A DNA stretch of 64,000 nucleotides from Xiashengella succiniciproducens (GTDB lineage Bacteria > Bacteroidota > Bacteroidia > Bacteroidales > Marinilabiliaceae), in contig NZ_CP098400.1 in assembly GCF_023674465.1 (NCBI RefSeq), positions 930,001 through 994,000 of the forward strand, in the 5' to 3' direction. Positions 1 through 64,000 of the stretch are shown here, piece after piece. The position numbers and the translations under genes were made by a program. Position 1 is the first letter of the stretch. Each line of letters starts with the position of its first letter. Below the pieces are notes generated by a model. The model was not told the origin of the DNA. It searched no databases and saw only the letters and a list, made by a program, of their open reading frames with translations.

Positions 1-1143
1 AGGGATGAGGATCCTGACAAGACCGGTTTTGCCCACTTGTTTGAGCACCTTATGTTTGGTGGCAGCCGCAATATCCAGTCATACGATGAGCCGGTTCAGA
101 TGGTGGGAGGTGAGAACAATGCCTGGACAAGCAATGACTTCACCAACTACTATGTGAATTTACCGGCCAACAATATAGAGACAGCTTTTTGGCTTGAGTC
201 TGACCGTATGCTGGAGCTCAACTTCACACCAGGAAATCTGGAGGTGCAGCGTAAGGTTGTGATTGAAGAATTCAAGCAGAGATATCTGAACCAGCCTTAT
301 GGGGATATCGCGCTACTTATCAGGCCATTGGCTTACAAGGTGCATCCCTATTCATGGCCAACAATTGGAAAAGATATTTCACATATTGAGAATGCTACCC
401 TTGATGATGTAAAAAACTTCTTTTACAGGCACTATGCACCAAATAATGCGGTACTTGCAGTTGCAGGAAATGTAGTTCCCGATGAGGTGTTCCGCCTTGC
501 CGAGAAATGGTTTTCAGGTATCCCAAGCCGGCAGGTACCGCACCGGAAGCTGCCTGTGGAACCGGTGCAAACTGAGATGCGCGAGCTGACAGTAAAGCGT
601 AAGGTTCCTGCCGATGTACTTCAACTTTGTTTCCATATTGGCAAAAGGAATGATCCTGATTTTTTTGTAACTGACTTATTATCTGATGTTCTTTCCAACG
701 GACCTTCATCACGTCTGTATCAGAAGCTGGTTAAGGATGAGCAGTTGTTTTCCGATGTAAATGCTTATATATCGGGCGATATGGATCCCGGCCTGTTTAC
801 CGTATCCGGCCGTGTGATGCCCGGTGTGAGCGTCGAAGTGGCAGAGACTGCTATCTGGCGGGAACTGTCAGACATAGCCGGGGCTGGACCTGGAGAGCGT
901 GAACTGCAGAAGGTAAAGAACAAGGTTGAAAGTAATCTTGTATTTGCTGAGACAAGTTCTCTCAACAAGGCCATGAACCTGGCTATTTACGAGTTGATGG
1001 GTGATGCTGCTGAGATAAACAGGGAGATTGAACATTACAGGGCGGTAACTGCGCAACATATAAGAGAAGCTGCTGCAAGCACATTCAGAAGAGAAAACTG
1101 CTCGATACTGCGTTATCTGGCAGAGAATGGTGAGAACTCCTGA
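1..1143 (+). CDS. M16-family zinc peptidase, catalytic subunit (5' end outside window)
   Basis: The reading frame is open from base 1, so the true start lies upstream of the window. The inverted zinc motif HxxEH (HLFEH) is encoded at 34-48, and a downstream Glu cluster (VVIEEF, about 60 residues later) fits the third zinc ligand. These are the hallmarks of the M16B (pitrilysin-like) peptidase core. In bacteria such proteins often work as a heterodimer in which one subunit carries the zinc site and the other carries the Arg/Tyr substrate-binding pair. The next gene, 41 bp downstream on the same strand, is the matching zinc-less partner, so the two probably form one periplasmic peptide-degrading complex. 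Whether an N-terminal signal peptide exists cannot be seen here. Family assignment is firm; the substrate is unknown. Confidence 0.92.
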   Translation, partial: RDEDPDKTGFAHLFEHLMFGGSRNIQSYDEPVQMVGGENNAWTSNDFTNYYVNLPANNIETAFWLESDRMLELNFTPGNLEVQRKVVIEEFKQRYLNQPYGDIALLIRPLAYKVHPYSWPTIGKDISHIENATLDDVKNFFYRHYAPNNAVLAVAGNVVPDEVFRLAEKWFSGIPSRQVPHRKLPVEPVQTEMRELTVKRKVPADVLQLCFHIGKRNDPDFFVTDLLSDVLSNGPSSRLYQKLVKDEQLFSDVNAYISGDMDPGLFTVSGRVMPGVSVEVAETAIWRELSDIAGAGPGERELQKVKNKVESNLVFAETSSLNKAMNLAIYELMGDAAEINREIEHYRAVTAQHIREAAASTFRRENCSILRYLAENGENS

Positions 1144-1184
1144 GAGGGTTCAGATAAACGGTAATTTTGAAAGAAAGGGAATAG

Positions 1185-2471
1185 ATGGTAACAGATGCTG
1201 ATAGGAAGACAGGACCTGATTTTCAGGTTCTGGGGAAGGCTGAGTTTATGCCGGTTGGCGGATTTTCACTGCCCAACGGGATAGAGGTTTCATTACTTGA
1301 AGGAGGAAGTCAGGATATTTCAAAGATTGACTGGATTTTCCCTGCCGGTGCCGTTCAGGCAGGCAAGCCCCTGCTTGCCTCGACAGTTGGTAATCTGATG
1401 TTGGAGGGGACTAAGAACAGAACATCAGCAGAGATATCCGACCTGATTGATTTTTACGGAGCCCATCTGAATGTGCAAAGTTACTATCACAACTCAGTAC
1501 TAACACTGGTTTGCCTGACCAAGGACCTGCCTGTATTACTTCCCCTGGTAGAGGATGTAGTTCGCAACGCAACCTTTGACGAGAAGGAATATTTAATATA
1601 CATAAATAAGCGCCGTCAGGAGTTTGTTATTGATTCTGAGAAGGTTCGCAATCTGGCTGCCAGAACCTTCAATAAAGTAATCTTCGGACCGGAGCACCCT
1701 TATGGAAGGGTACCCGAACTTGAGATATTTGACACGATGACAAGGGATGAGGTTATATCCTTTTACAAGACTAATTATGTTCCCGCCGGTTGCAGGATAA
1801 TTGTAGCAGGTCGTCCAGGTACCGATATTCAGGAGCTGTTGACCCGTCACTTTGGTGACAAGGACTGGAACGGCGGCTTACCGTCAGAAAACGGTTTTCC
1901 ACAAATTAGTTCATCAGAGGAGAAATTTCACCTTGTAGAGAAGGAAGGATCTCTTCAGTCAGCCCTTAGAATTGGCCGTCCCCTTTTCAATAATCATCAT
2001 CCAGACTTTATTCCGCTGCAGGTTCTTAATACAATACTGGGTGGTTATTTCGGTTCACGGCTGATGACCGTGGTACGTGAAGAAAAGGGACTGACCTATG
2101 GCATAGGTTCCAGCATCGTATCCTATAAGCAAGGTGGTATTTGGGTAATAGCATCGGAAGTTATGGGTGGTATGAGACAGGCAGCAGTTGATGCAATAAA
2201 GGGTGAGATGCAGCGGCTTGTAGATGAGCCTGTGGATGAAGAAGAACTTGCTTTGGTACGTAACTATATGCTAGGCGAGATGCTCAGGGAGTTTGATGGT
2301 CCCTTTAATACCTCTGATATTTACAGGAGCCTGCTTGAATATGGAATGGACTTTGGTTTCTACTCAAAGATGATGTCGGTGATAAGAGAAATCACAGCAG
2401 GTGAGTTACAGGAATTGGCTGCAAAATATATGAGACCTGAAGATTTGTATGTAATTGTTGCCGGTAAGTAA
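1185..2471 (+). CDS. M16-family peptidase-like protein, non-catalytic partner subunit
   Basis: This 428-residue protein has the two-lobed M16 fold. It lacks the HxxEH zinc motif; the equivalent region reads LLASTVGNLMLEGT. It keeps the GLTYGIGS segment in the C-terminal half, which carries the Arg/Tyr pair that binds substrate in zinc-less M16 subunits. It follows the catalytic subunit in the same direction and likely forms an operon and a heterodimer with it. The ATG is preceded by an A/G-rich stretch (GAAAGGGA) that could serve as a ribosome binding site. No signal peptide is evident at this start, so it may be exported by another route or act in the cytoplasm; this is unresolved. Confidence 0.9.
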   Translation: MVTDADRKTGPDFQVLGKAEFMPVGGFSLPNGIEVSLLEGGSQDISKIDWIFPAGAVQAGKPLLASTVGNLMLEGTKNRTSAEISDLIDFYGAHLNVQSYYHNSVLTLVCLTKDLPVLLPLVEDVVRNATFDEKEYLIYINKRRQEFVIDSEKVRNLAARTFNKVIFGPEHPYGRVPELEIFDTMTRDEVISFYKTNYVPAGCRIIVAGRPGTDIQELLTRHFGDKDWNGGLPSENGFPQISSSEEKFHLVEKEGSLQSALRIGRPLFNNHHPDFIPLQVLNTILGGYFGSRLMTVVREEKGLTYGIGSSIVSYKQGGIWVIASEVMGGMRQAAVDAIKGEMQRLVDEPVDEEELALVRNYMLGEMLREFDGPFNTSDIYRSLLEYGMDFGFYSKMMSVIREITAGELQELAAKYMRPEDLYVIVAGK

Positions 2472-2479
2472 GTTTGGTA

Positions 2480-4696
2480 TCAGCTTACGACATTTCTGAT
2501 TCGTTCCTGGCGTGTTACGCTGTGTACTCCCTTGATTTTGGAAATATTTAGGATGATGTTGTTGAGGTCTTCGGTGTTGTGGATATAGAGGTAGATATAG
2601 CCTTCAAAGATTCCGTCGTGGCTGTCGAAGTGGATGGATCTCATATTTACGTTCTGGTCATCCGAGATAACCTTGGTGATCTTGCTTACTATACCGATCT
2701 GGTCAATGCCCGAGACATTGATTTGAGCCAGGAAGGAAAGAATCTTGTGGCTTTCCCAGCTGGCCGACACAATGCGGTCGCCCTGGCTTGACATAAGGCG
2801 GATTGCGTTTGCACACTTCCTGAGGTGCAGGATTAGTTTACCGTTGTCATCAATATAACCAATCACATCATCACCCGGAATTGGGTTACAGCAGCTTGCA
2901 ATCTGGTATTCATCGGCCATGTCATCCGACAGAACCATCTGGGTCTGATGAGGCAGATTATTGCTTTTTACCGCGTTATTGTTGTTGAAAGAAAGTCTCC
3001 AGTAGCGTACCCACTTATTTGATGCCTTGTCGCTTAAAATATTATGCAGGTTGTCAAGGCGGATTGCATTCTTGGAAATCTTGTAATACAGATCTTCCTT
3101 GGAGGGGAGGTTGTAGAAGTCAATAAGTTTCTTAAGTATCTTGGCATTGATCGTAAGCTTCTTCTGGCTCAGGGCTTCCTGTAACATGGCTTCACCCTGT
3201 TGCACAAGCATTCGTCTCTCCTTCTTGAATGCTTCCTTGATACAGCTCTTAGCCTTGGCTGTAGTGACGTAGTTGAGCCACTCGTACTTAGGTGTCTGCT
3301 TTTCCGATGTAAGAATTTCCACCTGGTCACCACTCTTCAGTTCATGACTCAGTGGCACAAGCTTATAGTTGACCTTGGCACCAATACATTTGTAGCCGAT
3401 ATTTGTGTGGATCTCAAATGCAAGGTCGAGAGCAGTCGCACCCTTGGGCAATACCTTCACGTCCCCCTTGGGCGTGAAGATCATCATTTCCGAACTGAAG
3501 AGGTTGAGTTTGAAGTCGTCGAGGAACTCCATAGAGTCCAGGTCTGGATTTTCAAGGATCTCCCTAACCTGCTTCAACCAGTTGTCAAGTTCCGATTCCC
3601 TGTCAGTCTGTCCCTTGTACTTCCAGTGTGCTGCAAAGCCTCTCTCAGCGATCTCGTCCATACGTTCACTACGGATCTGAATTTCCACCCACTTGCCGTC
3701 TGGTCCCATAAAGGTTGCATGCAAGGCCTCATAACCGTTGGCCTTGGGTATACTTACCCAGTCACGAAGCCTGTCCGGCTTTGGCTTGTAAATATCCGTA
3801 ATAAGCGAGTAGATACTCCAGCATTGAGTCTTTTCGGGAACCCCCGGCTTTGGTTTAAATACTATTCTAAGGGCCAGCAGGTCGTATATTTCCTCGAAGG
3901 GGATGCTTTTCTTCTGCATCTTGCTCCATATGGAGAAGATTGACTTGGGTCGGCCTTTTATGTCAAACTCGTAGCCATCTTCAGTAAGTTTTTCGATTAT
4001 TGGAAGGGAAAAACGTCTGAGTACAGCATCGTTCTTCGAGCAGTAATCCTGCAATTTCTGACTTATCTCATCGTAAACAGCAGGGTGTTCATATTTTAGT
4101 GAAAGGTCCTCAAGTTCCGATTTGATGGCATACAGGCCCAACCTGTGTGCCAATGGGGCATAGATAAACAGAGTTTCTCCAGCTATCTTGTACTTCTTAT
4201 GGTCGGGCATGCTGTCAAGGGTACGCATATTGTGAAGGCGGTCGGCTAGCTTGATAAGAATGATTCTCACATCGTCGACCATAGTAAGGAGCAGTTTTCG
4301 GAAGTTGTCCGCCTGCCTTGATCCGGTATGGTCGATCACACCTTCCAACTTGGTAAGCCCGTCAACTATGTTTGCAATTTTTTCGCCAAAGATGGTTTGT
4401 ATATCTTCCAGGCTTACATCTGTGTCCTCAACAACGTCATGAAGCAGAGCTGCTATAATACCCTTGGTTCCAAGTCCGATCTCTTCGGCAACGATACGCG
4501 CTACTGCAAGGGGGTGCATAATATAAAGCTCTCCGGAGCGGCGGCGAACACCCTTGTGTGCCTCCGTTGCCAGAGTAAAAGCCTTTCTAATCAGACGCTT
4601 ATCCTCTGGTGCCTTGCACCGTGGACAGTGTTTGATTATATCCTCAAGTTGGCGTTTGGCTTCAAGCTCCTCCTTATTAAGCGTCTTCTTTGCCAT
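2480..4696 (-). CDS. rel: bifunctional (p)ppGpp synthetase/hydrolase, RelA/SpoT family
   Basis: This 738-residue enzyme makes and degrades the stringent-response alarmone (p)ppGpp. In order it shows an N-terminal HD hydrolase domain with the intact motif LLHDVVEDT (HD at residues 86-87), a RelA-type synthetase domain with PKANGYEALHATFMGP and EIQIRS, a TGS domain (around residues 400-465), a helical linker, a zinc-finger-like SCCNPIPGD motif, and a C-terminal ACT domain. Length and order match long RSH enzymes. Because the HD motif is complete, hydrolase activity is expected along with synthetase activity, as in most Bacteroidota, which usually rely on one long RSH protein. It converges on the M16 gene with only 8 bp between the stop codons. 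Confidence 0.95.
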   Translation of the reverse strand: MAKKTLNKEELEAKRQLEDIIKHCPRCKAPEDKRLIRKAFTLATEAHKGVRRRSGELYIMHPLAVARIVAEEIGLGTKGIIAALLHDVVEDTDVSLEDIQTIFGEKIANIVDGLTKLEGVIDHTGSRQADNFRKLLLTMVDDVRIILIKLADRLHNMRTLDSMPDHKKYKIAGETLFIYAPLAHRLGLYAIKSELEDLSLKYEHPAVYDEISQKLQDYCSKNDAVLRRFSLPIIEKLTEDGYEFDIKGRPKSIFSIWSKMQKKSIPFEEIYDLLALRIVFKPKPGVPEKTQCWSIYSLITDIYKPKPDRLRDWVSIPKANGYEALHATFMGPDGKWVEIQIRSERMDEIAERGFAAHWKYKGQTDRESELDNWLKQVREILENPDLDSMEFLDDFKLNLFSSEMMIFTPKGDVKVLPKGATALDLAFEIHTNIGYKCIGAKVNYKLVPLSHELKSGDQVEILTSEKQTPKYEWLNYVTTAKAKSCIKEAFKKERRMLVQQGEAMLQEALSQKKLTINAKILKKLIDFYNLPSKEDLYYKISKNAIRLDNLHNILSDKASNKWVRYWRLSFNNNNAVKSNNLPHQTQMVLSDDMADEYQIASCCNPIPGDDVIGYIDDNGKLILHLRKCANAIRLMSSQGDRIVSASWESHKILSFLAQINVSGIDQIGIVSKITKVISDDQNVNMRSIHFDSHDGIFEGYIYLYIHNTEDLNNIILNISKIKGVHSVTRQERIRNVVS

Positions 4697-4892
4697 TAAT
4701 CAAGCTTAGATTCAAACTACTAAGATAGCTTTTTGTTTTTACTCCTCAAACTTTGAGACCTTTATAAAGTGTATGGATAAACGTTTTCAGGGATTTGCCA
4801 GGTCTCTGTTTTACAACATATAAAAAAATCTGTTACAGCTATGTGGAATTATTTTACTAAATTGCCGACGTCTGTTTTTAATAGGATTAATT

Positions 4893-5378
4893 ATGGATAA
4901 GACCAAAACGAAGGAAGCAGTTAAGCAACTGTTTACCGAGTACCTTCAAAAGCACGGGCACAGAAAAACACCTGAGCGTTATGCCATTCTGGACGAGATA
5001 TATTCACGTAACGGCCACTTTGACATAGAGTCCCTGTATATATTCATGAAGAACAAAAACTATCGTGTAAGCAGGGCCACACTATATAATACAATAGATC
5101 TTTTACTGGATTGCAAGTTAGTTATTAAGCATCAATTTGGGAAGAATATCGCCCAGTTTGAAAAGGCTTTTGAATCCAAACAGCACGACCACCTGATATG
5201 TATGCAGTGTGGCAGTGTTACTGAGTTTTGTGATCCGTCAGTGCAGTTGGTACTCAACAATGCCACACAGGTGATGGATTTCCAGATCTCACACCACTCG
5301 CTGTATATCTACGGGATATGCAGCTCCTGCAGGGCAAAACAAACCAAAGAAGCCCAGAAAGTTGTGCAAGCTGGCTAA
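4893..5378 (+). CDS. Fur-family metal-responsive transcriptional regulator
   Basis: This 161-residue protein has the Fur layout: an N-terminal winged helix ([13 protein letters not shown] and [12 protein letters not shown], the usual recognition-helix region) followed by a dimerisation domain with metal ligands ([10 protein letters not shown] with a CxxC, and a second CxxC, CSSC, near the C-terminus). The two CxxC motifs suggest a structural zinc site. Whether it senses iron, peroxide or zinc cannot be decided from sequence alone. It is transcribed away from the RelA/SpoT gene, with a 196-bp intergenic region that holds both promoters. A short hairpin followed by a T-run about 110 bp downstream probably ends its transcript. 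Confidence 0.9.
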
Positions 5379-5485
5379 GGACGAGCCTTTTGGGTAAAAA
5401 AGCCGTCGTCTGGTAAAATATTAGGATTTTTATACTGATTACAATTTTTTATAGCTATTTTTACACATCGGAAGGCCATTCCCCA

Positions 5486-5509
5486 CGGAAAGGTTTTCCG
5501 GTTTTTTTT
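5486..5509 (+). terminator. probable intrinsic terminator after the Fur-family gene
   Basis: A 6-bp stem (CGGAAA / TTTCCG, 3-nt loop) is followed by an eight-T run. The stem is short, so efficiency may be modest, but its place between the fur-family gene and purA fits a terminator. Confidence 0.5.
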
Positions 5510-5526
5510 GTTTATTGGTCACCATA

Positions 5527-5542
5527 GTCGCCCTGGGGCGAC
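5527..5542 (+). promoter_or_regulatory. 16-bp palindrome just upstream of purA
   Basis: GTCGCCCTGGGGCGAC forms a 7-bp inverted repeat around two bases and ends 15 bp before the purA ATG. It could be a repressor operator or a small hairpin in the purA leader that masks initiation. No known regulator motif is recognised, so this is a structural observation only. Confidence 0.3.
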
Positions 5543-5557
5543 ACAAAACTTGTAATA

Positions 5558-6823
5558 ATGAAGGTAGATGTTCTTTTAGGGTTACAATGGGGCGATGAGG
5601 GCAAAGGTAAAGTTGTTGACGTTCTCACTCCTCAATATGATATTATAACTCGCTTTCAGGGCGGTCCCAATGCAGGTCACACCCTTGAGTTTGACGGCAA
5701 GAAGTTTGTACTTCACAACATCCCTTCGGGTATATTCCGTGCAGACACAATAAATGTGATAGGCAACGGGGTTGTAATAGATCCCATCACCTTCAAAAAA
5801 GAAGTTGATAACCTTGCGTCAAAGGGAATAGACCTTACACAGAATCTGGTGATTTCAAGAAAGGCCCACCTTATCCTGCCTACTCACCGCATACTTGATG
5901 CAGCATCTGAAGCATCCAAAGGAGCGACAAAGATAGGTTCCACACTAAAGGGTATTGGCCCCACTTATATGGACAAGACCGGGAGGAATGGTATCAGGGT
6001 AGGTGACCTGGAAGGTGATTTCGATAAGAAATATTCAGATTTGAAGGCTAAGCACGTCAAATTGCTTGAGCAATATGATTTTGAGTACAACATTCAGGAG
6101 TTTGAGAATGGCCTTGCTGAAGGAATAGAAACTATTAAGAAGTTCAGGTTTATCGACAGCGAACATGAACTTAACCAATATCTGTGTCAGGGTAAGAGCA
6201 TACTTGCTGAAGGTGCACAGGGAACCCTGCTTGATATAGACTTTGGATCTTATCCCTTTGTTACTTCTTCTAATACTGTATGTGCTGGAGCCTGTATAGG
6301 TCTAGGCGTAGCCCCTTCAAAAATTGGAAGGGTTTACGGTATTTTCAAAGCATATTGCACCCGTGTCGGTTCAGGTCCCTTCCCAACAGAGCTTTTTGAT
6401 GAGACCGGAGAAGAGCTCAGGAAACGCGGAAATGAATTTGGTGCTACCACCGGACGTCCACGCCGCTGTGGATGGTTGGATTTAGTTGCCCTCAAATACA
6501 GTGTTATGATAAACGGGGTGACTGATTTGATTATGATGAAGAGTGATGTACTGAGCCACCTTGATACAATTAAGATTGCTACAGCATACAAGATAGACGG
6601 AAAGCTGGTTGATCACTTCCCCTATGATCTGTCTGGTGAAGTAGAACCTGTATATACCGAAATGCCGGGTTGGAAGTGTGATCTTACCGGTGTTAGATCG
6701 GAGGAAAAGTTTCCTGCTGAACTGAAAGGCTATATCAGTTTCCTTGAAAAAGAACTTGGTGTTCCGATTACCATTGTTTCAGTAGGTCCCGACAGAACTC
6801 AAACCATTGTAAGGAAAAGTTAA
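5558..6823 (+). CDS. purA: adenylosuccinate synthase
   Basis: This 421-residue cytoplasmic enzyme makes adenylosuccinate from IMP, aspartate and GTP, the first committed step from IMP to AMP. The N-terminus carries the signature GLQWGDEGKGKVVD (P-loop-like GTP site with the catalytic Asp). PNAGHT, the catalytic His segment, follows, and the GTP-binding and Arg-rich substrate loops are present (TGRPRRCGWLDLVALKY). Length is typical. A 16-bp palindrome sits in the leader. The stop codon lies in the loop of a 10-bp inverted repeat shared with the convergent gene that follows. Confidence 0.97.
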   Translation: MKVDVLLGLQWGDEGKGKVVDVLTPQYDIITRFQGGPNAGHTLEFDGKKFVLHNIPSGIFRADTINVIGNGVVIDPITFKKEVDNLASKGIDLTQNLVISRKAHLILPTHRILDAASEASKGATKIGSTLKGIGPTYMDKTGRNGIRVGDLEGDFDKKYSDLKAKHVKLLEQYDFEYNIQEFENGLAEGIETIKKFRFIDSEHELNQYLCQGKSILAEGAQGTLLDIDFGSYPFVTSSNTVCAGACIGLGVAPSKIGRVYGIFKAYCTRVGSGPFPTELFDETGEELRKRGNEFGATTGRPRRCGWLDLVALKYSVMINGVTDLIMMKSDVLSHLDTIKIATAYKIDGKLVDHFPYDLSGEVEPVYTEMPGWKCDLTGVRSEEKFPAELKGYISFLEKELGVPITIVSVGPDRTQTIVRKS

Positions 6824-6835
6824 CTACTTTTCCTT
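6811..6835. terminator. bidirectional hairpin containing both stop codons of purA and the convergent peptidase gene
   Basis: AAGGAAAAGT at 6811-6820 is repeated in inverted form (ACTTTTCCTT) at 6826-6835 around a five-base loop, TAACT. The loop contains the purA TAA and the first base pair of the opposite-strand TAG. The 10-bp stem is perfect. There is no long T-run on either side, so this may act as a bidirectional barrier or as 3'-end protection rather than a classic terminator. Confidence 0.5.
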
Positions 6836-7291
6836 ACCACTTAAGCGGCGAAACAGACTTAAAAGTCTGTATGCCGCAATTCCTGTTAATTTAAAAGCTG
6901 GTCCGGTAACCGGACCGGTAAAAGCCAGCATTGTGCCTGGAAGCTTTATTGCCAGTTTGGCTATCTTCCAGCGTGAATTCTCAATCTTTATTACCTTCCC
7001 TTTTATCTTATCAAACGGAATTGGGATATCAGGTCTGCTATTGCCATCACCACGGGTAAGCACATGGCCGTTCCTTTTGCTTATCAGTCTATGGGCAATA
7101 AGGAGGGAGTCGGACTCAAAAACAACGATATCTCCTTTTCTTAGTTTGTCGAATGCAACGGGAGCTACAACAACAATATCCCCCTTCATAAGCATAGGAA
7201 ACATGCTCATCCCACGAAGAGTGACCCTGACATTGTGCTCCGTCAGCAGGTCCTCAAGCAGTTGTTTGTACTGATCCCTGATTATCTCCAT
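6824..7291 (-). CDS. S24/S26-type signal-peptidase-like protein with Ser/His catalytic pair
   Basis: This small protein (155 residues) has the fold signature of the S26 signal peptidase clan: GMSMFPML with the nucleophile Ser29, the strand KGDIVVF, and IAHRLI with His67 where bacterial signal peptidase I has Lys, then GDGN near residue 81. The Ser-His form is typical of archaeal, eukaryotic and SipW-like S26B enzymes. The C-terminal 40 residues are hydrophobic and basic, suggesting membrane association. It is shorter than a housekeeping signal peptidase and could process a limited set of substrates. It abuts purA tail to tail with no intergenic base. The substrate is unknown. Confidence 0.72.
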   Translation of the reverse strand: MEIIRDQYKQLLEDLLTEHNVRVTLRGMSMFPMLMKGDIVVVAPVAFDKLRKGDIVVFESDSLLIAHRLISKRNGHVLTRGDGNSRPDIPIPFDKIKGKVIKIENSRWKIAKLAIKLPGTMLAFTGPVTGPAFKLTGIAAYRLLSLFRRLSGKEK

Positions 7292-7387
7292 CTCTCCTTT
7301 GTTCTGGTTTGATACCTCTGGTGTTACTGTGTATATCGGCTGACCACTGAACCTGTTGCATATACGGCGCTATATTGTGTATTGTAC

Positions 7388-8560
7388 TTAAAATGCTTCC
7401 CGCAGAGAAATAAAGATTCCGTGGAAGCCTTCCGAACTGACTGCCGCATCCAGCCTTACATTAAGCGGCTCATCAGGCAGTAGCCTGAACCGCAAACCGG
7501 CACCTCCAGAGTAAATCAGTTGCCCGACCTTCAGCTCAGGTCTCCCGGAGGCCTGACCCGCACCTGCAAACAAAACTCCTCCTATCCGCCACCAAAGATG
7601 CCTGCGCACTTCGCTTCTCACGAGCAGTACAGAGTTGTCAATTACCCTGTTGCTATGTCCGATGCCCCGTAACCTTTCCTTACCTCCAAGCTGGGGCATC
7701 ATAAAGAAGGGTACCGTTCCGTTGCTGTATTCCCACAGTCCCTGAAAGCCAAGCACTGACTGTCCCAATGGTACGAAGCACCTAAAGTCGGCAAGGTAGT
7801 TTGTAAACGAGAAGTCACTCCCAAAGCCCTTATCGTAGAAGGTTACCGTGGTATTGACGTAAGTTCCCCTTGTTGGTGCAAGTACATGGTTACGGCTGTC
7901 ATACAGCAGAGATGGTCCAAATGCAACAAAAGTGCCTGCATCTGCTCCATATGATGTTATACCACTATTAGCAGGCCCCCCGGTACTGTCTGATTCTCCA
8001 CTGGTTTCCTGGCTATTGACACTACTAATATTATAGTGACCTGCCTTTGCATTAATTCCTGCATATAGACCCTTTCCAAAGGTCTGAAAGAAGCTAAGTT
8101 CTCCCATTATCCTGTCAGAACGGTATTCAGTTTCAGGAATCTCCTGAGCTGACCACAGGCCCCAATACTTATCATTCAGACGCAGCCATTCAAGTTGCCC
8201 CCTCACCAGTCGGTCAGCTGAGAGATACCATTCCAGTTCACCACTCACCTCTATCATCCCCTTGGTGGATATCTGGACGGTAGAGGTAAGGGTATTAACA
8301 ATGCCAACTGGAAGTGCTGGGTTGTCCCAGCTGTAGATTGGCATAATGCCAAACTCCAGTCCGGTACGTGAGGAATAACCACCGGAGGGATAAATAGCAA
8401 AAACGCCCTTCTCTGTGGGAAAGGTCAGTTGATCGATAACGAGTTCTCCGAAACCTGAGAGTTTGTCAAGCATTGATCTCGCTTCCCCTTCGCTTTGTGC
8501 CGCCAGTGCGGCACAATTGATGAGGCCCACCAGGGCAAGCAGAATCTTTATTATGCGCAT
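7388..8560 (-). CDS. Omp85-superfamily-like outer-membrane beta-barrel protein
   Basis: I chose the ATG at 8560 because it gives a clear signal peptide (MRIIKILLALVGLINCAALAA) and has an upstream AAAGGAAG; a TTG further upstream at 8593 is also in frame. The mature protein (about 365 residues) is made of alternating amphipathic strands and ends in Phe, as outer-membrane barrels do. GPSLLYDSRN and LGGKERLRGI resemble conserved strand and loop motifs of the BamA/surface-antigen barrel (VRGF-type loop). There are no POTRA domains, so it is a barrel-only member and not BamA itself. It stands alone on its strand. The role is unknown; transport of a lipid or a small protein is possible. Confidence 0.72.
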   Translation of the reverse strand: MRIIKILLALVGLINCAALAAQSEGEARSMLDKLSGFGELVIDQLTFPTEKGVFAIYPSGGYSSRTGLEFGIMPIYSWDNPALPVGIVNTLTSTVQISTKGMIEVSGELEWYLSADRLVRGQLEWLRLNDKYWGLWSAQEIPETEYRSDRIMGELSFFQTFGKGLYAGINAKAGHYNISSVNSQETSGESDSTGGPANSGITSYGADAGTFVAFGPSLLYDSRNHVLAPTRGTYVNTTVTFYDKGFGSDFSFTNYLADFRCFVPLGQSVLGFQGLWEYSNGTVPFFMMPQLGGKERLRGIGHSNRVIDNSVLLVRSEVRRHLWWRIGGVLFAGAGQASGRPELKVGQLIYSGGAGLRFRLLPDEPLNVRLDAAVSSEGFHGIFISLREAF

Positions 8561-8603
8561 ATCTGAACTTATCTTCCTTTTACAGTCTGTCAATTACACC
8601 AGT

Positions 8604-8627
8604 CAGGATCTGAATCCTGGAATTCAG
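8604..8627 (-). promoter_or_regulatory. two mutually exclusive short hairpins upstream of the barrel-protein gene
   Basis: CAGGAT/ATCCTG (8604-8619) and CTGAAT/ATTCAG (8610-8627) share the middle segment and cannot form together. They lie 44-67 bp upstream of the ATG at 8560, where the leader of the minus-strand gene may run. Attenuation is possible but unproven. Confidence 0.25.
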
Positions 8628-8650
8628 TAGTCGTATTTCCTGTTTTAGGT

Positions 8651-8658
8651 TATATTTG
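8651..8658 (+). promoter_or_regulatory. candidate -7 element for the pRiA4b-type gene and miaA
   Basis: TATATTTG matches the Bacteroidota -7 consensus TAnnTTTG. No convincing TTG -33 element stands 19-21 bp upstream. It would give a leader of about 65 nt. Confidence 0.35.
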
Positions 8659-8728
8659 AAACAAAATAAAGACTTATTTCGTTAGTTGATGGATGTTTGA
8701 GTGAAAATAACAATAAACTATCCGGTAC

Positions 8729-9268
8729 ATGATATATTATTTGCGTGCATTGAGCAATGAATCTGATAATTTTGTGTTTGACATAGCCATTGATGGTAGT
8801 GCCAGATTTATTGATTTGCATAATCTTATACAGAATTCACTTCCTTTTGACCGTACCCAGCTGACTTCATTCTTCATAACTGACAGTGAGTGGCAAAAGG
8901 AAAAGGAGATTACCCTGATTGATATGACTGGTGACGGCACACTGGGCATAATGGATGAGGAAGTTCTTGATAACTACCTTAAGGAGCCTCATCAGCGTAT
9001 GCTTTATACTTTTGACACCTTTGCCGAGAGGGTACTATTTATCGAATTAATCAGCGTCGAAGAGGGAGAGATGAAGGAACCTACAGTAATCAGACTGGAA
9101 GGTGAACCTCCTGTTGCAGAGTCTGACTTTGGACTTGATCTAGGGGGAGAGGAAGAAGAGGGATTCGATCTGGAAGAACTAGATGGTCTTGATGATCTTG
9201 ACGGATTTGCTGACGATGATATGTCTGAGGGTTTCGGGGACGATGGTTCTTTTGATGATGATTTTTAA
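8729..9268 (+). CDS. pRiA4b ORF-3-like protein with acidic C-terminal tail
   Basis: The first 130 residues of this 179-residue protein look like the plasmid pRiA4b ORF-3-like domain (PF07929), a small fold of unknown biochemical function that is common in Bacteroidota. The last 45 residues are extremely acidic, with runs such as GGEEEEGFDLEELDGLDD, and end in DDDF, suggesting a disordered tail that may bind a basic partner. It lies 17 bp upstream of miaA on the same strand, so the two are probably co-transcribed. That link hints at a tRNA- or translation-related role but does not prove it. Confidence 0.7.
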   Translation: MIYYLRALSNESDNFVFDIAIDGSARFIDLHNLIQNSLPFDRTQLTSFFITDSEWQKEKEITLIDMTGDGTLGIMDEEVLDNYLKEPHQRMLYTFDTFAERVLFIELISVEEGEMKEPTVIRLEGEPPVAESDFGLDLGGEEEEGFDLEELDGLDDLDGFADDDMSEGFGDDGSFDDDF

Positions 9269-9285
9269 CCCTGAATAAGCAGACT

Positions 9286-10191
9286 ATGGCCCGGACAATG
9301 GTCGTAATTGGCGGACCAACTGGTATAGGAAAGACAAGAACAGGGATAGAACTGGCTACAGTATTTAACTCTGTAATAATTTCAGCAGATTCGAGGCAGA
9401 TATACAGGGAACTGCCAATTGGTACTTCGGCTCCGACTGCTGAGGAGTTGGCGCAGGTAAAGCACTACCTTGTTGGAACTCGTTCCATCTTTGACTATTA
9501 CAGTGCCTATGAATTTGAGCAGGATGCCCTGCGTCTGAGTGAGGAACTCTTCGCACAGCACGAGGTCCTGTTTATGGTCGGGGGCTCAATGATGTACCTC
9601 GATTCATTTTGTTATGGGATTGATGAGTTGCCTACCGTTGACCCCGGTCTGAGAGATGAGCTTATGAAGCATTACAAGGAGGAGGGGATAGAAGCCATAA
9701 GGCTTCAGCTTAAGTCTCTGGATCCTGAATACTATGCTCAGGCCGACCTGAAAAACCACAAGCGACTTATCCATGCGTTGGAAATTTGCCTGATGACGGG
9801 TATGCCATACTCTTCACTTCGTACTGGAATGAGAAGAGAAAGGCCATTCCAAATAATCAGGATAGGTCTGGAGATGGACAGGGATGAGCTGTATGAAAGG
9901 ATAAACCGCAGGGTTGGAGATATGATGAGCCGCGGCCTCCTCGAGGAGGCGCGGGCCCTTATAGCACACAGGCATCTTAATTCACTTAATACAGTAGGGT
10001 ATAAGGAACTCTTCGAATATTTTGACGGAGAATACAGCCTTGAGAAGGCAGTGGAACTAATTCAACGTAACACACGCCGCTATGCCCGGAAACAGATGAG
10101 CTGGTTTCGTCGTGACAAGGATATACGCTGGTTCCATCCTTCTGATATTGAGGGTATGACCGTATTTATTCGTGAATGTATTCAAAGTTGA
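9286..10191 (+). CDS. miaA: tRNA dimethylallyltransferase
   Basis: MiaA transfers a dimethylallyl group to N6 of A37 in tRNAs that read codons beginning with U; tRNA-Tyr is one substrate and is encoded 2 kb downstream. The 301-residue protein has the P-loop GGPTGIGKT at its N-terminus, SADSRQIY and GTSAPT for tRNA/DMAPP binding, GGSMMYLDSF, and the C-terminal NTRRYARKQMSWFRRD motif. Length is normal. It is paired with the acidic pRiA4b-type gene upstream and converges on the glycosyltransferase gene with 5 bp between stops. Confidence 0.96.
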   Translation: MARTMVVIGGPTGIGKTRTGIELATVFNSVIISADSRQIYRELPIGTSAPTAEELAQVKHYLVGTRSIFDYYSAYEFEQDALRLSEELFAQHEVLFMVGGSMMYLDSFCYGIDELPTVDPGLRDELMKHYKEEGIEAIRLQLKSLDPEYYAQADLKNHKRLIHALEICLMTGMPYSSLRTGMRRERPFQIIRIGLEMDRDELYERINRRVGDMMSRGLLEEARALIAHRHLNSLNTVGYKELFEYFDGEYSLEKAVELIQRNTRRYARKQMSWFRRDKDIRWFHPSDIEGMTVFIRECIQS

Positions 10192-10196
10192 TCCAC

Positions 10197-11165
10197 TCAA
10201 AGTATTTCTCTGATCTGGTAGTTGTTCCTGTCAGGACGTGTCCTTCCCACCAGTTCTGCAATAAATCCGGCCATAAAGAGCTGGGTACCCAGTATCATAC
10301 ATGTTAAACTTATGTAGAAATAGGGGCTGTTGGTAACCAGTGGAGCTTCGATACCCTGGTAAACAAACCAGAGTTTTCTGAGCCCCAGCCAAAGCGCTGC
10401 AAGGAAACCGGCAATAAAAGTCAGGGTGCCCAGTGATCCGAAAAGGTGCATCGGACGGTTACCAAACCTTGAGATAAACATTATAGACATCAGGTCGAGG
10501 AAGCCACGAACAAAGCGTTCGAGACCGAACTTGGTAACACCATACTTTCTCTCCCTGTGGTGAACGATTTTCTCGCCAATCTTATTAAAGCCGGCACGCT
10601 TTGCAAGGATTGGTATGTACCTGTGCATTTCACCATACACCTCGATGCTTTTGACAACCTCATTTTTGTAAGCCTTCAATCCGCAGTTGAAGTCATGCAG
10701 TCTGATTCCCGACACCTTCCTTGCAGTGTAATTAAAGATACGGCTGGGTATGGTCTTACCTGGCGGGTCAAAGCGTTTCTTCTTCCAACCACTTACCATG
10801 TCATAGCCCTCTTCCCGGATCATTCGCATTAGTTCTGGGATCTCATCAGGACTATCCTGGAGGTCGGCATCCATTGTTACAACAACATCCCCGACTGCCT
10901 GGAGGAAGCCGCAGTGCAATGCGGCTGACTTGCCGTAATTTCTGCGGAAGCGTATCCCTTTAACACATGGATTGCTTTCCGAAAGGCGTCTTACCACATT
11001 CCATGAATCGTCATTGCTGCCGTCATCAACCATGATAATCTCATAGCTGATTTGAAGTTCATTCGCTACTTTGACAATCCATGCGGTAAGTTCACCCAGC
11101 GACTCTTCCTCGTTGTACAGAGGTACTACAACCGACAGGTCTATTTTATCAGTCTTACTCAACAT
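10197..11165 (-). CDS. GT2-family membrane glycosyltransferase, DPM1/ArnC-like
   Basis: The N-terminal 230 residues form a GT-A glycosyltransferase: VVPLYNEEESL at the start, DDGSNDDSW for nucleotide binding, and the metal-binding MDADLQDSPDEIP. Two hydrophobic helices close the protein (around residues 235-260 and 275-300), the usual layout of enzymes that glycosylate polyprenyl phosphate. The likely product is a polyprenyl-phosphate sugar used for envelope glycans or lipid A modification; the sugar cannot be read from sequence. Its start overlaps the upstream DUF4199 gene by 11 bp, so the two form a translationally coupled pair. Confidence 0.88.
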   Translation of the reverse strand: MLSKTDKIDLSVVVPLYNEEESLGELTAWIVKVANELQISYEIIMVDDGSNDDSWNVVRRLSESNPCVKGIRFRRNYGKSAALHCGFLQAVGDVVVTMDADLQDSPDEIPELMRMIREEGYDMVSGWKKKRFDPPGKTIPSRIFNYTARKVSGIRLHDFNCGLKAYKNEVVKSIEVYGEMHRYIPILAKRAGFNKIGEKIVHHRERKYGVTKFGLERFVRGFLDLMSIMFISRFGNRPMHLFGSLGTLTFIAGFLAALWLGLRKLWFVYQGIEAPLVTNSPYFYISLTCMILGTQLFMAGFIAELVGRTRPDRNNYQIREIL

Positions 11166-11694
11166 TCCTCATTACTTCTTGGAAAGGATCACCTTTACGT
11201 TTAACAAAGGCTGCAACAACAAGTGAAATAAGTGTACCATTAAAGAGGCCGCTAAGCATATTTGAAAACAGCATCAGCCATGGGTTGGTAGTCATTTCAA
11301 AAGAAGGTCGCATCTGTTCTACCTGAGACTCAGGCAGTCCCATTGCTAGGGCAGCCTCTTCGGCAACAGCTATCATTGCTTCCCTGAAGTCAGGATCTAT
11401 ATAGCTCATCAATATAAAATAGAAAAGACCAACAAAGATACCTGACAAAGCTGAGATTTTGAGGCCAAACACCAGTCCCTGCCCATAAGTAAGAAAGCCT
11501 TCGTTGCATTTGTCCCTGAAGCCTTTCATAGTAAGGTAGATTACTGCAATATAGATAAGCCAGCTAAGTGATGTCAGTGGAGATTCAAGCAGCTGGCCAG
11601 TCATGTACATAATAGTAAGAAAAGCAACCAGGGCAAATCCCAGTTTGGCACCACTTGAAAGAACGTAATAGGTTTTGTCGGTAGATCTATCCAT
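11155..11694 (-). CDS. DUF4199 membrane protein
   Basis: This 179-residue protein matches the Bacteroidota DUF4199 family: four predicted membrane segments (about residues 12-32, 40-57, 75-95 and 140-165) with a soluble, acidic loop between the third and fourth. No catalytic motif is visible. DUF4199 genes commonly precede a GT2 polyprenyl-phosphate glycosyltransferase in this phylum, as here with an 11-bp overlap, which suggests a shared role in making or flipping a lipid-linked sugar. Its function is not established. Confidence 0.82.
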   Translation of the reverse strand: MDRSTDKTYYVLSSGAKLGFALVAFLTIMYMTGQLLESPLTSLSWLIYIAVIYLTMKGFRDKCNEGFLTYGQGLVFGLKISALSGIFVGLFYFILMSYIDPDFREAMIAVAEEAALAMGLPESQVEQMRPSFEMTTNPWLMLFSNMLSGLFNGTLISLVVAAFVKRKGDPFQEVMRNVE

Positions 11695-11735
11695 AGGAGT
11701 ATTATATAAGTTATATTGCTAACTGTGCTGAGAAT

Positions 11736-11743
11736 CAAAAATA
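11736..11743 (-). promoter_or_regulatory. candidate -7 element for the DUF4199-glycosyltransferase pair
   Basis: On the minus strand this reads TATTTTTG, matching TAnnTTTG. It would start transcription about 35 nt before the DUF4199 ATG. No clear -33 element is seen. Confidence 0.35.
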
Positions 11744-11898
11744 CGAAATTTTATATTAGCATAAGTCACCAAGAGGGCTATTTGGATAAACACAGCAAGT
11801 GTGGGGGAGTAATTAAAAAAAGTGCTCCGATAAGTGTTTGATACCTTGGTAAATCCGCTGTAGTAGCGGAAAAACAGAAAAAATTTCTTCAAAAGTGC

Positions 11899-11928
11899 TT
11901 GTCATAACAGAAGAAATTTCTACTTTTG
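11899..11928 (+). promoter_or_regulatory. Bacteroidota-type promoter of the SRP RNA gene
   Basis: A -33 TTG at 11899-11901 is followed after exactly 19 bp by the -7 element TACTTTTG (11921-11928). The inferred start is about 5 bp later, where the SRP RNA begins. This is the best promoter in the window. Confidence 0.75.
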
Positions 11929-11933
11929 TCGCC

Positions 11934-12030
11934 GGGTAAGTCCTGTACGACCAGCTCCTGCTGAACTCCTCCAGGGCCTGACGGCAGCAAAGGTAGGCGG
12001 TCGAAGCGGTGCGATGCAGTAAGCTTACCC
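11934..12030 (+). ncRNA. ffs: signal recognition particle RNA, small bacterial type
   Basis: The ends pair (GGGTAAG with CTTACCC), giving a 97-nt RNA. The core holds the conserved SRP domain IV: CCAGG on one side, a GCC/GGC stem capped by UGAC, then AGCA and AAGG on the other side, which together form the Ffh-binding internal loops. The cap is a URRC-type tetraloop in place of the commoner GGAA. A well-formed promoter lies directly upstream, and a tRNA gene starts 5 bp downstream, so the SRP RNA and tRNA-Thr are probably processed from one transcript. Confidence 0.88.
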
Positions 12031-12034
12031 ACTT

Positions 12035-12108
12035 GCCGGTGTAGCTCAGTTGGCCAGAGCAGCTGATTTGTAATCAGCTGGTCGGGGGTTCGAATCCCTC
12101 CACCGGCT
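12035..12108 (+). tRNA. tRNA-Thr (anticodon UGU)
   Basis: A 74-nt cloverleaf with acceptor stem GCCGGTG/CACCGGC, D arm, anticodon stem GCTGA/TCAGC with loop TTTGTAA (anticodon at 12069-12071), and T arm GGGGGTTCGAATCCCTC. The CCA end is not encoded. Confidence 0.97.
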
Positions 12109-12122
12109 CTCAATAAAAAAAG

Positions 12123-12146
12123 ATCCCTTCGTGGGATATTTTTTTT
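12123..12146 (+). terminator. intrinsic terminator between the two tRNA genes
   Basis: ATCCC/GGGAT stem with a five-base loop (TTCGT), followed by a run of T. It ends the SRP RNA/tRNA-Thr transcript before tRNA-Tyr. Confidence 0.7.
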
Positions 12147-12162
12147 GCTTTTTAAAACCTTA

Positions 12163-12245
12163 GGGGGGATACCAAAGTGGCCAACTGGGGCAGACTGTAA
12201 ATCTGTTGTCTTACGACTTCGGAGGTTCGAATCCTCCTCCCCCCA
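12163..12245 (+). tRNA. tRNA-Tyr (anticodon GUA)
   Basis: An 83-nt class II tRNA with acceptor stem GGGGGGA/TCCCCCC, discriminator A, anticodon loop CTGTAAA (anticodon GTA at 12197-12199), a long variable arm, and T arm GGAGGTTCGAATCCTCC. CCA is not encoded. No separate promoter was recognised between the terminator and this gene. Confidence 0.97.
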
Positions 12246-12269
12246 CAACTCAGCTTAAAACTTCGTGTT

Positions 12270-12884
12270 ATGCTGATCAAAATCCATCCAGACAATCCCA
12301 ATCCCCGTGAGATCAAAAAAGTGGTCGATATTCTGAAAGATGGAGGATTGGTGATCTACCCCACAGATACTATCTATGGATTGGGTTGCGATATTAATAA
12401 TCAAAAAGCGGTAGAGAGAGTTTGCAGAATCAAGGGTTTAGATCTTAAGCGTGATCACCTTTCATTTATTTGCCGCGATCTGAGTCATCTTTCTCTTTAT
12501 ACTAAGGCACTCAGCAATGATGTATTCAAAACCCTGAAGCGAAACCTTCCGGGGCCGTTTACTTTTATTTTGCCGGCCAATAACAGTGTTCCCCGCCTTT
12601 TTAAAAACAATAAGAAAACAATAGGTCTGCGTATTCCAAATAATGCGATAATTCTTGAGATAGTTAGAGAATTGGGCAATCCGGTGCTAAGCACTTCTAT
12701 TAAGGACGAAGATGAGGTGATTGAGTATACTACGGATCCCGAACTGATTCACGAGAAATACGGCAACCTTGTTGATGCAGTTATTGATGGAGGCTTTGGA
12801 GGCAATATACCGTCCACGATAATTGACTGTACCGAACATCCGATGGCCATTATCAGGGAAGGGGCAGGAATTCCTGAACTGTAA
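12270..12884 (+). CDS. YciO/TsaC-type Sua5-YrdC family protein (threonylcarbamoyl-AMP synthase family)
   Basis: This 204-residue protein has the YrdC/Sua5 fold: PTDTIYGLGCD near the start, the KRDHLSFICRD segment, LPGPFTFIL, and LSTSI followed by PSTIIDCT and IIREG at the end. The family makes threonylcarbamoyl-AMP for the t6A37 modification of tRNAs reading ANN codons. The details (IHPDNP start, DHLSFICRDLS) resemble YciO more than TsaC, and YciO proteins are weak or unproven in t6A synthesis, so the exact role is open. It follows tRNA-Thr, a t6A substrate, and tRNA-Tyr directly on the same strand. Confidence 0.82.
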   Translation: MLIKIHPDNPNPREIKKVVDILKDGGLVIYPTDTIYGLGCDINNQKAVERVCRIKGLDLKRDHLSFICRDLSHLSLYTKALSNDVFKTLKRNLPGPFTFILPANNSVPRLFKNNKKTIGLRIPNNAIILEIVRELGNPVLSTSIKDEDEVIEYTTDPELIHEKYGNLVDAVIDGGFGGNIPSTIIDCTEHPMAIIREGAGIPEL

Positions 12885-12995
12885 GAGGTTTTGGTTGAGT
12901 CCGTGAAATTGACCCGAATCGTGAGGTACTTCACTTATTCGCATTTATGACAAATCGCAAAGTGCTAGATATGGAATCATCTATGTGTTCTACTA

Positions 12996-14333
12996 CTAGA
13001 GGAATAGCTTCTCGAGTTTTTTAATACCAACGGGTAAGGTAAGCACTATCACCCGGTCACCTGCCTGAATCTGAGTGTCCCCGTTTGGAATTATTGTATC
13101 CCCGTTTCTTATCACACCACCAATATTGATTTCCTTAGGTAGGTTCATATCTCTTAGGGGCGACTTTGTGATTTTGGCACCCTGGTGTGCTATCATCTCA
13201 AGTACATCTGCATCTGATGCAGTGAGGCACTTAGAGTATGATACATTAGCCTTGAACGTGTGGCGGTATATATAACTTGCTGCAAGTAGTTTTTTGTTTA
13301 TAATGGTTCCAATACCCATATTCTCTGCCAGGTTGATGTAGTCCATATTTTCTACCTCTGCAATTGTCTTTTTCACTCCCATCTTCTTGGCAAGCTGGCA
13401 AGCCATAATATTGATTTCGGAAACATCGGTGACAGCAATAAAAGCATCGGTCTTTGAGATACCTTCTTCCTTCAGCAGACTCAGGTTACGGCCATCACCA
13501 TGAATTACCATTGTGTTTTCTAGTTCGTCTGCCAGAAATATACTTTTGGATCTGCTTACTTCTAACAGCTTGAGGTGGTAGTCATTTTCAAGCACCTTGG
13601 CCACCTTAAGACCGATACGACTGCCTCCCAACATCATTACGTTTTTAACCTCGTATTGGAATTTACCTGCATCGCTCAACAGTCGGGTGGTACCGGCCTT
13701 AGTTGTAACCACGTATATCAGGTCTTCATGTTTATACATCTCGTCACCGTGAGCAATAATTGTCCTGCCGTCTCTGTTGATTGCAAGCGTATAGTACAGG
13801 TTTGGATGCAAAGAGTTGACCTCTGCCACACTCTTGCCTACCATTGGAGCATTACTCCTTATTTTTATAGCATAGAGCAGAAGCTTACTGTTGTTAAACT
13901 CAAAAATCTGCCTTGTTCCAACCTGCTTTAGTGACGTAACAATCTCCCTTGCTGCAAGGTGTTCGGGATAGACCATCTCATCTATACCAAGCTGCCTGAA
14001 ATACTCCTTGTTTTCCGGGAGTAGGTATTCTTTGTTGTTTATCCGTGCTATGGTCTTCTGGGCACCCATTTTTTTTGCAAGTATTGCAGATACCAGGCTT
14101 ACTTCCTCATATGGGGGAACTGCAATAAAAAGGTCACAGTTGTGGGCCTGTGCAGATCTGAGGTCATCAATCGAAGTTACTGAGCCCGGTACAGTCAACA
14201 GGTCGTACATGGAAGCGACATTGCGGAGCTTTTCTTCATCGCTGTCAATCAGTATCACATCATGATCATCTCCGCAAAAGAGTTTTGCCAGGTGGGTACC
14301 AACCTCACCAGCTCCGGCTATTACTATTTTCAT
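12996..14333 (-). CDS. trkA: Trk potassium-uptake regulatory subunit TrkA
   Basis: This 445-residue cytoplasmic protein gates a Trk/Ktr potassium channel by binding NAD(H). It has the classic duplicated layout: RCK/TrkA-N (IAGAGEVGTHLAK at residue 4), TrkA-C, a second TrkA-N (MMLGGSRIGLKVAK) and a second TrkA-C. Length matches TrkA. The usual membrane partner TrkH is not adjacent. A candidate -7 element lies upstream at 14368-14375. Confidence 0.93.
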   Translation of the reverse strand: MKIVIAGAGEVGTHLAKLFCGDDHDVILIDSDEEKLRNVASMYDLLTVPGSVTSIDDLRSAQAHNCDLFIAVPPYEEVSLVSAILAKKMGAQKTIARINNKEYLLPENKEYFRQLGIDEMVYPEHLAAREIVTSLKQVGTRQIFEFNNSKLLLYAIKIRSNAPMVGKSVAEVNSLHPNLYYTLAINRDGRTIIAHGDEMYKHEDLIYVVTTKAGTTRLLSDAGKFQYEVKNVMMLGGSRIGLKVAKVLENDYHLKLLEVSRSKSIFLADELENTMVIHGDGRNLSLLKEEGISKTDAFIAVTDVSEINIMACQLAKKMGVKKTIAEVENMDYINLAENMGIGTIINKKLLAASYIYRHTFKANVSYSKCLTASDADVLEMIAHQGAKITKSPLRDMNLPKEINIGGVIRNGDTIIPNGDTQIQAGDRVIVLTLPVGIKKLEKLFL

Positions 14334-14367
14334 AATCCCTAAATGAAAAGCCTTTTAAAAACGGGCT

Positions 14368-14375
14368 CAAAAATA
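14368..14375 (-). promoter_or_regulatory. candidate -7 element for trkA
   Basis: On the minus strand it reads TATTTTTG (TAnnTTTG), giving a leader of about 28 nt. No -33 match is visible. Confidence 0.35.
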
Positions 14376-14479
14376 ACATAATAATAAGCAAAATAATCAT
14401 GAGTTATGCAGCATTACCCTGCTATTAATATGCGTTAAGATTCTACGTGTAAACTAACAACCGGTTAGTACTTTGGTTT

Positions 14480-16648
14480 TCAGCTACAGTCCTTTAGATA
14501 GGCTCCATTTTCATATGTTACATAAAACCCGATACCTCTAACTTGTGCAGCCTTTTGCCATTTGTCTCTGAAATACCTGGAACAGTTGAACCCAATGACT
14601 ACCTCACTGCATTGAAAATAGTCAATGATCTGTTCAGGATTGCCGATTATTCTACCTGCAATTATTAGTGTTATATCCCTTACCGGGGCCTCTATTGCAG
14701 GATCTGGTGCTGTAAGCTGTGAGGTATCTGAATTGCCCTTTAAAGAATTGGGGTAAGGATATACTATTGGATCCCATGAATAGTAGGGAATAAGTGCCGA
14801 TTTGGGATCAACTGAACCCGTTCCGCTTAATAGCAAAAAACTGTGTTCTCCCACATTGAAAAACCGTATCTCAGATTCTCCTGAGGCCTGTAATACAAGA
14901 TAATCACATTTCCTCGGTCTTATAGCTTTTCGTTTCATGTAAGAGTTCCTTGTATAGGCCAGACTGGCAGAATCGACGTCGTTCGTTCTTATGTTAAACA
15001 CATTGCCATTTGAGGCAATATCTGCGACAAAGCCCCTGCTTGAGCTGTAAACAACCAGTTGGCAACTATCCAGCTTTGTGATGTTTTGTACATCGATTCC
15101 TGCAATCAGGGCGACACACAATCCAAGGAATACAGAGATATTTTTGAACGATGGTGTTGTGACAACCAGGTAGAGACCAAGAATTGCAAGGTAGGACACC
15201 AGCATCAGGGGAAATGATAGCCACAGGTTCTCAATGTAGTTTCCGGGCAATTGTTCAACTGCACCGGTAGAGTCAACCATAAAGATCAGCAGGTCGTTGG
15301 CAAAACCTGCAAAAATCCTGGCAACAAAAGGCAGAGGGGAGAAGAGTAGCACAGCTATGGTAGCTAGCATAATCGGGGTACATAGAGGTACTATAGTAAG
15401 ATTAGATATCACAAACCAGGTTGGAAATGCAGAAAACAGATAAACGGAGATTGGCAGAGTTGTAAGCTGGGCAGAGACTGAAACTGCAACTAGTGACCAC
15501 AGTTGTCTCCACATAATAAAGCGAAATGAAAACAGATTGTTGATGGGTTTGTAAAAGGCAGCTATTCCTACAACTGCGGCATGACTCAGGATAAAGCCGA
15601 CATTAAAAAGGGTCAGAGGATTTATCACAAGCAGGGCAGATGCCGAGAGGCAGATTAGGTTGTATATATTGGATGACCTGTTAGACAACTTTCCTGCACT
15701 GACAACAGAAAACATAAAGGCAGCCCGGGACACGGAAGGAGAGAAGCCTGTAATAAAAGAGTAGCCCAACAGTGCAGAGCTTGAAATCAGCCATCTGATG
15801 GAACTTGATCTTCTGAAGAAAGGTATTAGCATGAAATTAATAAAGAGCTGAATAATGCCTACGTGCAAGCCAGATACAGCAAGGATATGAACTACGCCGG
15901 TTTTAACAAAACGATCGTTAAGGTCACGGTCAATACCCGAACGGTCACCAAAGAGCATGGCCTGCGCTATTGCTGCTGCCTGATCAGATAGTCCATATCT
16001 GAAGAGCGTTCTGAGACTCCAGGCCCTGACCTGAGCGGGGATAGTTCTCAGGCTTGTCTTTGCCTTAAGGGCAAGGATGATATCAGATGATGGCAGATAT
16101 GCAATACCTGCAACCCCTTTGTTTCTAAGATGTCTGCCATAGTCGAAAGCATAAGGATTGGCTGGTTTGGGAAGAGGCCTGATAGCACCCGTGAAGCTGA
16201 TTATATCACCTTCATGCAAAGTGTCGCCTGGCAGACCTGAGACTATCAGCATCAGCAGGTCGCGTGATTTAAGTACCAGACTGTCACTTGTATTTAGAGG
16301 CTTAACAAGCATTCTGATCCGGTCATTATTCCGGTATTCGAGAGTCATGATCCTTGCAGATACTGTTGCAGTTGTACTTTCCTCCAATACTGCAGGCATC
16401 CTAAGGGATGTCAGCAACCATCCTGTAAGGAAAATTGCAATGGAACTGAACAAACCGGGAATCCACCGCCTTTTATAGTCTGAATCGGACTTGCGTAGAT
16501 ACAGGGTGATAAAGGTGGCTGTACTAACAAGGAGTAAAACCAGCAAAACAGAGTCAGGAATAAGAGCCGGTGCGTAATTGTATACAGAGATGCCTGCTGC
16601 CAGGCATATTAGAACTCTCAGAAAGGGTAATTTTCGAAAGATGTTCAT
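14480..16648 (-). CDS. comEC: ComEC/Rec2-family competence membrane channel
   Basis: This 722-residue protein is mostly hydrophobic, with about ten membrane segments. The N-terminal part resembles DUF4131 and the middle holds the Competence domain with HILAVSGLHVGI. ComEC forms the inner-membrane channel for single-stranded DNA during natural transformation. The usual C-terminal metallo-beta-lactamase-type nuclease domain is not recognisable: the last 200 residues lack an HxHxDH motif. This is a shorter Bacteroidota form. No comEA-like gene is adjacent. The start at 16648 gives a normal N-terminus (MNIFRKLPFLRVLICLAAG). Confidence 0.85.
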   Translation of the reverse strand: MNIFRKLPFLRVLICLAAGISVYNYAPALIPDSVLLVLLLVSTATFITLYLRKSDSDYKRRWIPGLFSSIAIFLTGWLLTSLRMPAVLEESTTATVSARIMTLEYRNNDRIRMLVKPLNTSDSLVLKSRDLLMLIVSGLPGDTLHEGDIISFTGAIRPLPKPANPYAFDYGRHLRNKGVAGIAYLPSSDIILALKAKTSLRTIPAQVRAWSLRTLFRYGLSDQAAAIAQAMLFGDRSGIDRDLNDRFVKTGVVHILAVSGLHVGIIQLFINFMLIPFFRRSSSIRWLISSSALLGYSFITGFSPSVSRAAFMFSVVSAGKLSNRSSNIYNLICLSASALLVINPLTLFNVGFILSHAAVVGIAAFYKPINNLFSFRFIMWRQLWSLVAVSVSAQLTTLPISVYLFSAFPTWFVISNLTIVPLCTPIMLATIAVLLFSPLPFVARIFAGFANDLLIFMVDSTGAVEQLPGNYIENLWLSFPLMLVSYLAILGLYLVVTTPSFKNISVFLGLCVALIAGIDVQNITKLDSCQLVVYSSSRGFVADIASNGNVFNIRTNDVDSASLAYTRNSYMKRKAIRPRKCDYLVLQASGESEIRFFNVGEHSFLLLSGTGSVDPKSALIPYYSWDPIVYPYPNSLKGNSDTSQLTAPDPAIEAPVRDITLIIAGRIIGNPEQIIDYFQCSEVVIGFNCSRYFRDKWQKAAQVRGIGFYVTYENGAYLKDCS

Positions 16649-16926
16649 TTAGAAAAATAGCTTGGAATTTAGGGTTGTTTTGAAAATAAATATATTTTAT
16701 GAAAAGTTCAAGAGCTATAATTTGACCAATGCTGAAAAAGAGGTGATAAAACATGGAGTAAAAACTATGTTATATAGCATGGTATTAATTAAATTGCACA
16801 TTATTTTCTGCAGGTCTGTTTATATCGCCTTTCAGCCTGCATCATTATGGCCGTCATTTTGTAAATTAACTATGTGGCATACTACCAGTTGATTGACGGA
16901 ATTAGAACTTAAAAAATTGCAAAGCG

Positions 16927-17706
16927 ATGGAGCTTAAGAATAGAGCCTTACCTTTAATTGTACTGCTTTTACTAACAGCAGTATCCTGTGTTCCGCTTAA
17001 AGAGTCCATATATCTACAGGGAGATATGGCAAAACATCTTGAAGATCTTGAGGGGCAATATAAGATAGAAAAGAGTGAGTATCTGGTAAAACCAGGTGAT
17101 CTTCTGTATATTAGGGTAACAAGTCTGGATGAGCGTTCTTCATCCTTTTTGAATACTGAGTCAGGATATACAACTATGGCTTCCAATCCTATGTCAGCCA
17201 GTTTGCTGGGCTACAGGGTTGGCCTTGATGGTTCCATTGACTATCCTTTTCTTGGGAAGATTTATGTTGCCGGACTTTCCCTGAGGGAGGTTGCTCAGAA
17301 GATAGAGCTTGCAGCAAGCAAGTATATAGATCAGAGCGGAGTTATTGTCAAACTGCTCAACGACCACGTAACAATTATGGGTGAGGTTAGAAACCCCGGC
17401 AGGTTCCTGATGAATAGTGAAGAGATATCGATACTTGAGGCAATTAGTCTTGCAGGTGATATGACTGACTTTGCCAATCGTAAGGCTGTCCGCCTGATTC
17501 GCAAGGATGGTGATACACCTCAGATGCTTATTATTGACACTACTGATGAAAGGATAATGTTTTCACCCTACTATTACATTAAGCCGGGTGACATAGTATA
17601 CATTGAGCCCCGAAGGCTTAAACAGTGGAGTCTTACAGGTATACCCTTCAGTCTGTTCCTCAGTGTAGTTAGTGTATCCACAGTTATTTACACCCTGGTC
17701 AAGTAA
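16927..17706 (+). CDS. polysaccharide export lipoprotein, Wza-like (SLBB)
   Basis: A lipoprotein signal (LLLLTAVSC, Cys21) is followed by the poly_export domain (YLVKPGDLLYIRVTSLDE) and an SLBB domain (VTIMGEVRNPGRF). A hydrophobic helix near residues 235-255 precedes the C-terminus. This is the outer-membrane export channel of Wza-dependent capsule or exopolysaccharide systems. At 259 residues it is of the short Bacteroidota type. The next gene is its inner-membrane partner, whose chosen ATG is 19 bp downstream. Confidence 0.92.
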   Translation: MELKNRALPLIVLLLLTAVSCVPLKESIYLQGDMAKHLEDLEGQYKIEKSEYLVKPGDLLYIRVTSLDERSSSFLNTESGYTTMASNPMSASLLGYRVGLDGSIDYPFLGKIYVAGLSLREVAQKIELAASKYIDQSGVIVKLLNDHVTIMGEVRNPGRFLMNSEEISILEAISLAGDMTDFANRKAVRLIRKDGDTPQMLIIDTTDERIMFSPYYYIKPGDIVYIEPRRLKQWSLTGIPFSLFLSVVSVSTVIYTLVK

Positions 17707-17725
17707 CAAACAATTAAATGAATCA

Positions 17726-20071
17726 ATGAAGAACCTCGATATAGTTGAAAACGATAAGAGTTTTGATCTGAAAAAAGTTTTTTTCAGGGCCTTACGTTAC
17801 TGGTACATATTCCCAATATTTTTTATTGTTGCAGTTGCAATAGCACTCATAGCTTACAAGACCACTATACCCCAGTACCAGATTTCGACGCAGGTAATGA
17901 TATCTGAGGCCAAGGATGGTCAGACTGGTCCTGCAGGAGTAAGTGATAAGGCTCTGCCTGGTATTATGCTTGGGGGATACAGTCATGTAGAAAACCAGCT
18001 TATTATTCTGACTTCCCGTCATCAGATTGAGAAGACTATCAGGGAGCTGGATTTTGAGGTTTCTTATTATGAAAAGGAACTGCTCAGGTATCAGGAGATA
18101 TATATGGCATCTCCTTTCAAGGTAATAATAGATTCATCGGAGGTCGTGCCCCGTGGCAAGACCTTTAACCTTGTATTTACGTCTAAGGATAAGTTTGAAC
18201 TTGAACTTGATGGTAGCGGAAAGAAGAAGGAATACAAGTTTTTTGAAAAGATAATAGAGCCCAACTTCGTCTTTACTATTATTCCGGTTGAGGAGAATCT
18301 AAACAAGGTAAATTACTGGGATAAGAGCTACAGGTTTACTATCAACCATATATCTTCTCTTGTATCGCATTTTAAGGGTAAGATCTTTCTTGATCAGGTG
18401 GGATTCAGTTCTTCAATAGTTGAGATTTCTATACACGAGAATAATATTGCCAAAGGTGTAGATTTCCTTAACAAGCTTGCACAGAACTCAGTGGATTATA
18501 CACTTGATAAGAAGAATCAGATTGCATTGAATACAATTGAGTTTATCGAGAAGCAACTTATTGGGGTGGCTGACTCTCTGGGTGCTGCTGAAAGTATCCT
18601 TGAGAATTTCAGGTCGAGCAATGTTGTAATGGACGTTTCTTTCCAGGGACAGATGATTATTACCCAGTCCAAGGAGCTTGAGGAACAGAGAGCGGCTCTG
18701 ATGGCAAAGCTTGATTATTATTCATATCTGAGCGACTATATCAATCAGAACAGGGACTTGCACGAGGTTGTAGTTCCCGCTTCCATGGGTATTGAAGACC
18801 CGATTCTGACGGGACATATTGCTCAATTGTCACAACTCAATTCAGAGCGTTCAGCCCTGCTGTTCAATGCTACTACCCAGAACCCCAATATTGCACGTAT
18901 CAATGCAAGTATTGAGAATGTAAAGAACAATATACTAGAGTCTCTGAGAAGCGTAATAGCGGCAACAAATCTGTCTCTCAATGATATCAACAACAGGCTT
19001 GTGTCACTAAGTCAGGATATACGTAAACTGCCACATACAGAGCAAAGGCTTCTGAATATTGAGAGGACAAGGCAGATGAACAATGAGACCTATACCTTCC
19101 TGCTTAATAAGCTTACAGAAGCTCAGTTAGCAAAAGCTGCCAACCGTCCTGATAATGAGATTATAGAACCTGCGATGGTTAAGACTCAGGTCTCACCTGA
19201 CCTTACCAAGACTATACTGCTAATCTTTGTTCTGGGAATCTTCCTTCCTGCCATTATAATATTTGTAATTGTATTTACTAACGATAAGGTTCAGGACAAG
19301 GAAGATATCACCTCCATTGCACAGTTGCCTATAATCGGAGAGATCCCATTCGAAAGGAACAAGACTGCTCCTGTCAATATCGAACCAGGTCAGGATTATC
19401 ATGGCAATACCATACTTGCAGAAGCTTTCCGTAGTGTACGGACCTCCCTTGGTTATTATGCCAATGATAAGGGAACCAAGGTGATTCTTATCACTAGTAC
19501 CCTACCCGGAGAAGGAAAGTCCTTCTGTGCTTTGAATCTGGCCCGGTCATTTGCCCGCCTCAACAAGAGGACTTTGCTTGCTGAGTATGATATGAGAAGG
19601 CCCTCACTTGCTACTCAGGCCGGCATAAAGGTAGATGGACCCGGACTTAGCAGCTACTATACCGGAGAGGCAAAGATTGAAGATATAATGATGAGAGACA
19701 GGGAGAATGAAAACCTAAGCGTAATATTTGCAGGTTTTATTCCGCCAAATCCTGCCGAACTAATTGCTGGTGAAGCTACTGCAAGATTTATGGAAGAGGT
19801 GAGCAAGAAGTTTGATATTGTTATCATAGACACCCCGCCAATAGGCGTGGTGGCAGATGCATTGCTGTTGACAAGTTATGCAGATGTCAATATTATTACA
19901 GTACGCCATAATACTACTCCGAAGCCGGTATTGAGAATGAATCTGATGGATGAAAAAGTAAAGAATATACCGCACCTTTCAGTATTGTTGAACGGAATAC
20001 CTTCACAAAGCAGGGAATATAATTATAAGTATTCCTATGGCAATGGTAAGTATTTCGCAGATGCTAAATAG
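17726..20071 (+). CDS. Wzz/Wzc-type polysaccharide co-polymerase and BY-kinase
   Basis: I chose the ATG at 17726 (MKNLDIVENDKS); a longer frame opening at 17672 would overlap the Wza-like gene. The 781-residue product has a Wzz domain with membrane helices near residues 30-50 and 500-525, a long periplasmic coiled coil between them, and a C-terminal BY-kinase. The kinase carries Walker A (STLPGEGKSF), Walker A' (LLAEYDMRRPS) and Walker B (IVIIDTPPIG). A tyrosine cluster at the C-terminus (YNYKYSYGNGKYF) is the usual autophosphorylation site. It controls chain length and export of a polysaccharide together with the Wza-like protein. No glycosyltransferases, flippase or polymerase are nearby. 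Confidence 0.93.
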   Translation: MKNLDIVENDKSFDLKKVFFRALRYWYIFPIFFIVAVAIALIAYKTTIPQYQISTQVMISEAKDGQTGPAGVSDKALPGIMLGGYSHVENQLIILTSRHQIEKTIRELDFEVSYYEKELLRYQEIYMASPFKVIIDSSEVVPRGKTFNLVFTSKDKFELELDGSGKKKEYKFFEKIIEPNFVFTIIPVEENLNKVNYWDKSYRFTINHISSLVSHFKGKIFLDQVGFSSSIVEISIHENNIAKGVDFLNKLAQNSVDYTLDKKNQIALNTIEFIEKQLIGVADSLGAAESILENFRSSNVVMDVSFQGQMIITQSKELEEQRAALMAKLDYYSYLSDYINQNRDLHEVVVPASMGIEDPILTGHIAQLSQLNSERSALLFNATTQNPNIARINASIENVKNNILESLRSVIAATNLSLNDINNRLVSLSQDIRKLPHTEQRLLNIERTRQMNNETYTFLLNKLTEAQLAKAANRPDNEIIEPAMVKTQVSPDLTKTILLIFVLGIFLPAIIIFVIVFTNDKVQDKEDITSIAQLPIIGEIPFERNKTAPVNIEPGQDYHGNTILAEAFRSVRTSLGYYANDKGTKVILITSTLPGEGKSFCALNLARSFARLNKRTLLAEYDMRRPSLATQAGIKVDGPGLSSYYTGEAKIEDIMMRDRENENLSVIFAGFIPPNPAELIAGEATARFMEEVSKKFDIVIIDTPPIGVVADALLLTSYADVNIITVRHNTTPKPVLRMNLMDEKVKNIPHLSVLLNGIPSQSREYNYKYSYGNGKYFADAK

Positions 20072-20193
20072 GGCCGGTCACTATCCGGGATAATTCTGGT
20101 ATAGCTAAGCCCCTGGCATTGAGATGCGATTGGATTATAATGTTGCGGAGTGATGAATAAGGTCGGTTTTTTTTCTGTAATTCTGCTGTAGGC

Positions 20194-20224
20194 TTTGCGT
20201 AGTATGGACTTTTCAATATCTTTA
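20194..20224 (+). promoter_or_regulatory. Bacteroidota-type promoter of dapA
   Basis: A -33 TTTG (20194-20197) is followed after 19 bp by TATCTTTA (20217-20224), one mismatch from TAnnTTTG. It would start transcription about 14 nt before the ATG. Confidence 0.5.
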
Positions 20225-20244
20225 TCGAGATAATTACTTAGGTT

Positions 20245-21138
20245 ATGACTATTGACAGACTTGGCGGCTCTATAGTCGCTATTCCCACGCCATTTAAGAG
20301 CAACGGTGATCTGGACCTGGAGACATTCGACAGGCTGGTAGACTGGCATCTTGAACAAGGGACCGACGCTCTTGTGGTTTGCGGAACCACAGGTGAAACA
20401 CCTACTTTGACAGAGGAGGAAGATGCCATAATGATTGAAAGGGCAGTCAAGCGAGTAGGCGGACGAATACCCGTTATTGCAGGAACCGGCAGCAACTCCA
20501 CCAAAGAATGTATTACATATTCTACAAGGGCTGTCAATCACGGTGCTGATGCTTTGCTCGTTGTAGCTCCATATTACAATAAACCCACTGATAAGGGGCT
20601 GAGACTTCACTTCTCCACAGTGGCAGAATCTGTCAAGGTTCCCGTAATTCTTTATAACGTTCCTGGTCGTACCGGTAGCTGCATAAGTCCAAAGACTGCA
20701 GCATGGCTAGGCGAAAAATATGACAATATAATCGGTATCAAGGAAGCCGGAGGTAACCTGGCAGTATTTGCCGATTTGCTGGCTCTGTGTCCTAAGGGAT
20801 TCAAAATACTCAGCGGCGATGACTTCCTGGCTCCATCGGCCAACTTTCTTGGTGCTCATGGTTGTATCTCTGTGGTTGCAAATGTTATACCTCGCGATTT
20901 CCACCTTCTGATGAAGGCATCTATAGAAGGTAATCTTGGAGAGAGCCGCAGACTGTTCTTCAAGTACAAACGACTTATGGAACTCTTGTTTATCGAGTCC
21001 AACCCCATCCCGGTTAAAACCGCCCTGGCAATGATGGGAAAGATAGGTCCTGCTCTGAGACTTCCGCTTTGTCCTATGGAAGAGCACAATGAAGCAATAC
21101 TCAGAGAAGAGCTGCAAAAGCTGGGCTTAGTAAAATAG
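20245..21138 (+). CDS. dapA: 4-hydroxy-tetrahydrodipicolinate synthase
   Basis: This 297-residue TIM-barrel enzyme condenses pyruvate with aspartate semialdehyde, the first step of the lysine/diaminopimelate branch. It shows GTTGETPTL (pyruvate binding), the catalytic Tyr in VILYNVPGRTG, the Schiff-base Lys in IIGIKEAGGNL, and the C-terminal NPIPVKTAL motif. Length is normal. It is monocistronic, ended by a strong hairpin 53 bp downstream. Confidence 0.96.
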   Translation: MTIDRLGGSIVAIPTPFKSNGDLDLETFDRLVDWHLEQGTDALVVCGTTGETPTLTEEEDAIMIERAVKRVGGRIPVIAGTGSNSTKECITYSTRAVNHGADALLVVAPYYNKPTDKGLRLHFSTVAESVKVPVILYNVPGRTGSCISPKTAAWLGEKYDNIIGIKEAGGNLAVFADLLALCPKGFKILSGDDFLAPSANFLGAHGCISVVANVIPRDFHLLMKASIEGNLGESRRLFFKYKRLMELLFIESNPIPVKTALAMMGKIGPALRLPLCPMEEHNEAILREELQKLGLVK

Positions 21139-21190
21139 GAATGTAATTCGGAACCAGTTTTAGTATTAGAACAATAGGTGATTTGCAGTA

Positions 21191-21223
21191 GGGCATCCCA
21201 CAGGGGATGCCCTTTATTATTTT
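21191..21223 (+). terminator. intrinsic terminator of dapA
   Basis: A perfect 9-bp stem (GGGCATCCC / GGGATGCCC) with a 4-base loop is followed by TTTATTATTTT. Confidence 0.85.
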
Positions 21224-21260
21224 AGGTGTTTATACGTATTATTTTGAATCTCAGTATAAA

Positions 21261-21268
21261 TAACTTTG
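21261..21268 (+). promoter_or_regulatory. candidate -7 element of the Hdr-like operon
   Basis: TAACTTTG matches TAnnTTTG and sits 39 bp before the ATG of the first Hdr-like gene, giving a leader of about 33 nt. A TTG at the expected -33 spacing is not evident. Confidence 0.4.
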
Positions 21269-21306
21269 ATGACTGTGTTAACGATAAGTTAATAAACCAA
21301 GGAATA

Positions 21307-21942
21307 ATGTCCAACCTGCTTTTGCAACTACATGAAGATCTTCGCTTTAGAGAAGGCCTGTCAGCATGCATGAATTGTGGGGTATGTACTGCTCTGTGCC
21401 CTGCTGCATCATACTTCGAATATGATCCCAGACATATATGCCAGATCGTTCAGACCGGCGATGAAGCTGATCTGGAATCTTTGCTTAAAGGTGATGAGAT
21501 ATGGCAATGTGGTCAATGTCTGTCCTGTAAAGCTCGCTGTCCCCGTGGGAATGTCCCCGGCTACGTAATTCAGGCTCTCCGAAAGCTAAGTCAGCTGAAA
21601 GGCTTTTTTATGTATTCCGAGGAAGGACGCAAACAGTTGAGGATCAAACGTGCAATTGGACATAGCATACTAACTACAGGTTATTGTGTACACCCTCGTC
21701 TTGTAGATCCTGCCGTTCATCCGGAACAGGGACCTGTATGGGCCTGGGCCTTTGAGCATGGAGCTGAGTTGTACAAGCTGTGCGGTTCTGCTTTCTATGA
21801 CGCTCAGGAAGGAGGCTTGCGTAAGATTCCACAGGATGTGCTTAATGAACTAGGGTCTATATTCTATGAGACCGGGGCTTTCAAGCTCTGGGAAGCTATT
21901 GAGGGAGAGGAAGTAAAAACCAAAAATAAACAGGAGAGATGA
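21307..21942 (+). CDS. HdrC-like 4Fe-4S electron-transfer protein
   Basis: I chose the ATG at 21307, preceded by AAGGAA; an upstream in-frame start at 21226 would add unconserved residues over the promoter. The 211-residue protein carries two 4Fe-4S motifs, CMNCGVCTALCP (about residue 20) and CGQCLSCKARCP (about residue 63), the arrangement of heterodisulfide reductase subunit C. It would pass electrons between the HdrA flavin and the HdrB-type cysteine-rich subunit. Its stop overlaps the start of the next gene (ATGA). The Hdr family assignment is clear; the physiological donor and acceptor are not. Confidence 0.85.
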   Translation: MSNLLLQLHEDLRFREGLSACMNCGVCTALCPAASYFEYDPRHICQIVQTGDEADLESLLKGDEIWQCGQCLSCKARCPRGNVPGYVIQALRKLSQLKGFFMYSEEGRKQLRIKRAIGHSILTTGYCVHPRLVDPAVHPEQGPVWAWAFEHGAELYKLCGSAFYDAQEGGLRKIPQDVLNELGSIFYETGAFKLWEAIEGEEVKTKNKQER

Positions 21943-22997
21943 AATCTCTTTTATGGAAGGAATATCAAAAGGAGGTTCCTGATGACAAGTACTTCTTTGT
22001 CAGGAGCTGTATCCGGCAAACATTCTTCCCAGGAGCGGAAAGCTCCTTGTTGAGACTGTTACGTGAGGAGCTGAAGCTGAACATCTTCGAAGATAGCCGT
22101 CATACTACTTGCACAGGAATAGGCTATCATACCGATGTCGTGCCTTTTGAGACAACAATGACAGTTGTGGCACGTCAGCTAGCTCTGATGACCGATGCTG
22201 GGTACCGCAACCTTCTTGTATCATGTGTTACCTCCTTTGGCATCTACCTTGAGATGGTAGAGGTGTGGCATCATCACCCCGAGATGCTTGAAAGGACCAG
22301 GGAGGCACTTTGGAAGGCTACACGCAGGGAATTTGAAATTCCCGAATTCATAGTACACACTTCAGATCTGGTATATCACTTTCGTGAGGAATTTGCCTCT
22401 CGTGCGCCTTATCGGCTGGTAAACAAGGAAAGCGGCAAGCCGCTAAGGGTTGTTGACCATGTTGGCTGTCACTATGCCAAGATCTTTCCTGACAGAGGTT
22501 TTGGCGGGGCTGAGTTTCCCAGCGTATTATCCGGGTTGGTGGAGACATTCGGTGGTGAGAATGTAGATTATCCAGAGCGCAGACACTGTTGCGGCTTTGG
22601 TTTTCGTCACTACCTGCTTCAGGAAAACCGCGGCTACTCGGTATCCAATAGCCGTGTTAAGTTTGAGTCTATGGAGCCCTATGCTCCCGATCTGATAGTG
22701 ACCAACTGTCCCGGTTGTAACATGTTCCTGGATCGTTGGCAGTACACTCTGGCAGAGATGAACGGTAAGACCTACGATGCCGATGGCAGGGGAATTCCTG
22801 TGCTTACTCACGAGGAACTGACAGCACTGATGATGGGTTATGACCCCTGGAAATTAGGTCTTCAGATGCATCAGGTGCAGCTTGAACCGCTGCTGGATAA
22901 GATTGGAGTAGTATATGAACCAGGGAAAAAATACAACCTGCTGTCAGGCCCGGTTAAAGGTCCTGAACTGCCTGAAGTGCTGAAAGTGATTCCATAG
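21939..22997 (+). CDS. HdrB-like cysteine-rich (CCG-domain) protein
   Basis: This 352-residue protein resembles HdrB, which holds non-cubane Fe-S clusters at two CCG domains. The C-terminal domain keeps the full pattern: HVGCHYAK, CCGFGFR and CPGC. The N-terminal counterpart is degenerate, with CTGIGYH where CCG is expected and CVTSFG downstream. This suggests that only one catalytic-type cluster is bound, as in several HdrB relatives from organisms that do not make coenzyme M. It overlaps HdrC by 4 bp and is followed 22 bp later by HdrA, so it is surely part of the same operon and complex. Confidence 0.82.
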   Translation: MKSLLWKEYQKEVPDDKYFFVRSCIRQTFFPGAESSLLRLLREELKLNIFEDSRHTTCTGIGYHTDVVPFETTMTVVARQLALMTDAGYRNLLVSCVTSFGIYLEMVEVWHHHPEMLERTREALWKATRREFEIPEFIVHTSDLVYHFREEFASRAPYRLVNKESGKPLRVVDHVGCHYAKIFPDRGFGGAEFPSVLSGLVETFGGENVDYPERRHCCGFGFRHYLLQENRGYSVSNSRVKFESMEPYAPDLIVTNCPGCNMFLDRWQYTLAEMNGKTYDADGRGIPVLTHEELTALMMGYDPWKLGLQMHQVQLEPLLDKIGVVYEPGKKYNLLSGPVKGPELPEVLKVIP

Positions 22998-23019
22998 TTT
23001 CAGAAAAAGTATTGGTCAG

Positions 23020-24093
23020 ATGAATATTCCGCAGGATAAAAAATACGATGTTGTCATCATTGGAGGGGGCTTCTCCGGACTTAGCACGGCAGTAGTTTTA
23101 GCTGAGAGGGGTATTAGTGTTGCCGTGTTTGAAAAGGATGAAAAGCCCGGTGGTCACCTTAGTAGGTGGCACCATCTGTTTCCACATGGACAGGAGGCTT
23201 CAGAACTGCTTGGTGAACTCTACAGCAAGGTTAAACACCTTGACATACCTGTATTTACGGGTAGAAAAATTACAGGTATACGTCTGCTGAGTGGGGTCAA
23301 TATGTTGATGGATGGAGATGAGGTACTTGCTTATGCCATGGCTGTAGTATTGGCTGCTGGTTTCAGGCTCTTTGATGCCCAGCGTAAGGAAGAGTATGGC
23401 TATGGCTTGTATCCTTCAGTACTGACGGCTGCCGAGGTTGAAGCAGTCTTCCGTAAGGAACGGCCCTGGCCCTTTGATAGCTCATGTGAACAACCCCGTA
23501 TTGCCTTTGTACACTGTGTGGGTTCCCGCGATCTTAAGTGCGGTGTGGCTCATTGCAGCAAGCTGTGCTGCATCACTGCCGTCAAACAAGCAATTGCCGT
23601 TAAGCAAGCCTTCCCAAAATCACAAGTTTGGTGCTTCTATATGGACCTCAGAATGCATGGTCTTGAATATGAAGAACTGTACCGCAGGGCTCAGGTAGAA
23701 TATGGGGTACGCTTTATAAGAGGCCGCCTGTCTGAGGCTTCTCCGGGTCAGGGAGGTACTCTCCATGTGAAGGCCGAAGATACTTTACTTGGAAAACCCA
23801 TACGGATGCAGCTTGACATGCTCGTGTTGATGGCAGGTATGGTACCTGCAGTTGACCTTCAACGGAGTATAGGAAAACTAGTACTGGAGGAACCCTCATT
23901 TGGTAGTGGTTTTATTTCTGTAACAGGCTACCCCTTATCAGTTCAGGTTGCCGGTCATCCCGGTATTTATGCTGTCGGAACATGCAAGGGGCCTGCAGTA
24001 CTGCCCGAGGTAATGGCCGATGCCTGTGCTGTTGCAAGAGAAGTGGAGAATTATATAAAGTCAATAAAGGAACCACAATATGTCCAGGCCTGA
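23020..24093 (+). CDS. HdrA-like FAD-binding oxidoreductase subunit, short form
   Basis: The N-terminus has the dinucleotide-binding motif IIGGGFSGLSTA and FEKDEKPGGHLSR. The centre holds the HdrA signature HCVGSRDLKCGVAHCSKLCC, whose cysteines bind an Fe-S cluster next to the flavin. The C-terminus has the FAD-closing GIYAVGTCKGPAVLPEV. At 357 residues it lacks the N-terminal and C-terminal ferredoxin extensions of methanogen HdrA, so it resembles the shorter QmoA-like forms. It overlaps the next gene by 14 bp. In HdrA and Qmo complexes this flavin is the branching point for electrons; bifurcation here is a possibility, not shown. Confidence 0.85.
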   Translation: MNIPQDKKYDVVIIGGGFSGLSTAVVLAERGISVAVFEKDEKPGGHLSRWHHLFPHGQEASELLGELYSKVKHLDIPVFTGRKITGIRLLSGVNMLMDGDEVLAYAMAVVLAAGFRLFDAQRKEEYGYGLYPSVLTAAEVEAVFRKERPWPFDSSCEQPRIAFVHCVGSRDLKCGVAHCSKLCCITAVKQAIAVKQAFPKSQVWCFYMDLRMHGLEYEELYRRAQVEYGVRFIRGRLSEASPGQGGTLHVKAEDTLLGKPIRMQLDMLVLMAGMVPAVDLQRSIGKLVLEEPSFGSGFISVTGYPLSVQVAGHPGIYAVGTCKGPAVLPEVMADACAVAREVENYIKSIKEPQYVQA

Positions 24094-24418
24094 TTTTGGT
24101 TTTAGCTGGTCGGGAGCCAGGGCATTGGATCCCTCGCAGCCCCTTAGCTCTGAGGTGCAAAAGGTTCTGGATGGAGAACCTGGCCTATTGGATTGTATTT
24201 CCTGTGGGCAGTGTGCTGCTGTTTGCACTGCAGGTGCCTATACCTCCATGTCTTTTTACAGGGTCGTACTGCACTTGTTGAGAGGTGAGACCAAGGAGGC
24301 ATCCATGATGTCACATGGATGCATGCTTTGCGGGAAGTGTCGCATGACCTGTCCCCGAGGAGTTAATATACACAATGCCGTGATGCTGATATCGGCACTT
24401 ATGCATACAAAGGCTTAA
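24080..24418 (+). CDS. second HdrC-like 4Fe-4S protein
   Basis: A small protein of 112 residues with two 4Fe-4S motifs, CISCGQCAAVCTAGAY (with Thr in place of the usual Pro after the last Cys) and CMLCGKCRMTCPRGV. It is about half the length of the first HdrC and probably links HdrA to the membrane subunit encoded 3 bp downstream. Its start lies inside the end of HdrA. Confidence 0.82.
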   Translation: MSRPDFGFSWSGARALDPSQPLSSEVQKVLDGEPGLLDCISCGQCAAVCTAGAYTSMSFYRVVLHLLRGETKEASMMSHGCMLCGKCRMTCPRGVNIHNAVMLISALMHTKA

Positions 24419-24421
24419 GCT

Positions 24422-26251
24422 ATGGAAAGATCAGCAGTGTTCGTAATTCCCTTTATGGCAGGGTTTGTATTTGCCCTGACGGTCCTTGCCGTGCGTTATT
24501 TGTGGTGGCTACGGGGACTGAGGAAGCAGGCCCCGGGTAAACTGCCGGCGGTTCTCTTTTCCCATAAGACCCTCAGTGCCATAAATGAGATATTCAATGA
24601 GGCAATCCTTCATCGTCGCATTTTAAAGCGAAACAGGCGCATGGGCTTTATGCATATGAGCCTTGCCGTTGGTTGGGGTATGATGATACTTGGTGGTAAG
24701 TTTGAAACCTGGTTTCATACCGGACGTTTTTTCCATGATACATGGTATGCAGTATTCTTCAGATATTTCGAACCCCAGGTAGTGGGTGGGCTTGCAGGAG
24801 CTTTCTGGTTACATTATATGGATTTGGGGCTACTGGTGGTTTTATCGGGCGTCACACTTGCAGTAATCAAGCGGATAAAGAAAAAAGTTCTCGGCATCAA
24901 GAATACTACCAGGCATAGTAGGGTAAATCGTTTGGCGCTGACCTTCCTTTGGCTGGTCTTCCCGCTGCGTCTGCTTGCGGAGGCTGTGACTTTCGGGCAG
25001 TATGGAGGTGGAGGCTTTCTGACAGGCACGTTGGGCAAACTGTGTTTTACAAGTCCTATGTGTGCAGTTGTCGAACTGCCACTATGGTGGGCCTATTCAC
25101 TTGTGCTTGGTGCCTTCTTTGTCGTTCTGCCCTTCTCGCGCTATCTGCATATTCCAACAGAGATGGTGCTGATATTGCTCCGTCACTGGGGTTTGAGGGC
25201 ATCTACAGAATTGAAGCCGGAGGAAGGATTGCAAGCCTTTGAAGTGCACGCCTGTTCTGCATGTGGAATGTGTCTTGATGTTTGCCCGGCAATTGGGCAA
25301 CAGCCTTTCCAGGCTGCCTATTTTATGCAGGCAATAAGAAGTGGTAAGGGCTGGGAAAAGATGGCTACCGATTGCCTTAGCTGTGGTGCCTGTGAGAATG
25401 CCTGTCCTGTAAATATTGGAATAGAGAATATGCGTGTTGCGGCCCGTGGCAAGGTTCATCAGGATTATATGGCAAAACATGACTATCTGCCAACACTAAG
25501 TACCAGAGAGAGAAGGAGTGCCAATATACTGCTGTTTACCGGCTGTATGGGACGTCTTAAACCAGGTATTACAGAGGCTGTGAAGCAACTGCTTGAGGAA
25601 GCAGGGCTTAGCTGGGTGCATCTGGATGAAAAGGATAGCATATGCTGTGGTCGTCCTATGGCTTTGGCTGGCAGGACTGATCAGGCTGCTACAATGAGGG
25701 CTGCAAATGAAGCTCTGATAGGCAGTTATAGAGCCGGTATGCTCGTTACAACCTGTCCCATTTGCCTGAATCAGTTCCGCAATGAGTACAAACTCAATAT
25801 TCCTGTAGTTCATCATAGTGTATTACTATGGCAACTTATGAGTGAAGGCAGGATAAAGACAGAGAGGGGTCTTGAGTGCTTCAGTTACCATGATCCTTGC
25901 GAGCTTGGGAGAAAGGGCGGGCACTACAATGAACCTCGTGAGCTTCTTTCTGCATGTGGTAACTTACTACCTGTTGACAGGGAAAAGTCTGAATCACTGT
26001 GCTGCGGGAATACACCCGGTTCCCTTTCCCTGTCACTAAAGGATCGTCAGAATATAACAGCAGCTACGCTCAAAGTACTTGAGGCTCCGCATCCCGACAA
26101 GATAGTAACTGCATGCCCCTTGTGTCAGCACAACCTGTCACGTCAGAGCAAGGTTCCTGTTAAGGACATAGCCGAGGTGCTGGCAGGTGTCCTGATTTCC
26201 ACGAGTACACAGGCTCATTATTCCCACGAAGCCGAGACTATTGAAGCCTGA
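24422..26251 (+). CDS. membrane-bound HdrE/HdrD-like fusion (quinone-facing Fe-S oxidoreductase)
   Basis: The first 250 residues hold five or six membrane helices of the HdrE/DsrM/nitrate-reductase-gamma type, which normally bind haem b and react with quinone. Then come two 4Fe-4S motifs (CSACGMCLDVCP, CLSCGACENACPV) and two cysteine-rich domains of the HdrD/DsrK type (CCGRPMALAG with CPIC; CCGNTPGS with CPLC). The 609-residue protein is thus an HdrE-HdrD or DsrM-DsrK fusion. It closes the operon and would connect the soluble Hdr-like complex to the quinone pool. Confidence 0.85.
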   Translation: MERSAVFVIPFMAGFVFALTVLAVRYLWWLRGLRKQAPGKLPAVLFSHKTLSAINEIFNEAILHRRILKRNRRMGFMHMSLAVGWGMMILGGKFETWFHTGRFFHDTWYAVFFRYFEPQVVGGLAGAFWLHYMDLGLLVVLSGVTLAVIKRIKKKVLGIKNTTRHSRVNRLALTFLWLVFPLRLLAEAVTFGQYGGGGFLTGTLGKLCFTSPMCAVVELPLWWAYSLVLGAFFVVLPFSRYLHIPTEMVLILLRHWGLRASTELKPEEGLQAFEVHACSACGMCLDVCPAIGQQPFQAAYFMQAIRSGKGWEKMATDCLSCGACENACPVNIGIENMRVAARGKVHQDYMAKHDYLPTLSTRERRSANILLFTGCMGRLKPGITEAVKQLLEEAGLSWVHLDEKDSICCGRPMALAGRTDQAATMRAANEALIGSYRAGMLVTTCPICLNQFRNEYKLNIPVVHHSVLLWQLMSEGRIKTERGLECFSYHDPCELGRKGGHYNEPRELLSACGNLLPVDREKSESLCCGNTPGSLSLSLKDRQNITAATLKVLEAPHPDKIVTACPLCQHNLSRQSKVPVKDIAEVLAGVLISTSTQAHYSHEAETIEA

Positions 26252-26274
26252 GCAGAAGGGCAATTAATATAAAA

Positions 26275-26303
26275 CAAGGCATCTCCAATTAGGGAGTGCC
26301 TTG
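26275..26303. terminator. hairpin between the convergent Hdr-like operon and TonB-dependent receptor gene
   Basis: CAAGGCA/TGCCTTG plus CTCC/GGAG form an 11-bp stem with one bulged base. There is no following T-run, so it is a 3' hairpin of uncertain efficiency. Confidence 0.4.
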
Positions 26304-26375
26304 CTAAATAAAGACATGGAACCCCTTGCAATGAGGGTTACAGCAATAGAGCCTGCCTGAATAGCATAAAAGTAA

Positions 26376-28766
26376 CTAGAACTCCACAATTATACCAATT
26401 GAAGGTAATACTGTTCCAGTAGATGTCTGCAACTCCTTAAGCACGTAACGTTCGGGATTTGTGCCCTGAAGCAGGGGTTGGTCATTTGCATCCCTTTGTT
26501 GCAGCAGGCGAGGAGCATTTTTGCTCTGGAAATTGTACAGGTTTTGAATATCCAGGTAAAACGCCAATGAGACCTTATCAAAATAATAGCTTCTGTCAAT
26601 CCTCACGTCAAGCTGATGGAAGGGCTCGAGCCTTTCCGAGTTAAACCTTGAGTAGTCGAGATATTCCCTACCTTTAAGATCCCATGCTTCTTTCAGTTCC
26701 GACTGCTCAATATCCAGTGGGGTATAGGGCAGTGCTCCGGCATATCTCCACTTAAAGCCTGCGTCCCAGTTCCTGTTAAAAGACTTGGTCAGAGTGAAGG
26801 TGAGCAGATGGTCATTATCCCATGAGGATGGCAGCATACGGCCGTTAATATCGCTAAAACGGCTTGTAACACGGGTGTATGACAACAGGTAGTTAAGTCC
26901 TCCAGCAGAGCGCTTTTGCAGCAATAATTCAAAACCCCGGCTATAGCCGCTTCCAACTGGAACGACTTCCTCATCACCAGTAACACCATAGTCAGCTCCC
27001 TTGGATGCAAGAGATATACCATCAATGACGGCAACAGGATAGTTGTCGTATTCCTTATAAAAATACTCAATGCTTGCACGGACAGTCGGTGATACCTTCC
27101 ATTCCAGTCCGCCGACCAGGTGGTCGGCCTGTATATATTTCAAGCCATTACCACGATTGACAGTAACATCATTGCTATCCCTGAAACCAAGAGTGGTATA
27201 GGAAGGCAACTGGAAAAAACGGCCTGCTGATCCGTTGATTGTTAATGATGGGAGTAAGGTGTAGCTAGCAGAGACACGGGGACTAAACTGATCCAGAGGG
27301 TTGTTCATATAGGAACTGTAATTGTTGGCATCAGCCCTTAAACCCGCTGAAACCGACATGTGGTCGTTCAGAAGTCGCCTTGAGACAGAAGCAAAGAAAG
27401 CCCATTTCACCATCTCAAGCCTTGAGTCGTAATCTATTTGTAGCAGACTGCCCTCCCTGAAGATATAAGCAAGAGTATTGTTGGTATAGACCGCATATTC
27501 AGTTCCAGCACCGGCATTGAGAGTCCATTTACCCGGATTTGCAAAGTACTCAAAGCGCAGTTTGTTTTCAATCTCATTCGACTTATAGTCAGTAATCAGT
27601 TTGTCAGGACTTGTGTTGTCATTGTCGCGGTATTTGTAAATCGTGTTGTACAGGTGTGAGCGGCTAAGCACCAGTTGGGTATAACTTTCATTAAAGAAAT
27701 GCTTGTATGACGCACCAACTGTGTAGTTCCACTGCTCAAATGCCGGCAGGTAACTAAGGATATATTTGTTTTCCTCAGTTGGTTTCAGTCCTGTGTTTAG
27801 AGCAAACTCATCAATAGCCCCAACGCCGATAAAAGTAATCTCATTGCGCTGGTCTATCTTGGTTCGGTTCATCACCTGAAAATCATTGTACGTCGGCAGG
27901 AAAGGAAGCCCAATCATGTCGAACAGGAATTTCAGATATGAGCGTCTTGCCGAGACCAGAGTAGCACTGTTTTCGCTAAATGGCAGGTTGGCCGAAAAAG
28001 AAAGTTCAGAAGCACCCAATGTTGCTTTGAAGCCTGCATCATCAGGATTGGGGGCTATCTGGCGGAATTCGAATACCGAACTCAATGCATTCCCGCGTGA
28101 GGCCGGGAATGCCCCTGAGTAAAACTCAACCTCACGGATAAAGTCAACATTTAGCATACTGATTGCACCGCCTGAGGCTCCCTGAGTGGAGAAGTGGTTG
28201 AGCACTGGGATCTCTATTCCGTCAAGGAAAAAGCGATTTTCAGCAGGGCCCCCACCTCTTACCACAAGGTCATTCCTGAATGATGAGCCATTGCTAACCC
28301 CCGGAAAGCTCTGCAATACCTTTGACAGGTCTCTTGCGCTACCGGCACCTTTCTCAATAATGTCAATACCGATACGCTGCATTGATAGCGGACTTTCAAT
28401 CTTGGTCTCAAAAGGATCTGCTGTTATCGTGACCTCCCCTAGTTCTGTGGAGGAGGGGGTAAGTGTAATTTCATAATAGGCAGGACGAACGGCTGGAATC
28501 ATTATCTCCTCTGTGATAAGCGGAGCATAACCCATATAAGATACCTGAAGTCGGACGAAGCCCGGCTTCAGGTTCCTGAATTCATAGCGTCCGTTGGTAT
28601 CACTTGTGGTTCCAGTTGTAGTTTCAAACAGAACAATACTTGCACCCGGCAATGATTCATTGCTGTATGCGTCCTTTACAATACCCGTTAGAGTGCCGGT
28701 CTGGCTAAATGCACTTATTACCGATGGTATGGAGATAAAAAGTAAGGCAATTGTTCGCCTGATCAT
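26376..28766 (-). CDS. TonB-dependent outer-membrane receptor with carboxypeptidase-regulatory-like domain
   Basis: A signal peptide (residues 1-21, cleaved after SAFS) is followed by a CarboxypepD_reg-like domain (GTLTGIVKDAYSNESLPGASI), a plug domain (FPGVSNGSSFRNDLVVRGGG) and a 22-strand-type barrel up to residue 796, which ends in EF. It imports a substrate across the outer membrane using TonB energy. There is no SusD-like partner, so it is not a polysaccharide-utilisation SusC. Its substrate is unknown. The ABC permease gene lies 66 bp upstream on the same strand, so co-transcription is possible. Confidence 0.9.
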   Translation of the reverse strand: MIRRTIALLFISIPSVISAFSQTGTLTGIVKDAYSNESLPGASIVLFETTTGTTSDTNGRYEFRNLKPGFVRLQVSYMGYAPLITEEIMIPAVRPAYYEITLTPSSTELGEVTITADPFETKIESPLSMQRIGIDIIEKGAGSARDLSKVLQSFPGVSNGSSFRNDLVVRGGGPAENRFFLDGIEIPVLNHFSTQGASGGAISMLNVDFIREVEFYSGAFPASRGNALSSVFEFRQIAPNPDDAGFKATLGASELSFSANLPFSENSATLVSARRSYLKFLFDMIGLPFLPTYNDFQVMNRTKIDQRNEITFIGVGAIDEFALNTGLKPTEENKYILSYLPAFEQWNYTVGASYKHFFNESYTQLVLSRSHLYNTIYKYRDNDNTSPDKLITDYKSNEIENKLRFEYFANPGKWTLNAGAGTEYAVYTNNTLAYIFREGSLLQIDYDSRLEMVKWAFFASVSRRLLNDHMSVSAGLRADANNYSSYMNNPLDQFSPRVSASYTLLPSLTINGSAGRFFQLPSYTTLGFRDSNDVTVNRGNGLKYIQADHLVGGLEWKVSPTVRASIEYFYKEYDNYPVAVIDGISLASKGADYGVTGDEEVVPVGSGYSRGFELLLQKRSAGGLNYLLSYTRVTSRFSDINGRMLPSSWDNDHLLTFTLTKSFNRNWDAGFKWRYAGALPYTPLDIEQSELKEAWDLKGREYLDYSRFNSERLEPFHQLDVRIDRSYYFDKVSLAFYLDIQNLYNFQSKNAPRLLQQRDANDQPLLQGTNPERYVLKELQTSTGTVLPSIGIIVEF

Positions 28767-28832
28767 TTTGTTATAGTTTTAGTTCAAAAGGTCAAACAAA
28801 CAACTACCTGGAAAGTTGGGTGCCTTGCTTAT

Positions 28833-31163
28833 TTATTCGCTTCTCAGTGCATCGACAGGATTCTTGGTTGCTGCGTTACTGATATGCAGCAGTACTGTAG
28901 CACATGCTACAAGCATAACAGCAAGCGTTGCCTGAATAAATATAAGAATATCTATATCAATTCTTTTAGCATAGTTTTGCAGCCAGTAGCCCATCAAGCT
29001 CCATGCAAGAGGAGTTGCAATCAATGCAGCCACGAGACCTGCAGTTAATAAGGGACTCAGCATTCTGCTGACAATCGACAGGTTTTCCTCGCCAAGTGAT
29101 TTTCTGATTCCAATTTCCTTTGTCTTTTTTTCAGCCATATACATAATCATTCCCGTTAGTCCCAGCGCCAGAACAAGAATCGAGAAGAGGGTAAACAGGG
29201 AAATTAGCTTTTGCAAGTTGTTCTCAGGTTCTAGCATTTGGGTAAAATCATCCTCAAGGAAGGTCAGTTCGTTGATAAATGCCGGTTCCATTGCGTCAAG
29301 CTTTTTCCGGATATAAGTCAGTGTTTCATCTACATCTTGTGGAGCAATCTTAACAGCCATGAAGTTTTGTCCCCAACCGCCATCTGGCAAAAATACAGCA
29401 ATTGGTTGGGTGGCACCACCAAGGCTGTTTATATTTATATCCTCGAATACCCCTGCAATCTGATAGTCGTTACCCCAGGCGGATAAGGTCTTTCCGGTAA
29501 AATGGCTCCATCCAATTAACTGAGCAAAACAGCGATTGATTACCACACTATGGGTTTGTCCTTCCTGAAGGAAACTACCTTCGCTCATGTGTAATTGTAA
29601 TGTTTTTACAAGATCTGGATCTCCGTTCCAGTTGAATACAAGAGGGTCGAAGTCCAGGGGTTTGTTTTCCCATTGCCATCCCTGTCCGTTGTTTCCCATT
29701 GCACTTGGGGGATGCGAGATGGTACTTGCAGAGACTATATTTGGGTTTGTCAACAGCATATTCTTAATAGCATTAGGCTGTTGCTTCATATTGCCGTTGA
29801 GCCTGAAATAAACTACCCTTTCCTTTTCAAAGCCCAGGTCCAGGTTTTGAAGATACCTGATCTGCTTGTTAATAATAAGTGTAGCGCTAAGCAGGGCTAT
29901 AGAACTAATGAAAACAGATATCACAAGGGCGTTGCGGAACAAGCCTCCATTACGTACCTGACTAAAAGCGCCTCTGATAGACTGCACCGGGGAATAACGA
30001 GACAACACCACAGCCGGATAAACTCCAGACAGGCCAATTGTAATCAGCAATACCACGATGAAGGCTTTTATAACCTGTGCATTGGCAAGCGTTTCGAGGT
30101 TTATGTCTTTGTTGATAAGTTGGTTAAAAAACGGCAGTCCCATGGCGGTTATAAGTACTGCTGCTACAAAAGCTATTATGCAAACAATACTTACTTCCGA
30201 ATAGATAAACTTAACAACATCCAGACGGGTAGCTCCAAGACTCTTTCTGATACCGTTCTCTCTGATTTGTTTCAGGGATCGCGCCGTGATAAGATTGATA
30301 AAGTTGAGTATTGCTGTGCAGAGAATAAGAATCCCTATTAATGTGAAAATGCCAATATTTTTGACATTCCCCCTTTTATATAGGTACAGATCCTGAAACA
30401 TGTAGGCTCCAAGATGATTGTTGGTTTCAGGAATAACCTCCTGTATTCTGTTTCTTACCCCCTTTGCAATTTCAGGAAAAGCAGCCGGGTCGTTAAGTAG
30501 TCCGGCAGTTAAAAAAGAATTATTCCACCATGTATTAAGGTAATTGGGAGAATCGACAATTTGAGGAAGCAACTCCAAAGTCACCATACCGTCAAATATC
30601 AAAGAAGAATTCCGGGGTACATCTTTAATGACACCTACGACCATCAGGTCGTAGCTATTATCAAACCTAAGAATCTCTCCAAGTGGGTCTTTTTCGCCAA
30701 ACAGACTGCGGGCAGTCGTTTCGTTTATTATTATCTGGTACGGTGTTTTTTCAGTATCAAGGGGACCGGCAACAAATTCAAATGTAAAAATATCGAACAT
30801 ACTGAAATCACAGAACCCAATTCTGGGCGTGATTTTCTTGTCCCTATAATTAAGCAGCCATGTTGAGTATGCAGGAATAATCCTTGCAGTTTCCAATACC
30901 TGAGGGTATTCAGCCTTCAGGGCACCAGCTACAGCCGGAGGTGCACCATCGAATGGCACCTCGGAATCCGCTTCTGCAATACAAGCATGGGTAATAAATA
31001 TTCTGTCAATATTCTTGTGGAAACGGTCAAAACTGGCTTCATCATGTATCCAGAGAAAAATGAACATGACACAGGCAAGTCCTGTTGCCAGTCCGGCAAT
31101 CCCTAAATAATTGGGCAACTTTTCTTTATTCAGTCTCCTGAGTATGTAGATGATTGTCTTCAT
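28833..31163 (-). CDS. FtsX/MacB-type ABC transporter permease
   Basis: This 776-residue protein has an N-terminal membrane helix (residues 19-40), a large periplasmic MacB_PCD-type domain, three helices of an FtsX domain (about residues 275-410), a second periplasmic region, and another FtsX three-helix set ending near residue 770. It is the common Bacteroidota permease (ABC transporter permease with two FtsX repeats) that usually works with a separate ATPase, which is not next to it here. Export of a lipoprotein or peptide, or mechanotransmission, is likely; the substrate is not known. Confidence 0.88.
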   Translation of the reverse strand: MKTIIYILRRLNKEKLPNYLGIAGLATGLACVMFIFLWIHDEASFDRFHKNIDRIFITHACIAEADSEVPFDGAPPAVAGALKAEYPQVLETARIIPAYSTWLLNYRDKKITPRIGFCDFSMFDIFTFEFVAGPLDTEKTPYQIIINETTARSLFGEKDPLGEILRFDNSYDLMVVGVIKDVPRNSSLIFDGMVTLELLPQIVDSPNYLNTWWNNSFLTAGLLNDPAAFPEIAKGVRNRIQEVIPETNNHLGAYMFQDLYLYKRGNVKNIGIFTLIGILILCTAILNFINLITARSLKQIRENGIRKSLGATRLDVVKFIYSEVSIVCIIAFVAAVLITAMGLPFFNQLINKDINLETLANAQVIKAFIVVLLITIGLSGVYPAVVLSRYSPVQSIRGAFSQVRNGGLFRNALVISVFISSIALLSATLIINKQIRYLQNLDLGFEKERVVYFRLNGNMKQQPNAIKNMLLTNPNIVSASTISHPPSAMGNNGQGWQWENKPLDFDPLVFNWNGDPDLVKTLQLHMSEGSFLQEGQTHSVVINRCFAQLIGWSHFTGKTLSAWGNDYQIAGVFEDININSLGGATQPIAVFLPDGGWGQNFMAVKIAPQDVDETLTYIRKKLDAMEPAFINELTFLEDDFTQMLEPENNLQKLISLFTLFSILVLALGLTGMIMYMAEKKTKEIGIRKSLGEENLSIVSRMLSPLLTAGLVAALIATPLAWSLMGYWLQNYAKRIDIDILIFIQATLAVMLVACATVLLHISNAATKNPVDALRSE

Positions 31164-31300
31164 AGTTTGCTTTTACTGCAAACCTTATGTCTAATAGCGT
31201 GCCAATCGGGTTAATATGCACAATATCAGAAGAATAAAGAAAGGCGGTCCCTTGTATTGTAAAGAAAAATAACAGTGTCTGTTCAATTATATTACAAGCC

Positions 31301-32479
31301 CTAATCTTTCTTTCCAAGCCAGGTTAGCTTATGCCAGATGGATTCAAGTGGGCCTCTCTTGTGAGTCTTAAACCACCAAGTACTATACCCTATCTGTAAT
31401 GCAGCGAGCAGGATACCTATCAGGAGACATTCAGAATAACCCGCATACTTGTACATTGAAAGTCCCATATTATAATAGATAAACGATCCTATTATCGACT
31501 GAATCAGATAGTTGCTCAGACTCATCCGGCCAACTGGCGAAAGCACATTGAGCCATTTGAATGCCCGGGTTTTATAAAACAGTAGTATGAAACCGCTTAC
31601 CCATACAAACATTAGCGCTAAGTTGGACCATAATCTGATCACATTAGAAAGCATACCTGAGACGCTTTCGTATTTACAGAATATATCAGTGTGAGATTGC
31701 AGTATATACAAGGGTAGAAAAGCAATGGCAGAAATGATAAGTACCTTCTTCCATGTCTTTATCGAACTCTCACTCTCCATCAGCAGGGCCTTGCGTCCAA
31801 GCCAGAATCCCAGAAGGAATAGTCCAAGACTTTGATCCACACGTCCGTTCTCCCAGCACCAAAGGATTGTTGCAATACGTCCGTTTGTGATATTACTCTT
31901 CATAATCTCGAACATATTACCCTCAGTGAAGACATTTCCTACCCTGGCGTACCATTCCATATATACCGGCTCTCCAAGCGGTAGTTCGGGATGTTGTATT
32001 GCAATAATAAGTCGAATCCAGTAAAGAGGCTGAAGCAGGAAGAAAACAGCTGAAACAAACAGAGCCTTATTACTAAGTCTGGCAAAGGGAAGAATAAAGA
32101 GAGCAACCAAAGCATAGAAAACCAGAATCTCTCCCTGGTAAAACAAGGTGTTGAAAAGTCCGAAAAGCAGGAGCCAGAACATCCTAAGGATGAATCTCGG
32201 GCGGAAATCCTTTCCAATCTTTTCCTGGTTGTGAGATTGTATAAAGAAGGTTACACCAAAAAGCAAGGCAAATATTGCATAGGACTTCCCTCCAAACATA
32301 AAGAACATGCTATCCCATATAATACTGTCAAGGCTGTTCAGCCAGTCGGGCTGAACAGGCAGGTATCCATATATCTCAAACCTCTCCACATTATGAAGTA
32401 ACATTATAGAGATTAGCGCAAAACCACGAAGGGCATCAAGGACTGTTATACGTTTTTTAACAATAGGCTCTGTTGTCAT
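31301..32479 (-). CDS. DUF418 membrane protein
   Basis: The protein (392 residues) starts with VLDALRGFALISIMLLHN, typical of DUF418/YeiB proteins, and has about ten membrane helices and the C-terminal DUF418 segment (LSPVGRMSLSNYLIQS, then GPLESIWHKLTW). These proteins are distantly related to acyltransferases, but their activity is not established. It is encoded upstream of the ABC permease on the same strand with a 137-bp gap. Two TGACGAAC repeats lie in its upstream region. Confidence 0.88.
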   Translation of the reverse strand: MTTEPIVKKRITVLDALRGFALISIMLLHNVERFEIYGYLPVQPDWLNSLDSIIWDSMFFMFGGKSYAIFALLFGVTFFIQSHNQEKIGKDFRPRFILRMFWLLLFGLFNTLFYQGEILVFYALVALFILPFARLSNKALFVSAVFFLLQPLYWIRLIIAIQHPELPLGEPVYMEWYARVGNVFTEGNMFEIMKSNITNGRIATILWCWENGRVDQSLGLFLLGFWLGRKALLMESESSIKTWKKVLIISAIAFLPLYILQSHTDIFCKYESVSGMLSNVIRLWSNLALMFVWVSGFILLFYKTRAFKWLNVLSPVGRMSLSNYLIQSIIGSFIYYNMGLSMYKYAGYSECLLIGILLAALQIGYSTWWFKTHKRGPLESIWHKLTWLGKKD

Positions 32480-32524
32480 ATCAAAGTAGTATTAATCGTG
32501 ATCTAATTTAGAATGAGTCAAATT

Positions 32525-32553
32525 TGACGAACCTATCAAATAATATGACGAAC
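32525..32553. repeat. TGACGAAC direct repeat, operator-like
   Basis: TGACGAAC occurs at 32525-32532 and 32546-32553, spaced by 21 bp (two helical turns). The second copy sits inside a palindrome (ATGACG AA CGTCAT, 32545-32558). The site lies between the divergent DUF418 and chemoreceptor genes, so it could bind a regulator of either. Confidence 0.35.
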
Positions 32554-32732
32554 GTCATTATGGATCAATAATGTATAGACTGATGTAAAAATGCATTTTT
32601 CCCTTGAGGAATGCAAATCACAGTGGGTTTATAGGATAGTGTTTTTACTGTTATTTTAATTGTTTTTATACAACTTGACGGCCTTTTTTCTGGTTAAAGT
32701 GGCTATTTCAAACATAGTTCAAACTTTAATAT

Positions 32733-34388
32733 ATGAAGTTCAGATTTAGGGATCTTAAGATCGGGGTTAGAATTGCACTTTTGACCAGTGCTTCCATGAC
32801 TGTGATTATGATCGTAAGTGGTGTCATAATGTATACGATGCAGTACAGGAACATAATGAAGGATGTAGAAGACTTTATGACTGATGAGGTCACCAATCTC
32901 AAGGAGATCATTAATATGCAAATTGATGAGCGTGAGATTAGGGTGGAGACAGGTCTAAATGTTGCATGGGAGATGTTTAGAGGTTATCAGGGACAGCTTA
33001 ACCACAGGAGAGGTGAGAAGATTCAGGTGGAAGCAACCAATCAGGTCACAGGAGAAAAGGAGAAGGTAACCATTGACTTATTGAGACTAGGGGACACGCC
33101 CATTTATGGAGATGTAGAGCTTGTCGAGAAAATGAAGGAGCTTGGTCGGGTCGATGTTACTTTATTCCAGAGGATTGACAAGGGTTTTCTAAGGCTTGTA
33201 ACAACTCTTACAAATGAGCAGGGAGGAAGTCTACAAAATAGTTATATTCCGATTGAAGAAGAACATGCTCAGGCAATTGCCAGGGGAGAGGAAGTGTATA
33301 AGAGGCTCCAAATTGGTGAAAGATGGTACCTTACAGCTTTTAGACCTATAGTATTTAATGGCGAGGTAGTCGGAGCCGTTTTTGTGGGTGTGTATGAGAA
33401 AGATATTGCAGGAATTAAGGAAATGTTCGGCCACAAAGTATATTATGAGAGTGGTTACCCATTTCTGGTTGACGCAACAGGAGAGATGATTATACACCCT
33501 ACAATGGAAGGTCAAAACATAGGCGAAGTCACAGCCTTCAGGAAGGTCCTTGACAGTAAGGAAGCTATGGGTAAAATTAATCATCCGTGGGATGGCGTGA
33601 TGAAGATTCACTATTACGGCTATATACCTAAGACAGATTCCTATGTCGTGGTATCAGTTCCAGAGGATGATGTCCTTGATGGTATTAATCACCTCCGCAA
33701 CGCTATCTTGTTGAGTACTATTTTTGCAATTATGGCAATAGTACTAATCAATATCCTTCTTACAAGGTCGTTGGCCAAAGATATAAGTATGGCTGTTGAT
33801 TTCACAACGCGAGTTGCTTCCGGTGACCTAAATGCAAGACTTACCGAAAGGATGTCTGAATCAGCGCGGGATAGTATGTACAAGATGTCTGAGGCAGGTC
33901 GCAGGAGTTCTGAGTCTATCAGGGACATCATTGACAGAATATCAATTATTAACGAGATAGCATTCCAGACCAATATACTTGCACTTAATGCTTCAGTAGA
34001 AGCTGCTCGTGCTGGCGTTCACGGAAGAGGCTTTGCAGTAGTAGCTGCAGAGGTTCGCAAGCTTGCCGAGCGTTCCAAGACTGCTGCCGATGAAATCGCA
34101 CTTCTGTCAAGAACTAGTCTTGAAGTAACAGAAGAAACCGATAAGCTGATTAAGGAAATGGTACCAGAGATACTCAAGACTAGCGAACTTGTAAAAGAAA
34201 TCGCAGCATCCAGCGGCGAGCAGGCTGCCGGAGTAGAGCAGGTCAATAATGCAGTCAATGAGCTCAATAATGTGATCCAAAGTAATGCTGCATCATCCGA
34301 GGAACTTGCCACAAGTTCTGAAGAACTTGCAGGACAATCTGAACAGCTGAAGGCTATGATCTCATACTTCAGAATTGACGAAGAATAA
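32733..34388 (+). CDS. methyl-accepting chemotaxis protein with periplasmic Cache domain and shortened signalling arm
   Basis: TM1 is near residues 11-33, a Cache-type sensor spans about 45-315 (a second-lobe motif, [17 protein letters not shown], is at 240-256) and TM2 is near 322-343. A HAMP helix starts after it (SGDLNARL, 363-370). Then the sequence jumps straight to [19 protein letters not shown] and the kinase-control tip ([20 protein letters not shown], 408-427). The second half of HAMP and about 80 residues of the first signalling helix are missing, while the returning helix is full length (about 125 residues). The frame is intact, so it may be expressed, but signalling geometry must differ from normal receptors. 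No che genes are nearby. Confidence 0.85.
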
Positions 34389-34416
34389 ATAAGGATTCAA
34401 CGTGTGCTTAATATTG

Positions 34417-34447
34417 GGTGCCCCGAACGCAGGGTGCCCTTTTTTGT
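34417..34447 (+). terminator. intrinsic terminator of the chemoreceptor gene
   Basis: Two copies of GGGTGCCC (34417-34424, 34433-34440) pair with each other through six G-C and two G-U pairs and are followed by a T-run (34441-34446). Confidence 0.65.
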
Positions 34448-34555
34448 TTTTGTCGTTATGACTTTCAATGGGGTACCTGAATTTTCATGCTTTTGCAGGC
34501 AACCTTATCTGCAATGCGGCATCTTCCCTTTATAAACCCAAACAAATCTTATATC

Positions 34556-35761
34556 ATGAGAACTATAACAGCATTATCTATGTTTTTGGTGCTTTCTGCA
34601 TCTTCGTGTGAGAAGAATCTGGAACAGCCTGTACACATTAAGCCCACAATTGAAATGAAAGCCTCTGAGGTGGTTGAACAGACCCTTCCCTTCTCCTGGG
34701 ATTTGTTTAAGGAGGTCAATAGGACCAGTAACCCTGGAAGCAACGTTGTAATCTCACCATTCAGTGTGGCTCAGGCCTTTGGAATGGTTATCAATGGAGC
34801 CTCAGACAAGAATCTTGAGGAGATGCTTTCGGTCTTTGGGTTCAAAGATGCTGAAGGGTTGAACGAGGCCTACAGTAATATCCGTGAATTCCTTATGTAT
34901 GCGGATCCAAATGTACAGCTGGATATCCCCAACTCAGTGTGGTATCACAAGGACTTCGATGTATATGACAGCTTTCTGCAACTTGTTAAGCATTACTATG
35001 ATGCTGAGATAGATAAACTGGATTTCAGACAGGAGGAAGCTGCTAAGGAAGTAATGAATGCCTGGGTAAATGACGCGACCAAAGGTAAGATAAGCAGCAT
35101 TATTAATAGTATTCCTGAGGAGGCCGTTATGTACCTTATCAATGCTGTGTATTTTAAAGGAGAATGGACTAACCCCTTCAATGAGAACCTGACTACGGAT
35201 GCCCCATTTTTTGCATCTTCAGGTGAAATGCGGGTGAAGATGATGAAGGATATGGGACCTTACCTTTCAGTTTTTGAAAAGGATTATTCTGCAGTTAACC
35301 TGCCCTACGGTGACGAAACCTTCAGCATGACTGTAATACTGCCTGGTAAAGGAAAGTCAGTTGATGCATTGGTTAATAATATGAGTAAGGTCTGGAGCAA
35401 TATCAACACCAAACTAACATCCAGACAGGTAGCCGTTGAACTGCCCAGAATTAAAATAGAGGCAGGGTATAGTCTAGATAGGCAGTTGCAAGAGCTTGGA
35501 ATAAAACAGGCCTTTTTGGATGGTTTTAATTTTCCTGGAATTGCTAATGAAAAGCTTAGGATTTCTAATGTGATTCACAAAACCTTTATAGAGGTTAATG
35601 AGAAGGGTACAGAAGCTGCAGCCGTAACCGGAATCGAGCTGTCAGTAACCAGTGTGCCAGATTATCAGGAGTTTAGGGTCAACCGCCCCTTTGTATTTGT
35701 AATATCTGAAAAGAGTACCGGCGCAATACTCTTTGCAGGAAAAGTCGAAAAACCTGTTTGA
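34556..35761 (+). CDS. lipoprotein serpin (I4-family serine protease inhibitor)
   Basis: I chose the ATG at 34556 because it yields a lipoprotein signal (MRTITALSMFLVLSASSC, Cys18); upstream in-frame starts extend over non-coding sequence. The 401-residue product has the serpin core: VVISPFSVAQAFGMV, NAVYFKGEWTNPF, the hinge EKGTEAAAVTG of the reactive-centre loop, and the signature FRVNRPFVFVI near the C-terminus. The Ala-rich hinge predicts an inhibitory serpin. By alignment to the usual P17-P1 spacing, the scissile bond falls near Thr-Ser in ELSVTSVP. It would be surface- or periplasm-anchored and protect against host, prey or own proteases. Confidence 0.9.
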   Translation: MRTITALSMFLVLSASSCEKNLEQPVHIKPTIEMKASEVVEQTLPFSWDLFKEVNRTSNPGSNVVISPFSVAQAFGMVINGASDKNLEEMLSVFGFKDAEGLNEAYSNIREFLMYADPNVQLDIPNSVWYHKDFDVYDSFLQLVKHYYDAEIDKLDFRQEEAAKEVMNAWVNDATKGKISSIINSIPEEAVMYLINAVYFKGEWTNPFNENLTTDAPFFASSGEMRVKMMKDMGPYLSVFEKDYSAVNLPYGDETFSMTVILPGKGKSVDALVNNMSKVWSNINTKLTSRQVAVELPRIKIEAGYSLDRQLQELGIKQAFLDGFNFPGIANEKLRISNVIHKTFIEVNEKGTEAAAVTGIELSVTSVPDYQEFRVNRPFVFVISEKSTGAILFAGKVEKPV

Positions 35762-35826
35762 TTATTTGTGATTCGACCAAAAAGGTCGTAAATTCGACAA
35801 CTTGATCATTCTATCAATCCACTATT

Positions 35827-35861
35827 CCCCTAAGTCATATTGTATAGATAGGACTTAGGGG
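35827..35861 (+). terminator. 10-bp inverted repeat downstream of the serpin gene
   Basis: CCCCTAAGTC and GACTTAGGGG pair perfectly around a 15-base loop. A short T/A stretch follows rather than a T-run. It probably forms the serpin mRNA 3' end. Confidence 0.5.
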
Positions 35862-36041
35862 TCTATTATGTTAAATTACATTCTTAAGATCCCTTTAATT
35901 AGAAAGTGAGTGATTATTAAATAATCATACATAAAGAATATTATTTATCAAAAAATCTCTTCCTTTTTCATAACTTTTCAGCTCCATTCTTGTAAAAACT
36001 GGCATTTTGTTCACAGTTCATCAAACAAATAATGCCATTTT

Positions 36042-37082
36042 ATGAGGAAGAGAAGATTCAAAGACTTGAGCATCGCAATTCGGATAGGATTGCTTACCAG
36101 TGGATCGATGGTACTACTATTAATTGCCGGGGGGATTTATTTATACAGAGTTCAGACAGGAAGTCTACAGAGGTATTCAGACAGGTTACTTTCAGAAGAA
36201 GCCCACAGCCTTAATCAGGTAATTGAAATGCAGATCAGGGAAAGGCAGGTTCGTTTGAGAACCGGACTTGATTTAACTTTGGAACTGCTTTATAGTTTTG
36301 GGGAGATCACATTTGGAAAATAGCAGGCAGGTTACGGCTATTGATTATTTTACGGGGGAGAATACCATTGTAGATGTAAAGCAATGGAAGCTAGGAAGGG
36401 AGCAGCTTTGTAACAACAATGAGATGGCAGACAGGATTTCAGCCCTGGGAGGTATACAAGTATCATTGTTTTCGTACTCCTTTCAATAATATTGGTTCTT
36501 GTGATTAACTATTTCGTCACCAAGTCCATTTATAATGGAATTGCAAGGACAATCAGTTATACACGTGAGATTGCAGAAGGAAATCTGAATGCCTGCATAG
36601 ATATGGATCAGGAGGATGAGATTGGTACCTTGACAAAGGCTATTGAGGCGATGGTAAGCAAGTTGCGTGAGGTAGTAAGGAGTATCGGCATGGGCTCCGA
36701 TGAGATTGCTGCAGCTAGTCAGCAGGTAAGTGCCGGTTCGCTTCAAATATCCAAAGGAGCCAACGAGCAGGCAGTATCGGCAGAGGAGATTGCCGGCATT
36801 TCAAGAAGTACTATTGCAGCAACAGCTGAGACCGATAAGATATTGCATGAGCTGATACCTGATGTTATTAAAACAATAGACCTTGTAAAGGAAATAGCTG
36901 CAGCAAGTTCAGAGCAAAAGGCGGGTGTTGAGCAGGTCAATAATGCAATACATTTGCTCAATAACATTATACAGGAGAATGCGGCTTCTGCAGAAGAGCT
37001 TGCCACAGGTGCTGAAGAACTGGCCAATCAGTCTGATCAGCTCAGATTAATGATATCATATTTCAGACATGAAATGGAATAG
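36042..37082 (+). pseudogene. degraded methyl-accepting chemotaxis protein
   Basis: Three frames hold successive parts of a receptor related to the one at 32733. 36042-36323 encodes TM1 and the start of the sensor (RRFKDLSIAIRIGLLTSGSM). 36298-36489, in another frame, encodes a sensor piece (ENSRQVTAIDYFTGEN, then GGIQVSLF). From about 36462 the first frame resumes with TM2, HAMP and the first signalling helix. About 150 residues of sensor are missing at about 36460. A later in-frame gap removes the whole kinase-control tip: GISRST runs straight into IAATAETDKIL. It cannot make a working receptor as it stands. The last 195 codons are open and could encode a tip-less fragment. Confidence 0.85.
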
Positions 37083-37143
37083 TATAGCAGAAAGTACCTG
37101 AGAGACTGCAGAAAGTGCCTGGAGCAAATACGGATCGACTCTT

Positions 37144-37959
37144 TTACTGTCTTTGAAGGGCCTGAGATGGTTTTTCCTGCGCAAGCCTCTGCTTTGCGTA
37201 GCTATATCCCACGTCAATAATAGCTGCTGCCTTGTCGTAGTCCCAGAAAGAGAAATTCTTTAGTTCCGGTGGATCAATGAGGTAGTCACACATGGCCATT
37301 GCAGCCCTGACATTTTCACCTATACTTAAACTGAAGGCTCTGCCCGCAATATCCAGTATACCGTTGAAAGAATCCTCTTCCCCGATGTAGTTGACATGTA
37401 CACCTATCAAGGTCTTGCATAGGTCTCTGATGGCATCAGCCGGGAGGTTGTCGTATAGTCCACCGTCAATGTAAGTGGTCCCGTTGATGATCTGTGGTGC
37501 AAAGATTATGGGCACTGCACACGAGGCCATGACAAACTCGAAAAGCGGGCCCTCGCTGACTATCTCTTTTTGTCCCTTGTTGATGTTGGAGACGGCCAGG
37601 CAGAAAGGCTTTTTGAGAACTGAGAAGTCATCGGCAGGGATGTACTTTTCAAGAATCTTACGGAGTTCGCTAACCTTGAAGAACCCGTGCTTGCCCCAGG
37701 CCGGGCGTACCAGTTTGAGTATGGGCTCCTTGATTACGATTTCACGTATCTCATCAGGCTTAAGTCCGGCAGCATACAACACCCCGATAAGCGAGCCCAT
37801 ACTGGTCCCGGATATTATCTCAGGTTCAATACCTTCCTCTTCCAGTGCCTTGAGCACACCGATATGGGCAAAACCCCTTGCACTGCCTCCGCTAAGGGCA
37901 ATACCGAATTCAAGAGGTTCGGCCTCTTCCTTTCTTTTAAACCAGTCCAGTATACCCAT
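37144..37959 (-). CDS. patatin-like phospholipase, RssA/YlbK type
   Basis: I chose the ATG at 37959 (MGILDWFKRKEE), since the upstream extension to 38019 overlaps the terminator of the preceding gene. The 271-residue cytoplasmic protein has the patatin catalytic parts: the oxyanion hole GGSARG, the nucleophile elbow GTSMG, and the Asp of the dyad in IDGGLYDNLP. It probably acts as a lipid acyl hydrolase. It is transcribed separately from the YeiH gene, because a strong terminator lies between them. Confidence 0.88.
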   Translation of the reverse strand: MGILDWFKRKEEAEPLEFGIALSGGSARGFAHIGVLKALEEEGIEPEIISGTSMGSLIGVLYAAGLKPDEIREIVIKEPILKLVRPAWGKHGFFKVSELRKILEKYIPADDFSVLKKPFCLAVSNINKGQKEIVSEGPLFEFVMASCAVPIIFAPQIINGTTYIDGGLYDNLPADAIRDLCKTLIGVHVNYIGEEDSFNGILDIAGRAFSLSIGENVRAAMAMCDYLIDPPELKNFSFWDYDKAAAIIDVGYSYAKQRLAQEKPSQALQRQ

Positions 37960-37981
37960 GTTTTTTCTTTTGAAGATAAAA

Positions 37982-38011
37982 AAAAAGGAGCATAGGCAGA
38001 TGCTCCTTTTT
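37982..38011 (-). terminator. intrinsic terminator of the YeiH gene
   Basis: A 12-bp stem (AAAAAGGAGCAT / ATGCTCCTTTTT) with a 6-base loop; on the minus strand it is followed by a further T-run. Confidence 0.85.
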
Positions 38012-38030
38012 AATATCATAGATAGTTCGA

Positions 38031-39320
38031 TTATGCAGCTATAATTCCAAAGATTACATAAGCAACTACGAGGGTCAGGATAATATTGAATCCTTGTGCA
38101 GCCAGGAAGGCATAAACCGGACCTTTATTATCAGCCGCCTTGAAGTCAGAAAACCTGGTTTCAAGACCAATGCTAATAAAGGCAAGAGCAAACCAGAAGT
38201 TACAGAATGACTTTAGTAGAGAACCTGATGATTTGGTTAATTCAGGACTCAATATGAATGAATAAAATAGAGATACAAGCATAAAGCCGAGTACGAACTT
38301 TGGGAAACGTTCCCATAGGATTGAAAGAGAAACTCTTTCGCGTTTTTCACCCCTCTTGTTGCGATAAGCCCAGAAAATAGATATTGCAAAAGCTGCAACA
38401 CCGAGTAGTACGTTTTGCGAGAACTTAATGATGGTAGCATATTTCAGACCATCTTCACCTGCGATAGTACCGGCACCAACCACAGCACCTGTTGTGTCGA
38501 TGGTACCACCAAGCCATGCTCCGGTAACTGCTTCAGACAGTCCAATCCACTTGGCAATAATTGGCATAAATATCATCATAGGGATGGCAACGATAAGTAC
38601 TAGAGAAACTACCATTGAGAGTTTCTTTTTGTCACCGTTGATAGCTCCGGCTGTTGCAATTGCTGCTGACACACCACAAATTGAAACGGCACTTGCAAGC
38701 ATTGTTGCATACTCGTCGTCAACCTTAAGTTTTTTAGCAATCCAGAAAGCAAAATACCATACACCGAAAACAACTACAACAGCCTGCAATATTCCATAAC
38801 CACCTGCAGTAAGGATATCACCAAAGAGAATGGTAGCACCCAGGAGAACCAGACCAATCTTAACATACAGTTCGGTATTCAAAGCTGAACGCAACCATTC
38901 AGGCAGGTTAAACAGATTACTAATCAACAAACCGATTACCAGTGAGAAGAGTACTGTTTCCAGCCCAAAGTTCTTAAAGCCCGTAAAAGAAGATACTATC
39001 TGGGCAATCAGTGTAAGTACGAATATCGCCAGGAAGCCCCAGAAATAATTCTTGAGAGATTTGCCGCTCAGGATCAATCCGATAACAGAGATTACCAGGA
39101 ATAGACCAAAAGTGGCTGATGTGGCATTGGCTTGCTTGCTTGAAAACAAACCATCCAACAAAGTGTTAAAATCCCCCCAACCGGCCTTTCCTGCAAAGGA
39201 TGGGGTCTGAATATTGTAGCTGGCCAACAGAATAAGAGCGATGATTAGAAATCCTGCAACAACCGAAGCCCAGTCTTCGCCAATAACCCAGGCCGGTTTT
39301 CTGGTAGCATTGTTACTCAT
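38031..39320 (-). CDS. YeiH-family (UPF0324) membrane transporter
   Basis: This 429-residue protein has about eleven membrane helices and the conserved YeiH segments (SVSICGVSAAIATAGAI; GAWLGGTIDTTGAVVGAG). The family is annotated as putative sulfate exporters, but biochemical support is thin. It carries a soluble N-terminal insertion (residues 35-60) typical of the larger Bacteroidota members. Its start codon directly adjoins an 8-bp inverted-repeat arm, and a candidate -7 element lies 29 bp upstream. Confidence 0.87.
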   Translation of the reverse strand: MSNNATRKPAWVIGEDWASVVAGFLIIALILLASYNIQTPSFAGKAGWGDFNTLLDGLFSSKQANATSATFGLFLVISVIGLILSGKSLKNYFWGFLAIFVLTLIAQIVSSFTGFKNFGLETVLFSLVIGLLISNLFNLPEWLRSALNTELYVKIGLVLLGATILFGDILTAGGYGILQAVVVVFGVWYFAFWIAKKLKVDDEYATMLASAVSICGVSAAIATAGAINGDKKKLSMVVSLVLIVAIPMMIFMPIIAKWIGLSEAVTGAWLGGTIDTTGAVVGAGTIAGEDGLKYATIIKFSQNVLLGVAAFAISIFWAYRNKRGEKRERVSLSILWERFPKFVLGFMLVSLFYSFILSPELTKSSGSLLKSFCNFWFALAFISIGLETRFSDFKAADNKGPVYAFLAAQGFNIILTLVVAYVIFGIIAA

Positions 39321-39367
39321 AAGTCTAGTTTTATGTTTTTATTAAAAACAAAAATAGTCCTAGACTT
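39321..39367. promoter_or_regulatory. 8-bp inverted repeat bracketing the yeiH promoter region
   Basis: AAGTCTAG (39321-39328) touches the start codon, and its reverse complement CTAGACTT lies at 39360-39367. Between them is a minus-strand TATTTTTG -7 element (39349-39356). A dimeric regulator bound here would cover the promoter. Confidence 0.35.
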
Positions 39368-39412
39368 TTAATTAAAAAGGGGTGTAAATGCGTATTATTT
39401 TTTTAGTAGGAA

Positions 39413-40168
39413 TTATAAGTGCTTACGCCCTGCAAAGTACTCGAGAAGCACTGGTCGCATGGCTTTGCTAACTATAATAGTATTGTCACCGACCATTACC
39501 TGATTGCCATCTATCTCTTTTATCTTGTCCAGAGCTACTATATAGGATTTATGTATCCGCATAAATCTGTCAGCAGGAAGTTCGCTTTCCAGATTACGCA
39601 ATGAGAACAATCCCATCAGCTTTCCTTCAGCCGTGTGAAAGGTAACATATTCAAGGGCTCCCTCAATATAGTAAATATCGTCGTAGTGCAGTTTGACTAT
39701 CTTTCGGTCTGATCGTACTATTATAAAATCCTTTTCCTTTTGCGGTTCCGGCAGTGCATGATCTTCATTTGGCAAGGATTCCAGTCTTTTGCGAAGTGTA
39801 AGCAGGGTTGTGATTTTGTTGACAGCCTTTACAAAACGCGGGAAAGAAACAGGCTTCAGCAGGTATTCAGTAGCATTGACCTCAAAGCCCTGCACTGCAT
39901 ATTGCGGGTATGCAGTAACAAATACAATAACGGGGTCTGAAGGAGATGACATATTCCTGATAAAGTCCATTCCCGACATATCAGGCATTTCTATATCCGT
40001 GAATATCACATCTATCTCGCCGCTTGCAATAGTATCAATTGCAGCCATGGGGGAGTCGAAGGTATTGACAAGGGTGAACTGCGGAATCTTTGAAATATAG
40101 TCGGCCAGGAGCTTCCTTGCGAGAAACTCATCATCGATTACTATGCATTTGTATTTGTTCTGAATCAT
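39413..40168 (-). CDS. LytTR-type response regulator
   Basis: Residues 1-125 form a receiver domain: DDE near residues 13-15, the phospho-acceptor Asp in VIFTDIEMPDMSGMDF, and the Lys in YLLKPVSF. Residues 150-250 form the DNA-binding LytTR domain (DFIIVRSDRKIVKLHYDDI). It is the cytoplasmic partner of the kinase gene whose stop is 2 bp upstream. The pair is divergent from the efflux operon at 41451 and could control it; this is inferred from position alone. Confidence 0.93.
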   Translation of the reverse strand: MIQNKYKCIVIDDEFLARKLLADYISKIPQFTLVNTFDSPMAAIDTIASGEIDVIFTDIEMPDMSGMDFIRNMSSPSDPVIVFVTAYPQYAVQGFEVNATEYLLKPVSFPRFVKAVNKITTLLTLRKRLESLPNEDHALPEPQKEKDFIIVRSDRKIVKLHYDDIYYIEGALEYVTFHTAEGKLMGLFSLRNLESELPADRFMRIHKSYIVALDKIKEIDGNQVMVGDNTIIVSKAMRPVLLEYFAGRKHL

Positions 40169-40170
40169 AG

Positions 40171-41199
40171 TTATTTATACAGTTCAAGTACCACCTTGTG
40201 GTAGTTTTCCGAACTGGCAATCTCAAGCTGATGCCTGTCTGGGTACATAAGAGCAAGCCTACTCTTTGCATTCTCAATACCTATTCCGCCAGACCTGGCT
40301 GTATTGCTGCCCAGAGGCAGCAATACTTCAGGGACACTATTTTCCACACTAAAATAAAACTTTGTGGGGTTTTGCCACAGATAAATCTTCACGAATCCAT
40401 TGCGGTCCTTTTCTATTTTGCTGTGTTTAAAAGCATTTTCGACAAAGCCCACAAGCAGCATAGGAGCTATCTGGTAGTTGTCTTCGAAAGGACCCAGGTT
40501 GAACTCGATATCCTGCCTCTCTTCAGTCTTAAGTTGCTGAAATTCAAGAAAGCTGGATATGTAGTCGATTTCCTTGTATAGTGAGATATAGTCGGATTCG
40601 CAGTCGTAAAGGACGTAGCGTAGCATATCCGACAGCATGGTTATCTTCTCGGGTGTTGAACTATCACCCGTGTATGCCATGGAATAGATATTGTTGAGGG
40701 CATTAAAGAGGAAGTGGGGATTGATCTGGGTCTTGAGAAATTTGAGTTCGCTTTCAGCCTTTTCCCTTTTGAGAGCCTCTATTTCAAGATTGATTTTTTC
40801 CTGTCTTCCGATAAGGTAGGTGGTGATACTGGCCCAGAAGGCAACCACAGAAAATATAAATGAGAATATAGCGGACTTCCATATGGCTGATTCGAATACA
40901 ACATATTCCGGGAGTATTTCATTGTAGAGTAATTCGAAGAGAGCACCTGCCGAGGATAGAATCAGGATCAGAATGGAAGCATAAAAGCGGTATTTCCTGT
41001 AATCTCTGTCGTAATATTTAGGCAGAAGTATTTTTAGATTGATATAATAGGCTGTAAATTGCAGCGATGTGGCAGTCAGGGCCTGATAGAGACCCCTGAT
41101 ATAGTTGAATTGAGCTCCTATTGAAAAATAGAACAGGAACAGAAAGATCCAGATTGCATAGGCAGCTAGGACTTTTAGTATCGATTTTAGTGAGAACAT
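40171..41199 (-). CDS. LytS-type sensor histidine kinase (His_kinase family)
   Basis: The N-terminal 140 residues hold four membrane helices without an obvious sensor domain. A short coiled coil (residues 135-155) leads to the His_kinase motif KTQINPHFLFNALNNIYSM with the phospho-accepting His, and the ATP-binding G-box GGIGIENAKSRLALMYP closes the protein. At 342 residues it is typical of Bacteroidota LytS-like kinases. It is co-transcribed with the response regulator. A candidate -7 element lies 37-44 bp upstream of its ATG. Confidence 0.92.
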   Translation of the reverse strand: MFSLKSILKVLAAYAIWIFLFLFYFSIGAQFNYIRGLYQALTATSLQFTAYYINLKILLPKYYDRDYRKYRFYASILILILSSAGALFELLYNEILPEYVVFESAIWKSAIFSFIFSVVAFWASITTYLIGRQEKINLEIEALKREKAESELKFLKTQINPHFLFNALNNIYSMAYTGDSSTPEKITMLSDMLRYVLYDCESDYISLYKEIDYISSFLEFQQLKTEERQDIEFNLGPFEDNYQIAPMLLVGFVENAFKHSKIEKDRNGFVKIYLWQNPTKFYFSVENSVPEVLLPLGSNTARSGGIGIENAKSRLALMYPDRHQLEIASSENYHKVVLELYK

Positions 41200-41235
41200 A
41201 TATCAATTTAACCTTTAATTCTGAGATTTCGGTGG

Positions 41236-41243
41236 CAAAATTA
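41236..41243 (-). promoter_or_regulatory. candidate -7 element of the LytTR two-component pair
   Basis: On the minus strand it reads TAATTTTG, matching TAnnTTTG, with an implied leader of about 30 nt. No -33 TTG at 19-21 bp. Confidence 0.4.
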
Positions 41244-41450
41244 GTCCATCAATTCTGAAGTTTTGTCTATTTGCCTGATTATTCAATATATGCAGTAATT
41301 TCTTCAACGTACTTCTTACATTGAAAAAAACGGGCCGTTTATTGAAAACTGACCAGTTTTCCTTGAAAAGTTTTCATGATTGTCGCAAATGTTGAGATAT
41401 TTGTGCCCTGTTTTTGGTATTATATAGTGTAGAAAATCAAATTAGCAAAG

Positions 41451-42740
41451 ATGCGAAACAAAATTCTGGTATTATTATCATTAGTAGTGTTTGGATTTGG
41501 GACGGTTACAGCACAAGAGAAGCTGCAGCTGACACTGAGTCAGGCTCAGGAACTTGCTTTAGCTCACAACCGTGAAGTTCAGAATGCTTCTCTAGACATC
41601 AGGATTGCACAAGCCGCTCGTTGGCAGACTATTGCAACCATGCTTCCACAGGTAAGTGCTAGCCTGGACTACAATAGTTTGTTTGGTTACCGAATTGATT
41701 TCGGTGGTCAGTCCATTCTTATGGCAAACTCCGGTACATTTACCGGTACGGCTGCCATAGCGTTCAGCGGAGCTCAGGTAGTTGCCGTTCAGATGCAGAA
41801 TATAGCCGCTGAAATGGCCGATATTACAAAAAAGCAAACAGAGCAGACAGTTCTCAATCAAGTTAAACTCCTTTACTTTTCAGCACTAGTAACAGAGGAA
41901 ACAGTTTCACTTTTGGAAAAGAATCTTCAGAACCTTGAGAAGATGAAGACCTATACCGAGAGTGCTGTTGTTGTTGGTATTTCAGAACAAACAGATGCTG
42001 ACAGGATTGCTGTTCAGGTTGCTTCAATGAAGAACGGTGTAAACAGCGCCAGGAGATCACTTGAGATGGTATATAACTCAATTCGACTGGCACTTGGGAC
42101 TGATGTAAACACAGAAATTGAGTTGGTCCAGGGAGTTGAAGAACTTCTCAGCGTGGATGATGCAGTAGCATTGCTGGACACTGAGTTTATGCTTGGCAAT
42201 AACTACAATTATCAATTGCTTGAGGTTAGTACTAAGTTGTCGGAAAAGCAGGTTGCCCTCAAGAAATGGGCCTTTGCTCCTTCACTGACTACCTATTATT
42301 CATTTACAAAGAAGAAAATCTTTTCAGACGAGTTCTCTTTTGATATGACCCCCCCTAATGCATTGGGAGTAAGTCTGTCAATTCCTATCTTCTCAAGCTG
42401 GAGCAGAATGAAGGCAGTGGATGAAGCACGCCTTAACCTTGAGAAGCAAAGGAACACATTCGACGCTACACGCGAGGCTCTGATTATTCAACACAAGCAG
42501 TTGGCCTATAATCTGACCTCTAACTTTGAGAACTATGAAACACAGAAGGAAAACCTTGTTGTGGTTCAACGTGTTTTCGATAACGTTACAAAGAAGTATG
42601 AACAAGGCATGGCTTCAAGCCTTGATCTGACCTCTTCGGGTACCGAACTTGTTACAGCTCAAAGCACCTATGTACAGGCGTTGCTGAATCTTGTAACAGC
42701 TCAAATAGAACTTGAAAATCTGCTCAACAATAGAAAATAA
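41451..42740 (+). CDS. TolC-family outer-membrane efflux protein
   Basis: A signal peptide (MRNKILVLLSLVVFGFGTVTAQ) precedes two repeats of the OEP/TolC fold: long amphipathic helices (LTLSQAQELALAHNREVQN; RSLEMVYNSIRLALG) and short strands. The 429-residue length is normal. It forms the outer-membrane duct of the tripartite pump encoded by this and the next two genes, with only 6 bp to the adaptor gene. Confidence 0.93.
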   Translation: MRNKILVLLSLVVFGFGTVTAQEKLQLTLSQAQELALAHNREVQNASLDIRIAQAARWQTIATMLPQVSASLDYNSLFGYRIDFGGQSILMANSGTFTGTAAIAFSGAQVVAVQMQNIAAEMADITKKQTEQTVLNQVKLLYFSALVTEETVSLLEKNLQNLEKMKTYTESAVVVGISEQTDADRIAVQVASMKNGVNSARRSLEMVYNSIRLALGTDVNTEIELVQGVEELLSVDDAVALLDTEFMLGNNYNYQLLEVSTKLSEKQVALKKWAFAPSLTTYYSFTKKKIFSDEFSFDMTPPNALGVSLSIPIFSSWSRMKAVDEARLNLEKQRNTFDATREALIIQHKQLAYNLTSNFENYETQKENLVVVQRVFDNVTKKYEQGMASSLDLTSSGTELVTAQSTYVQALLNLVTAQIELENLLNNRK

Positions 42741-42746
42741 TAGCAA

Positions 42747-43793
42747 ATGAAAAATATATTAACAAACAGGACTATGAACAGCTTGTACAAATACATCTTA
42801 TCGGCAGGTCTTATTGTTGCCATGGCCTCTTGCGGCGGGGAAACTAAGGATGCCTCAGCTGACGAACAACGTGTTGAGAATGTAAAGGTGTTAAAACTCG
42901 AGGAAGTCACTATTGAAAGGGATTTCAGCGTGTCCACAACACTTGAAGGGTATGAAAATGTTAGTATTTCACCTTCATTGACAGGAATCATCGAGCATAT
43001 ATATGTAGAAGTTGGTACTCAGGTAAGTCCCGGTACTTTGCTGGTTCGTATGGATCAAACCCAGCTTAACAGTGTAAAGCTGGCATTTTCAAATGCCAGC
43101 GTCGAGTTCGACCGTGTATCGGTATTAAATGAGACAGGAGCTGTTTCAAAGCAGGTTTATGACCAAACCAAACTTGCATACGATCAGACCAAAGAAAACC
43201 TTGAATTCCTTACTGCTAACACTTTTGTAAAATCACCTATCAGGGGTGTTGTTTCAGCTAGGAACTTCGAACCGGGTGAACTTTATGCCGGTAATCCTCC
43301 GATTCTTGAGATCACACAGACTCACATTCTGAAGGCTCTTATCGCTATACCTGAAAGCTATGTTCCTTACATCAAAACAGGGATGAAGCTTGCTATCACT
43401 TCAGATATATACAGAGATCAGGAGTTTGAAGGAGTGGTTGAGATTGTATATCCTACAATCGATCCCAATACTCACACATTCAATGTAAAGGTTAGAATCC
43501 CCAATGCAGATGGTAAGCTTAAACCTGGTATGTATGTCAAGACTTCTATGAATCTTGAGGCTGTCAATGCCATCATGGTTCCATATCAGGCTGTACTTAA
43601 GCTTATAGGTTCAAACGAACGTTATGTTTTCATCAACAGGGATGGCAATGCCAAGAGAACCAATGTTACTCTGGGTAAGCGCATTGATGACATGGTAGAA
43701 ATTCAATCCAGCGAAATAGCTCCGGGTGACGAGATTGTTGTTACAGGACAGGCACGTCTGGTTGATGGAGTAAAGTTGAACATTGTTGAGTAA
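42747..43793 (+). CDS. RND efflux periplasmic adaptor (membrane fusion) lipoprotein
   Basis: The lipoprotein signal ends at AMASC. An alternative ATG at 42774 (MNSLYKYILSAG) gives a more typical signal; both are in frame and neither has a strong ribosome site. The mature part has the barrel-sandwich and hairpin typical of HlyD/AcrA adaptors (IIEHIYVEVGTQVSPGTLLVRMD, then TFVKSPIRGVVSARNFEPGE) and a beta-barrel domain (KPGMYVKTSMNLE). It bridges TolC and the RND pump. Confidence 0.92.
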   Translation: MKNILTNRTMNSLYKYILSAGLIVAMASCGGETKDASADEQRVENVKVLKLEEVTIERDFSVSTTLEGYENVSISPSLTGIIEHIYVEVGTQVSPGTLLVRMDQTQLNSVKLAFSNASVEFDRVSVLNETGAVSKQVYDQTKLAYDQTKENLEFLTANTFVKSPIRGVVSARNFEPGELYAGNPPILEITQTHILKALIAIPESYVPYIKTGMKLAITSDIYRDQEFEGVVEIVYPTIDPNTHTFNVKVRIPNADGKLKPGMYVKTSMNLEAVNAIMVPYQAVLKLIGSNERYVFINRDGNAKRTNVTLGKRIDDMVEIQSSEIAPGDEIVVTGQARLVDGVKLNIVE

Positions 43794-43814
43794 TCGAAGT
43801 GAACGTAGTATAAG

Positions 43815-46800
43815 ATGAGTATATTTAAAACATCTATAAATAAACCGGTTACAACAGCTTTGATCTTTGTAGCCGTAATTATTCTGGGACTTTATTCACT
43901 CGTGCTGTTGCCGGTGGATCAGTATCCGGAAATAGAGCCCCCTTACATTTCGGTAATGACATCTTACCCTGGTGCCAATGCCAGTGAGGTTGAGACCAAT
44001 GTATCGAGACTGCTTGAAAACACTCTTAATTCTGTTGACGGGCTTAAGGAGATTACATCTTCATCTCAGGACAATATGTCAATGGTAGTTCTTGAGCTGG
44101 AATGGGGTACCAACATGGATGAAGTAATCAACGATGTAAGGTCGTATATTGACATGGTCAAGGATGCTCTTCCAAGTGGTGCACAGACCCCTTTCATTTT
44201 CAAGTTCAGCACCAGCATGATGCCTGTCATGATGTACTCTGTTACCGCTGATCAAAGTTATCCGGGACTTGACAAGCTTCTGAATGACGTTGTAATGCCA
44301 CAGCTAAACAGGGTTGACGGTATTGGTAACATTTCAATAATTGGTGCTCCCGAGCGTTTCGTCTATGTTGATATTGACCAGGAGAAACTTGATGCCTATG
44401 GCATACCGCTTGAATTGGTAGGTAGTGCCATTAGCAGAAACAACCTGAATATGTCTTCGGGTACTGTAAAGATGCCCAAAGATCAATATCAGCTTCAGGT
44501 AAGGAGTGAATATATTGAAAGTAAAGAACTAGAGAGTATAGTAGTAACCACAACACCCGAAGGTCGTCAGGTGTTTGTTCGTGATATTGCTTCTGTTCGT
44601 GATACTATCAAGGACCTTACACTTGATGAAAAGATCAATGGTCGCGACGGTGTACGTATTATGATTTCCAAGCAGTCAGGAGCAAATACAGTAGAGATCA
44701 GTAAGGAGATAAAGAAGGAGATGGAGGATATTGTAAAGATTCTGCCTTCTGATGTTCAGATCTCAATAATTTATGACTCTGCTGACACTATTCAGGATTC
44801 AATCGCCAGCCTTGCCGAAACTATCTACCTTGCATTGATATTCGTAGTATTGGTAATTCTGGTCTTCCTTGGGCGTTGGAGGGCTACCATCATCATTGCA
44901 GTAACAATACCTATTGCTCTGGTAGTATCCTTTATTTACCTGGCCATAGCCGACAGTTCGCTAAACATCATCTCGCTGTCGTCACTGACGATAGCAATCG
45001 GTATGGTTGTGGACGATGCCATCGTGGTACTGGAAAATATAATGAAGTATATCGAGCGTGGATCCAGTCCTCGTGAGGCAGCTATCTATGCTACCAATGA
45101 GGTTTGGGTATCAGTCCTTGCTTCAACTCTTGTAATTATCGCAGTATTCTTCCCACTTACCACACTTGGTGGTGTTGCAGGTATCATGTTTAAAGAGCTG
45201 GGTTGGATCGTAACTGTGGTAATCGCAACATCACTTGCTGTTGCAGTTTCATTGACACCTATGATGAGTAGCCGCCTTCTGAAAGGTCGCAAACTTAAAG
45301 TATTGGATAATGGTGAAGTAACCTTTGAAGAAGAAAAGGATACCTGGTATCAGAGAAATATTGTTGGATTCCTTAATAAGGTTGACCTGTGGTATGCTCA
45401 GATATTGAGGAAGGTATTGCAGCATAAGACTGCAACCTTGCTGATAGCAGTGATTTTCTTTGTAGTAAGTTTGATACCTGTTATCGTAGGATGGCTTGGT
45501 ACTGACTTTATGCAGCAGACTGATATGAACCGTTTGTCAGTGACCGTAGAGTTGCATCGCGGTACACGTGTTGATGAGACACTTAAGACAGCACGTAGGC
45601 TGGAGGCCAGGTTCTTCGAACTTGCACCAGAGATTACACAGATTGCTACTACTGCAGGTTCAAATGATGAGGCCAGTATATCTGCTCTGTTCAGCTCATC
45701 ATCCAACAACAAGATCTCAATGACTATTGTTTGTGTTGACAAGAGGGAACGTGAAAGAAGTGTATTCCAAATTGCCGAAGTTCTTCGTCAGGAAATGGCT
45801 ACATACCCTGAGATTATTGACTATCAGGCAATAATACAGAGTGGCATGGGTAGTGGTGTTTCTGGAGTTAACGTAGAAATCTACGGTCACGATTTTGATC
45901 AGACCAATATATTGGCTGATCAGGTTAGTCGCCTGATCAGGGAGAAAGTACCCGGAGCCCGTGACATTACAATCAGCCGTGACGAGGATCGTGCAGAGCT
46001 AAAGATTGACCTTGATAAAGTTAAACTGGCCCGCCATGGTCTTGATGCAGCCACTGTATCATCCTATGTTTACAATCGTGTTACCGGTATGCTATCAGGC
46101 TACCTGAAAGAAGACGGAGACGAATACGATATAGTAGTTCGTTTGAAGGAAAAGGACAGAAACTCTATCACAGCAATAGAGAACCTTTCCATACCTCTTC
46201 CTGCAGGTGGGACAACTAAGCTTCGTGAGCTTGGTTCGGTATCAGAGTACTATGCACCTCCGACAATCGAGCGTCAAAGCCGTCAACGTATAGTATCTGT
46301 TCAGGTTACTCCATTTGAGGTATCACTTGGTGAGCTAGCCAAGGAGATTGAAGCAGTAATGGCTACCGTAGAGGTTCCTCAAGGAATTACGGTTCGCCTT
46401 GGTGGTGAGTATGAAGATCTGGAAGAGACATTCTCTGATCTTATCTTGCTTTTCCTTCTGATTGTAATATTGGTTTACATTGTGATGGCATCACAGTTTG
46501 AGTCATTCTCCAAGCCATTTATCATTATGATGTCAGTACCTTTTGCGATTTCGGGTGTAATCTTAGCCCTGTTTATAACAGGAATATCGCTCGATATGAT
46601 TGGTGCACTAGGTGCAATTATGCTTGTGGGTATCGTCGTTAAGAACGGTATTGTACTTGTGGACTTTACCAACCTGATGCGTGACCGTGGCTATGAACTG
46701 AACGAAGCAATTGCCCTTTCAGGAGCATCCCGTCTTCGTCCGGTATTGATGACAGCATGTACCACAATTTTGGGTATGTTGCCAATGGCATTGAGCGTTG

Positions 46801-46997
46801 GTGCTGGTTCTGAAATGTGGCGTCCTATGGGTGTCGTAATCATCGGTGGTCTTACAGTATCAACTGTAGTAACCCTTATAGTAGTACCAGTATTATACGG
46901 TATCTTCTCAAGACATGGAGAACGCGACAAGGCCCAGAAGGTAAGGAAGGAATATGTATTCGTTAACTTCCAGGTTGGAGATGACTACAAGAGATAA
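43815..46997 (+). CDS. RND-family efflux pump, AcrB/MexB-like
   Basis: This 1060-residue inner-membrane pump has twelve helices and two large periplasmic loops. It starts MSIFKTSINKPVTTALIF and keeps the proton-relay aspartates in IGMVVDDAIVVLEN (TM4). It belongs to the HAE1 drug-efflux branch by length and by the PVDQYPEIEPPYISV segment. Gene order TolC-adaptor-pump is typical of Bacteroidota. The substrate is unknown. Confidence 0.95.
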   Translation: MSIFKTSINKPVTTALIFVAVIILGLYSLVLLPVDQYPEIEPPYISVMTSYPGANASEVETNVSRLLENTLNSVDGLKEITSSSQDNMSMVVLELEWGTNMDEVINDVRSYIDMVKDALPSGAQTPFIFKFSTSMMPVMMYSVTADQSYPGLDKLLNDVVMPQLNRVDGIGNISIIGAPERFVYVDIDQEKLDAYGIPLELVGSAISRNNLNMSSGTVKMPKDQYQLQVRSEYIESKELESIVVTTTPEGRQVFVRDIASVRDTIKDLTLDEKINGRDGVRIMISKQSGANTVEISKEIKKEMEDIVKILPSDVQISIIYDSADTIQDSIASLAETIYLALIFVVLVILVFLGRWRATIIIAVTIPIALVVSFIYLAIADSSLNIISLSSLTIAIGMVVDDAIVVLENIMKYIERGSSPREAAIYATNEVWVSVLASTLVIIAVFFPLTTLGGVAGIMFKELGWIVTVVIATSLAVAVSLTPMMSSRLLKGRKLKVLDNGEVTFEEEKDTWYQRNIVGFLNKVDLWYAQILRKVLQHKTATLLIAVIFFVVSLIPVIVGWLGTDFMQQTDMNRLSVTVELHRGTRVDETLKTARRLEARFFELAPEITQIATTAGSNDEASISALFSSSSNNKISMTIVCVDKRERERSVFQIAEVLRQEMATYPEIIDYQAIIQSGMGSGVSGVNVEIYGHDFDQTNILADQVSRLIREKVPGARDITISRDEDRAELKIDLDKVKLARHGLDAATVSSYVYNRVTGMLSGYLKEDGDEYDIVVRLKEKDRNSITAIENLSIPLPAGGTTKLRELGSVSEYYAPPTIERQSRQRIVSVQVTPFEVSLGELAKEIEAVMATVEVPQGITVRLGGEYEDLEETFSDLILLFLLIVILVYIVMASQFESFSKPFIIMMSVPFAISGVILALFITGISLDMIGALGAIMLVGIVVKNGIVLVDFTNLMRDRGYELNEAIALSGASRLRPVLMTACTTILGMLPMALSVGAGSEMWRPMGVVIIGGLTVSTVVTLIVVPVLYGIFSRHGERDKAQKVRKEYVFVNFQVGDDYKR

Positions 46998-47027
46998 TTG
47001 ATTAACCGGAGAAATACACATATCAAT

Positions 47028-47321
47028 ATGAAGTCAGTTTTTATAGTATTCAATCAGTCCAACACCGAGCGTGTGGAATACATACTCGACTACCTGAACA
47101 TCAAGGGTTTTACATTCTTTGAGCAGGTTCAGGGCCGTGGTAGTGATACCGGTGAACCGAGGCGTGGTAACCACACCTGGCCAGAGTTGAACTCAGCCAT
47201 TATCACTGTGGTGGAGGACGACAAGGTTGACGAATTACTCAAGACAGTACACAAGCTCGACCTGAGAAACAAAGAAATCGGTATCAGAGCTTTTGTATGG
47301 GATATCGTCAAGTATTACTAG
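47028..47321 (+). CDS. small PII-like protein linked to the RND pump
   Basis: I chose the ATG at 47028 (MKSVFIVFNQSN), since the upstream frame overlaps the pump's end. The 97-residue protein has the beta-alpha-beta pattern and length of PII (GlnB-like) regulators, but without the GlnK/GlnB uridylylation signature. Similar small proteins follow RND pumps across Bacteroidota, which suggests a regulatory trimer that senses a nucleotide or metal and acts on the pump. This is inference. A strong terminator follows. Confidence 0.68.
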   Translation: MKSVFIVFNQSNTERVEYILDYLNIKGFTFFEQVQGRGSDTGEPRRGNHTWPELNSAIITVVEDDKVDELLKTVHKLDLRNKEIGIRAFVWDIVKYY

Positions 47322-47346
47322 AATATAATCGGAGTTAGTAAATAGT

Positions 47347-47379
47347 GAGAGCCGACCGCGAGGTCGGCTCTCTTTTTTT
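47347..47379 (+). terminator. intrinsic terminator of the efflux operon
   Basis: GAGAGCCGACC/GGTCGGCTCTC, an 11-bp perfect stem with GCGA loop, then seven T. Confidence 0.92.
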
Positions 47380-47863
47380 ACTAGTCACATTACTTTAAGT
47401 GTACAGGCTAAAAGGCTGTTGCAAAACAGAATAACAACATTGAAAATATGTTAACAATAAATTGCAGATATTAAAGATTATTGCAATAATTGCACGGATA
47501 GTTACTTCGACACCTTCCTTGACCTCTCTTGTATTGTGGCAAAGGATGACGAGGTCGTGCCAGATCTGTAGTATGGGGGTATACTGCTTCCTCTGATAAA
47601 TCCCCCAGAATCAAGGATGTGTCTGCATCAGATAAGAGATGTAGAGTAGAGTTGAAAGGTCAGGTTGCTACTTCTGAAAAAAAATGACGACTATAGGCTG
47701 TATTTCCCAATTTTTCAGGTGAACGTTAATACATATTGCGCTTTAGAAAGTTTGACAGATATGGAAAGTTTGTTTCCTGATACTATGCCTCATAAAATTA
47801 GAGTAAATTTGAGACTGAGTTGAAAAGTTGCAATTATCGTCGAATAAGTAAAATTGTGAGAAG
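47380..47863. other. gene-poor stretch, nothing recognised
   Basis: About 480 bp without a convincing gene, RNA or repeat. The plus frame around 47500-47570 gives a short coding-like run (YFDTFLDLSCIVAKDDEVV) that ends in stops and matches nothing I recognise; it may be decayed coding sequence. GAAAGTTTG occurs twice at about 47746 and 47764, just ahead of the cupin pseudogene. Confidence 0.4.
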
Positions 47864-48251
47864 ATGAAGAGGGTAGAAGTGATCTCAGAGAATAAGAACT
47901 ATACAGCAGTGAATGTTGGTAGTTGGCATGAAATCAGCGGACATGGACTAATTCATCCAAAATTTGGAACTGAGATTAAGGGGAAAGTATTTTCATATCC
48001 ACAACAAAGACGAGGAAACATACATAGTAATAAAAGGATCTGGTTATTTTCAGGTCGATGACGATTGCTTTCCAATTAAGGAAGGTAGTGTAATCAGAGT
48101 TGCTCCGGCAGGAGTCAGAGGTTTATGCAATTCCTCAGACGAGGAAATGGTATATATGTGCATTCAGTCAAAAGAAAATTCACTTGAAGAGTTTAGCTCT
48201 GAGGATGGACAAAGGGTGTCTGCAACACCGAAATGGAATCTGAATAGATAA
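47864..48251 (+). pseudogene. cupin-domain protein with internal deletion and frameshift
   Basis: The first frame (47864-48061) begins MKRVEVISENKNYTAV and reaches HPKFGTEIKGKVF, the start of a known small cupin family. The rest lies in another frame (from about 47985): HIHNKDEETYIVIKGSGYF, then EEMVYMCIQSKE. About 25 residues between GKVF and the HIHNKDEE motif, including the first beta strands of the barrel, are missing, so a deletion that also shifted the frame is likely. Metal-binding His and Glu of the second half are still present. The following NAD(P)-binding gene starts 7 bp later and appears intact. Confidence 0.75.
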
Positions 48252-48258
48252 GTAACAT

Positions 48259-49191
48259 ATGAAACAAGTCATTTTAGGTGCAAATGGGTCCGTTGGACGG
48301 GCATTGGCAAAGGAGTTGGCAGAATACTCTACCGATATTACTTTGGTCAGCAGAAACCCTCAGAAGGTAAATCAGACAGACCAACTTGCACCGCTTGACC
48401 TAAGCCTCAAAGCCAACGTTGAGAAAGCTGTTGAGGGAGCTGATATAGTTTATGTTACGATAGGTTTTCCATACAAAACTTCAGTTTGGAAGGAAAACTG
48501 GCTGCCTTTCATGACTAATGTCGTGGAGAGTTGTATCAGGCATAATGCCAAACTAGTATTTTTTGATAATGTCTATGCCATAGGCGGGGATAACGTAAAG
48601 CACATTACGGAGCTTTCTCCCTTTAGTCCTACCAGCCAAAAAGGTGTAATCAGAGAGAAAGTCGACCAACTTATACTTAAGAGTATTGACGGTGGAAAAC
48701 TAAAAGCTATTATAGCTCGTGCTCCCGACTTCTTTGGTGGCATATCATCTGAGTCAAGCATAATTATGCAGACTGTCTGCGACAGATTACGTCAGGGCAA
48801 GCCTGCCCAATGGTTTTGCAGCGTCGATAAGCTTCATAGCTACGGATATGTTCCCGATCTTGCCAAGGGAACAGCAATACTGGGGAATACCGAAAGTGCC
48901 TATAACCAGATATGGAATTTGCCGACAGATACACAAACCCTGACCGGCAGGCAGTGGATTGAACTATTTGCAAAGGTATTGGGATGTGAACCCAGATTCT
49001 CAGTTATACCCAACTGGCAAATAAGGGCTGCAGGCCTATTTATCCCCATTATGAAGGAATTGGCTGAAATGAATTATCAGTACGACAGGGACTATTTCTT
49101 TGATAGTACAAAATTCAATACCTATTTCAGCTTCCAACCTACCACTAATGAGCAGGCAGTAAAGCAGACAGTGGAACAGCTAAACGGGTGA
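48259..49191 (+). CDS. NAD(P)-binding epimerase/dehydratase-like protein
   Basis: A Rossmann protein of 310 residues with the nucleotide motif ILGANGSVGRALAKEL at the N-terminus and VFFDNVYAIGG in the middle, where short-chain epimerases carry the active-site Tyr (here Tyr with no clear YxxxK). It resembles NmrA-like and extended SDR proteins. Substrate and pathway are unknown. It follows the cupin pseudogene on the same strand and was probably co-transcribed with it. Confidence 0.8.
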   Translation: MKQVILGANGSVGRALAKELAEYSTDITLVSRNPQKVNQTDQLAPLDLSLKANVEKAVEGADIVYVTIGFPYKTSVWKENWLPFMTNVVESCIRHNAKLVFFDNVYAIGGDNVKHITELSPFSPTSQKGVIREKVDQLILKSIDGGKLKAIIARAPDFFGGISSESSIIMQTVCDRLRQGKPAQWFCSVDKLHSYGYVPDLAKGTAILGNTESAYNQIWNLPTDTQTLTGRQWIELFAKVLGCEPRFSVIPNWQIRAAGLFIPIMKELAEMNYQYDRDYFFDSTKFNTYFSFQPTTNEQAVKQTVEQLNG

Positions 49192-49360
49192 AAGGCTGTG
49201 GCTTTATTGTTAATAAGGAAAACAGGGGAAGGCATGAATTTCCCCAGGCCACGGCGGGTTACAAAAATCACTTAGAGGGAACTATTTGACGTTATCGTTT
49301 TCCTGTAATGACTATCATTGAGTTTAAGTTGTACTATGGTTTAAAATGTTTATTTACTTA

Positions 49361-49978
49361 TCACTGCACAGACGTCAGGCGTCTGTGCAGGTCTTTTAAA
49401 AACATCAGGTTTTTTAGCTGATATCTTCGCAGCTTGTTTATTCCATAAAAGGAGACGAGGCTACCAATAGTAGTACCAAAGATTAAGCCGTATACTGATT
49501 CTTCGGTGTTCAATACTTCAATCATGGTTTTCTGCGCGTACAACACATGTATAGACAATCCAATTGTAATATTCATCAATGGAACTAATAGATACCAGAT
49601 ATAGCTATTTTTACCTGTTAGCTTATTTGATATTAGGTTTATCCTATTCCCTAGCCATTCACTTAATGGTTGATTGTATTTGTTGTTGTGCAACAGATCC
49701 CAGTACCTCAAGCCAGATACAAGTGATACTATTGTAATCAGCCCAATAACTGCGTTATTGATCAAGTAAATTAAATCACCTTTTCTACTATAGGTAGCGA
49801 CTGCCAAAAAGACCAGAAGACCGATACACGTAAGCAGTGAAATGCCTAATAGAACCAGAAACTTATTGATAGTATGCCTTGTTTTTGAGGTCAGAAGCAA
49901 GTTCAATTCTTGTTCGGATTTATGCTTTAAGTTAGTATCAACAAATCTCCATATTTTTTGAAGTTCATAATCTTCCAT
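49361..49978 (-). CDS. membrane protein paired with an ECF sigma factor (possible anti-sigma-like regulator)
   Basis: The first 35 residues (MEDYELQKIWRFVDTNLKHK) form a soluble helix pair, followed by two close helices (about 38-62 and 70-90) and two more (about 125-145 and 160-180). It is 205 residues long. Its start overlaps the ECF sigma-factor gene by 14 bp, an arrangement seen for sigma/anti-sigma pairs, although no zinc-anti-sigma motif is visible. The sigma gene upstream is cut by the transposon, so this gene may have lost its usual promoter. Confidence 0.65.
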   Translation of the reverse strand: MEDYELQKIWRFVDTNLKHKSEQELNLLLTSKTRHTINKFLVLLGISLLTCIGLLVFLAVATYSRKGDLIYLINNAVIGLITIVSLVSGLRYWDLLHNNKYNQPLSEWLGNRINLISNKLTGKNSYIWYLLVPLMNITIGLSIHVLYAQKTMIEVLNTEESVYGLIFGTTIGSLVSFYGINKLRRYQLKNLMFLKDLHRRLTSVQ

Positions 49979-50434
49979 AACTGTTCTTTTTAAAGTGTTG
50001 TTTCAATGATTGCTTAGCTCTGTTAATTCTCACGCCGACATTTGATTTGGAGATGCCTATTATCTCAGCGATTTCGTCATATTGCTTCTCTTCCAGGTAG
50101 AGCAACATAATTGACCTGTCGAGTGCATCGAGATTATAAATGGCTTCGAGCAACAATTTCAGCGATTCATTAGTGCTTATCTCATCGATGAAATGGTCTT
50201 TGTCTGGCATTTCAGGAATTGTTGTTCTGTATTCAATACGCGAAACCTTTTTGAGCCTTGCGATTGACGTATTGATAGACACGGCATAAATCCATGATCC
50301 GATGCTATCACGTTTTTTTAGACTCGGGTATGATTTCCAAAGCTGATATATGATTTCCTGAAAATTATCCTCTCTATCAACCGTATTCTTATAGTAAACC
50401 AGGTTTACCTTGTGAATAATTCCCTGATAGTTAG
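49965..50434 (-). pseudogene. ECF RNA polymerase sigma factor, 3' part, interrupted by composite transposon
   Basis: This fragment holds most of region 2 (NFQEIIYQLWKSYPSLKKR, then SIGSWIYAVSINTSI) and region 4 (LYLEEKQYDEIAEIIGIS with the helix-turn-helix). The frame runs open to 50434, the left edge of the IS21 copy, without a start. The missing first 12 codons are at 59642-59678 on the far side of the transposon. Joined through one GTTAG copy, the two pieces give 507 nt encoding 168 residues in frame. An internal ATG at 50282 could start a truncated protein lacking most of region 2, unlikely to be functional. It overlaps the downstream membrane gene by 14 bp. Confidence 0.9.
50430..50434. 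repeat. target-site duplication, left copy
   Basis: GTTAG immediately before the outer terminus of IS21 copy 1 matches GTTAG at 59637-59641 after copy 2. Confidence 0.85.
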
Positions 50435-50578
50435 TGGGTAAAACGGTTCAAAATGTGCCACTCATTTCGGTTCGAATTGTGCCATTTTGGAGAGCCGCTT
50501 AAGGCTCACGATTACGGTTTGATTTGTGCCAGTTTGAGAGATCAAGTTTAATTTTCTATATCGCCATAAAAAAGCGAT

Positions 50579-52126
50579 ATGGCACACATTCTTGATCTAA
50601 TGGAACTAAAGCAAATTTTAAGGTTGCACATGGATGGCTTAAGTAATCGTCGTATATCTGATACTCTTGGCATTCATCGCAACACTATTAACAGTTATGT
50701 AAGTCAGTTTAAGGCTAGTAAGCATGGCATAGAAGAACTCCTAAAGCTATCGGATTATGAACTTGCCCAGTTGTTCCCGGGCCACACCACCATAAAGAAT
50801 CCTCGCTTTGATGAACTGATGCAGTTCTTCACCAATATGCATGCAGAACCAAATCATCCTGGATTTACGCTACTACATCATTACTCTGAATATAAGTCGT
50901 CAGCTAAAGAGCCATACAGTTACACTCAATTTGTCGAGCACTACCGAAGGAAGTACTCTAAAGAGAAGGGCTCGATGAAACTTCCCCATAAGCCCGGTCA
51001 TGAACTCTACATTGACTTCGCCGGCAAGAAGCTTAAAATAGTTGATAAGCATACCGGGGAAATCCAGGCAGTAGAGGTGTTTGTGGCTATTTTGCCCTGC
51101 AGTCAGTACACTTACGTTGAGGCCTGTCCCGACCAAACCATGGAATCCTTAATAAAGTGCACTGCCAATGCCTTGTCATACTTTGGGGGCGTACCCCAGG
51201 CCATTGTATCATATAATCTAAAGTCAGCAGTTACTAAAGCCAGTAAATACGAGCCTCGTATCAATCGCTCATTTTTAGATTTTGCGAGTCATTACAACAG
51301 CGTAGTAAATCCGGCTCGTGGATATGCCCCGCAGGATAAAGCATTGGTGGAAAATGCCGTAAACTTATCCTACCGGCGAATTTATTCCCCCATACGCAAC
51401 ATGACCTTCTTTTCTCTGGATGACCTCAATAAAGAGATCCAAAAACACCTTGTAGGCTATAATAACATGTTGTAGCAACGACGCTCCTGCAGTAGACGTG
51501 AGCTCTTCCAAACATTAGAGCGGCAGCACCTTAAGCCGCTTCCTCCAACGCGATATGAAATAAAAGGATATCGCCGGGCTAAGGTCCAAAAAACTGGATA
51601 TGTTTATTTCTCTCCGGACAACAATTACTACAGCGTTCCCTATCGTTATATCGGTAAAAGCACTCAAATCCACTATACCGGCTCGAGTGTTGAGGTCTTT
51701 TACAATCAACAGCGTATTGCTTCCCACCAAAGAAACCCTTCTCCAGGCGAGTACAACACCGATAAAAGCCACTTGAGTAGCACACACAAAGCCTATCTTG
51801 AGTGGAGCCCTGAATTTTTTAAGAACAAGGCACTAAAGCATGGAGTTAACGTCCATGATTTTGTATCCAGTTTGTTTGATAATCAATCTTATCCCGAAGT
51901 TATTTACAAGAGAGCCATGGGCGTAATCCAATTGCATCGGATCTATGGTACCGAAAGACTCAACAACGCTTGTAAATTGGCTCTTGATGTCGGCATACAC
52001 TCCTATGGACGACTTAAAAACATCCTTAAGAATAAACGGGACGTTTTTGTTGAGGAGCCGGATAATCAAAGAGCATCCCATATACCCACTCATAGCAACT
52101 TAAGAGGGGCAACTAACTATAAATAA
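50579..52126 (+). pseudogene. istA: IS21 transposase IstA, amber-interrupted and lacking a catalytic Asp (copy 1)
   Basis: The 515-codon frame starts MAHILDLMELKQILRLH with an N-terminal helix-turn-helix (residues 20-45) and a DDE core: Asp146 in HELYIDFAG and Glu258 in DKALVENAV. The middle catalytic Asp, normally in a [S/P]DNLKSAV motif, is Tyr212 (SYNLKSAV), a one-base change. An amber codon stands at codon 299 (51473-51475), after which the frame continues with clear IstA sequence (SCSRRELFQTLERQHLKPLP) to 52126. Both defects are also in copy 2. The protein should be inactive for transposition unless assisted by another IstA. Confidence 0.9.
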
Positions 52127-52136
52127 ACCAATAAAC

Positions 52137-52874
52137 ATGAACAACAATCAAACAGTAGAAAAACTTCGCCATATGCGAATCAATGCTATGGCAGACCTGC
52201 ATTTACAGCACGTCAAGAATAATCAGTTAGGCACTTTGACTGCGGATGAATACCTGGCCTTACTTACCGATCATGAATGGGAAGAGCGTCAGAATAAGAA
52301 AATCAACAGACTTATTAAACATGCCGGGTTCAGACAAAAAGCCACACTCGCAGACATCGATTACAGTGCCACCAGAACGCTTGATAAAAACATGTTCCAA
52401 CGGCTGGCCACACTTGATTTTATCAAGAGAAACGAGAACGTTATAATAACCGGGTTAACAGGGGTTGGAAAGAGCTTCCTTGCTCAGGCTATTGGCCATC
52501 AAGCCTGCATGATGGAATACAAGGTTCTTTACTCAATTACGTCCAGATTATTTAAGCGCCTTAAATTATCAAGGATGGATGGAACATATATGAATGACAT
52601 TAATAAATTAGCCAAAACGGATGTCCTTATACTAGATGATTTTGGGCTACAAGCTTTTGACAAGCAGGACCGTGAGTCGCTTATGGATATAATAGAAGAC
52701 AGACACAGTAAGAAAACAACTATTGTGGCTTCACAGATACCAGTCTCGGTTTGGTACGACATTATTGGAGAAGGAACGATTGCAGATGCAATACTCGACC
52801 GACTGGTAAACGCCTCTCATCGAATCGACCTAAATGGACCCTCATTAAGAAAGGGGATTTTAGCAAGCGAATAG
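52137..52874 (+). CDS. istB: IS21 helper ATPase IstB (copy 1)
   Basis: A complete AAA+ protein of 245 residues with Walker A ITGLTGVGKS and Walker B VLILDDFGLQ. IstB binds target DNA and recruits IstA. It starts 10 bp after istA. The family is known for regulating target choice. It is intact in both copies, unlike istA. Confidence 0.95.
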   Translation: MNNNQTVEKLRHMRINAMADLHLQHVKNNQLGTLTADEYLALLTDHEWEERQNKKINRLIKHAGFRQKATLADIDYSATRTLDKNMFQRLATLDFIKRNENVIITGLTGVGKSFLAQAIGHQACMMEYKVLYSITSRLFKRLKLSRMDGTYMNDINKLAKTDVLILDDFGLQAFDKQDRESLMDIIEDRHSKKTTIVASQIPVSVWYDIIGEGTIADAILDRLVNASHRIDLNGPSLRKGILASE

Positions 52875-52957
52875 CATTTTTTTTGTACTATTGCACCATC
52901 TCTCAGACTGGCACATTTTTACCGAAATGCCTGGCACAAATAACACCGAAATACTCA

Positions 52958-53232
52958 GTAGCAAGCGATAGACTCTCAATACTCGCTTGCGGTTCCATCT
53001 ATAGCCTTCTTGGCGTATTCGACCATAATATTCATCAAAGCCACGCGTTGGAAGTTTCTCTGACAGTTCTTCCAACTTGTTGATGACTTCAACATCGTTT
53101 CGTTTGCTTTCATAATACCACATGGAGCGATGCAATCCAATCAATCGGCACGCCCTGCCGATGCCGATCAAGTATGTGGAATGCAAGTATTCGGCTCGCT
53201 CTTTTTTCTCGCAGGGCTTTAAAACTTTTTTC
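52958..53232 (-). pseudogene. IS3-family OrfB transposase fragment
   Basis: The frame entered by -1 slippage encodes KKVLKPCEKKERAEYLHS and continues through IGRACRLIGLHRSMWYYES and the start of the catalytic region (RGFDEYYGRIRQEGYRWNRKR) before IS21 cuts it. The catalytic DDE residues downstream are lost, so the fragment is inactive. Confidence 0.8.
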
Positions 53233-53485
53233 CAAGCAAATCCTTTAGCATCAAGTTATCTAAACTCTGATCTGCATACATCTGCTTGAGTTTACGGTTT
53301 TCTTCCTCCAGTTCTTTTAAACGTTTTAACTGAGAGGCTTCCATACCAGAATACTTCTTGCGCCAATTATAAAATGTAGCCTTGGCAATGCCATGCTCGC
53401 GACATATCGTTTGAGCATCAATACCACTTTCATACTCCTTTATAATTTTTACAATTTGGCTTTCTGTGAGTCTTGTTTTTTTCAT
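53219..53485 (-). CDS. IS3-family OrfA DNA-binding protein
   Basis: An 88-residue protein with an N-terminal helix-turn-helix (ESQIVKIIKEYESGIDAQTI) and a C-terminal leucine-zipper-like helix (LKRLKELEEENRKLKQM). Near its end lies A_AAA_AAG (53225-53231), the standard slippery site that lets IS3 elements make OrfAB by -1 frameshifting; OrfB in the new frame begins directly after it. Since OrfB is truncated, OrfA may survive only as a DNA-binding remnant. Confidence 0.85.
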   Translation of the reverse strand: MKKTRLTESQIVKIIKEYESGIDAQTICREHGIAKATFYNWRKKYSGMEASQLKRLKELEEENRKLKQMYADQSLDNLMLKDLLGKKF

Positions 53486-53626
53486 AACTCTGTTTTGACT
53501 GCTTAAAATTAATAATTTGTCTAATTTTAAACTGTCCGATTTTCAGGGAAGGCTACACCTCTTTACCCCCCCCCAATGTTTTATACATGGTGTTGTGTTC
53601 TGTAATTCTTATTCAGAGAAAACAAA

Positions 53627-54088
53627 TCATCTTAAAATGAAAGTATATTTGACTGAATAATCACCTGTTTTTTCAAATGTATAGCTCTTTTCTATATAGA
53701 TTTCATCATCTTCATCAAAAGACACTGGTTCTCTATAATATTTTAATACTTTCTCTGAATCAAAAGTAATCAGAACTGAGTCTCCGAGCAGATTGTTTTG
53801 TTTCAATATCCCTGTTGGCATTTCTTTAATTTTGCTATTAGTTGGCAAATTTAAATTAAAAGAAATACTTGCATTAGGTGAAATTTCAAAATTCTTTATT
53901 GTGTTATTGATGATTTTGTCCTCAATTAATATATCGCCCATTAAAACAAAATCAATATTTCCACTTGAATTATTTGAATAAACAAACTCTGCTGAAAATT
54001 CTGAATCAACTTCTTTTTTACAACTATTTAAAATCAGGTTAAAACCTATCAAAAATATTATCCAATTGACTTTTATTAGAGTTTTCAT
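53627..54088 (-). CDS. small lipoprotein of unknown function (cargo)
   Basis: A 153-residue protein with a lipoprotein signal ending at LILNSC (Cys23). The rest is beta-rich (alternating hydrophobics in FVYSNNSSGNIDFVLMG and VLITFDSEKV) and acidic, perhaps an Ig-like or lipocalin-like fold. I do not recognise the family. Its start lies 50 bp inside the end of the predicted metallopeptidase gene, so the two are translationally coupled and likely act together; an inhibitor, immunity or folding partner role is possible but speculative. The region is noticeably richer in A+T than the chromosome around it, consistent with transfer. Confidence 0.65.
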   Translation of the reverse strand: MKTLIKVNWIIFLIGFNLILNSCKKEVDSEFSAEFVYSNNSSGNIDFVLMGDILIEDKIINNTIKNFEISPNASISFNLNLPTNSKIKEMPTGILKQNNLLGDSVLITFDSEKVLKYYREPVSFDEDDEIYIEKSYTFEKTGDYSVKYTFILR

Positions 54089-55523
54089 ATTTGCTTTTTA
54101 TATTGTTTTTCCATTCGTCCATTGTACTAGCACTAATAAGAGCATCTTCTAATTGTCGCAGAGAATACCCTAAAGGTAATAAAGAATGTACTATTGCAGT
54201 ATAGTCTCCATGATAAGATGGCCTATACGTTGATGAAATAAACCTAGTAGTAAATTCTCTTTGCACCCCTCTTGCCCAACTTTCTTTAAGCTTCGTCTCA
54301 GCATTTATAAAATCACTAATTCGATTTGAGCCTTTTGCGTTAACAATTTTTTGCCAATGGGCACAATGTGCTAACTCATGAATCGTCGTGGCATAAATAG
54401 CTGTGGTAGATGCGTCACTGTTTTGACCTTTGTAAATCCTAATATGTGGAAACGTGAACCAATTTCTCCATTTAGCAAAGTCAGCAGCTTTATCTTCGCC
54501 AAGCTTATCATAATATCCAATTTTTAATTCCGAGCGAAACCACTTTTTTTCAAATGGTATCTGAGTGTTAAATGGATTTCGATAAAAATAATCATAGGCA
54601 GCTTGATGAATAAAAGCATAACGTAAAGATGCTCCCCCAGTAATATCAAGATTCCAATCCCCCCTTTGTTTAGGGCCATTATAATATGCTTGCCCCCATG
54701 TCCCACTTCGAATACTCCAATAATTTCTCTCCCATTTAACACTATAGTTAGCATCACGCCTAAATTGCCCATCACATGAAAACCGCCCTTCGGTGTTTGT
54801 ATAGCCCCTATGAGTTGTAAACCATCTTCTGGCTTTTACCTTGCAACCAACGATTGCTCTCCCATTAGCTGTGATTCTACCTGCTGGTCTCCATTTGCTT
54901 GCTTTAAGCACACCCCCCGAAATATTCGTTTCATCAAGATTTCCTGTTATTTCTAGTGCTTTATCTTCAAGCATATCCCAAAACGGAATATTCACAGTTG
55001 CACTTTTTAGATTACTATCCTCGTCCTTTTCCTCAATTAAAAAAAGTTCAGATAGAATTTCGTGCGTTATTGTTGGAAAATTGTAATCAGGTGCGACTAC
55101 TGTATATTGCCAAGTTATCACCGTGTCAGGTAAGGTTGGGTCATGATAACAAATCCCAGGGGAAACAATCTCATAATCTAAAGGATAATCATAAAAATGC
55201 AATAAAGTGTCTTGTTTTAACAAATTAAGTTCTTCTTCATTTTTTGGAAGAAATCGAACATATAAATGCGTAGTTTCGATTTCAAAATCATCATCTATAA
55301 AAGAAGATTTCAAAGCATTGCTTGATTTCAATTCAGCAAGAGCTTTTCTCATATTCTCGACAGAGTAAGGGTTCTCAAGCTGTTTTCCCAAAATTGTATT
55401 GTCATTTAGAACATCAATACTTTCGAAATCGTCAATTTGAACAATATCCAAATTGTCCTCTTTTTGACAACTTACAAGAAATGAAGTTGCCATAACTAGC
55501 AAGGTTAGTTTTAAAATTTTCAC
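54039..55523 (-). CDS. lipoprotein with HExxH zincin motif (cargo; predicted metallopeptidase)
   Basis: The lipoprotein signal ends at FLVSC. An N-terminal domain (about residues 75-190) has the Bacteroidota-specific pattern TTHLYVRFLPKNEEELNLL, YPLDYEIVSPG, TWQYTVVAP; a carboxypeptidase-regulatory-like segment follows around residues 215-265 (GRITANGRAIVGCKVKA). The C-terminal part carries HELAH (His382, Glu383, His386), the zinc site of zincin peptidases; ESWARG about 35 residues on could supply the third ligand (Glu). No Met-turn is obvious. It is probably a surface-anchored peptidase. The family is common in Bacteroidota but uncharacterised as far as I can tell. It overlaps the small lipoprotein gene downstream. 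Confidence 0.7.
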   Translation of the reverse strand: MKILKLTLLVMATSFLVSCQKEDNLDIVQIDDFESIDVLNDNTILGKQLENPYSVENMRKALAELKSSNALKSSFIDDDFEIETTHLYVRFLPKNEEELNLLKQDTLLHFYDYPLDYEIVSPGICYHDPTLPDTVITWQYTVVAPDYNFPTITHEILSELFLIEEKDEDSNLKSATVNIPFWDMLEDKALEITGNLDETNISGGVLKASKWRPAGRITANGRAIVGCKVKARRWFTTHRGYTNTEGRFSCDGQFRRDANYSVKWERNYWSIRSGTWGQAYYNGPKQRGDWNLDITGGASLRYAFIHQAAYDYFYRNPFNTQIPFEKKWFRSELKIGYYDKLGEDKAADFAKWRNWFTFPHIRIYKGQNSDASTTAIYATTIHELAHCAHWQKIVNAKGSNRISDFINAETKLKESWARGVQREFTTRFISSTYRPSYHGDYTAIVHSLLPLGYSLRQLEDALISASTMDEWKNNIKSKYENSNKSQLDNIFDRF

Positions 55524-55666
55524 TTTAATAATATTTTAAATTTTGCCTACTCAATTTTATATAGTGAATTTTCAGCATATTCCACTTTGGGGTTAGGTTG
55601 CTAGCCTTTATGTAGCAATTTTTTATTTTTTTTATTCTGACTAACGTAAAATTTTGTCATTGAAAA

Positions 55667-57004
55667 TCAGGTAATTGAAAATCCAAGATCTTCAGGGTTT
55701 AGTCCAAATTTATCTATTTGTTTTTTGATTCTTTTGGTTAATCCGAGCTTTCTTTTTTGGTCAAGAAAGAGATACCCTTCAGGGTTGATGTATTGGGTGT
55801 TATTGACCACCATATTCCAAATAATGACTGCTAGTTTCCGGGCAGTAGCACTGATGGCAGAAGTTCTGCCTTTTCTGAAGTTAACCCGATGAAAGAAATC
55901 CCTCAATGGGGTAGAGTCCTTCAGATTACCAATGGCATTTGCTGCATTTCTCAATGCTATTTTCAATCGATTGCTGCCTTTTGGCACTTTGCTTGAGAGC
56001 ACCTTTCCGCCGCTAATCTTGTTGTTTGGAGCCAATCTAAGCCAGCTGGCAAAATGTTTGGCTGAAGGGAATCGTTTAATACCTTCCAGTCCAACTTCAC
56101 TGATAAGAGCTAAAACAGTGCCATAACTCATTCCTTCTATAGCAAGCAGATCGATTCCTTCAAGGAGTTGATATGCCTTCAGGTTTAAATCGATATTTTT
56201 AGGCGTGTTTTTGTTGATGCGCTTATATGATTTAGGATCTATACAGTGCTGCTTCTTATTGTCATCATTTTCTATGATTTGATTCAGGAGCTGTTCAATT
56301 TCGATGTCGCATTGGGAGATCTTTAATTGTAGATGGTCGTATGTCTCAAGCTCTTGTTTAAGGGCAAACAGGTAATCTTGTCGTCCATTGGATTGAAGAG
56401 CTCGGGCGATTTCATCTTCAGAACGTCTGCAGTTGAAATGTCGAAGCTCTGCCAGTTTGCGGGGATTTGTTTCACCTTGGCAAATGCTTCGGATGATTTT
56501 TAGACCAGTAAGTCCGCAAATATCTTTTACAACAACATCTAATCTTAAATTTAGAAGCCGAAGGTACTTTTGCATTTTCTTTGAGGTTGATGCTACCATG
56601 TGAAGTAAATTCGCCCTGTGTCTACAATAGGTACGAAGTTGCTCGGTTTGAACATCTGGTAAAAAACTGCTGCTCAATAAACCCAAGGAATGAAGTCTTT
56701 GAATCCATTGACAATCTTTGATGTCGGTCTTTTTTCCTTTGATGTTTTTAGTAAATTTTCCATTGCAGAGGATTACTTCAAATCCCTGGGCCATGAGCAC
56801 TGCATAAAGGTTTTGCCAGTATGTGCCTGTACTCTCCATGGCAATTGTCCGGATTTGGTTTTCAGTTAACCATTGGGCTAAATCATAAAGATCTTCATTA
56901 AAAACTCCAAATTCTCGAACATCTTTATCTTCCTGACCAATGGCAACCCAATGTGACCGACTCCCAATATCAATACCAGCAGCCTTTGGGTTGATGATTT
57001 TCAT
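55667..57004 (-). CDS. IS110-family transposase (left end of element lost)
   Basis: I chose the ATG at 57004 (MKIINPKAAGIDIGSRSHW); the longer frame to 57070 reads into the IS21 end. The 445-residue protein has an N-terminal DEDD RuvC-like domain (Asp in GIDIG, Glu in IAMESTGTYW, two Asp in KKTDIKDCQW) and the C-terminal Transposase_20 domain with the Ser region NKISGGK and GRTSAISATARKLAV. Known IS110 elements use a bridge RNA encoded in a non-coding end. IS21 copy 2 begins 16 bp upstream of the start, so the left non-coding end is gone. The 3' flank (55524-55666) has a small stem (TTGCTA/TAGCAA) but no clear RNA. Confidence 0.88.
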   Translation of the reverse strand: MKIINPKAAGIDIGSRSHWVAIGQEDKDVREFGVFNEDLYDLAQWLTENQIRTIAMESTGTYWQNLYAVLMAQGFEVILCNGKFTKNIKGKKTDIKDCQWIQRLHSLGLLSSSFLPDVQTEQLRTYCRHRANLLHMVASTSKKMQKYLRLLNLRLDVVVKDICGLTGLKIIRSICQGETNPRKLAELRHFNCRRSEDEIARALQSNGRQDYLFALKQELETYDHLQLKISQCDIEIEQLLNQIIENDDNKKQHCIDPKSYKRINKNTPKNIDLNLKAYQLLEGIDLLAIEGMSYGTVLALISEVGLEGIKRFPSAKHFASWLRLAPNNKISGGKVLSSKVPKGSNRLKIALRNAANAIGNLKDSTPLRDFFHRVNFRKGRTSAISATARKLAVIIWNMVVNNTQYINPEGYLFLDQKRKLGLTKRIKKQIDKFGLNPEDLGFSIT

Positions 57005-57257
57005 CGAAATAGAATCATTCTGGGTAAAACGGTTCAAAATGTGCCACTCATTTCGGCCAAAATGTGCCACGAACCAAGGCCAGATTTTGAAAAAATCGCA
57101 ACAGTAATGCCCCTTTCTGTTTCGGTTCGAACTGTGCCAATTATTTCGGTTCGAATTGTGCCATTTTGGAGAGCCGCTTAAGGCTCACGATTACGGTTTG
57201 ATTTGTGCCAGTTTGAGAGATCAAGTTTAATTTTCTATATCGCCATAAAAAAGCGAT

Positions 57258-58805
57258 ATGGCACACATTCTTGATCTAATGGAACTAAAGCAAATTTTAA
57301 GGTTGCACATGGATGGCTTAAGTAATCGTCGTATATCTGATACTCTTGGCATTCATCGCAACACTATTAACAGTTATGTAAGTCAGTTTAAGGCTAGTAA
57401 GCATGGCATAGAAGAACTCCTAAAGCTATCGGATTATGAACTTGCCCAGTTGTTCCCGGGCCACACCACCATAAAGAATCCTCGCTTTGATGAACTGATG
57501 CAGTTCTTCACCAATATGCATGCAGAACCAAATCATCCTGGATTTACGCTACTACATCATTACTCTGAATATAAGTCGTCAGCTAAAGAGCCATACAGTT
57601 ACACTCAATTTGTCGAGCACTACCGAAGGAAGTACTCTAAAGAGAAGGGCTCGATGAAACTTCCCCATAAGCCCGGTCATGAACTCTACATTGACTTCGC
57701 CGGCAAGAAGCTTAAAATAGTTGATAAGCATACCGGGGAAATCCAGGCAGTAGAGGTGTTTGTGGCTATTTTGCCCTGCAGTCAGTACACTTACGTTGAG
57801 GCCTGTCCCGACCAAACCATGGAATCCTTAATAAAGTGCACTGCCAATGCCTTGTCATACTTTGGGGGCGTACCCCAGGCCATTGTATCATATAATCTAA
57901 AGTCAGCAGTTACTAAAGCCAGTAAATACGAGCCTCGTATCAATCGCTCATTTTTAGATTTTGCGAGTCATTACAACAGCGTAGTAAATCCGGCTCGTGG
58001 ATATGCCCCGCAGGATAAAGCATTGGTGGAAAATGCCGTAAACTTATCCTACCGGCGAATTTATTCCCCCATACGCAACATGACCTTCTTTTCTCTGGAT
58101 GACCTCAATAAAGAGATCCAAAAACACCTTGTAGGCTATAATAACATGTTGTAGCAACGACGCTCCTGCAGTAGACGTGAGCTCTTCCAAACATTAGAGC
58201 GGCAGCACCTTAAGCCGCTTCCTCCAACGCGATATGAAATAAAAGGATATCGCCGGGCTAAGGTCCAAAAAACTGGATATGTTTATTTCTCTCCGGACAA
58301 CAATTACTACAGCGTTCCCTATCGTTATATCGGTAAAAGCACTCAAATCCACTATACCGGCTCGAGTGTTGAGGTCTTTTACAATCAACAGCGTATTGCT
58401 TCCCACCAAAGAAACCCTTCTCCAGGCGAGTACAACACCGATAAAAGCCACTTGAGTAGCACACACAAAGCCTATCTTGAGTGGAGCCCTGAATTTTTTA
58501 AGAACAAGGCACTAAAGCATGGAGTTAACGTCCATGATTTTGTATCCAGTTTGTTTGATAATCAATCTTATCCCGAAGTTATTTACAAGAGAGCCATGGG
58601 CGTAATCCAATTGCATCGGATCTATGGTACCGAAAGACTCAACAACGCTTGTAAATTGGCTCTTGATGTCGGCATACACTCCTATGGACGACTTAAAAAC
58701 ATCCTTAAGAATAAACGGGACGTTTTTGTTGAGGAGCCGGATAATCAAAGAGCATCCCATATACCCACTCATAGCAACTTAAGAGGGGCAACTAACTATA
58801 AATAA
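57258..58805 (+). pseudogene. istA: IS21 transposase IstA, amber-interrupted and lacking a catalytic Asp (copy 2)
   Basis: This copy has the same sequence as copy 1, with Tyr212 in place of the catalytic Asp and an amber codon at 58152-58154 (codon 299). The shared defects show they predate the duplication of the element, so both copies were made from an already defective parent. Confidence 0.9.
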
Positions 58806-58815
58806 ACCAATAAAC

Positions 58816-59553
58816 ATGAACAACAATCAAACAGTAGAAAAACTTCGCCATATGCGAATCAATGCTATGGCAGACCTGCATTTACAGCACGTCAAGAATA
58901 ATCAGTTAGGCACTTTGACTGCGGATGAATACCTGGCCTTACTTACCGATCATGAATGGGAAGAGCGTCAGAATAAGAAAATCAACAGACTTATTAAACA
59001 TGCCGGGTTCAGACAAAAAGCCACACTCGCAGACATCGATTACAGTGCCACCAGAACGCTTGATAAAAACATGTTCCAACGGCTGGCCACACTTGATTTT
59101 ATCAAGAGAAACGAGAACGTTATAATAACCGGGTTAACAGGGGTTGGAAAGAGCTTCCTTGCTCAGGCTATTGGCCATCAAGCCTGCATGATGGAATACA
59201 AGGTTCTTTACTCAATTACGTCCAGATTATTTAAGCGCCTTAAATTATCAAGGATGGATGGAACATATATGAATGACATTAATAAATTAGCCAAAACGGA
59301 TGTCCTTATACTAGATGATTTTGGGCTACAAGCTTTTGACAAGCAGGACCGTGAGTCGCTTATGGATATAATAGAAGACAGACACAGTAAGAAAACAACT
59401 ATTGTGGCTTCACAGATACCAGTCTCGGTTTGGTACGACATTATTGGAGAAGGAACGATTGCAGATGCAATACTCGACCGACTGGTAAACGCCTCTCATC
59501 GAATCGACCTAAATGGACCCTCATTAAGAAAGGGGATTTTAGCAAGCGAATAG
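58816..59553 (+). CDS. istB: IS21 helper ATPase IstB (copy 2)
   Basis: Identical to the 245-residue IstB of copy 1, with intact Walker A (GLTGVGKS) and Walker B motifs. It starts 10 bp after istA and is complete. Confidence 0.95.
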   Translation: MNNNQTVEKLRHMRINAMADLHLQHVKNNQLGTLTADEYLALLTDHEWEERQNKKINRLIKHAGFRQKATLADIDYSATRTLDKNMFQRLATLDFIKRNENVIITGLTGVGKSFLAQAIGHQACMMEYKVLYSITSRLFKRLKLSRMDGTYMNDINKLAKTDVLILDDFGLQAFDKQDRESLMDIIEDRHSKKTTIVASQIPVSVWYDIIGEGTIADAILDRLVNASHRIDLNGPSLRKGILASE

Positions 59554-59636
59554 CATTTTTTTTGTACTATTGCACCATCTCTCAGACTGGCACATTTTGA
59601 CCGAAATGCCTGGCACAAATAACACCGAAATACTCA

Positions 59637-59641
59637 GTTAG
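59637..59641. repeat. target-site duplication, right copy
   Basis: GTTAG directly after the right terminus (TACTCA) of IS21 copy 2; it matches the left copy at 50430-50434. Confidence 0.85.
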
Positions 59642-59678
59642 AGAGAATTTCAAGGAACTCTTCCTTTTGTGACTTCAT
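59642..59678 (-). pseudogene. ECF sigma factor, 5' end (start codon and first 12 codons)
   Basis: On the minus strand the ATG at 59678 starts MKSQKEEFLEIL, and the frame runs into GTTAG. Joined to 50434 it continues SNYQGIIHKVNLVYYKN, the typical N-terminus of region 2 of a Bacteroidota ECF sigma factor. The gene is therefore split by the transposon, with its promoter on this side (59679-59919 holds no other gene). Confidence 0.88.
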
Positions 59679-59919
59679 TTATTTCTGTTTCCTATAAAGT
59701 ATCCGTTGAGCAGAATTTATTACAAAAAGAATGGAAAATACACAAATCCTGTACAAGAGAAGTATCTTTATGCATCATAAGAACGTTACTGCACATAGTA
59801 ATACTCCATAAGCTATTTTCTGATTTGTCAATTGGTCAAACTTTGTATTAGTAATAAAAGCCTTAAGCGCTTTTATTGAAATAGAGTATTAGTTTTGGAG
59901 TAAATCAATACCTAAATTT

Positions 59920-60241
59920 ATGAAGCTAAAGAATTATCTGTTAATACTGACAACCTTGTGTATCGCTTTTTACTCCTGCAAAGTAGAAGAGGAGGAGCCA
60001 GAACCGGAGAAAACCCTGACTTTACTTCCATTCCGAGATGACCTGCTTAGGTTCTGGCATCATGATTCAGACCCCCAAGGGTAATTTTAGATGCAGTGGA
60101 TTCACATTTTCTTCAGATGATGGTGAAGACACTTTTGTCGATTATTTATGCGAAGGTGTAGGATGGGTTCAAAGGCTCCATTACAAAGGAGATCATTTGT
60201 ATAGAAAACGCATCCTGAAGGATTATCGCGTAAAGAAATAA
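59920..60241 (+). pseudogene. small lipoprotein broken by a frameshift
   Basis: The ATG at 59920 starts a lipoprotein signal (LLILTTLCIAFYSC) with an acidic linker, but the frame ends at 60084 after 54 codons. An overlapping frame from about 60038 (IMIQTPKGNFRCSGFTFSSD) continues to 60241 and looks like the rest of the protein. A single indel near 60050 would explain this. I do not recognise the family. Two separate tiny proteins are possible but less likely. Confidence 0.5.
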
Positions 60242-60390
60242 AAAACCTCTCATCAACCAATTTACAGGGCTCATACTTCACCAAGGTTTTGCATTCAAAT
60301 GATTCATTTATTTGGTAGCAATCTGCTGTGGGGCAAATCTTTTTCGTGTAGTACAGTTAAAAGTCCATTCATAATTGTCCACTTCAAAAC

Positions 60391-60427
60391 AAAACCCCGG
60401 CATCGAACTTCGAGCCGGGGTTTTTTA
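60391..60427. terminator. bidirectional intrinsic terminator
   Basis: AAAACCCCGGC pairs with GCCGGGGTTTT, enclosing a second small stem TCGAA/TTCGA. T-runs follow on both strands. It ends the saccharopine-dehydrogenase-like transcript on the minus strand and anything entering from the left. Confidence 0.85.
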
Positions 60428-60445
60428 TATTACTCAGTGTCTTAA

Positions 60446-61639
60446 TTACAATTCCAGATCCACATTGTGGAGCTCGTTCCAGGGCAGACCGTGTTTGTTA
60501 AGTTCAGCCATAAACGGATCGGGATCGAACTCTTCTACGTTGAATACACCGGGCTTCTTCCAAAGTCCTTTCAAGTACATCATCGCACCTATCATACAGG
60601 GGACTCCGGTAGTGTAGCTTACTGCCTGTGTGCCGGTTTCCTGATAAGCCACCTCGTGGCTGCAGTTGTTGTAAATGTAGTAGGTCTTTTCCTTACCGTC
60701 TTTCACACCCTTGATGCGGCAGCCGATAGAGGTCCATCCCTTGTAGTTTTCTCCCAGATCGCCGGGGTTGGGCAATACTGCCTTAAGGAACTGGATAGGC
60801 ACTATCTCTACTCCATTGTAAACAATTGGATCTATCCTTGCCATACCAATATTTTGAATTACCCTAAGGTGTGTCAGATATTCCTGACCAAAGGTCATCC
60901 AGAATCTTGCCCTCTTGATTGTCGGGAAATTCTTGACTATTGACTCAAGCTCTTCGTGATAGATAAGGTATGATTCCTTAGGACCAATCTCAGGATAGTT
61001 CAACGTTTTATGTATCTCATGTGGCTCAGTATAGACCCACTTACCGTTTTCCCAGTACTTACCCTTCTGTGTTACTTCGCGGATATTGATTTCAGGGTTG
61101 AAATTAGTTGCAAAGGGCTTACCATGATCGCCTGCGTTGCAGTCAACAATGTCGAGATAGTGAATCTCGTCGAAATGGTGCTTCGCTGCATAAGCAGTAT
61201 AGATATTGGTAACTCCGGGGTCAAATCCGCAGCCCAGGATTGCAGTGAGCCCTGCTTCTTTGAACTTGTCCTGATATGCCCACTGCCATTTGTATTCAAA
61301 CTTGGCTTCGTCCTTTGGCTCATAGTTGGCTGTGTCAAGGTAAGCTACTCCAGTCTCAAGACAGGCATCCATTATAGTCAAATCCTGATAGGGGAGGGCT
61401 ACATTGACTACTAAGTCAGGTTTGAAACTTCTTATCAGTTCTACCAGTTCAGATACGTTATCAGCATCAACCTGTGCGGTCTTAATCCGGTTGCCACCAA
61501 TCTGGGCGGCAATGGCGTCGCACTTGCTCTTGGTGCGACTGGCCAGCATTATGTCACTGAATACTTCAGGCAAACCCGCCATCTTATGCACAACTACGGT
61601 GCCTACACCTCCAGCGCCAATAACTAATACTTTACCCAT
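60446..61639 (-). CDS. carboxynorspermidine/saccharopine dehydrogenase family protein
   Basis: I chose the ATG at 61639 (MGKVLVIGAGGVG). The 397-residue protein has a Rossmann NADP site (VIGAGGVGTVV) and conserved segments of carboxynorspermidine synthase/LYS9-like enzymes (LPYQDLTIMDACLETG, LGCGFDPGVTNIYTAYAAK, NCSHEVAYQETGTQAVSYTTG). In Bacteroidota these enzymes reduce a Schiff base of aspartate semialdehyde and a diamine to carboxynorspermidine or carboxyspermidine, the route to spermidine. The decarboxylase partner (nspC) is not adjacent. The annotation as carboxyspermidine dehydrogenase is likely. Confidence 0.85.
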   Translation of the reverse strand: MGKVLVIGAGGVGTVVVHKMAGLPEVFSDIMLASRTKSKCDAIAAQIGGNRIKTAQVDADNVSELVELIRSFKPDLVVNVALPYQDLTIMDACLETGVAYLDTANYEPKDEAKFEYKWQWAYQDKFKEAGLTAILGCGFDPGVTNIYTAYAAKHHFDEIHYLDIVDCNAGDHGKPFATNFNPEINIREVTQKGKYWENGKWVYTEPHEIHKTLNYPEIGPKESYLIYHEELESIVKNFPTIKRARFWMTFGQEYLTHLRVIQNIGMARIDPIVYNGVEIVPIQFLKAVLPNPGDLGENYKGWTSIGCRIKGVKDGKEKTYYIYNNCSHEVAYQETGTQAVSYTTGVPCMIGAMMYLKGLWKKPGVFNVEEFDPDPFMAELNKHGLPWNELHNVDLEL

Positions 61640-61740
61640 TTCCAATTTTTAGTTTATCTATTTGGTTTGTTTAATTTGAAGCCGCAAAGAAAATGAAATT
61701 TGCGGAACTTACTAAAAATAATTGTTTTGAAGCTACTTTC

Positions 61741-62790
61741 CTAGTTCTTCCTGAATATTACAAACACAGGCAGGTGGTCGCTAAAACCGCCATGATAATT
61801 GTTTCCTACATAGGTACGCCATGTGTAACCCTTGTAATCTCCGCTTTGCTGCAACAAAAATTCTCGTTTGAATACAGCTGCTGTGTGGTAATACACGCTG
61901 CCTTCTCCCTTGTTGAGGAAGGCAGGACTGAGTATGATCTGGTCAAATAGGTTCCACTGTCCATTGTAAGGCAAGCTGCCCTGACCGCTCTCAAACATGC
62001 CGGCCATAGGGTTGAAGAGTTCGCCCTCAGCTGGGTTTGGAGTCTTTACGGCTCTCAGGATGTCAACGATGCTCTCGTCGGTGGGGTCGTCGTTGAAGTC
62101 ACCCATCACCATAATCCTGGCTTCGGGATCTTCCTGTAACAGTGAGTCGACAATCCATCTGGTAAGTTGTGCTGCTTTTTCCCTGAATGGGGAGTTATTG
62201 CCTGCATCCGAACTCCTGCGTGCTGGCCAGTGGTTGACAATCACATGCACTTTGTCACCAAGCAGCAATCCCTTCACTACAAGCTGGTCGCGGGTAGCAA
62301 ATTTTTGTCCGCTCTGTGGGTCAGTCAGCTCAAGGCTGTATTTGTGACTATCAATAAGTTCGAATTCCCCAGGCCTGTATAGCAATGCTACATCGATACC
62401 TCTGGCATCGGGTGAGTCGTAATGAACGATACCATAGTTGAATTCTTTCAGAACATCTGAGTTGACAAGGTTTTCCAGTACGCCTCTGTTTTCAACCTCA
62501 CACAAGCCAATCATCGCAGGTGCCCTGTACTCGCTTGCTATACGCGAAATCACCAGACCAATATTCCTAATCTTGTTCTCATACTTGTCCTGAGACCACT
62601 TCTTCGCACTGTTTGGCAAGAACTCCTCGTCATTGATCGCGGGGTCATCTACTGTATCAAAGAGGTTCTCGACGTTGTAGGAAACTACCAGGGCTTCCCT
62701 GCCACCATACTTCTCATCTTCTCCCGGGCAAGAGGTCAGGGATACCAGCAAAAATGCCAACAAAATGTTGAGCAATAGTTTAAAATTCAT
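61741..62790 (-). CDS. endonuclease/exonuclease/phosphatase-family lipoprotein
   Basis: A lipoprotein signal (LLNILLAFLLVSLTSC) is followed by an EEP domain: VVSYNVENLFDTV, GLCEVENRGVLENL (metal-binding Glu), NHWPARRS, MGDFNDDPTDES and the catalytic His in GGFSDHLPVFV. It is 349 residues. It probably acts as a phosphodiesterase or nuclease in the periplasm or on the surface. The substrate could be DNA, RNA or a phospholipid head group. The neighbouring nadD is separated by 94 bp. Confidence 0.88.
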   Translation of the reverse strand: MNFKLLLNILLAFLLVSLTSCPGEDEKYGGREALVVSYNVENLFDTVDDPAINDEEFLPNSAKKWSQDKYENKIRNIGLVISRIASEYRAPAMIGLCEVENRGVLENLVNSDVLKEFNYGIVHYDSPDARGIDVALLYRPGEFELIDSHKYSLELTDPQSGQKFATRDQLVVKGLLLGDKVHVIVNHWPARRSSDAGNNSPFREKAAQLTRWIVDSLLQEDPEARIMVMGDFNDDPTDESIVDILRAVKTPNPAEGELFNPMAGMFESGQGSLPYNGQWNLFDQIILSPAFLNKGEGSVYYHTAAVFKREFLLQQSGDYKGYTWRTYVGNNYHGGFSDHLPVFVIFRKN

Positions 62791-62884
62791 CTTCAGATAG
62801 TTTTTTATAACGTATTTAAGTCTGTTAATGCCAGAACATTAAAACAAACAGTTCAGGTCGCTAACTGTTTATTAAAAGTAGCAA

Positions 62885-63481
62885 TTATTCTGTCCTGCTA
62901 TATATGTTTTTTGCAACAATATGATCGAATAGACCATCCGGTAGCCAGTACCTAAGTTTCCTGCCTTGCCTGAACGACTCCCTGATCACTGTTGATGAAA
63001 TATCCAATAGTGGCGCTTCAACAATCCTGATATTTGGATTGCTGATGTCACCAGTGGGATAGCCCGGACGCGGATAAACCAGAATCTTGTATGTACTTAC
63101 CAGCCTTTCGTGCTCCTTCCATCTGTCAAGGAGCAGGAGGTTGTCTGATCCCATGATAAGGTAAAATTCACGGTCGGGGTACCTTTGGGAAAGGGTGTCA
63201 AGGGTGTTGATTGTATAAGAGGGGCGGGGTAAAGTAAATTCAATATCACTTGCGTGGAAACGCGGCTCGTCTCTGATGGCTATCTGCACCATCTTCAGAC
63301 GCTGGTCCTCGGGGACCAGCGATCCAGCGTCCTTAAGTGGGTTATGCGGACTTACGATAAACCACAGTTCGTCGAGTCCCTCGTATTCGAGCATGTAGTT
63401 TGCAATTGCCAGATGCCCGATATGAGGGGGATTGAAAGAGCCTGATAATATTCCGGTCTTTTTCATCTTCCCGGTGTTCAT
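62885..63481 (-). CDS. nadD: nicotinate-nucleotide adenylyltransferase
   Basis: This enzyme forms nicotinic acid adenine dinucleotide in NAD synthesis. The 198-residue protein has the nucleotidyltransferase signature GSFNPPHIGHLAIA (HxGH) and the C-terminal DISSTVIRES motif (ISSTxxR). Its start codon overlaps the stop of gmk (ATGA), so the pair is translationally coupled. Confidence 0.96.
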   Translation of the reverse strand: MNTGKMKKTGILSGSFNPPHIGHLAIANYMLEYEGLDELWFIVSPHNPLKDAGSLVPEDQRLKMVQIAIRDEPRFHASDIEFTLPRPSYTINTLDTLSQRYPDREFYLIMGSDNLLLLDRWKEHERLVSTYKILVYPRPGYPTGDISNPNIRIVEAPLLDISSTVIRESFRQGRKLRYWLPDGLFDHIVAKNIYSRTE

Positions 63482-64000
63482 TTAAGAAAGTCCCTGACCA
63501 GGTCTTCAGTTTCCAGACAAGCCTTTGTAAGGTCATCATTGACTATGATCTTGTCGAAGAGGGGTGCATATTCTAGTTCCTGCTCAGCCTTTGCGATACG
63601 TTTGGCTATGGTCTCGGCAGAGTCGGTACCTCTGCCTTCAAGCCTCTTGCGCAGTTCCTCTACAGATGGCGCCTTGATAAAGACCGAGAGGGCCTTGTCG
63701 CCATAGTACTTCTTGATATTGACGCCACCCACTACATCAACGTCAAAGATTACATTGCTACCGGAGTTGAATATTCTTTCAACCTCACTTTTCAGGGTGC
63801 CGTAATAAACTCCTGAATAGACTTCTTCCCACTCAAGGAAATCGCCTTTGTCAATTCTTTCCCTGAATGTGTCCTTGTCCAGAAAATAGTAGTCCACCCC
63901 ATCCTGCTCGTTACCACGAGGACTGCGTGATGTTGCTGATATGCTGAAGGAAAGGTTGAGCCCCTTCGCCAGCAGGTGTTTGACTATAGTTGTCTTGCCC
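63478..64000 (-). CDS. gmk: guanylate kinase (5' end outside window)
   Basis: The frame is open to the window edge. The last 103 bp encode GKTTIVKHLLAKGLN (end of the P-loop and following helix) and SATSRSPRGNEQDGVDYYF, both typical of GMP kinase. It then keeps the DKDTFRERIDKGDFLEWEE and RLEGRGTDSAETIAKR motifs. It converts GMP to GDP. It is followed by nadD with a 4-bp overlap. Confidence 0.95.
   Translation of the reverse strand, partial: GKTTIVKHLLAKGLNLSFSISATSRSPRGNEQDGVDYYFLDKDTFRERIDKGDFLEWEEVYSGVYYGTLKSEVERIFNSGSNVIFDVDVVGGVNIKKYYGDKALSVFIKAPSVEELRKRLEGRGTDSAETIAKRIAKAEQELEYAPLFDKIIVNDDLTKACLETEDLVRDFLK

Follow-up and report, generated by a model that had tools for sequence, protein, structure and literature searches.

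HdrED and DsrMK reduce disulfides or trisulfides with quinol, and QmoABC joins an HdrA-like flavoprotein to a quinone-reactive membrane subunit. In methanogen HdrABC(-MvhAGD), HdrB carries two CCG motifs and HdrA has extra ferredoxin domains. The genes of the sulfur-oxidising Hdr (sHdr) complex lie in the order hdrC1B1A-hyp-hdrC2B2 (PMC12345210, PMC6335251), all but a handful of shdr genomes are reported to encode LbpA (PMC10332631), and a quinone was proposed in 2009 as the electron acceptor for sHdr in Acidithiobacillus (PMC2754497). A K409/E356 residue pair has been put forward as the mark of a bifurcating HdrA (PMC12054007).

A compact five-gene operon

The window, by which we mean the whole stretch of 64,000 nucleotides that was analysed, contains five adjacent Hdr-like genes (Table 1). 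The sequence-only reading had described these as a compact operon in a Bacteroidota genome that mixes soluble HdrABC-type and membrane HdrDE-type modules; host, positions and the presence of both module types all proved to be as claimed, and all five genes are on the + strand. C1 and B1 overlap by 4 bp, B1 and A are separated by 22 bp, A and C2 overlap by 14 bp and C2 and ED are 3 bp apart, with hairpins flanking the set on both sides, of which the one 3' of ED has no T-rich tail and is absent from the terminator scan list. Domain calls were tested with Pfam and NCBIfam profiles and both bore them out, with all Hdr scores of the operon proteins far under the methanogen equivalog cut-offs of NCBIfam.

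Table 1. Features of the operon and its flanks (positions in the window)
Feature	Position	Strand	Basis or remarks
Terminator-like hairpin between dapA and C1, 10 bp stem, T-rich tail	21190..21223	+	-20.1 kcal/mol, z -3.5; terminator scan
C1, HdrC-like, two [4Fe-4S] motifs, 211 aa	21307..21942	+	Pfam/NCBIfam; eight Cys in 143/143 sequences
B1, HdrB-like, 352 aa	21939..22997	+	C-terminal CCG complete; first CCG degenerate
A, short HdrA of 357 aa with FAD core and a single [4Fe-4S] motif	23020..24093	+	Profile matches, alignments
C2, small dicluster ferredoxin / HdrC2-like, 112 aa	24080..24418	+	Pfam/NCBIfam
ED, HdrE-like membrane part fused to HdrD-like part, 609 aa	24422..26251	+	Profiles, alignment of 120
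Hairpin directly 3' of ED, possible terminator	26275..26303	+	-17.2 kcal/mol, z -4.8

C1 matched the Pfam Fer4 dicluster family and, as its top NCBIfam model, HdrC (80 bits); the QmoC model matched it weakly, at 42 bits against a cut-off of 300. C2 is a dicluster ferredoxin by Pfam, and its positions 81 and 84 are both cysteine; the residue counts reported here cover C1, B1, A and ED. B1 gave a single Pfam CCG match and HdrB as its top NCBIfam match (142.8 bits). Its complete C-terminal CCG consists of C177, C217C218 and C257xxC260, and the first motif is degenerate and not lost, with C24 kept in 148/149 sequences (the remaining one has a gap) and C58 and C96 in all 149, which bears out the claim that B1 has only one full CCG domain. 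Selenocysteine in B1 was considered and rejected, as the in-match stops examined at four loci were C-terminal ends. Structures of ED and B1 were predicted from three-sequence alignments with mean pLDDT values of 39.9 and 41.4, and no conclusion was drawn from them.

The arrangement is widespread. B1 turned up in 127 of the 393 genomes sampled from this Bacteroidota order; the operon is frequent there and no isolated curiosity. The full order C1-B1-A-C2-ED was kept in 114 of the 151 B1 loci that were fetched, which exceeds what chance would give, and four further loci had the same five genes in the order C1-C2-ED-B1-A. Some C1-B1 pairs stand alone, near fusions of CoA-disulfide reductase-like and rhodanese parts and near methionine gamma-lyase-like genes. 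A single scan of viral contigs yielded no confirmed relative, and relatives outside the Bacteroidota were reached through plasmid records only. At one locus (L020) a candidate sulfate permease adjoining C1 scored 220.5 against a cut-off of 400 and was kept as a PiT-family transporter only.

HdrA and its flavin site

The top NCBIfam matches of A were HdrA2/HdrA (190.4 bits), and its single [4Fe-4S] motif comprises C166, C179, C183 and C184. No Fer4 domain appeared in its Pfam match list, and an alignment with Ilyobacter HdrA likewise indicated that the ferredoxin domains of longer HdrA proteins are absent. Of the solved structures, 6tjr (349 aa), the sHdrA of Hyphomicrobium, was the only one to align with nearly all of A (residues 11-344).

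The equivalents of K409 and E356 are K189, present in 130/131 HdrA sequences, and E141, present in 131/131, whereas 6tjr has Asn where A has Lys; this hints at a different flavin chemistry in the two proteins. Because the pair is retained, the operon may couple quinol to a low-potential carrier, as the sequence-only reading had suggested. In such a scheme the HdrA FAD would split electron pairs, by bifurcation or confurcation, so that one share goes through ED to menaquinone and the other, by way of C2 or C1, to a low-potential carrier, for example ferredoxin. The residue pair, in the sense proposed for it (PMC12054007), and the extra dicluster ferredoxin C2 speak for this idea, but A is without the ferredoxin domains of longer HdrA and the operon itself contains no gene for MvhD, hydrogenase, formate dehydrogenase or FrhB, and we regard it as distinctly improbable as the main role of the operon.

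Relationship to known Hdr complexes

The operon appears to encode a relative of the sHdr complex that is coupled to the membrane. The two share the order of C1, B1, A and C2, HdrB and HdrC parts, and a short HdrA with one FAD core, one [4Fe-4S] motif and no ferredoxin domains, a likeness drawn from gene order and the HdrA alignment. The nearest kin of the operon thus appears to be the set of the sulfur oxidisers and not a mixture of methanogen parts. The full order C1-B1-A-hyp-C2-B2 is not matched, however: the hyp gene is absent, and the soluble B2 is replaced by a membrane E-D fusion of the quinone type.

A close arrangement with a soluble B2 was a plasmid cluster of the cyanobacterium Picosynechococcus sp. 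PCC 7003, ordered C1-B1-A-C2-B2-FAD oxidoreductase, for which the record gives no function. Its C1, B1 and A are 43%, 44% and 36% identical to those of the operon, and it shares the degenerate first CCG of B1 and the Lys at the K409 position, but it has Asp at the E356 position and a soluble C2 (203 aa) and B2 (290 aa) in place of C2-ED. Methanogen HdrABC(-MvhAGD) resembles the operon in the HdrA core with its K409/E356 equivalents and in having HdrB-like and HdrC-like proteins; it differs in its second complete HdrB motif, in its longer HdrA, in having MvhD, which is missing from the operon, and in lacking the membrane partner found here. QmoABC likewise has an HdrA-like flavoprotein and a quinone-reactive membrane subunit, but here HdrB and HdrD parts are present and there is only one HdrA.

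ED as a putative quinone-reactive subunit

The ED profile shows Fer4 and two CCG stretches after a hydrophobic N-terminal part. Across 120 aligned sequences it has two complete CCG domains and two [4Fe-4S] motifs, and H64, H78 and H243 are invariant in 120/120; from these three histidines we infer that ED binds heme b. Membrane part, invariant His, paired clusters and paired CCG domains are those of HdrED, DsrMK and EMO-EtfD, in agreement with the claim that the fusion is of the quinone-reactive type; here, though, E and D form one chain tied to HdrC1B1A. The top NCBIfam matches of ED were CCG proteins of the TfrB/LdhH/GlpC/DsrK kind, all under cut-off, with DsrK itself at 45 bits against 400. 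The gene context of Dsr was missing as well: NIR_SIR gave just two matches in the window genome, both within one CysI frame, leaving no trace of a dissimilatory sulfite reductase, in line with the claim that sulfate reduction genes are not nearby.

The nearest solved relative of ED was 9ojn chain A, annotated as an 'iron-sulfur-binding reductase', which is presumably mycobacterial and EtfD-like. ED might therefore be an ETF:menaquinone oxidoreductase of the EMO/EtfD type that shares the operon with an unrelated Hdr module; an ETF pair is present in the window genome, and at one locus (L018, genome G023) ED occurs without the other four genes within a 14 kb stretch. However, 0.87 Mb of the contig separates the ETF pair from the operon, the carriers G005 (100% complete) and G018 (72%) gave no ETF match, and ED accompanies C1, B1, A and C2 at most B1 loci. 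We consider this explanation very improbable.

Sulfur carriers and sources of sulfite

If the operon served ordinary sHdr sulfur oxidation with a lipoate-binding protein, as the C1B1A-C2 order, the short HdrA and the identity of B1 to that of the Picosynechococcus plasmid set would allow, sulfur carriers and LbpA should accompany it. In the near-complete window genome (G000), DsrE and TusA gave no matches, and its one GcvH is far from the operon. GcvH was found in 38 of 41 relatives irrespective of the operon and was missing from the carriers G007 and G028. When the 153 stretches fetched were searched by blastp with the GcvH of L035, L036 and L037 (E up to 1e-3), none contained a GcvH-like frame, though a very divergent LbpA could escape this search; in shdr genomes LbpA is reported to be nearly universal (PMC10332631). 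Together with the lack of hyp and of a soluble B2, and the Lys in HdrA where 6tjr has Asn, these results make this explanation scarcely credible, and for the window genome canonical sHdr oxidation was rejected on account of the missing LbpA, DsrE and TusA. DsrE/TusA matches do occur in some other carriers.

The window genome encodes CysD, CysI and a CysJ-like protein, and its host may therefore make sulfite from sulfate. The idea that the operon replaces sulfite reductase was rejected, as there was no association (enzyme in 8/19 carriers and 8/22 others).

Links to cysteate and sulfonolipid genes

The substrate of the operon had been called unknown. This no longer holds entirely, as cysteate synthase or capA/capB lay beside it on the same strand at 10 of 151 loci, spanning six families and four groups of the B1 tree; at seven of the ten the distance was 60 bp or less. 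Two types of cysteate synthase were involved, TIGR03844 (438-466 bits, cut-off 325) and CapA-like, and locus L099 has the order capB-capA-C1-B1-A-C2-ED-SDR. The functions of CapA, CapB and SDR were assigned by homology, no NCBIfam model bearing these names. The lysine in the AKSLP motif that marks SulA was present in all five CapB proteins read, four of them adjoining the operon; Lys281 is the published criterion, and its position was located through the motif in a mutagenesis primer (PMC9304779). CapB was found in 119 of 127 genomes with B1 and in 160 of 266 without (Fisher 2e-13, phylogeny ignored).

The remaining 141 of the 151 loci had no cysteate synthase or capnine gene alongside, and none was found in the 24 kb of the window scanned around the operon; the window genome does encode CapB and a TIGR03844 cysteate synthase. 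Since most genomes with CapB (160/279) have no B1, the operon is not a general need of sulfonolipid synthesis. Among 41 relatives, the TIGR03844 synthase was present in 12/19 carriers and 9/22 others (P 0.21, not significant), and within these close relatives this null result counts against a model in which the operon supplies sulfite for sulfonolipids.

The same components could work in the opposite direction, in a general thiol/disulfide or persulfide metabolism in which menaquinol would feed ED, C2 and A, B1 would reduce a protein disulfide or persulfide, and the sulfonolipid link would be incidental. The profile matches of ED, the quinol-to-disulfide or -trisulfide direction of HdrED and DsrMK and the neighbours of the stand-alone C1-B1 pairs would all suit this. 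It offers no reason, however, for the repeated appearance of capB and of both cysteate synthase types beside the operon in its own orientation; we think it unlikely, though the most serious of the alternatives.

Proposed mechanism and implications

The gene links suggest a supply of sulfite for sulfonolipids without oxygen. In the reading that we tentatively prefer, at somewhat less than even confidence, a membrane complex oxidises sulfane sulfur to sulfite, electrons pass to menaquinone and the sulfite goes to cysteate and sulfonolipids. The five proteins would form one membrane-attached complex, with HdrC1, HdrB1 and the short HdrA as an sHdr-like catalytic module in which B1 would form sulfite from sulfane sulfur bound to a protein or thiol. 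The FAD and [4Fe-4S] cluster of HdrA would store electrons and pass them on, along a path that starts at B1 and reaches menaquinone by way of A, C1, C2 and ED. The exit would be formed by C2 together with the HdrE-D fusion, via noncubane clusters and heme b. An anaerobic chain, probably ending in fumarate, would take up the electrons, and cysteate synthase would use the sulfite to make L-cysteate for capnine-type sulfonolipids. Menaquinone coupling is the best-supported part, heme and quinone being predicted from sequence features; complex formation, the substrate (sulfane sulfur), the product (sulfite) and the direction we infer from gene content and context. That the operon encodes an oxygen- and lipoate-independent, menaquinone-coupled Hdr complex that turns sulfane sulfur into sulfite as a dedicated source for sulfonolipids in its carriers, and whose flavin may still be a bifurcating one, is possible but rather doubtful.

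If the preferred reading is true, it would show where many anaerobic Bacteroidota can obtain sulfite for sulfonolipids, lipids reported to affect host immunity and choanoflagellate development (PMC11211663, PMC3463246). It would also provide natural evidence for a quinone as acceptor of an sHdr-like complex, as proposed in 2009 (PMC2754497), and would mean that the sulfite-forming module is separable from the lipoate module of sHdr. With B1 in about a third of the genomes sampled, this would be a common and testable trait and no rarity.

Organisation and conservation of the five-gene unit

The genome of Xiashengella succiniciproducens, a single contig of 3,101,014 bases with a listed completeness of 99.99%, carries five Hdr-like genes (C1, B1, A, C2 and ED) arranged head to tail with intergenic gaps of -4, +22, -14 and +3 bases, which confirms the tight packing (overlaps or at most 22 bp) described in the sequence-only reading. 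As hairpins lie on both sides of it (Table), the five-gene unit looks separate from dapA.

The HdrC-like C1 (211 aa) has two [4Fe-4S] motifs, and its eight cysteines were kept in 143/143 sequences. B1 (352 aa) resembles HdrB, and its relatives among solved structures are HdrB chains. Its C-terminal CCG motif is complete and the first is degenerate, retaining C24, C58 and C96 with two cysteines of the canonical motif missing, so that the single full CCG domain noted earlier was indeed found. The same degenerate first motif is present in B1 of a Picosynechococcus plasmid, which suggests that the family has long had this form and that it does not reflect decay. A (357 aa) consists of nothing but the HdrA core, whose cluster cysteines C166, C179, C183 and C184 are kept in 131/131 sequences, and C2 is a dicluster ferredoxin of 112 aa. 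ED (609 aa) proved, as had been read, to be a fusion of an HdrE-like membrane part (about four membrane segments from hydropathy) to an HdrD-like part; H64, H78 and H243, the basis for an inferred heme, were kept in 120/120 sequences, and the tested cysteines in 119 or 120 of 120. Over the first 84 complete loci, the four gaps had medians of 1, 9, 2 and -4 bases; identity to the window proteins had a median of 62% for B1 compared with 50.5% for C1, 41% for A, 38% for C2 and 39% for ED. Thus, B1 is the most constrained subunit.

Positions of the operon, its neighbours and related loci (window coordinates count from the start of the window)
Stretch	Position	Feature
Window	16927-20071, 20245-21138	Polysaccharide export/chain-length-like genes (by eye) and dapA, upstream of operon
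Window	21190-21223	Hairpin with T-rich tail, between dapA and C1
Window	21307-26251 (+)	Operon C1-B1-A-C2-ED
Window	26275-26303	Second hairpin, 3' of ED
G000:C1 (window genome)	2064166-2065071	CysD, ~6.5 kb from CapB
G000:C1	2309060-2312770	CysI and CysJ-like gene side by side, adjoining siroheme synthesis-like genes (by eye)
L018 (genome G023)	6237-8159	ED homologue, 50% identity, without C1, B1, A or C2 in the 14 kb stretch
L027, L054, L148	12-26 bases 3' of ED	TIGR03844 cysteate synthase (442.6, 438.5, 465.5 bits; cut-off 324.9)
L099	5' of C1; 3' of ED	capB-capA; SDR
L109	~20 bases 5' of C1	capB-capA
L126	3' of ED	capB-capA
L133	3' of ED	capB
L100, L101, L151	~2-4 kb upstream	capA and SDR
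L014-L016, L021, L068, L074, L077, L078, L088, L117, L123, others	Upstream	LuxR-type response regulator, usually preceded by histidine kinase
L147, L150, L152, L155, L159-L162, L166, L169, L170, L173, L174, others		C1-B1 only
L029 (Picosynechococcus sp. PCC 7003 plasmid)	8215-13955	C1-B1-A-C2-B2 and FAD oxidoreductase, sHdr-like set without hyp
L030 (Acidithiobacillus ferrooxidans plasmid)	3150-4490	446 aa protein with B1-like part; annotated neighbours hemerythrin, DUF2249, glycine cleavage H, hydroxylamine reductase

Distribution and two locus types

With ED as query, a full-length match (E < 1e-100) was obtained in 19 of 41 relatives, the window genome included, the best match in the remaining 22 being ~1e-23 or weaker. 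A B1 profile matched 127/393 genomes of the order (80/207 genera) but only 3/395 genomes drawn evenly across the phylum, where two of the three matches were distant forms of 424 and 412 aa (Bacteroidota genomes G045 and G127). From the 153 stretches fetched and scanned, B1 was present in 151, with some genomes giving two loci. The order C1-B1-A-C2-ED was seen in 114/151 loci (110 of 134 when only stretches of sufficient length to contain the unit are counted) and C1-C2-ED-B1-A in 4; one genome (G025) had C2 and ED on one contig (L023) and B1 and A on another (L116).

C1-B1 alone was found in 19/151 loci; for 15 of these the stretch was of sufficient length to judge. Genes for ferredoxin-domain ATPases (MinD/ferredoxin), Mrp-like ATPases and DUF134 regulators surrounded many such pairs, and a few had CoA-disulfide reductase-like/rhodanese fusions (348 bits) or methionine gamma-lyase-like genes (507 bits) nearby, both scores being below cut-off. 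The latter neighbourhoods would fit a thiol or persulfide as the B1 substrate, and these loci possibly represent a persulfide or cluster-assembly context.

Relation to the sHdr system

Of the solved structures, 6tjr (349 aa) is the only one to align over almost all of A; matches to methanogen HdrA chains fall in the core. The 6tjr file, titled fumarate reductase/succinate dehydrogenase flavoprotein domain protein, we take to be sHdrA of Hyphomicrobium denitrificans. PMC12345210 and PMC6335251 give the order of the sulfur-oxidising Hdr-like (sHdr) genes as hdrC1B1A-hyp-hdrC2B2, and the former assigns 334 of 406 sHdr sets to Proteobacteria MAGs. The operon has the same gene list, but lacks hyp and has ED instead of B2. 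Nearly all shdr genomes are described as encoding the lipoate-binding protein LbpA, exceptions being very rare (PMC10332631). A single GcvH was found in the window genome and GcvH was detected in 38/41 relatives irrespective of the operon, with none in carriers G007 (92% complete) and G028 (98% complete), and a search of the 153 fetched stretches yielded no GcvH-like frame. DsrE and TusA gave no match in the window genome; some other carriers matched. On these grounds the operon seems to be built from sHdr-like parts, yet not to be a member of sHdr as that system is defined.

In Methanothermococcus HdrA, K409 and E356 have been proposed as the pair separating bifurcating from non-bifurcating HdrA (PMC12054007). 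The aligned residues of A are K189 and E141, and 6tjr keeps the Glu and has Asn in place of Lys. Electron bifurcation by A could be proposed from such a pair, kept in 130/131 (K189) and 131/131 (E141) HdrA proteins, but A is without the ferredoxin domains of longer HdrA, which argues against it.

Linkage to sulfonolipid and regulatory genes

Cysteate/capnine synthesis genes were found on the same strand as the operon in 10/151 loci, spanning six families (f9, f96, f135, f161, f80 and f83) and four groups on the B1 tree. Against TIGR03844, the CapA-like proteins from L109 and L100 reached 108 and 121 bits; their matches to threonine synthase models were better, all scores being below cut-off. 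On this basis two predicted types of cysteate synthase are linked to the operon. The names CapA, CapB and CapC follow PMC12927429 and PMC11211663. Lys281 is reported in PMC9304779 to mark cysteate acyltransferases, and the AKSLP motif at this site was present in 5/5 CapB proteins read, including that of the window genome.

Among the 114 complete loci, the neighbours seen most regularly were a LuxR-type regulator, in 21, and a histidine kinase, in 18. Since the regulator, usually with a kinase before it, was the first upstream gene on the same strand in 14 loci, a signal may induce the operon there. Next among direct neighbours on the same strand came the cysteate synthase group (5/114), followed by dapA (4 loci, all in close relatives) and a family of 144 aa proteins (3 loci). 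In Geofilum rhodophaeum and one MAG the polysaccharide export/chain-length-like and dapA families that precede the operon in the window also flank it, but with dapA on the opposite side.

CapB (E up to 1e-100) was found in 279/393 genomes of the order, comprising 119/127 B1 genomes (G568 and G784 being counted on weaker matches) versus 160/266 others (Fisher test, 2e-13, kinship ignored). When completeness of 90% or more and contamination of 5% or less were required, the values were 111/115 versus 130/211, and 52 of the 54 families having B1 contained at least one B1 genome with CapB.

A proposed role in sulfite supply

Cysteate synthase uses sulfite and phosphoserine. Sulfite is the common requirement of the two synthase types and also the product of the closest characterised Hdr relative; we therefore propose that the encoded complex produces it: B1 would oxidise sulfane sulfur to sulfite, and the electrons would reach menaquinone via ED. 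In the model of the sHdrA authors, B1 reportedly carries out sulfane oxidation and B2 lipoamide reduction; a quinone reductase, ED, in place of B2 would explain why LbpA is not needed. The abstract of PMC11211663 also starts the cysteate route from phosphoserine, and Quatrini et al. have put forward a quinone as the electron acceptor of sHdr (PMC2754497). Two UbiA-family prenyltransferases in the window genome are consistent with menaquinone, although they do not prove it.

Against sulfite supply, most CapB genomes are without B1, and in the 41 relatives neither the TIGR03844 synthase (12/19 versus 9/22) nor sulfite reductase (8/19 versus 8/22) was significantly associated with the operon. Nor can the operon be assumed to be the sole sulfite source in the window genome, as CysD, CysI and a CysJ-like protein are present.

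Literature searches found nothing pairing heterodisulfide reductase with sulfonolipid, no such operon in titles or abstract starts for Hdr in Bacteroidetes, HdrABC or menaquinone, and, for an HdrD/HdrE fusion in Bacteroidetes, solely the genome paper of a sulfate reducer; as most subscription journals, an HdrA review of 2021 among them, lay outside these searches, an earlier mention may exist elsewhere. We propose that the operon represents a kind of Hdr with a new role, that of supplying sulfite.
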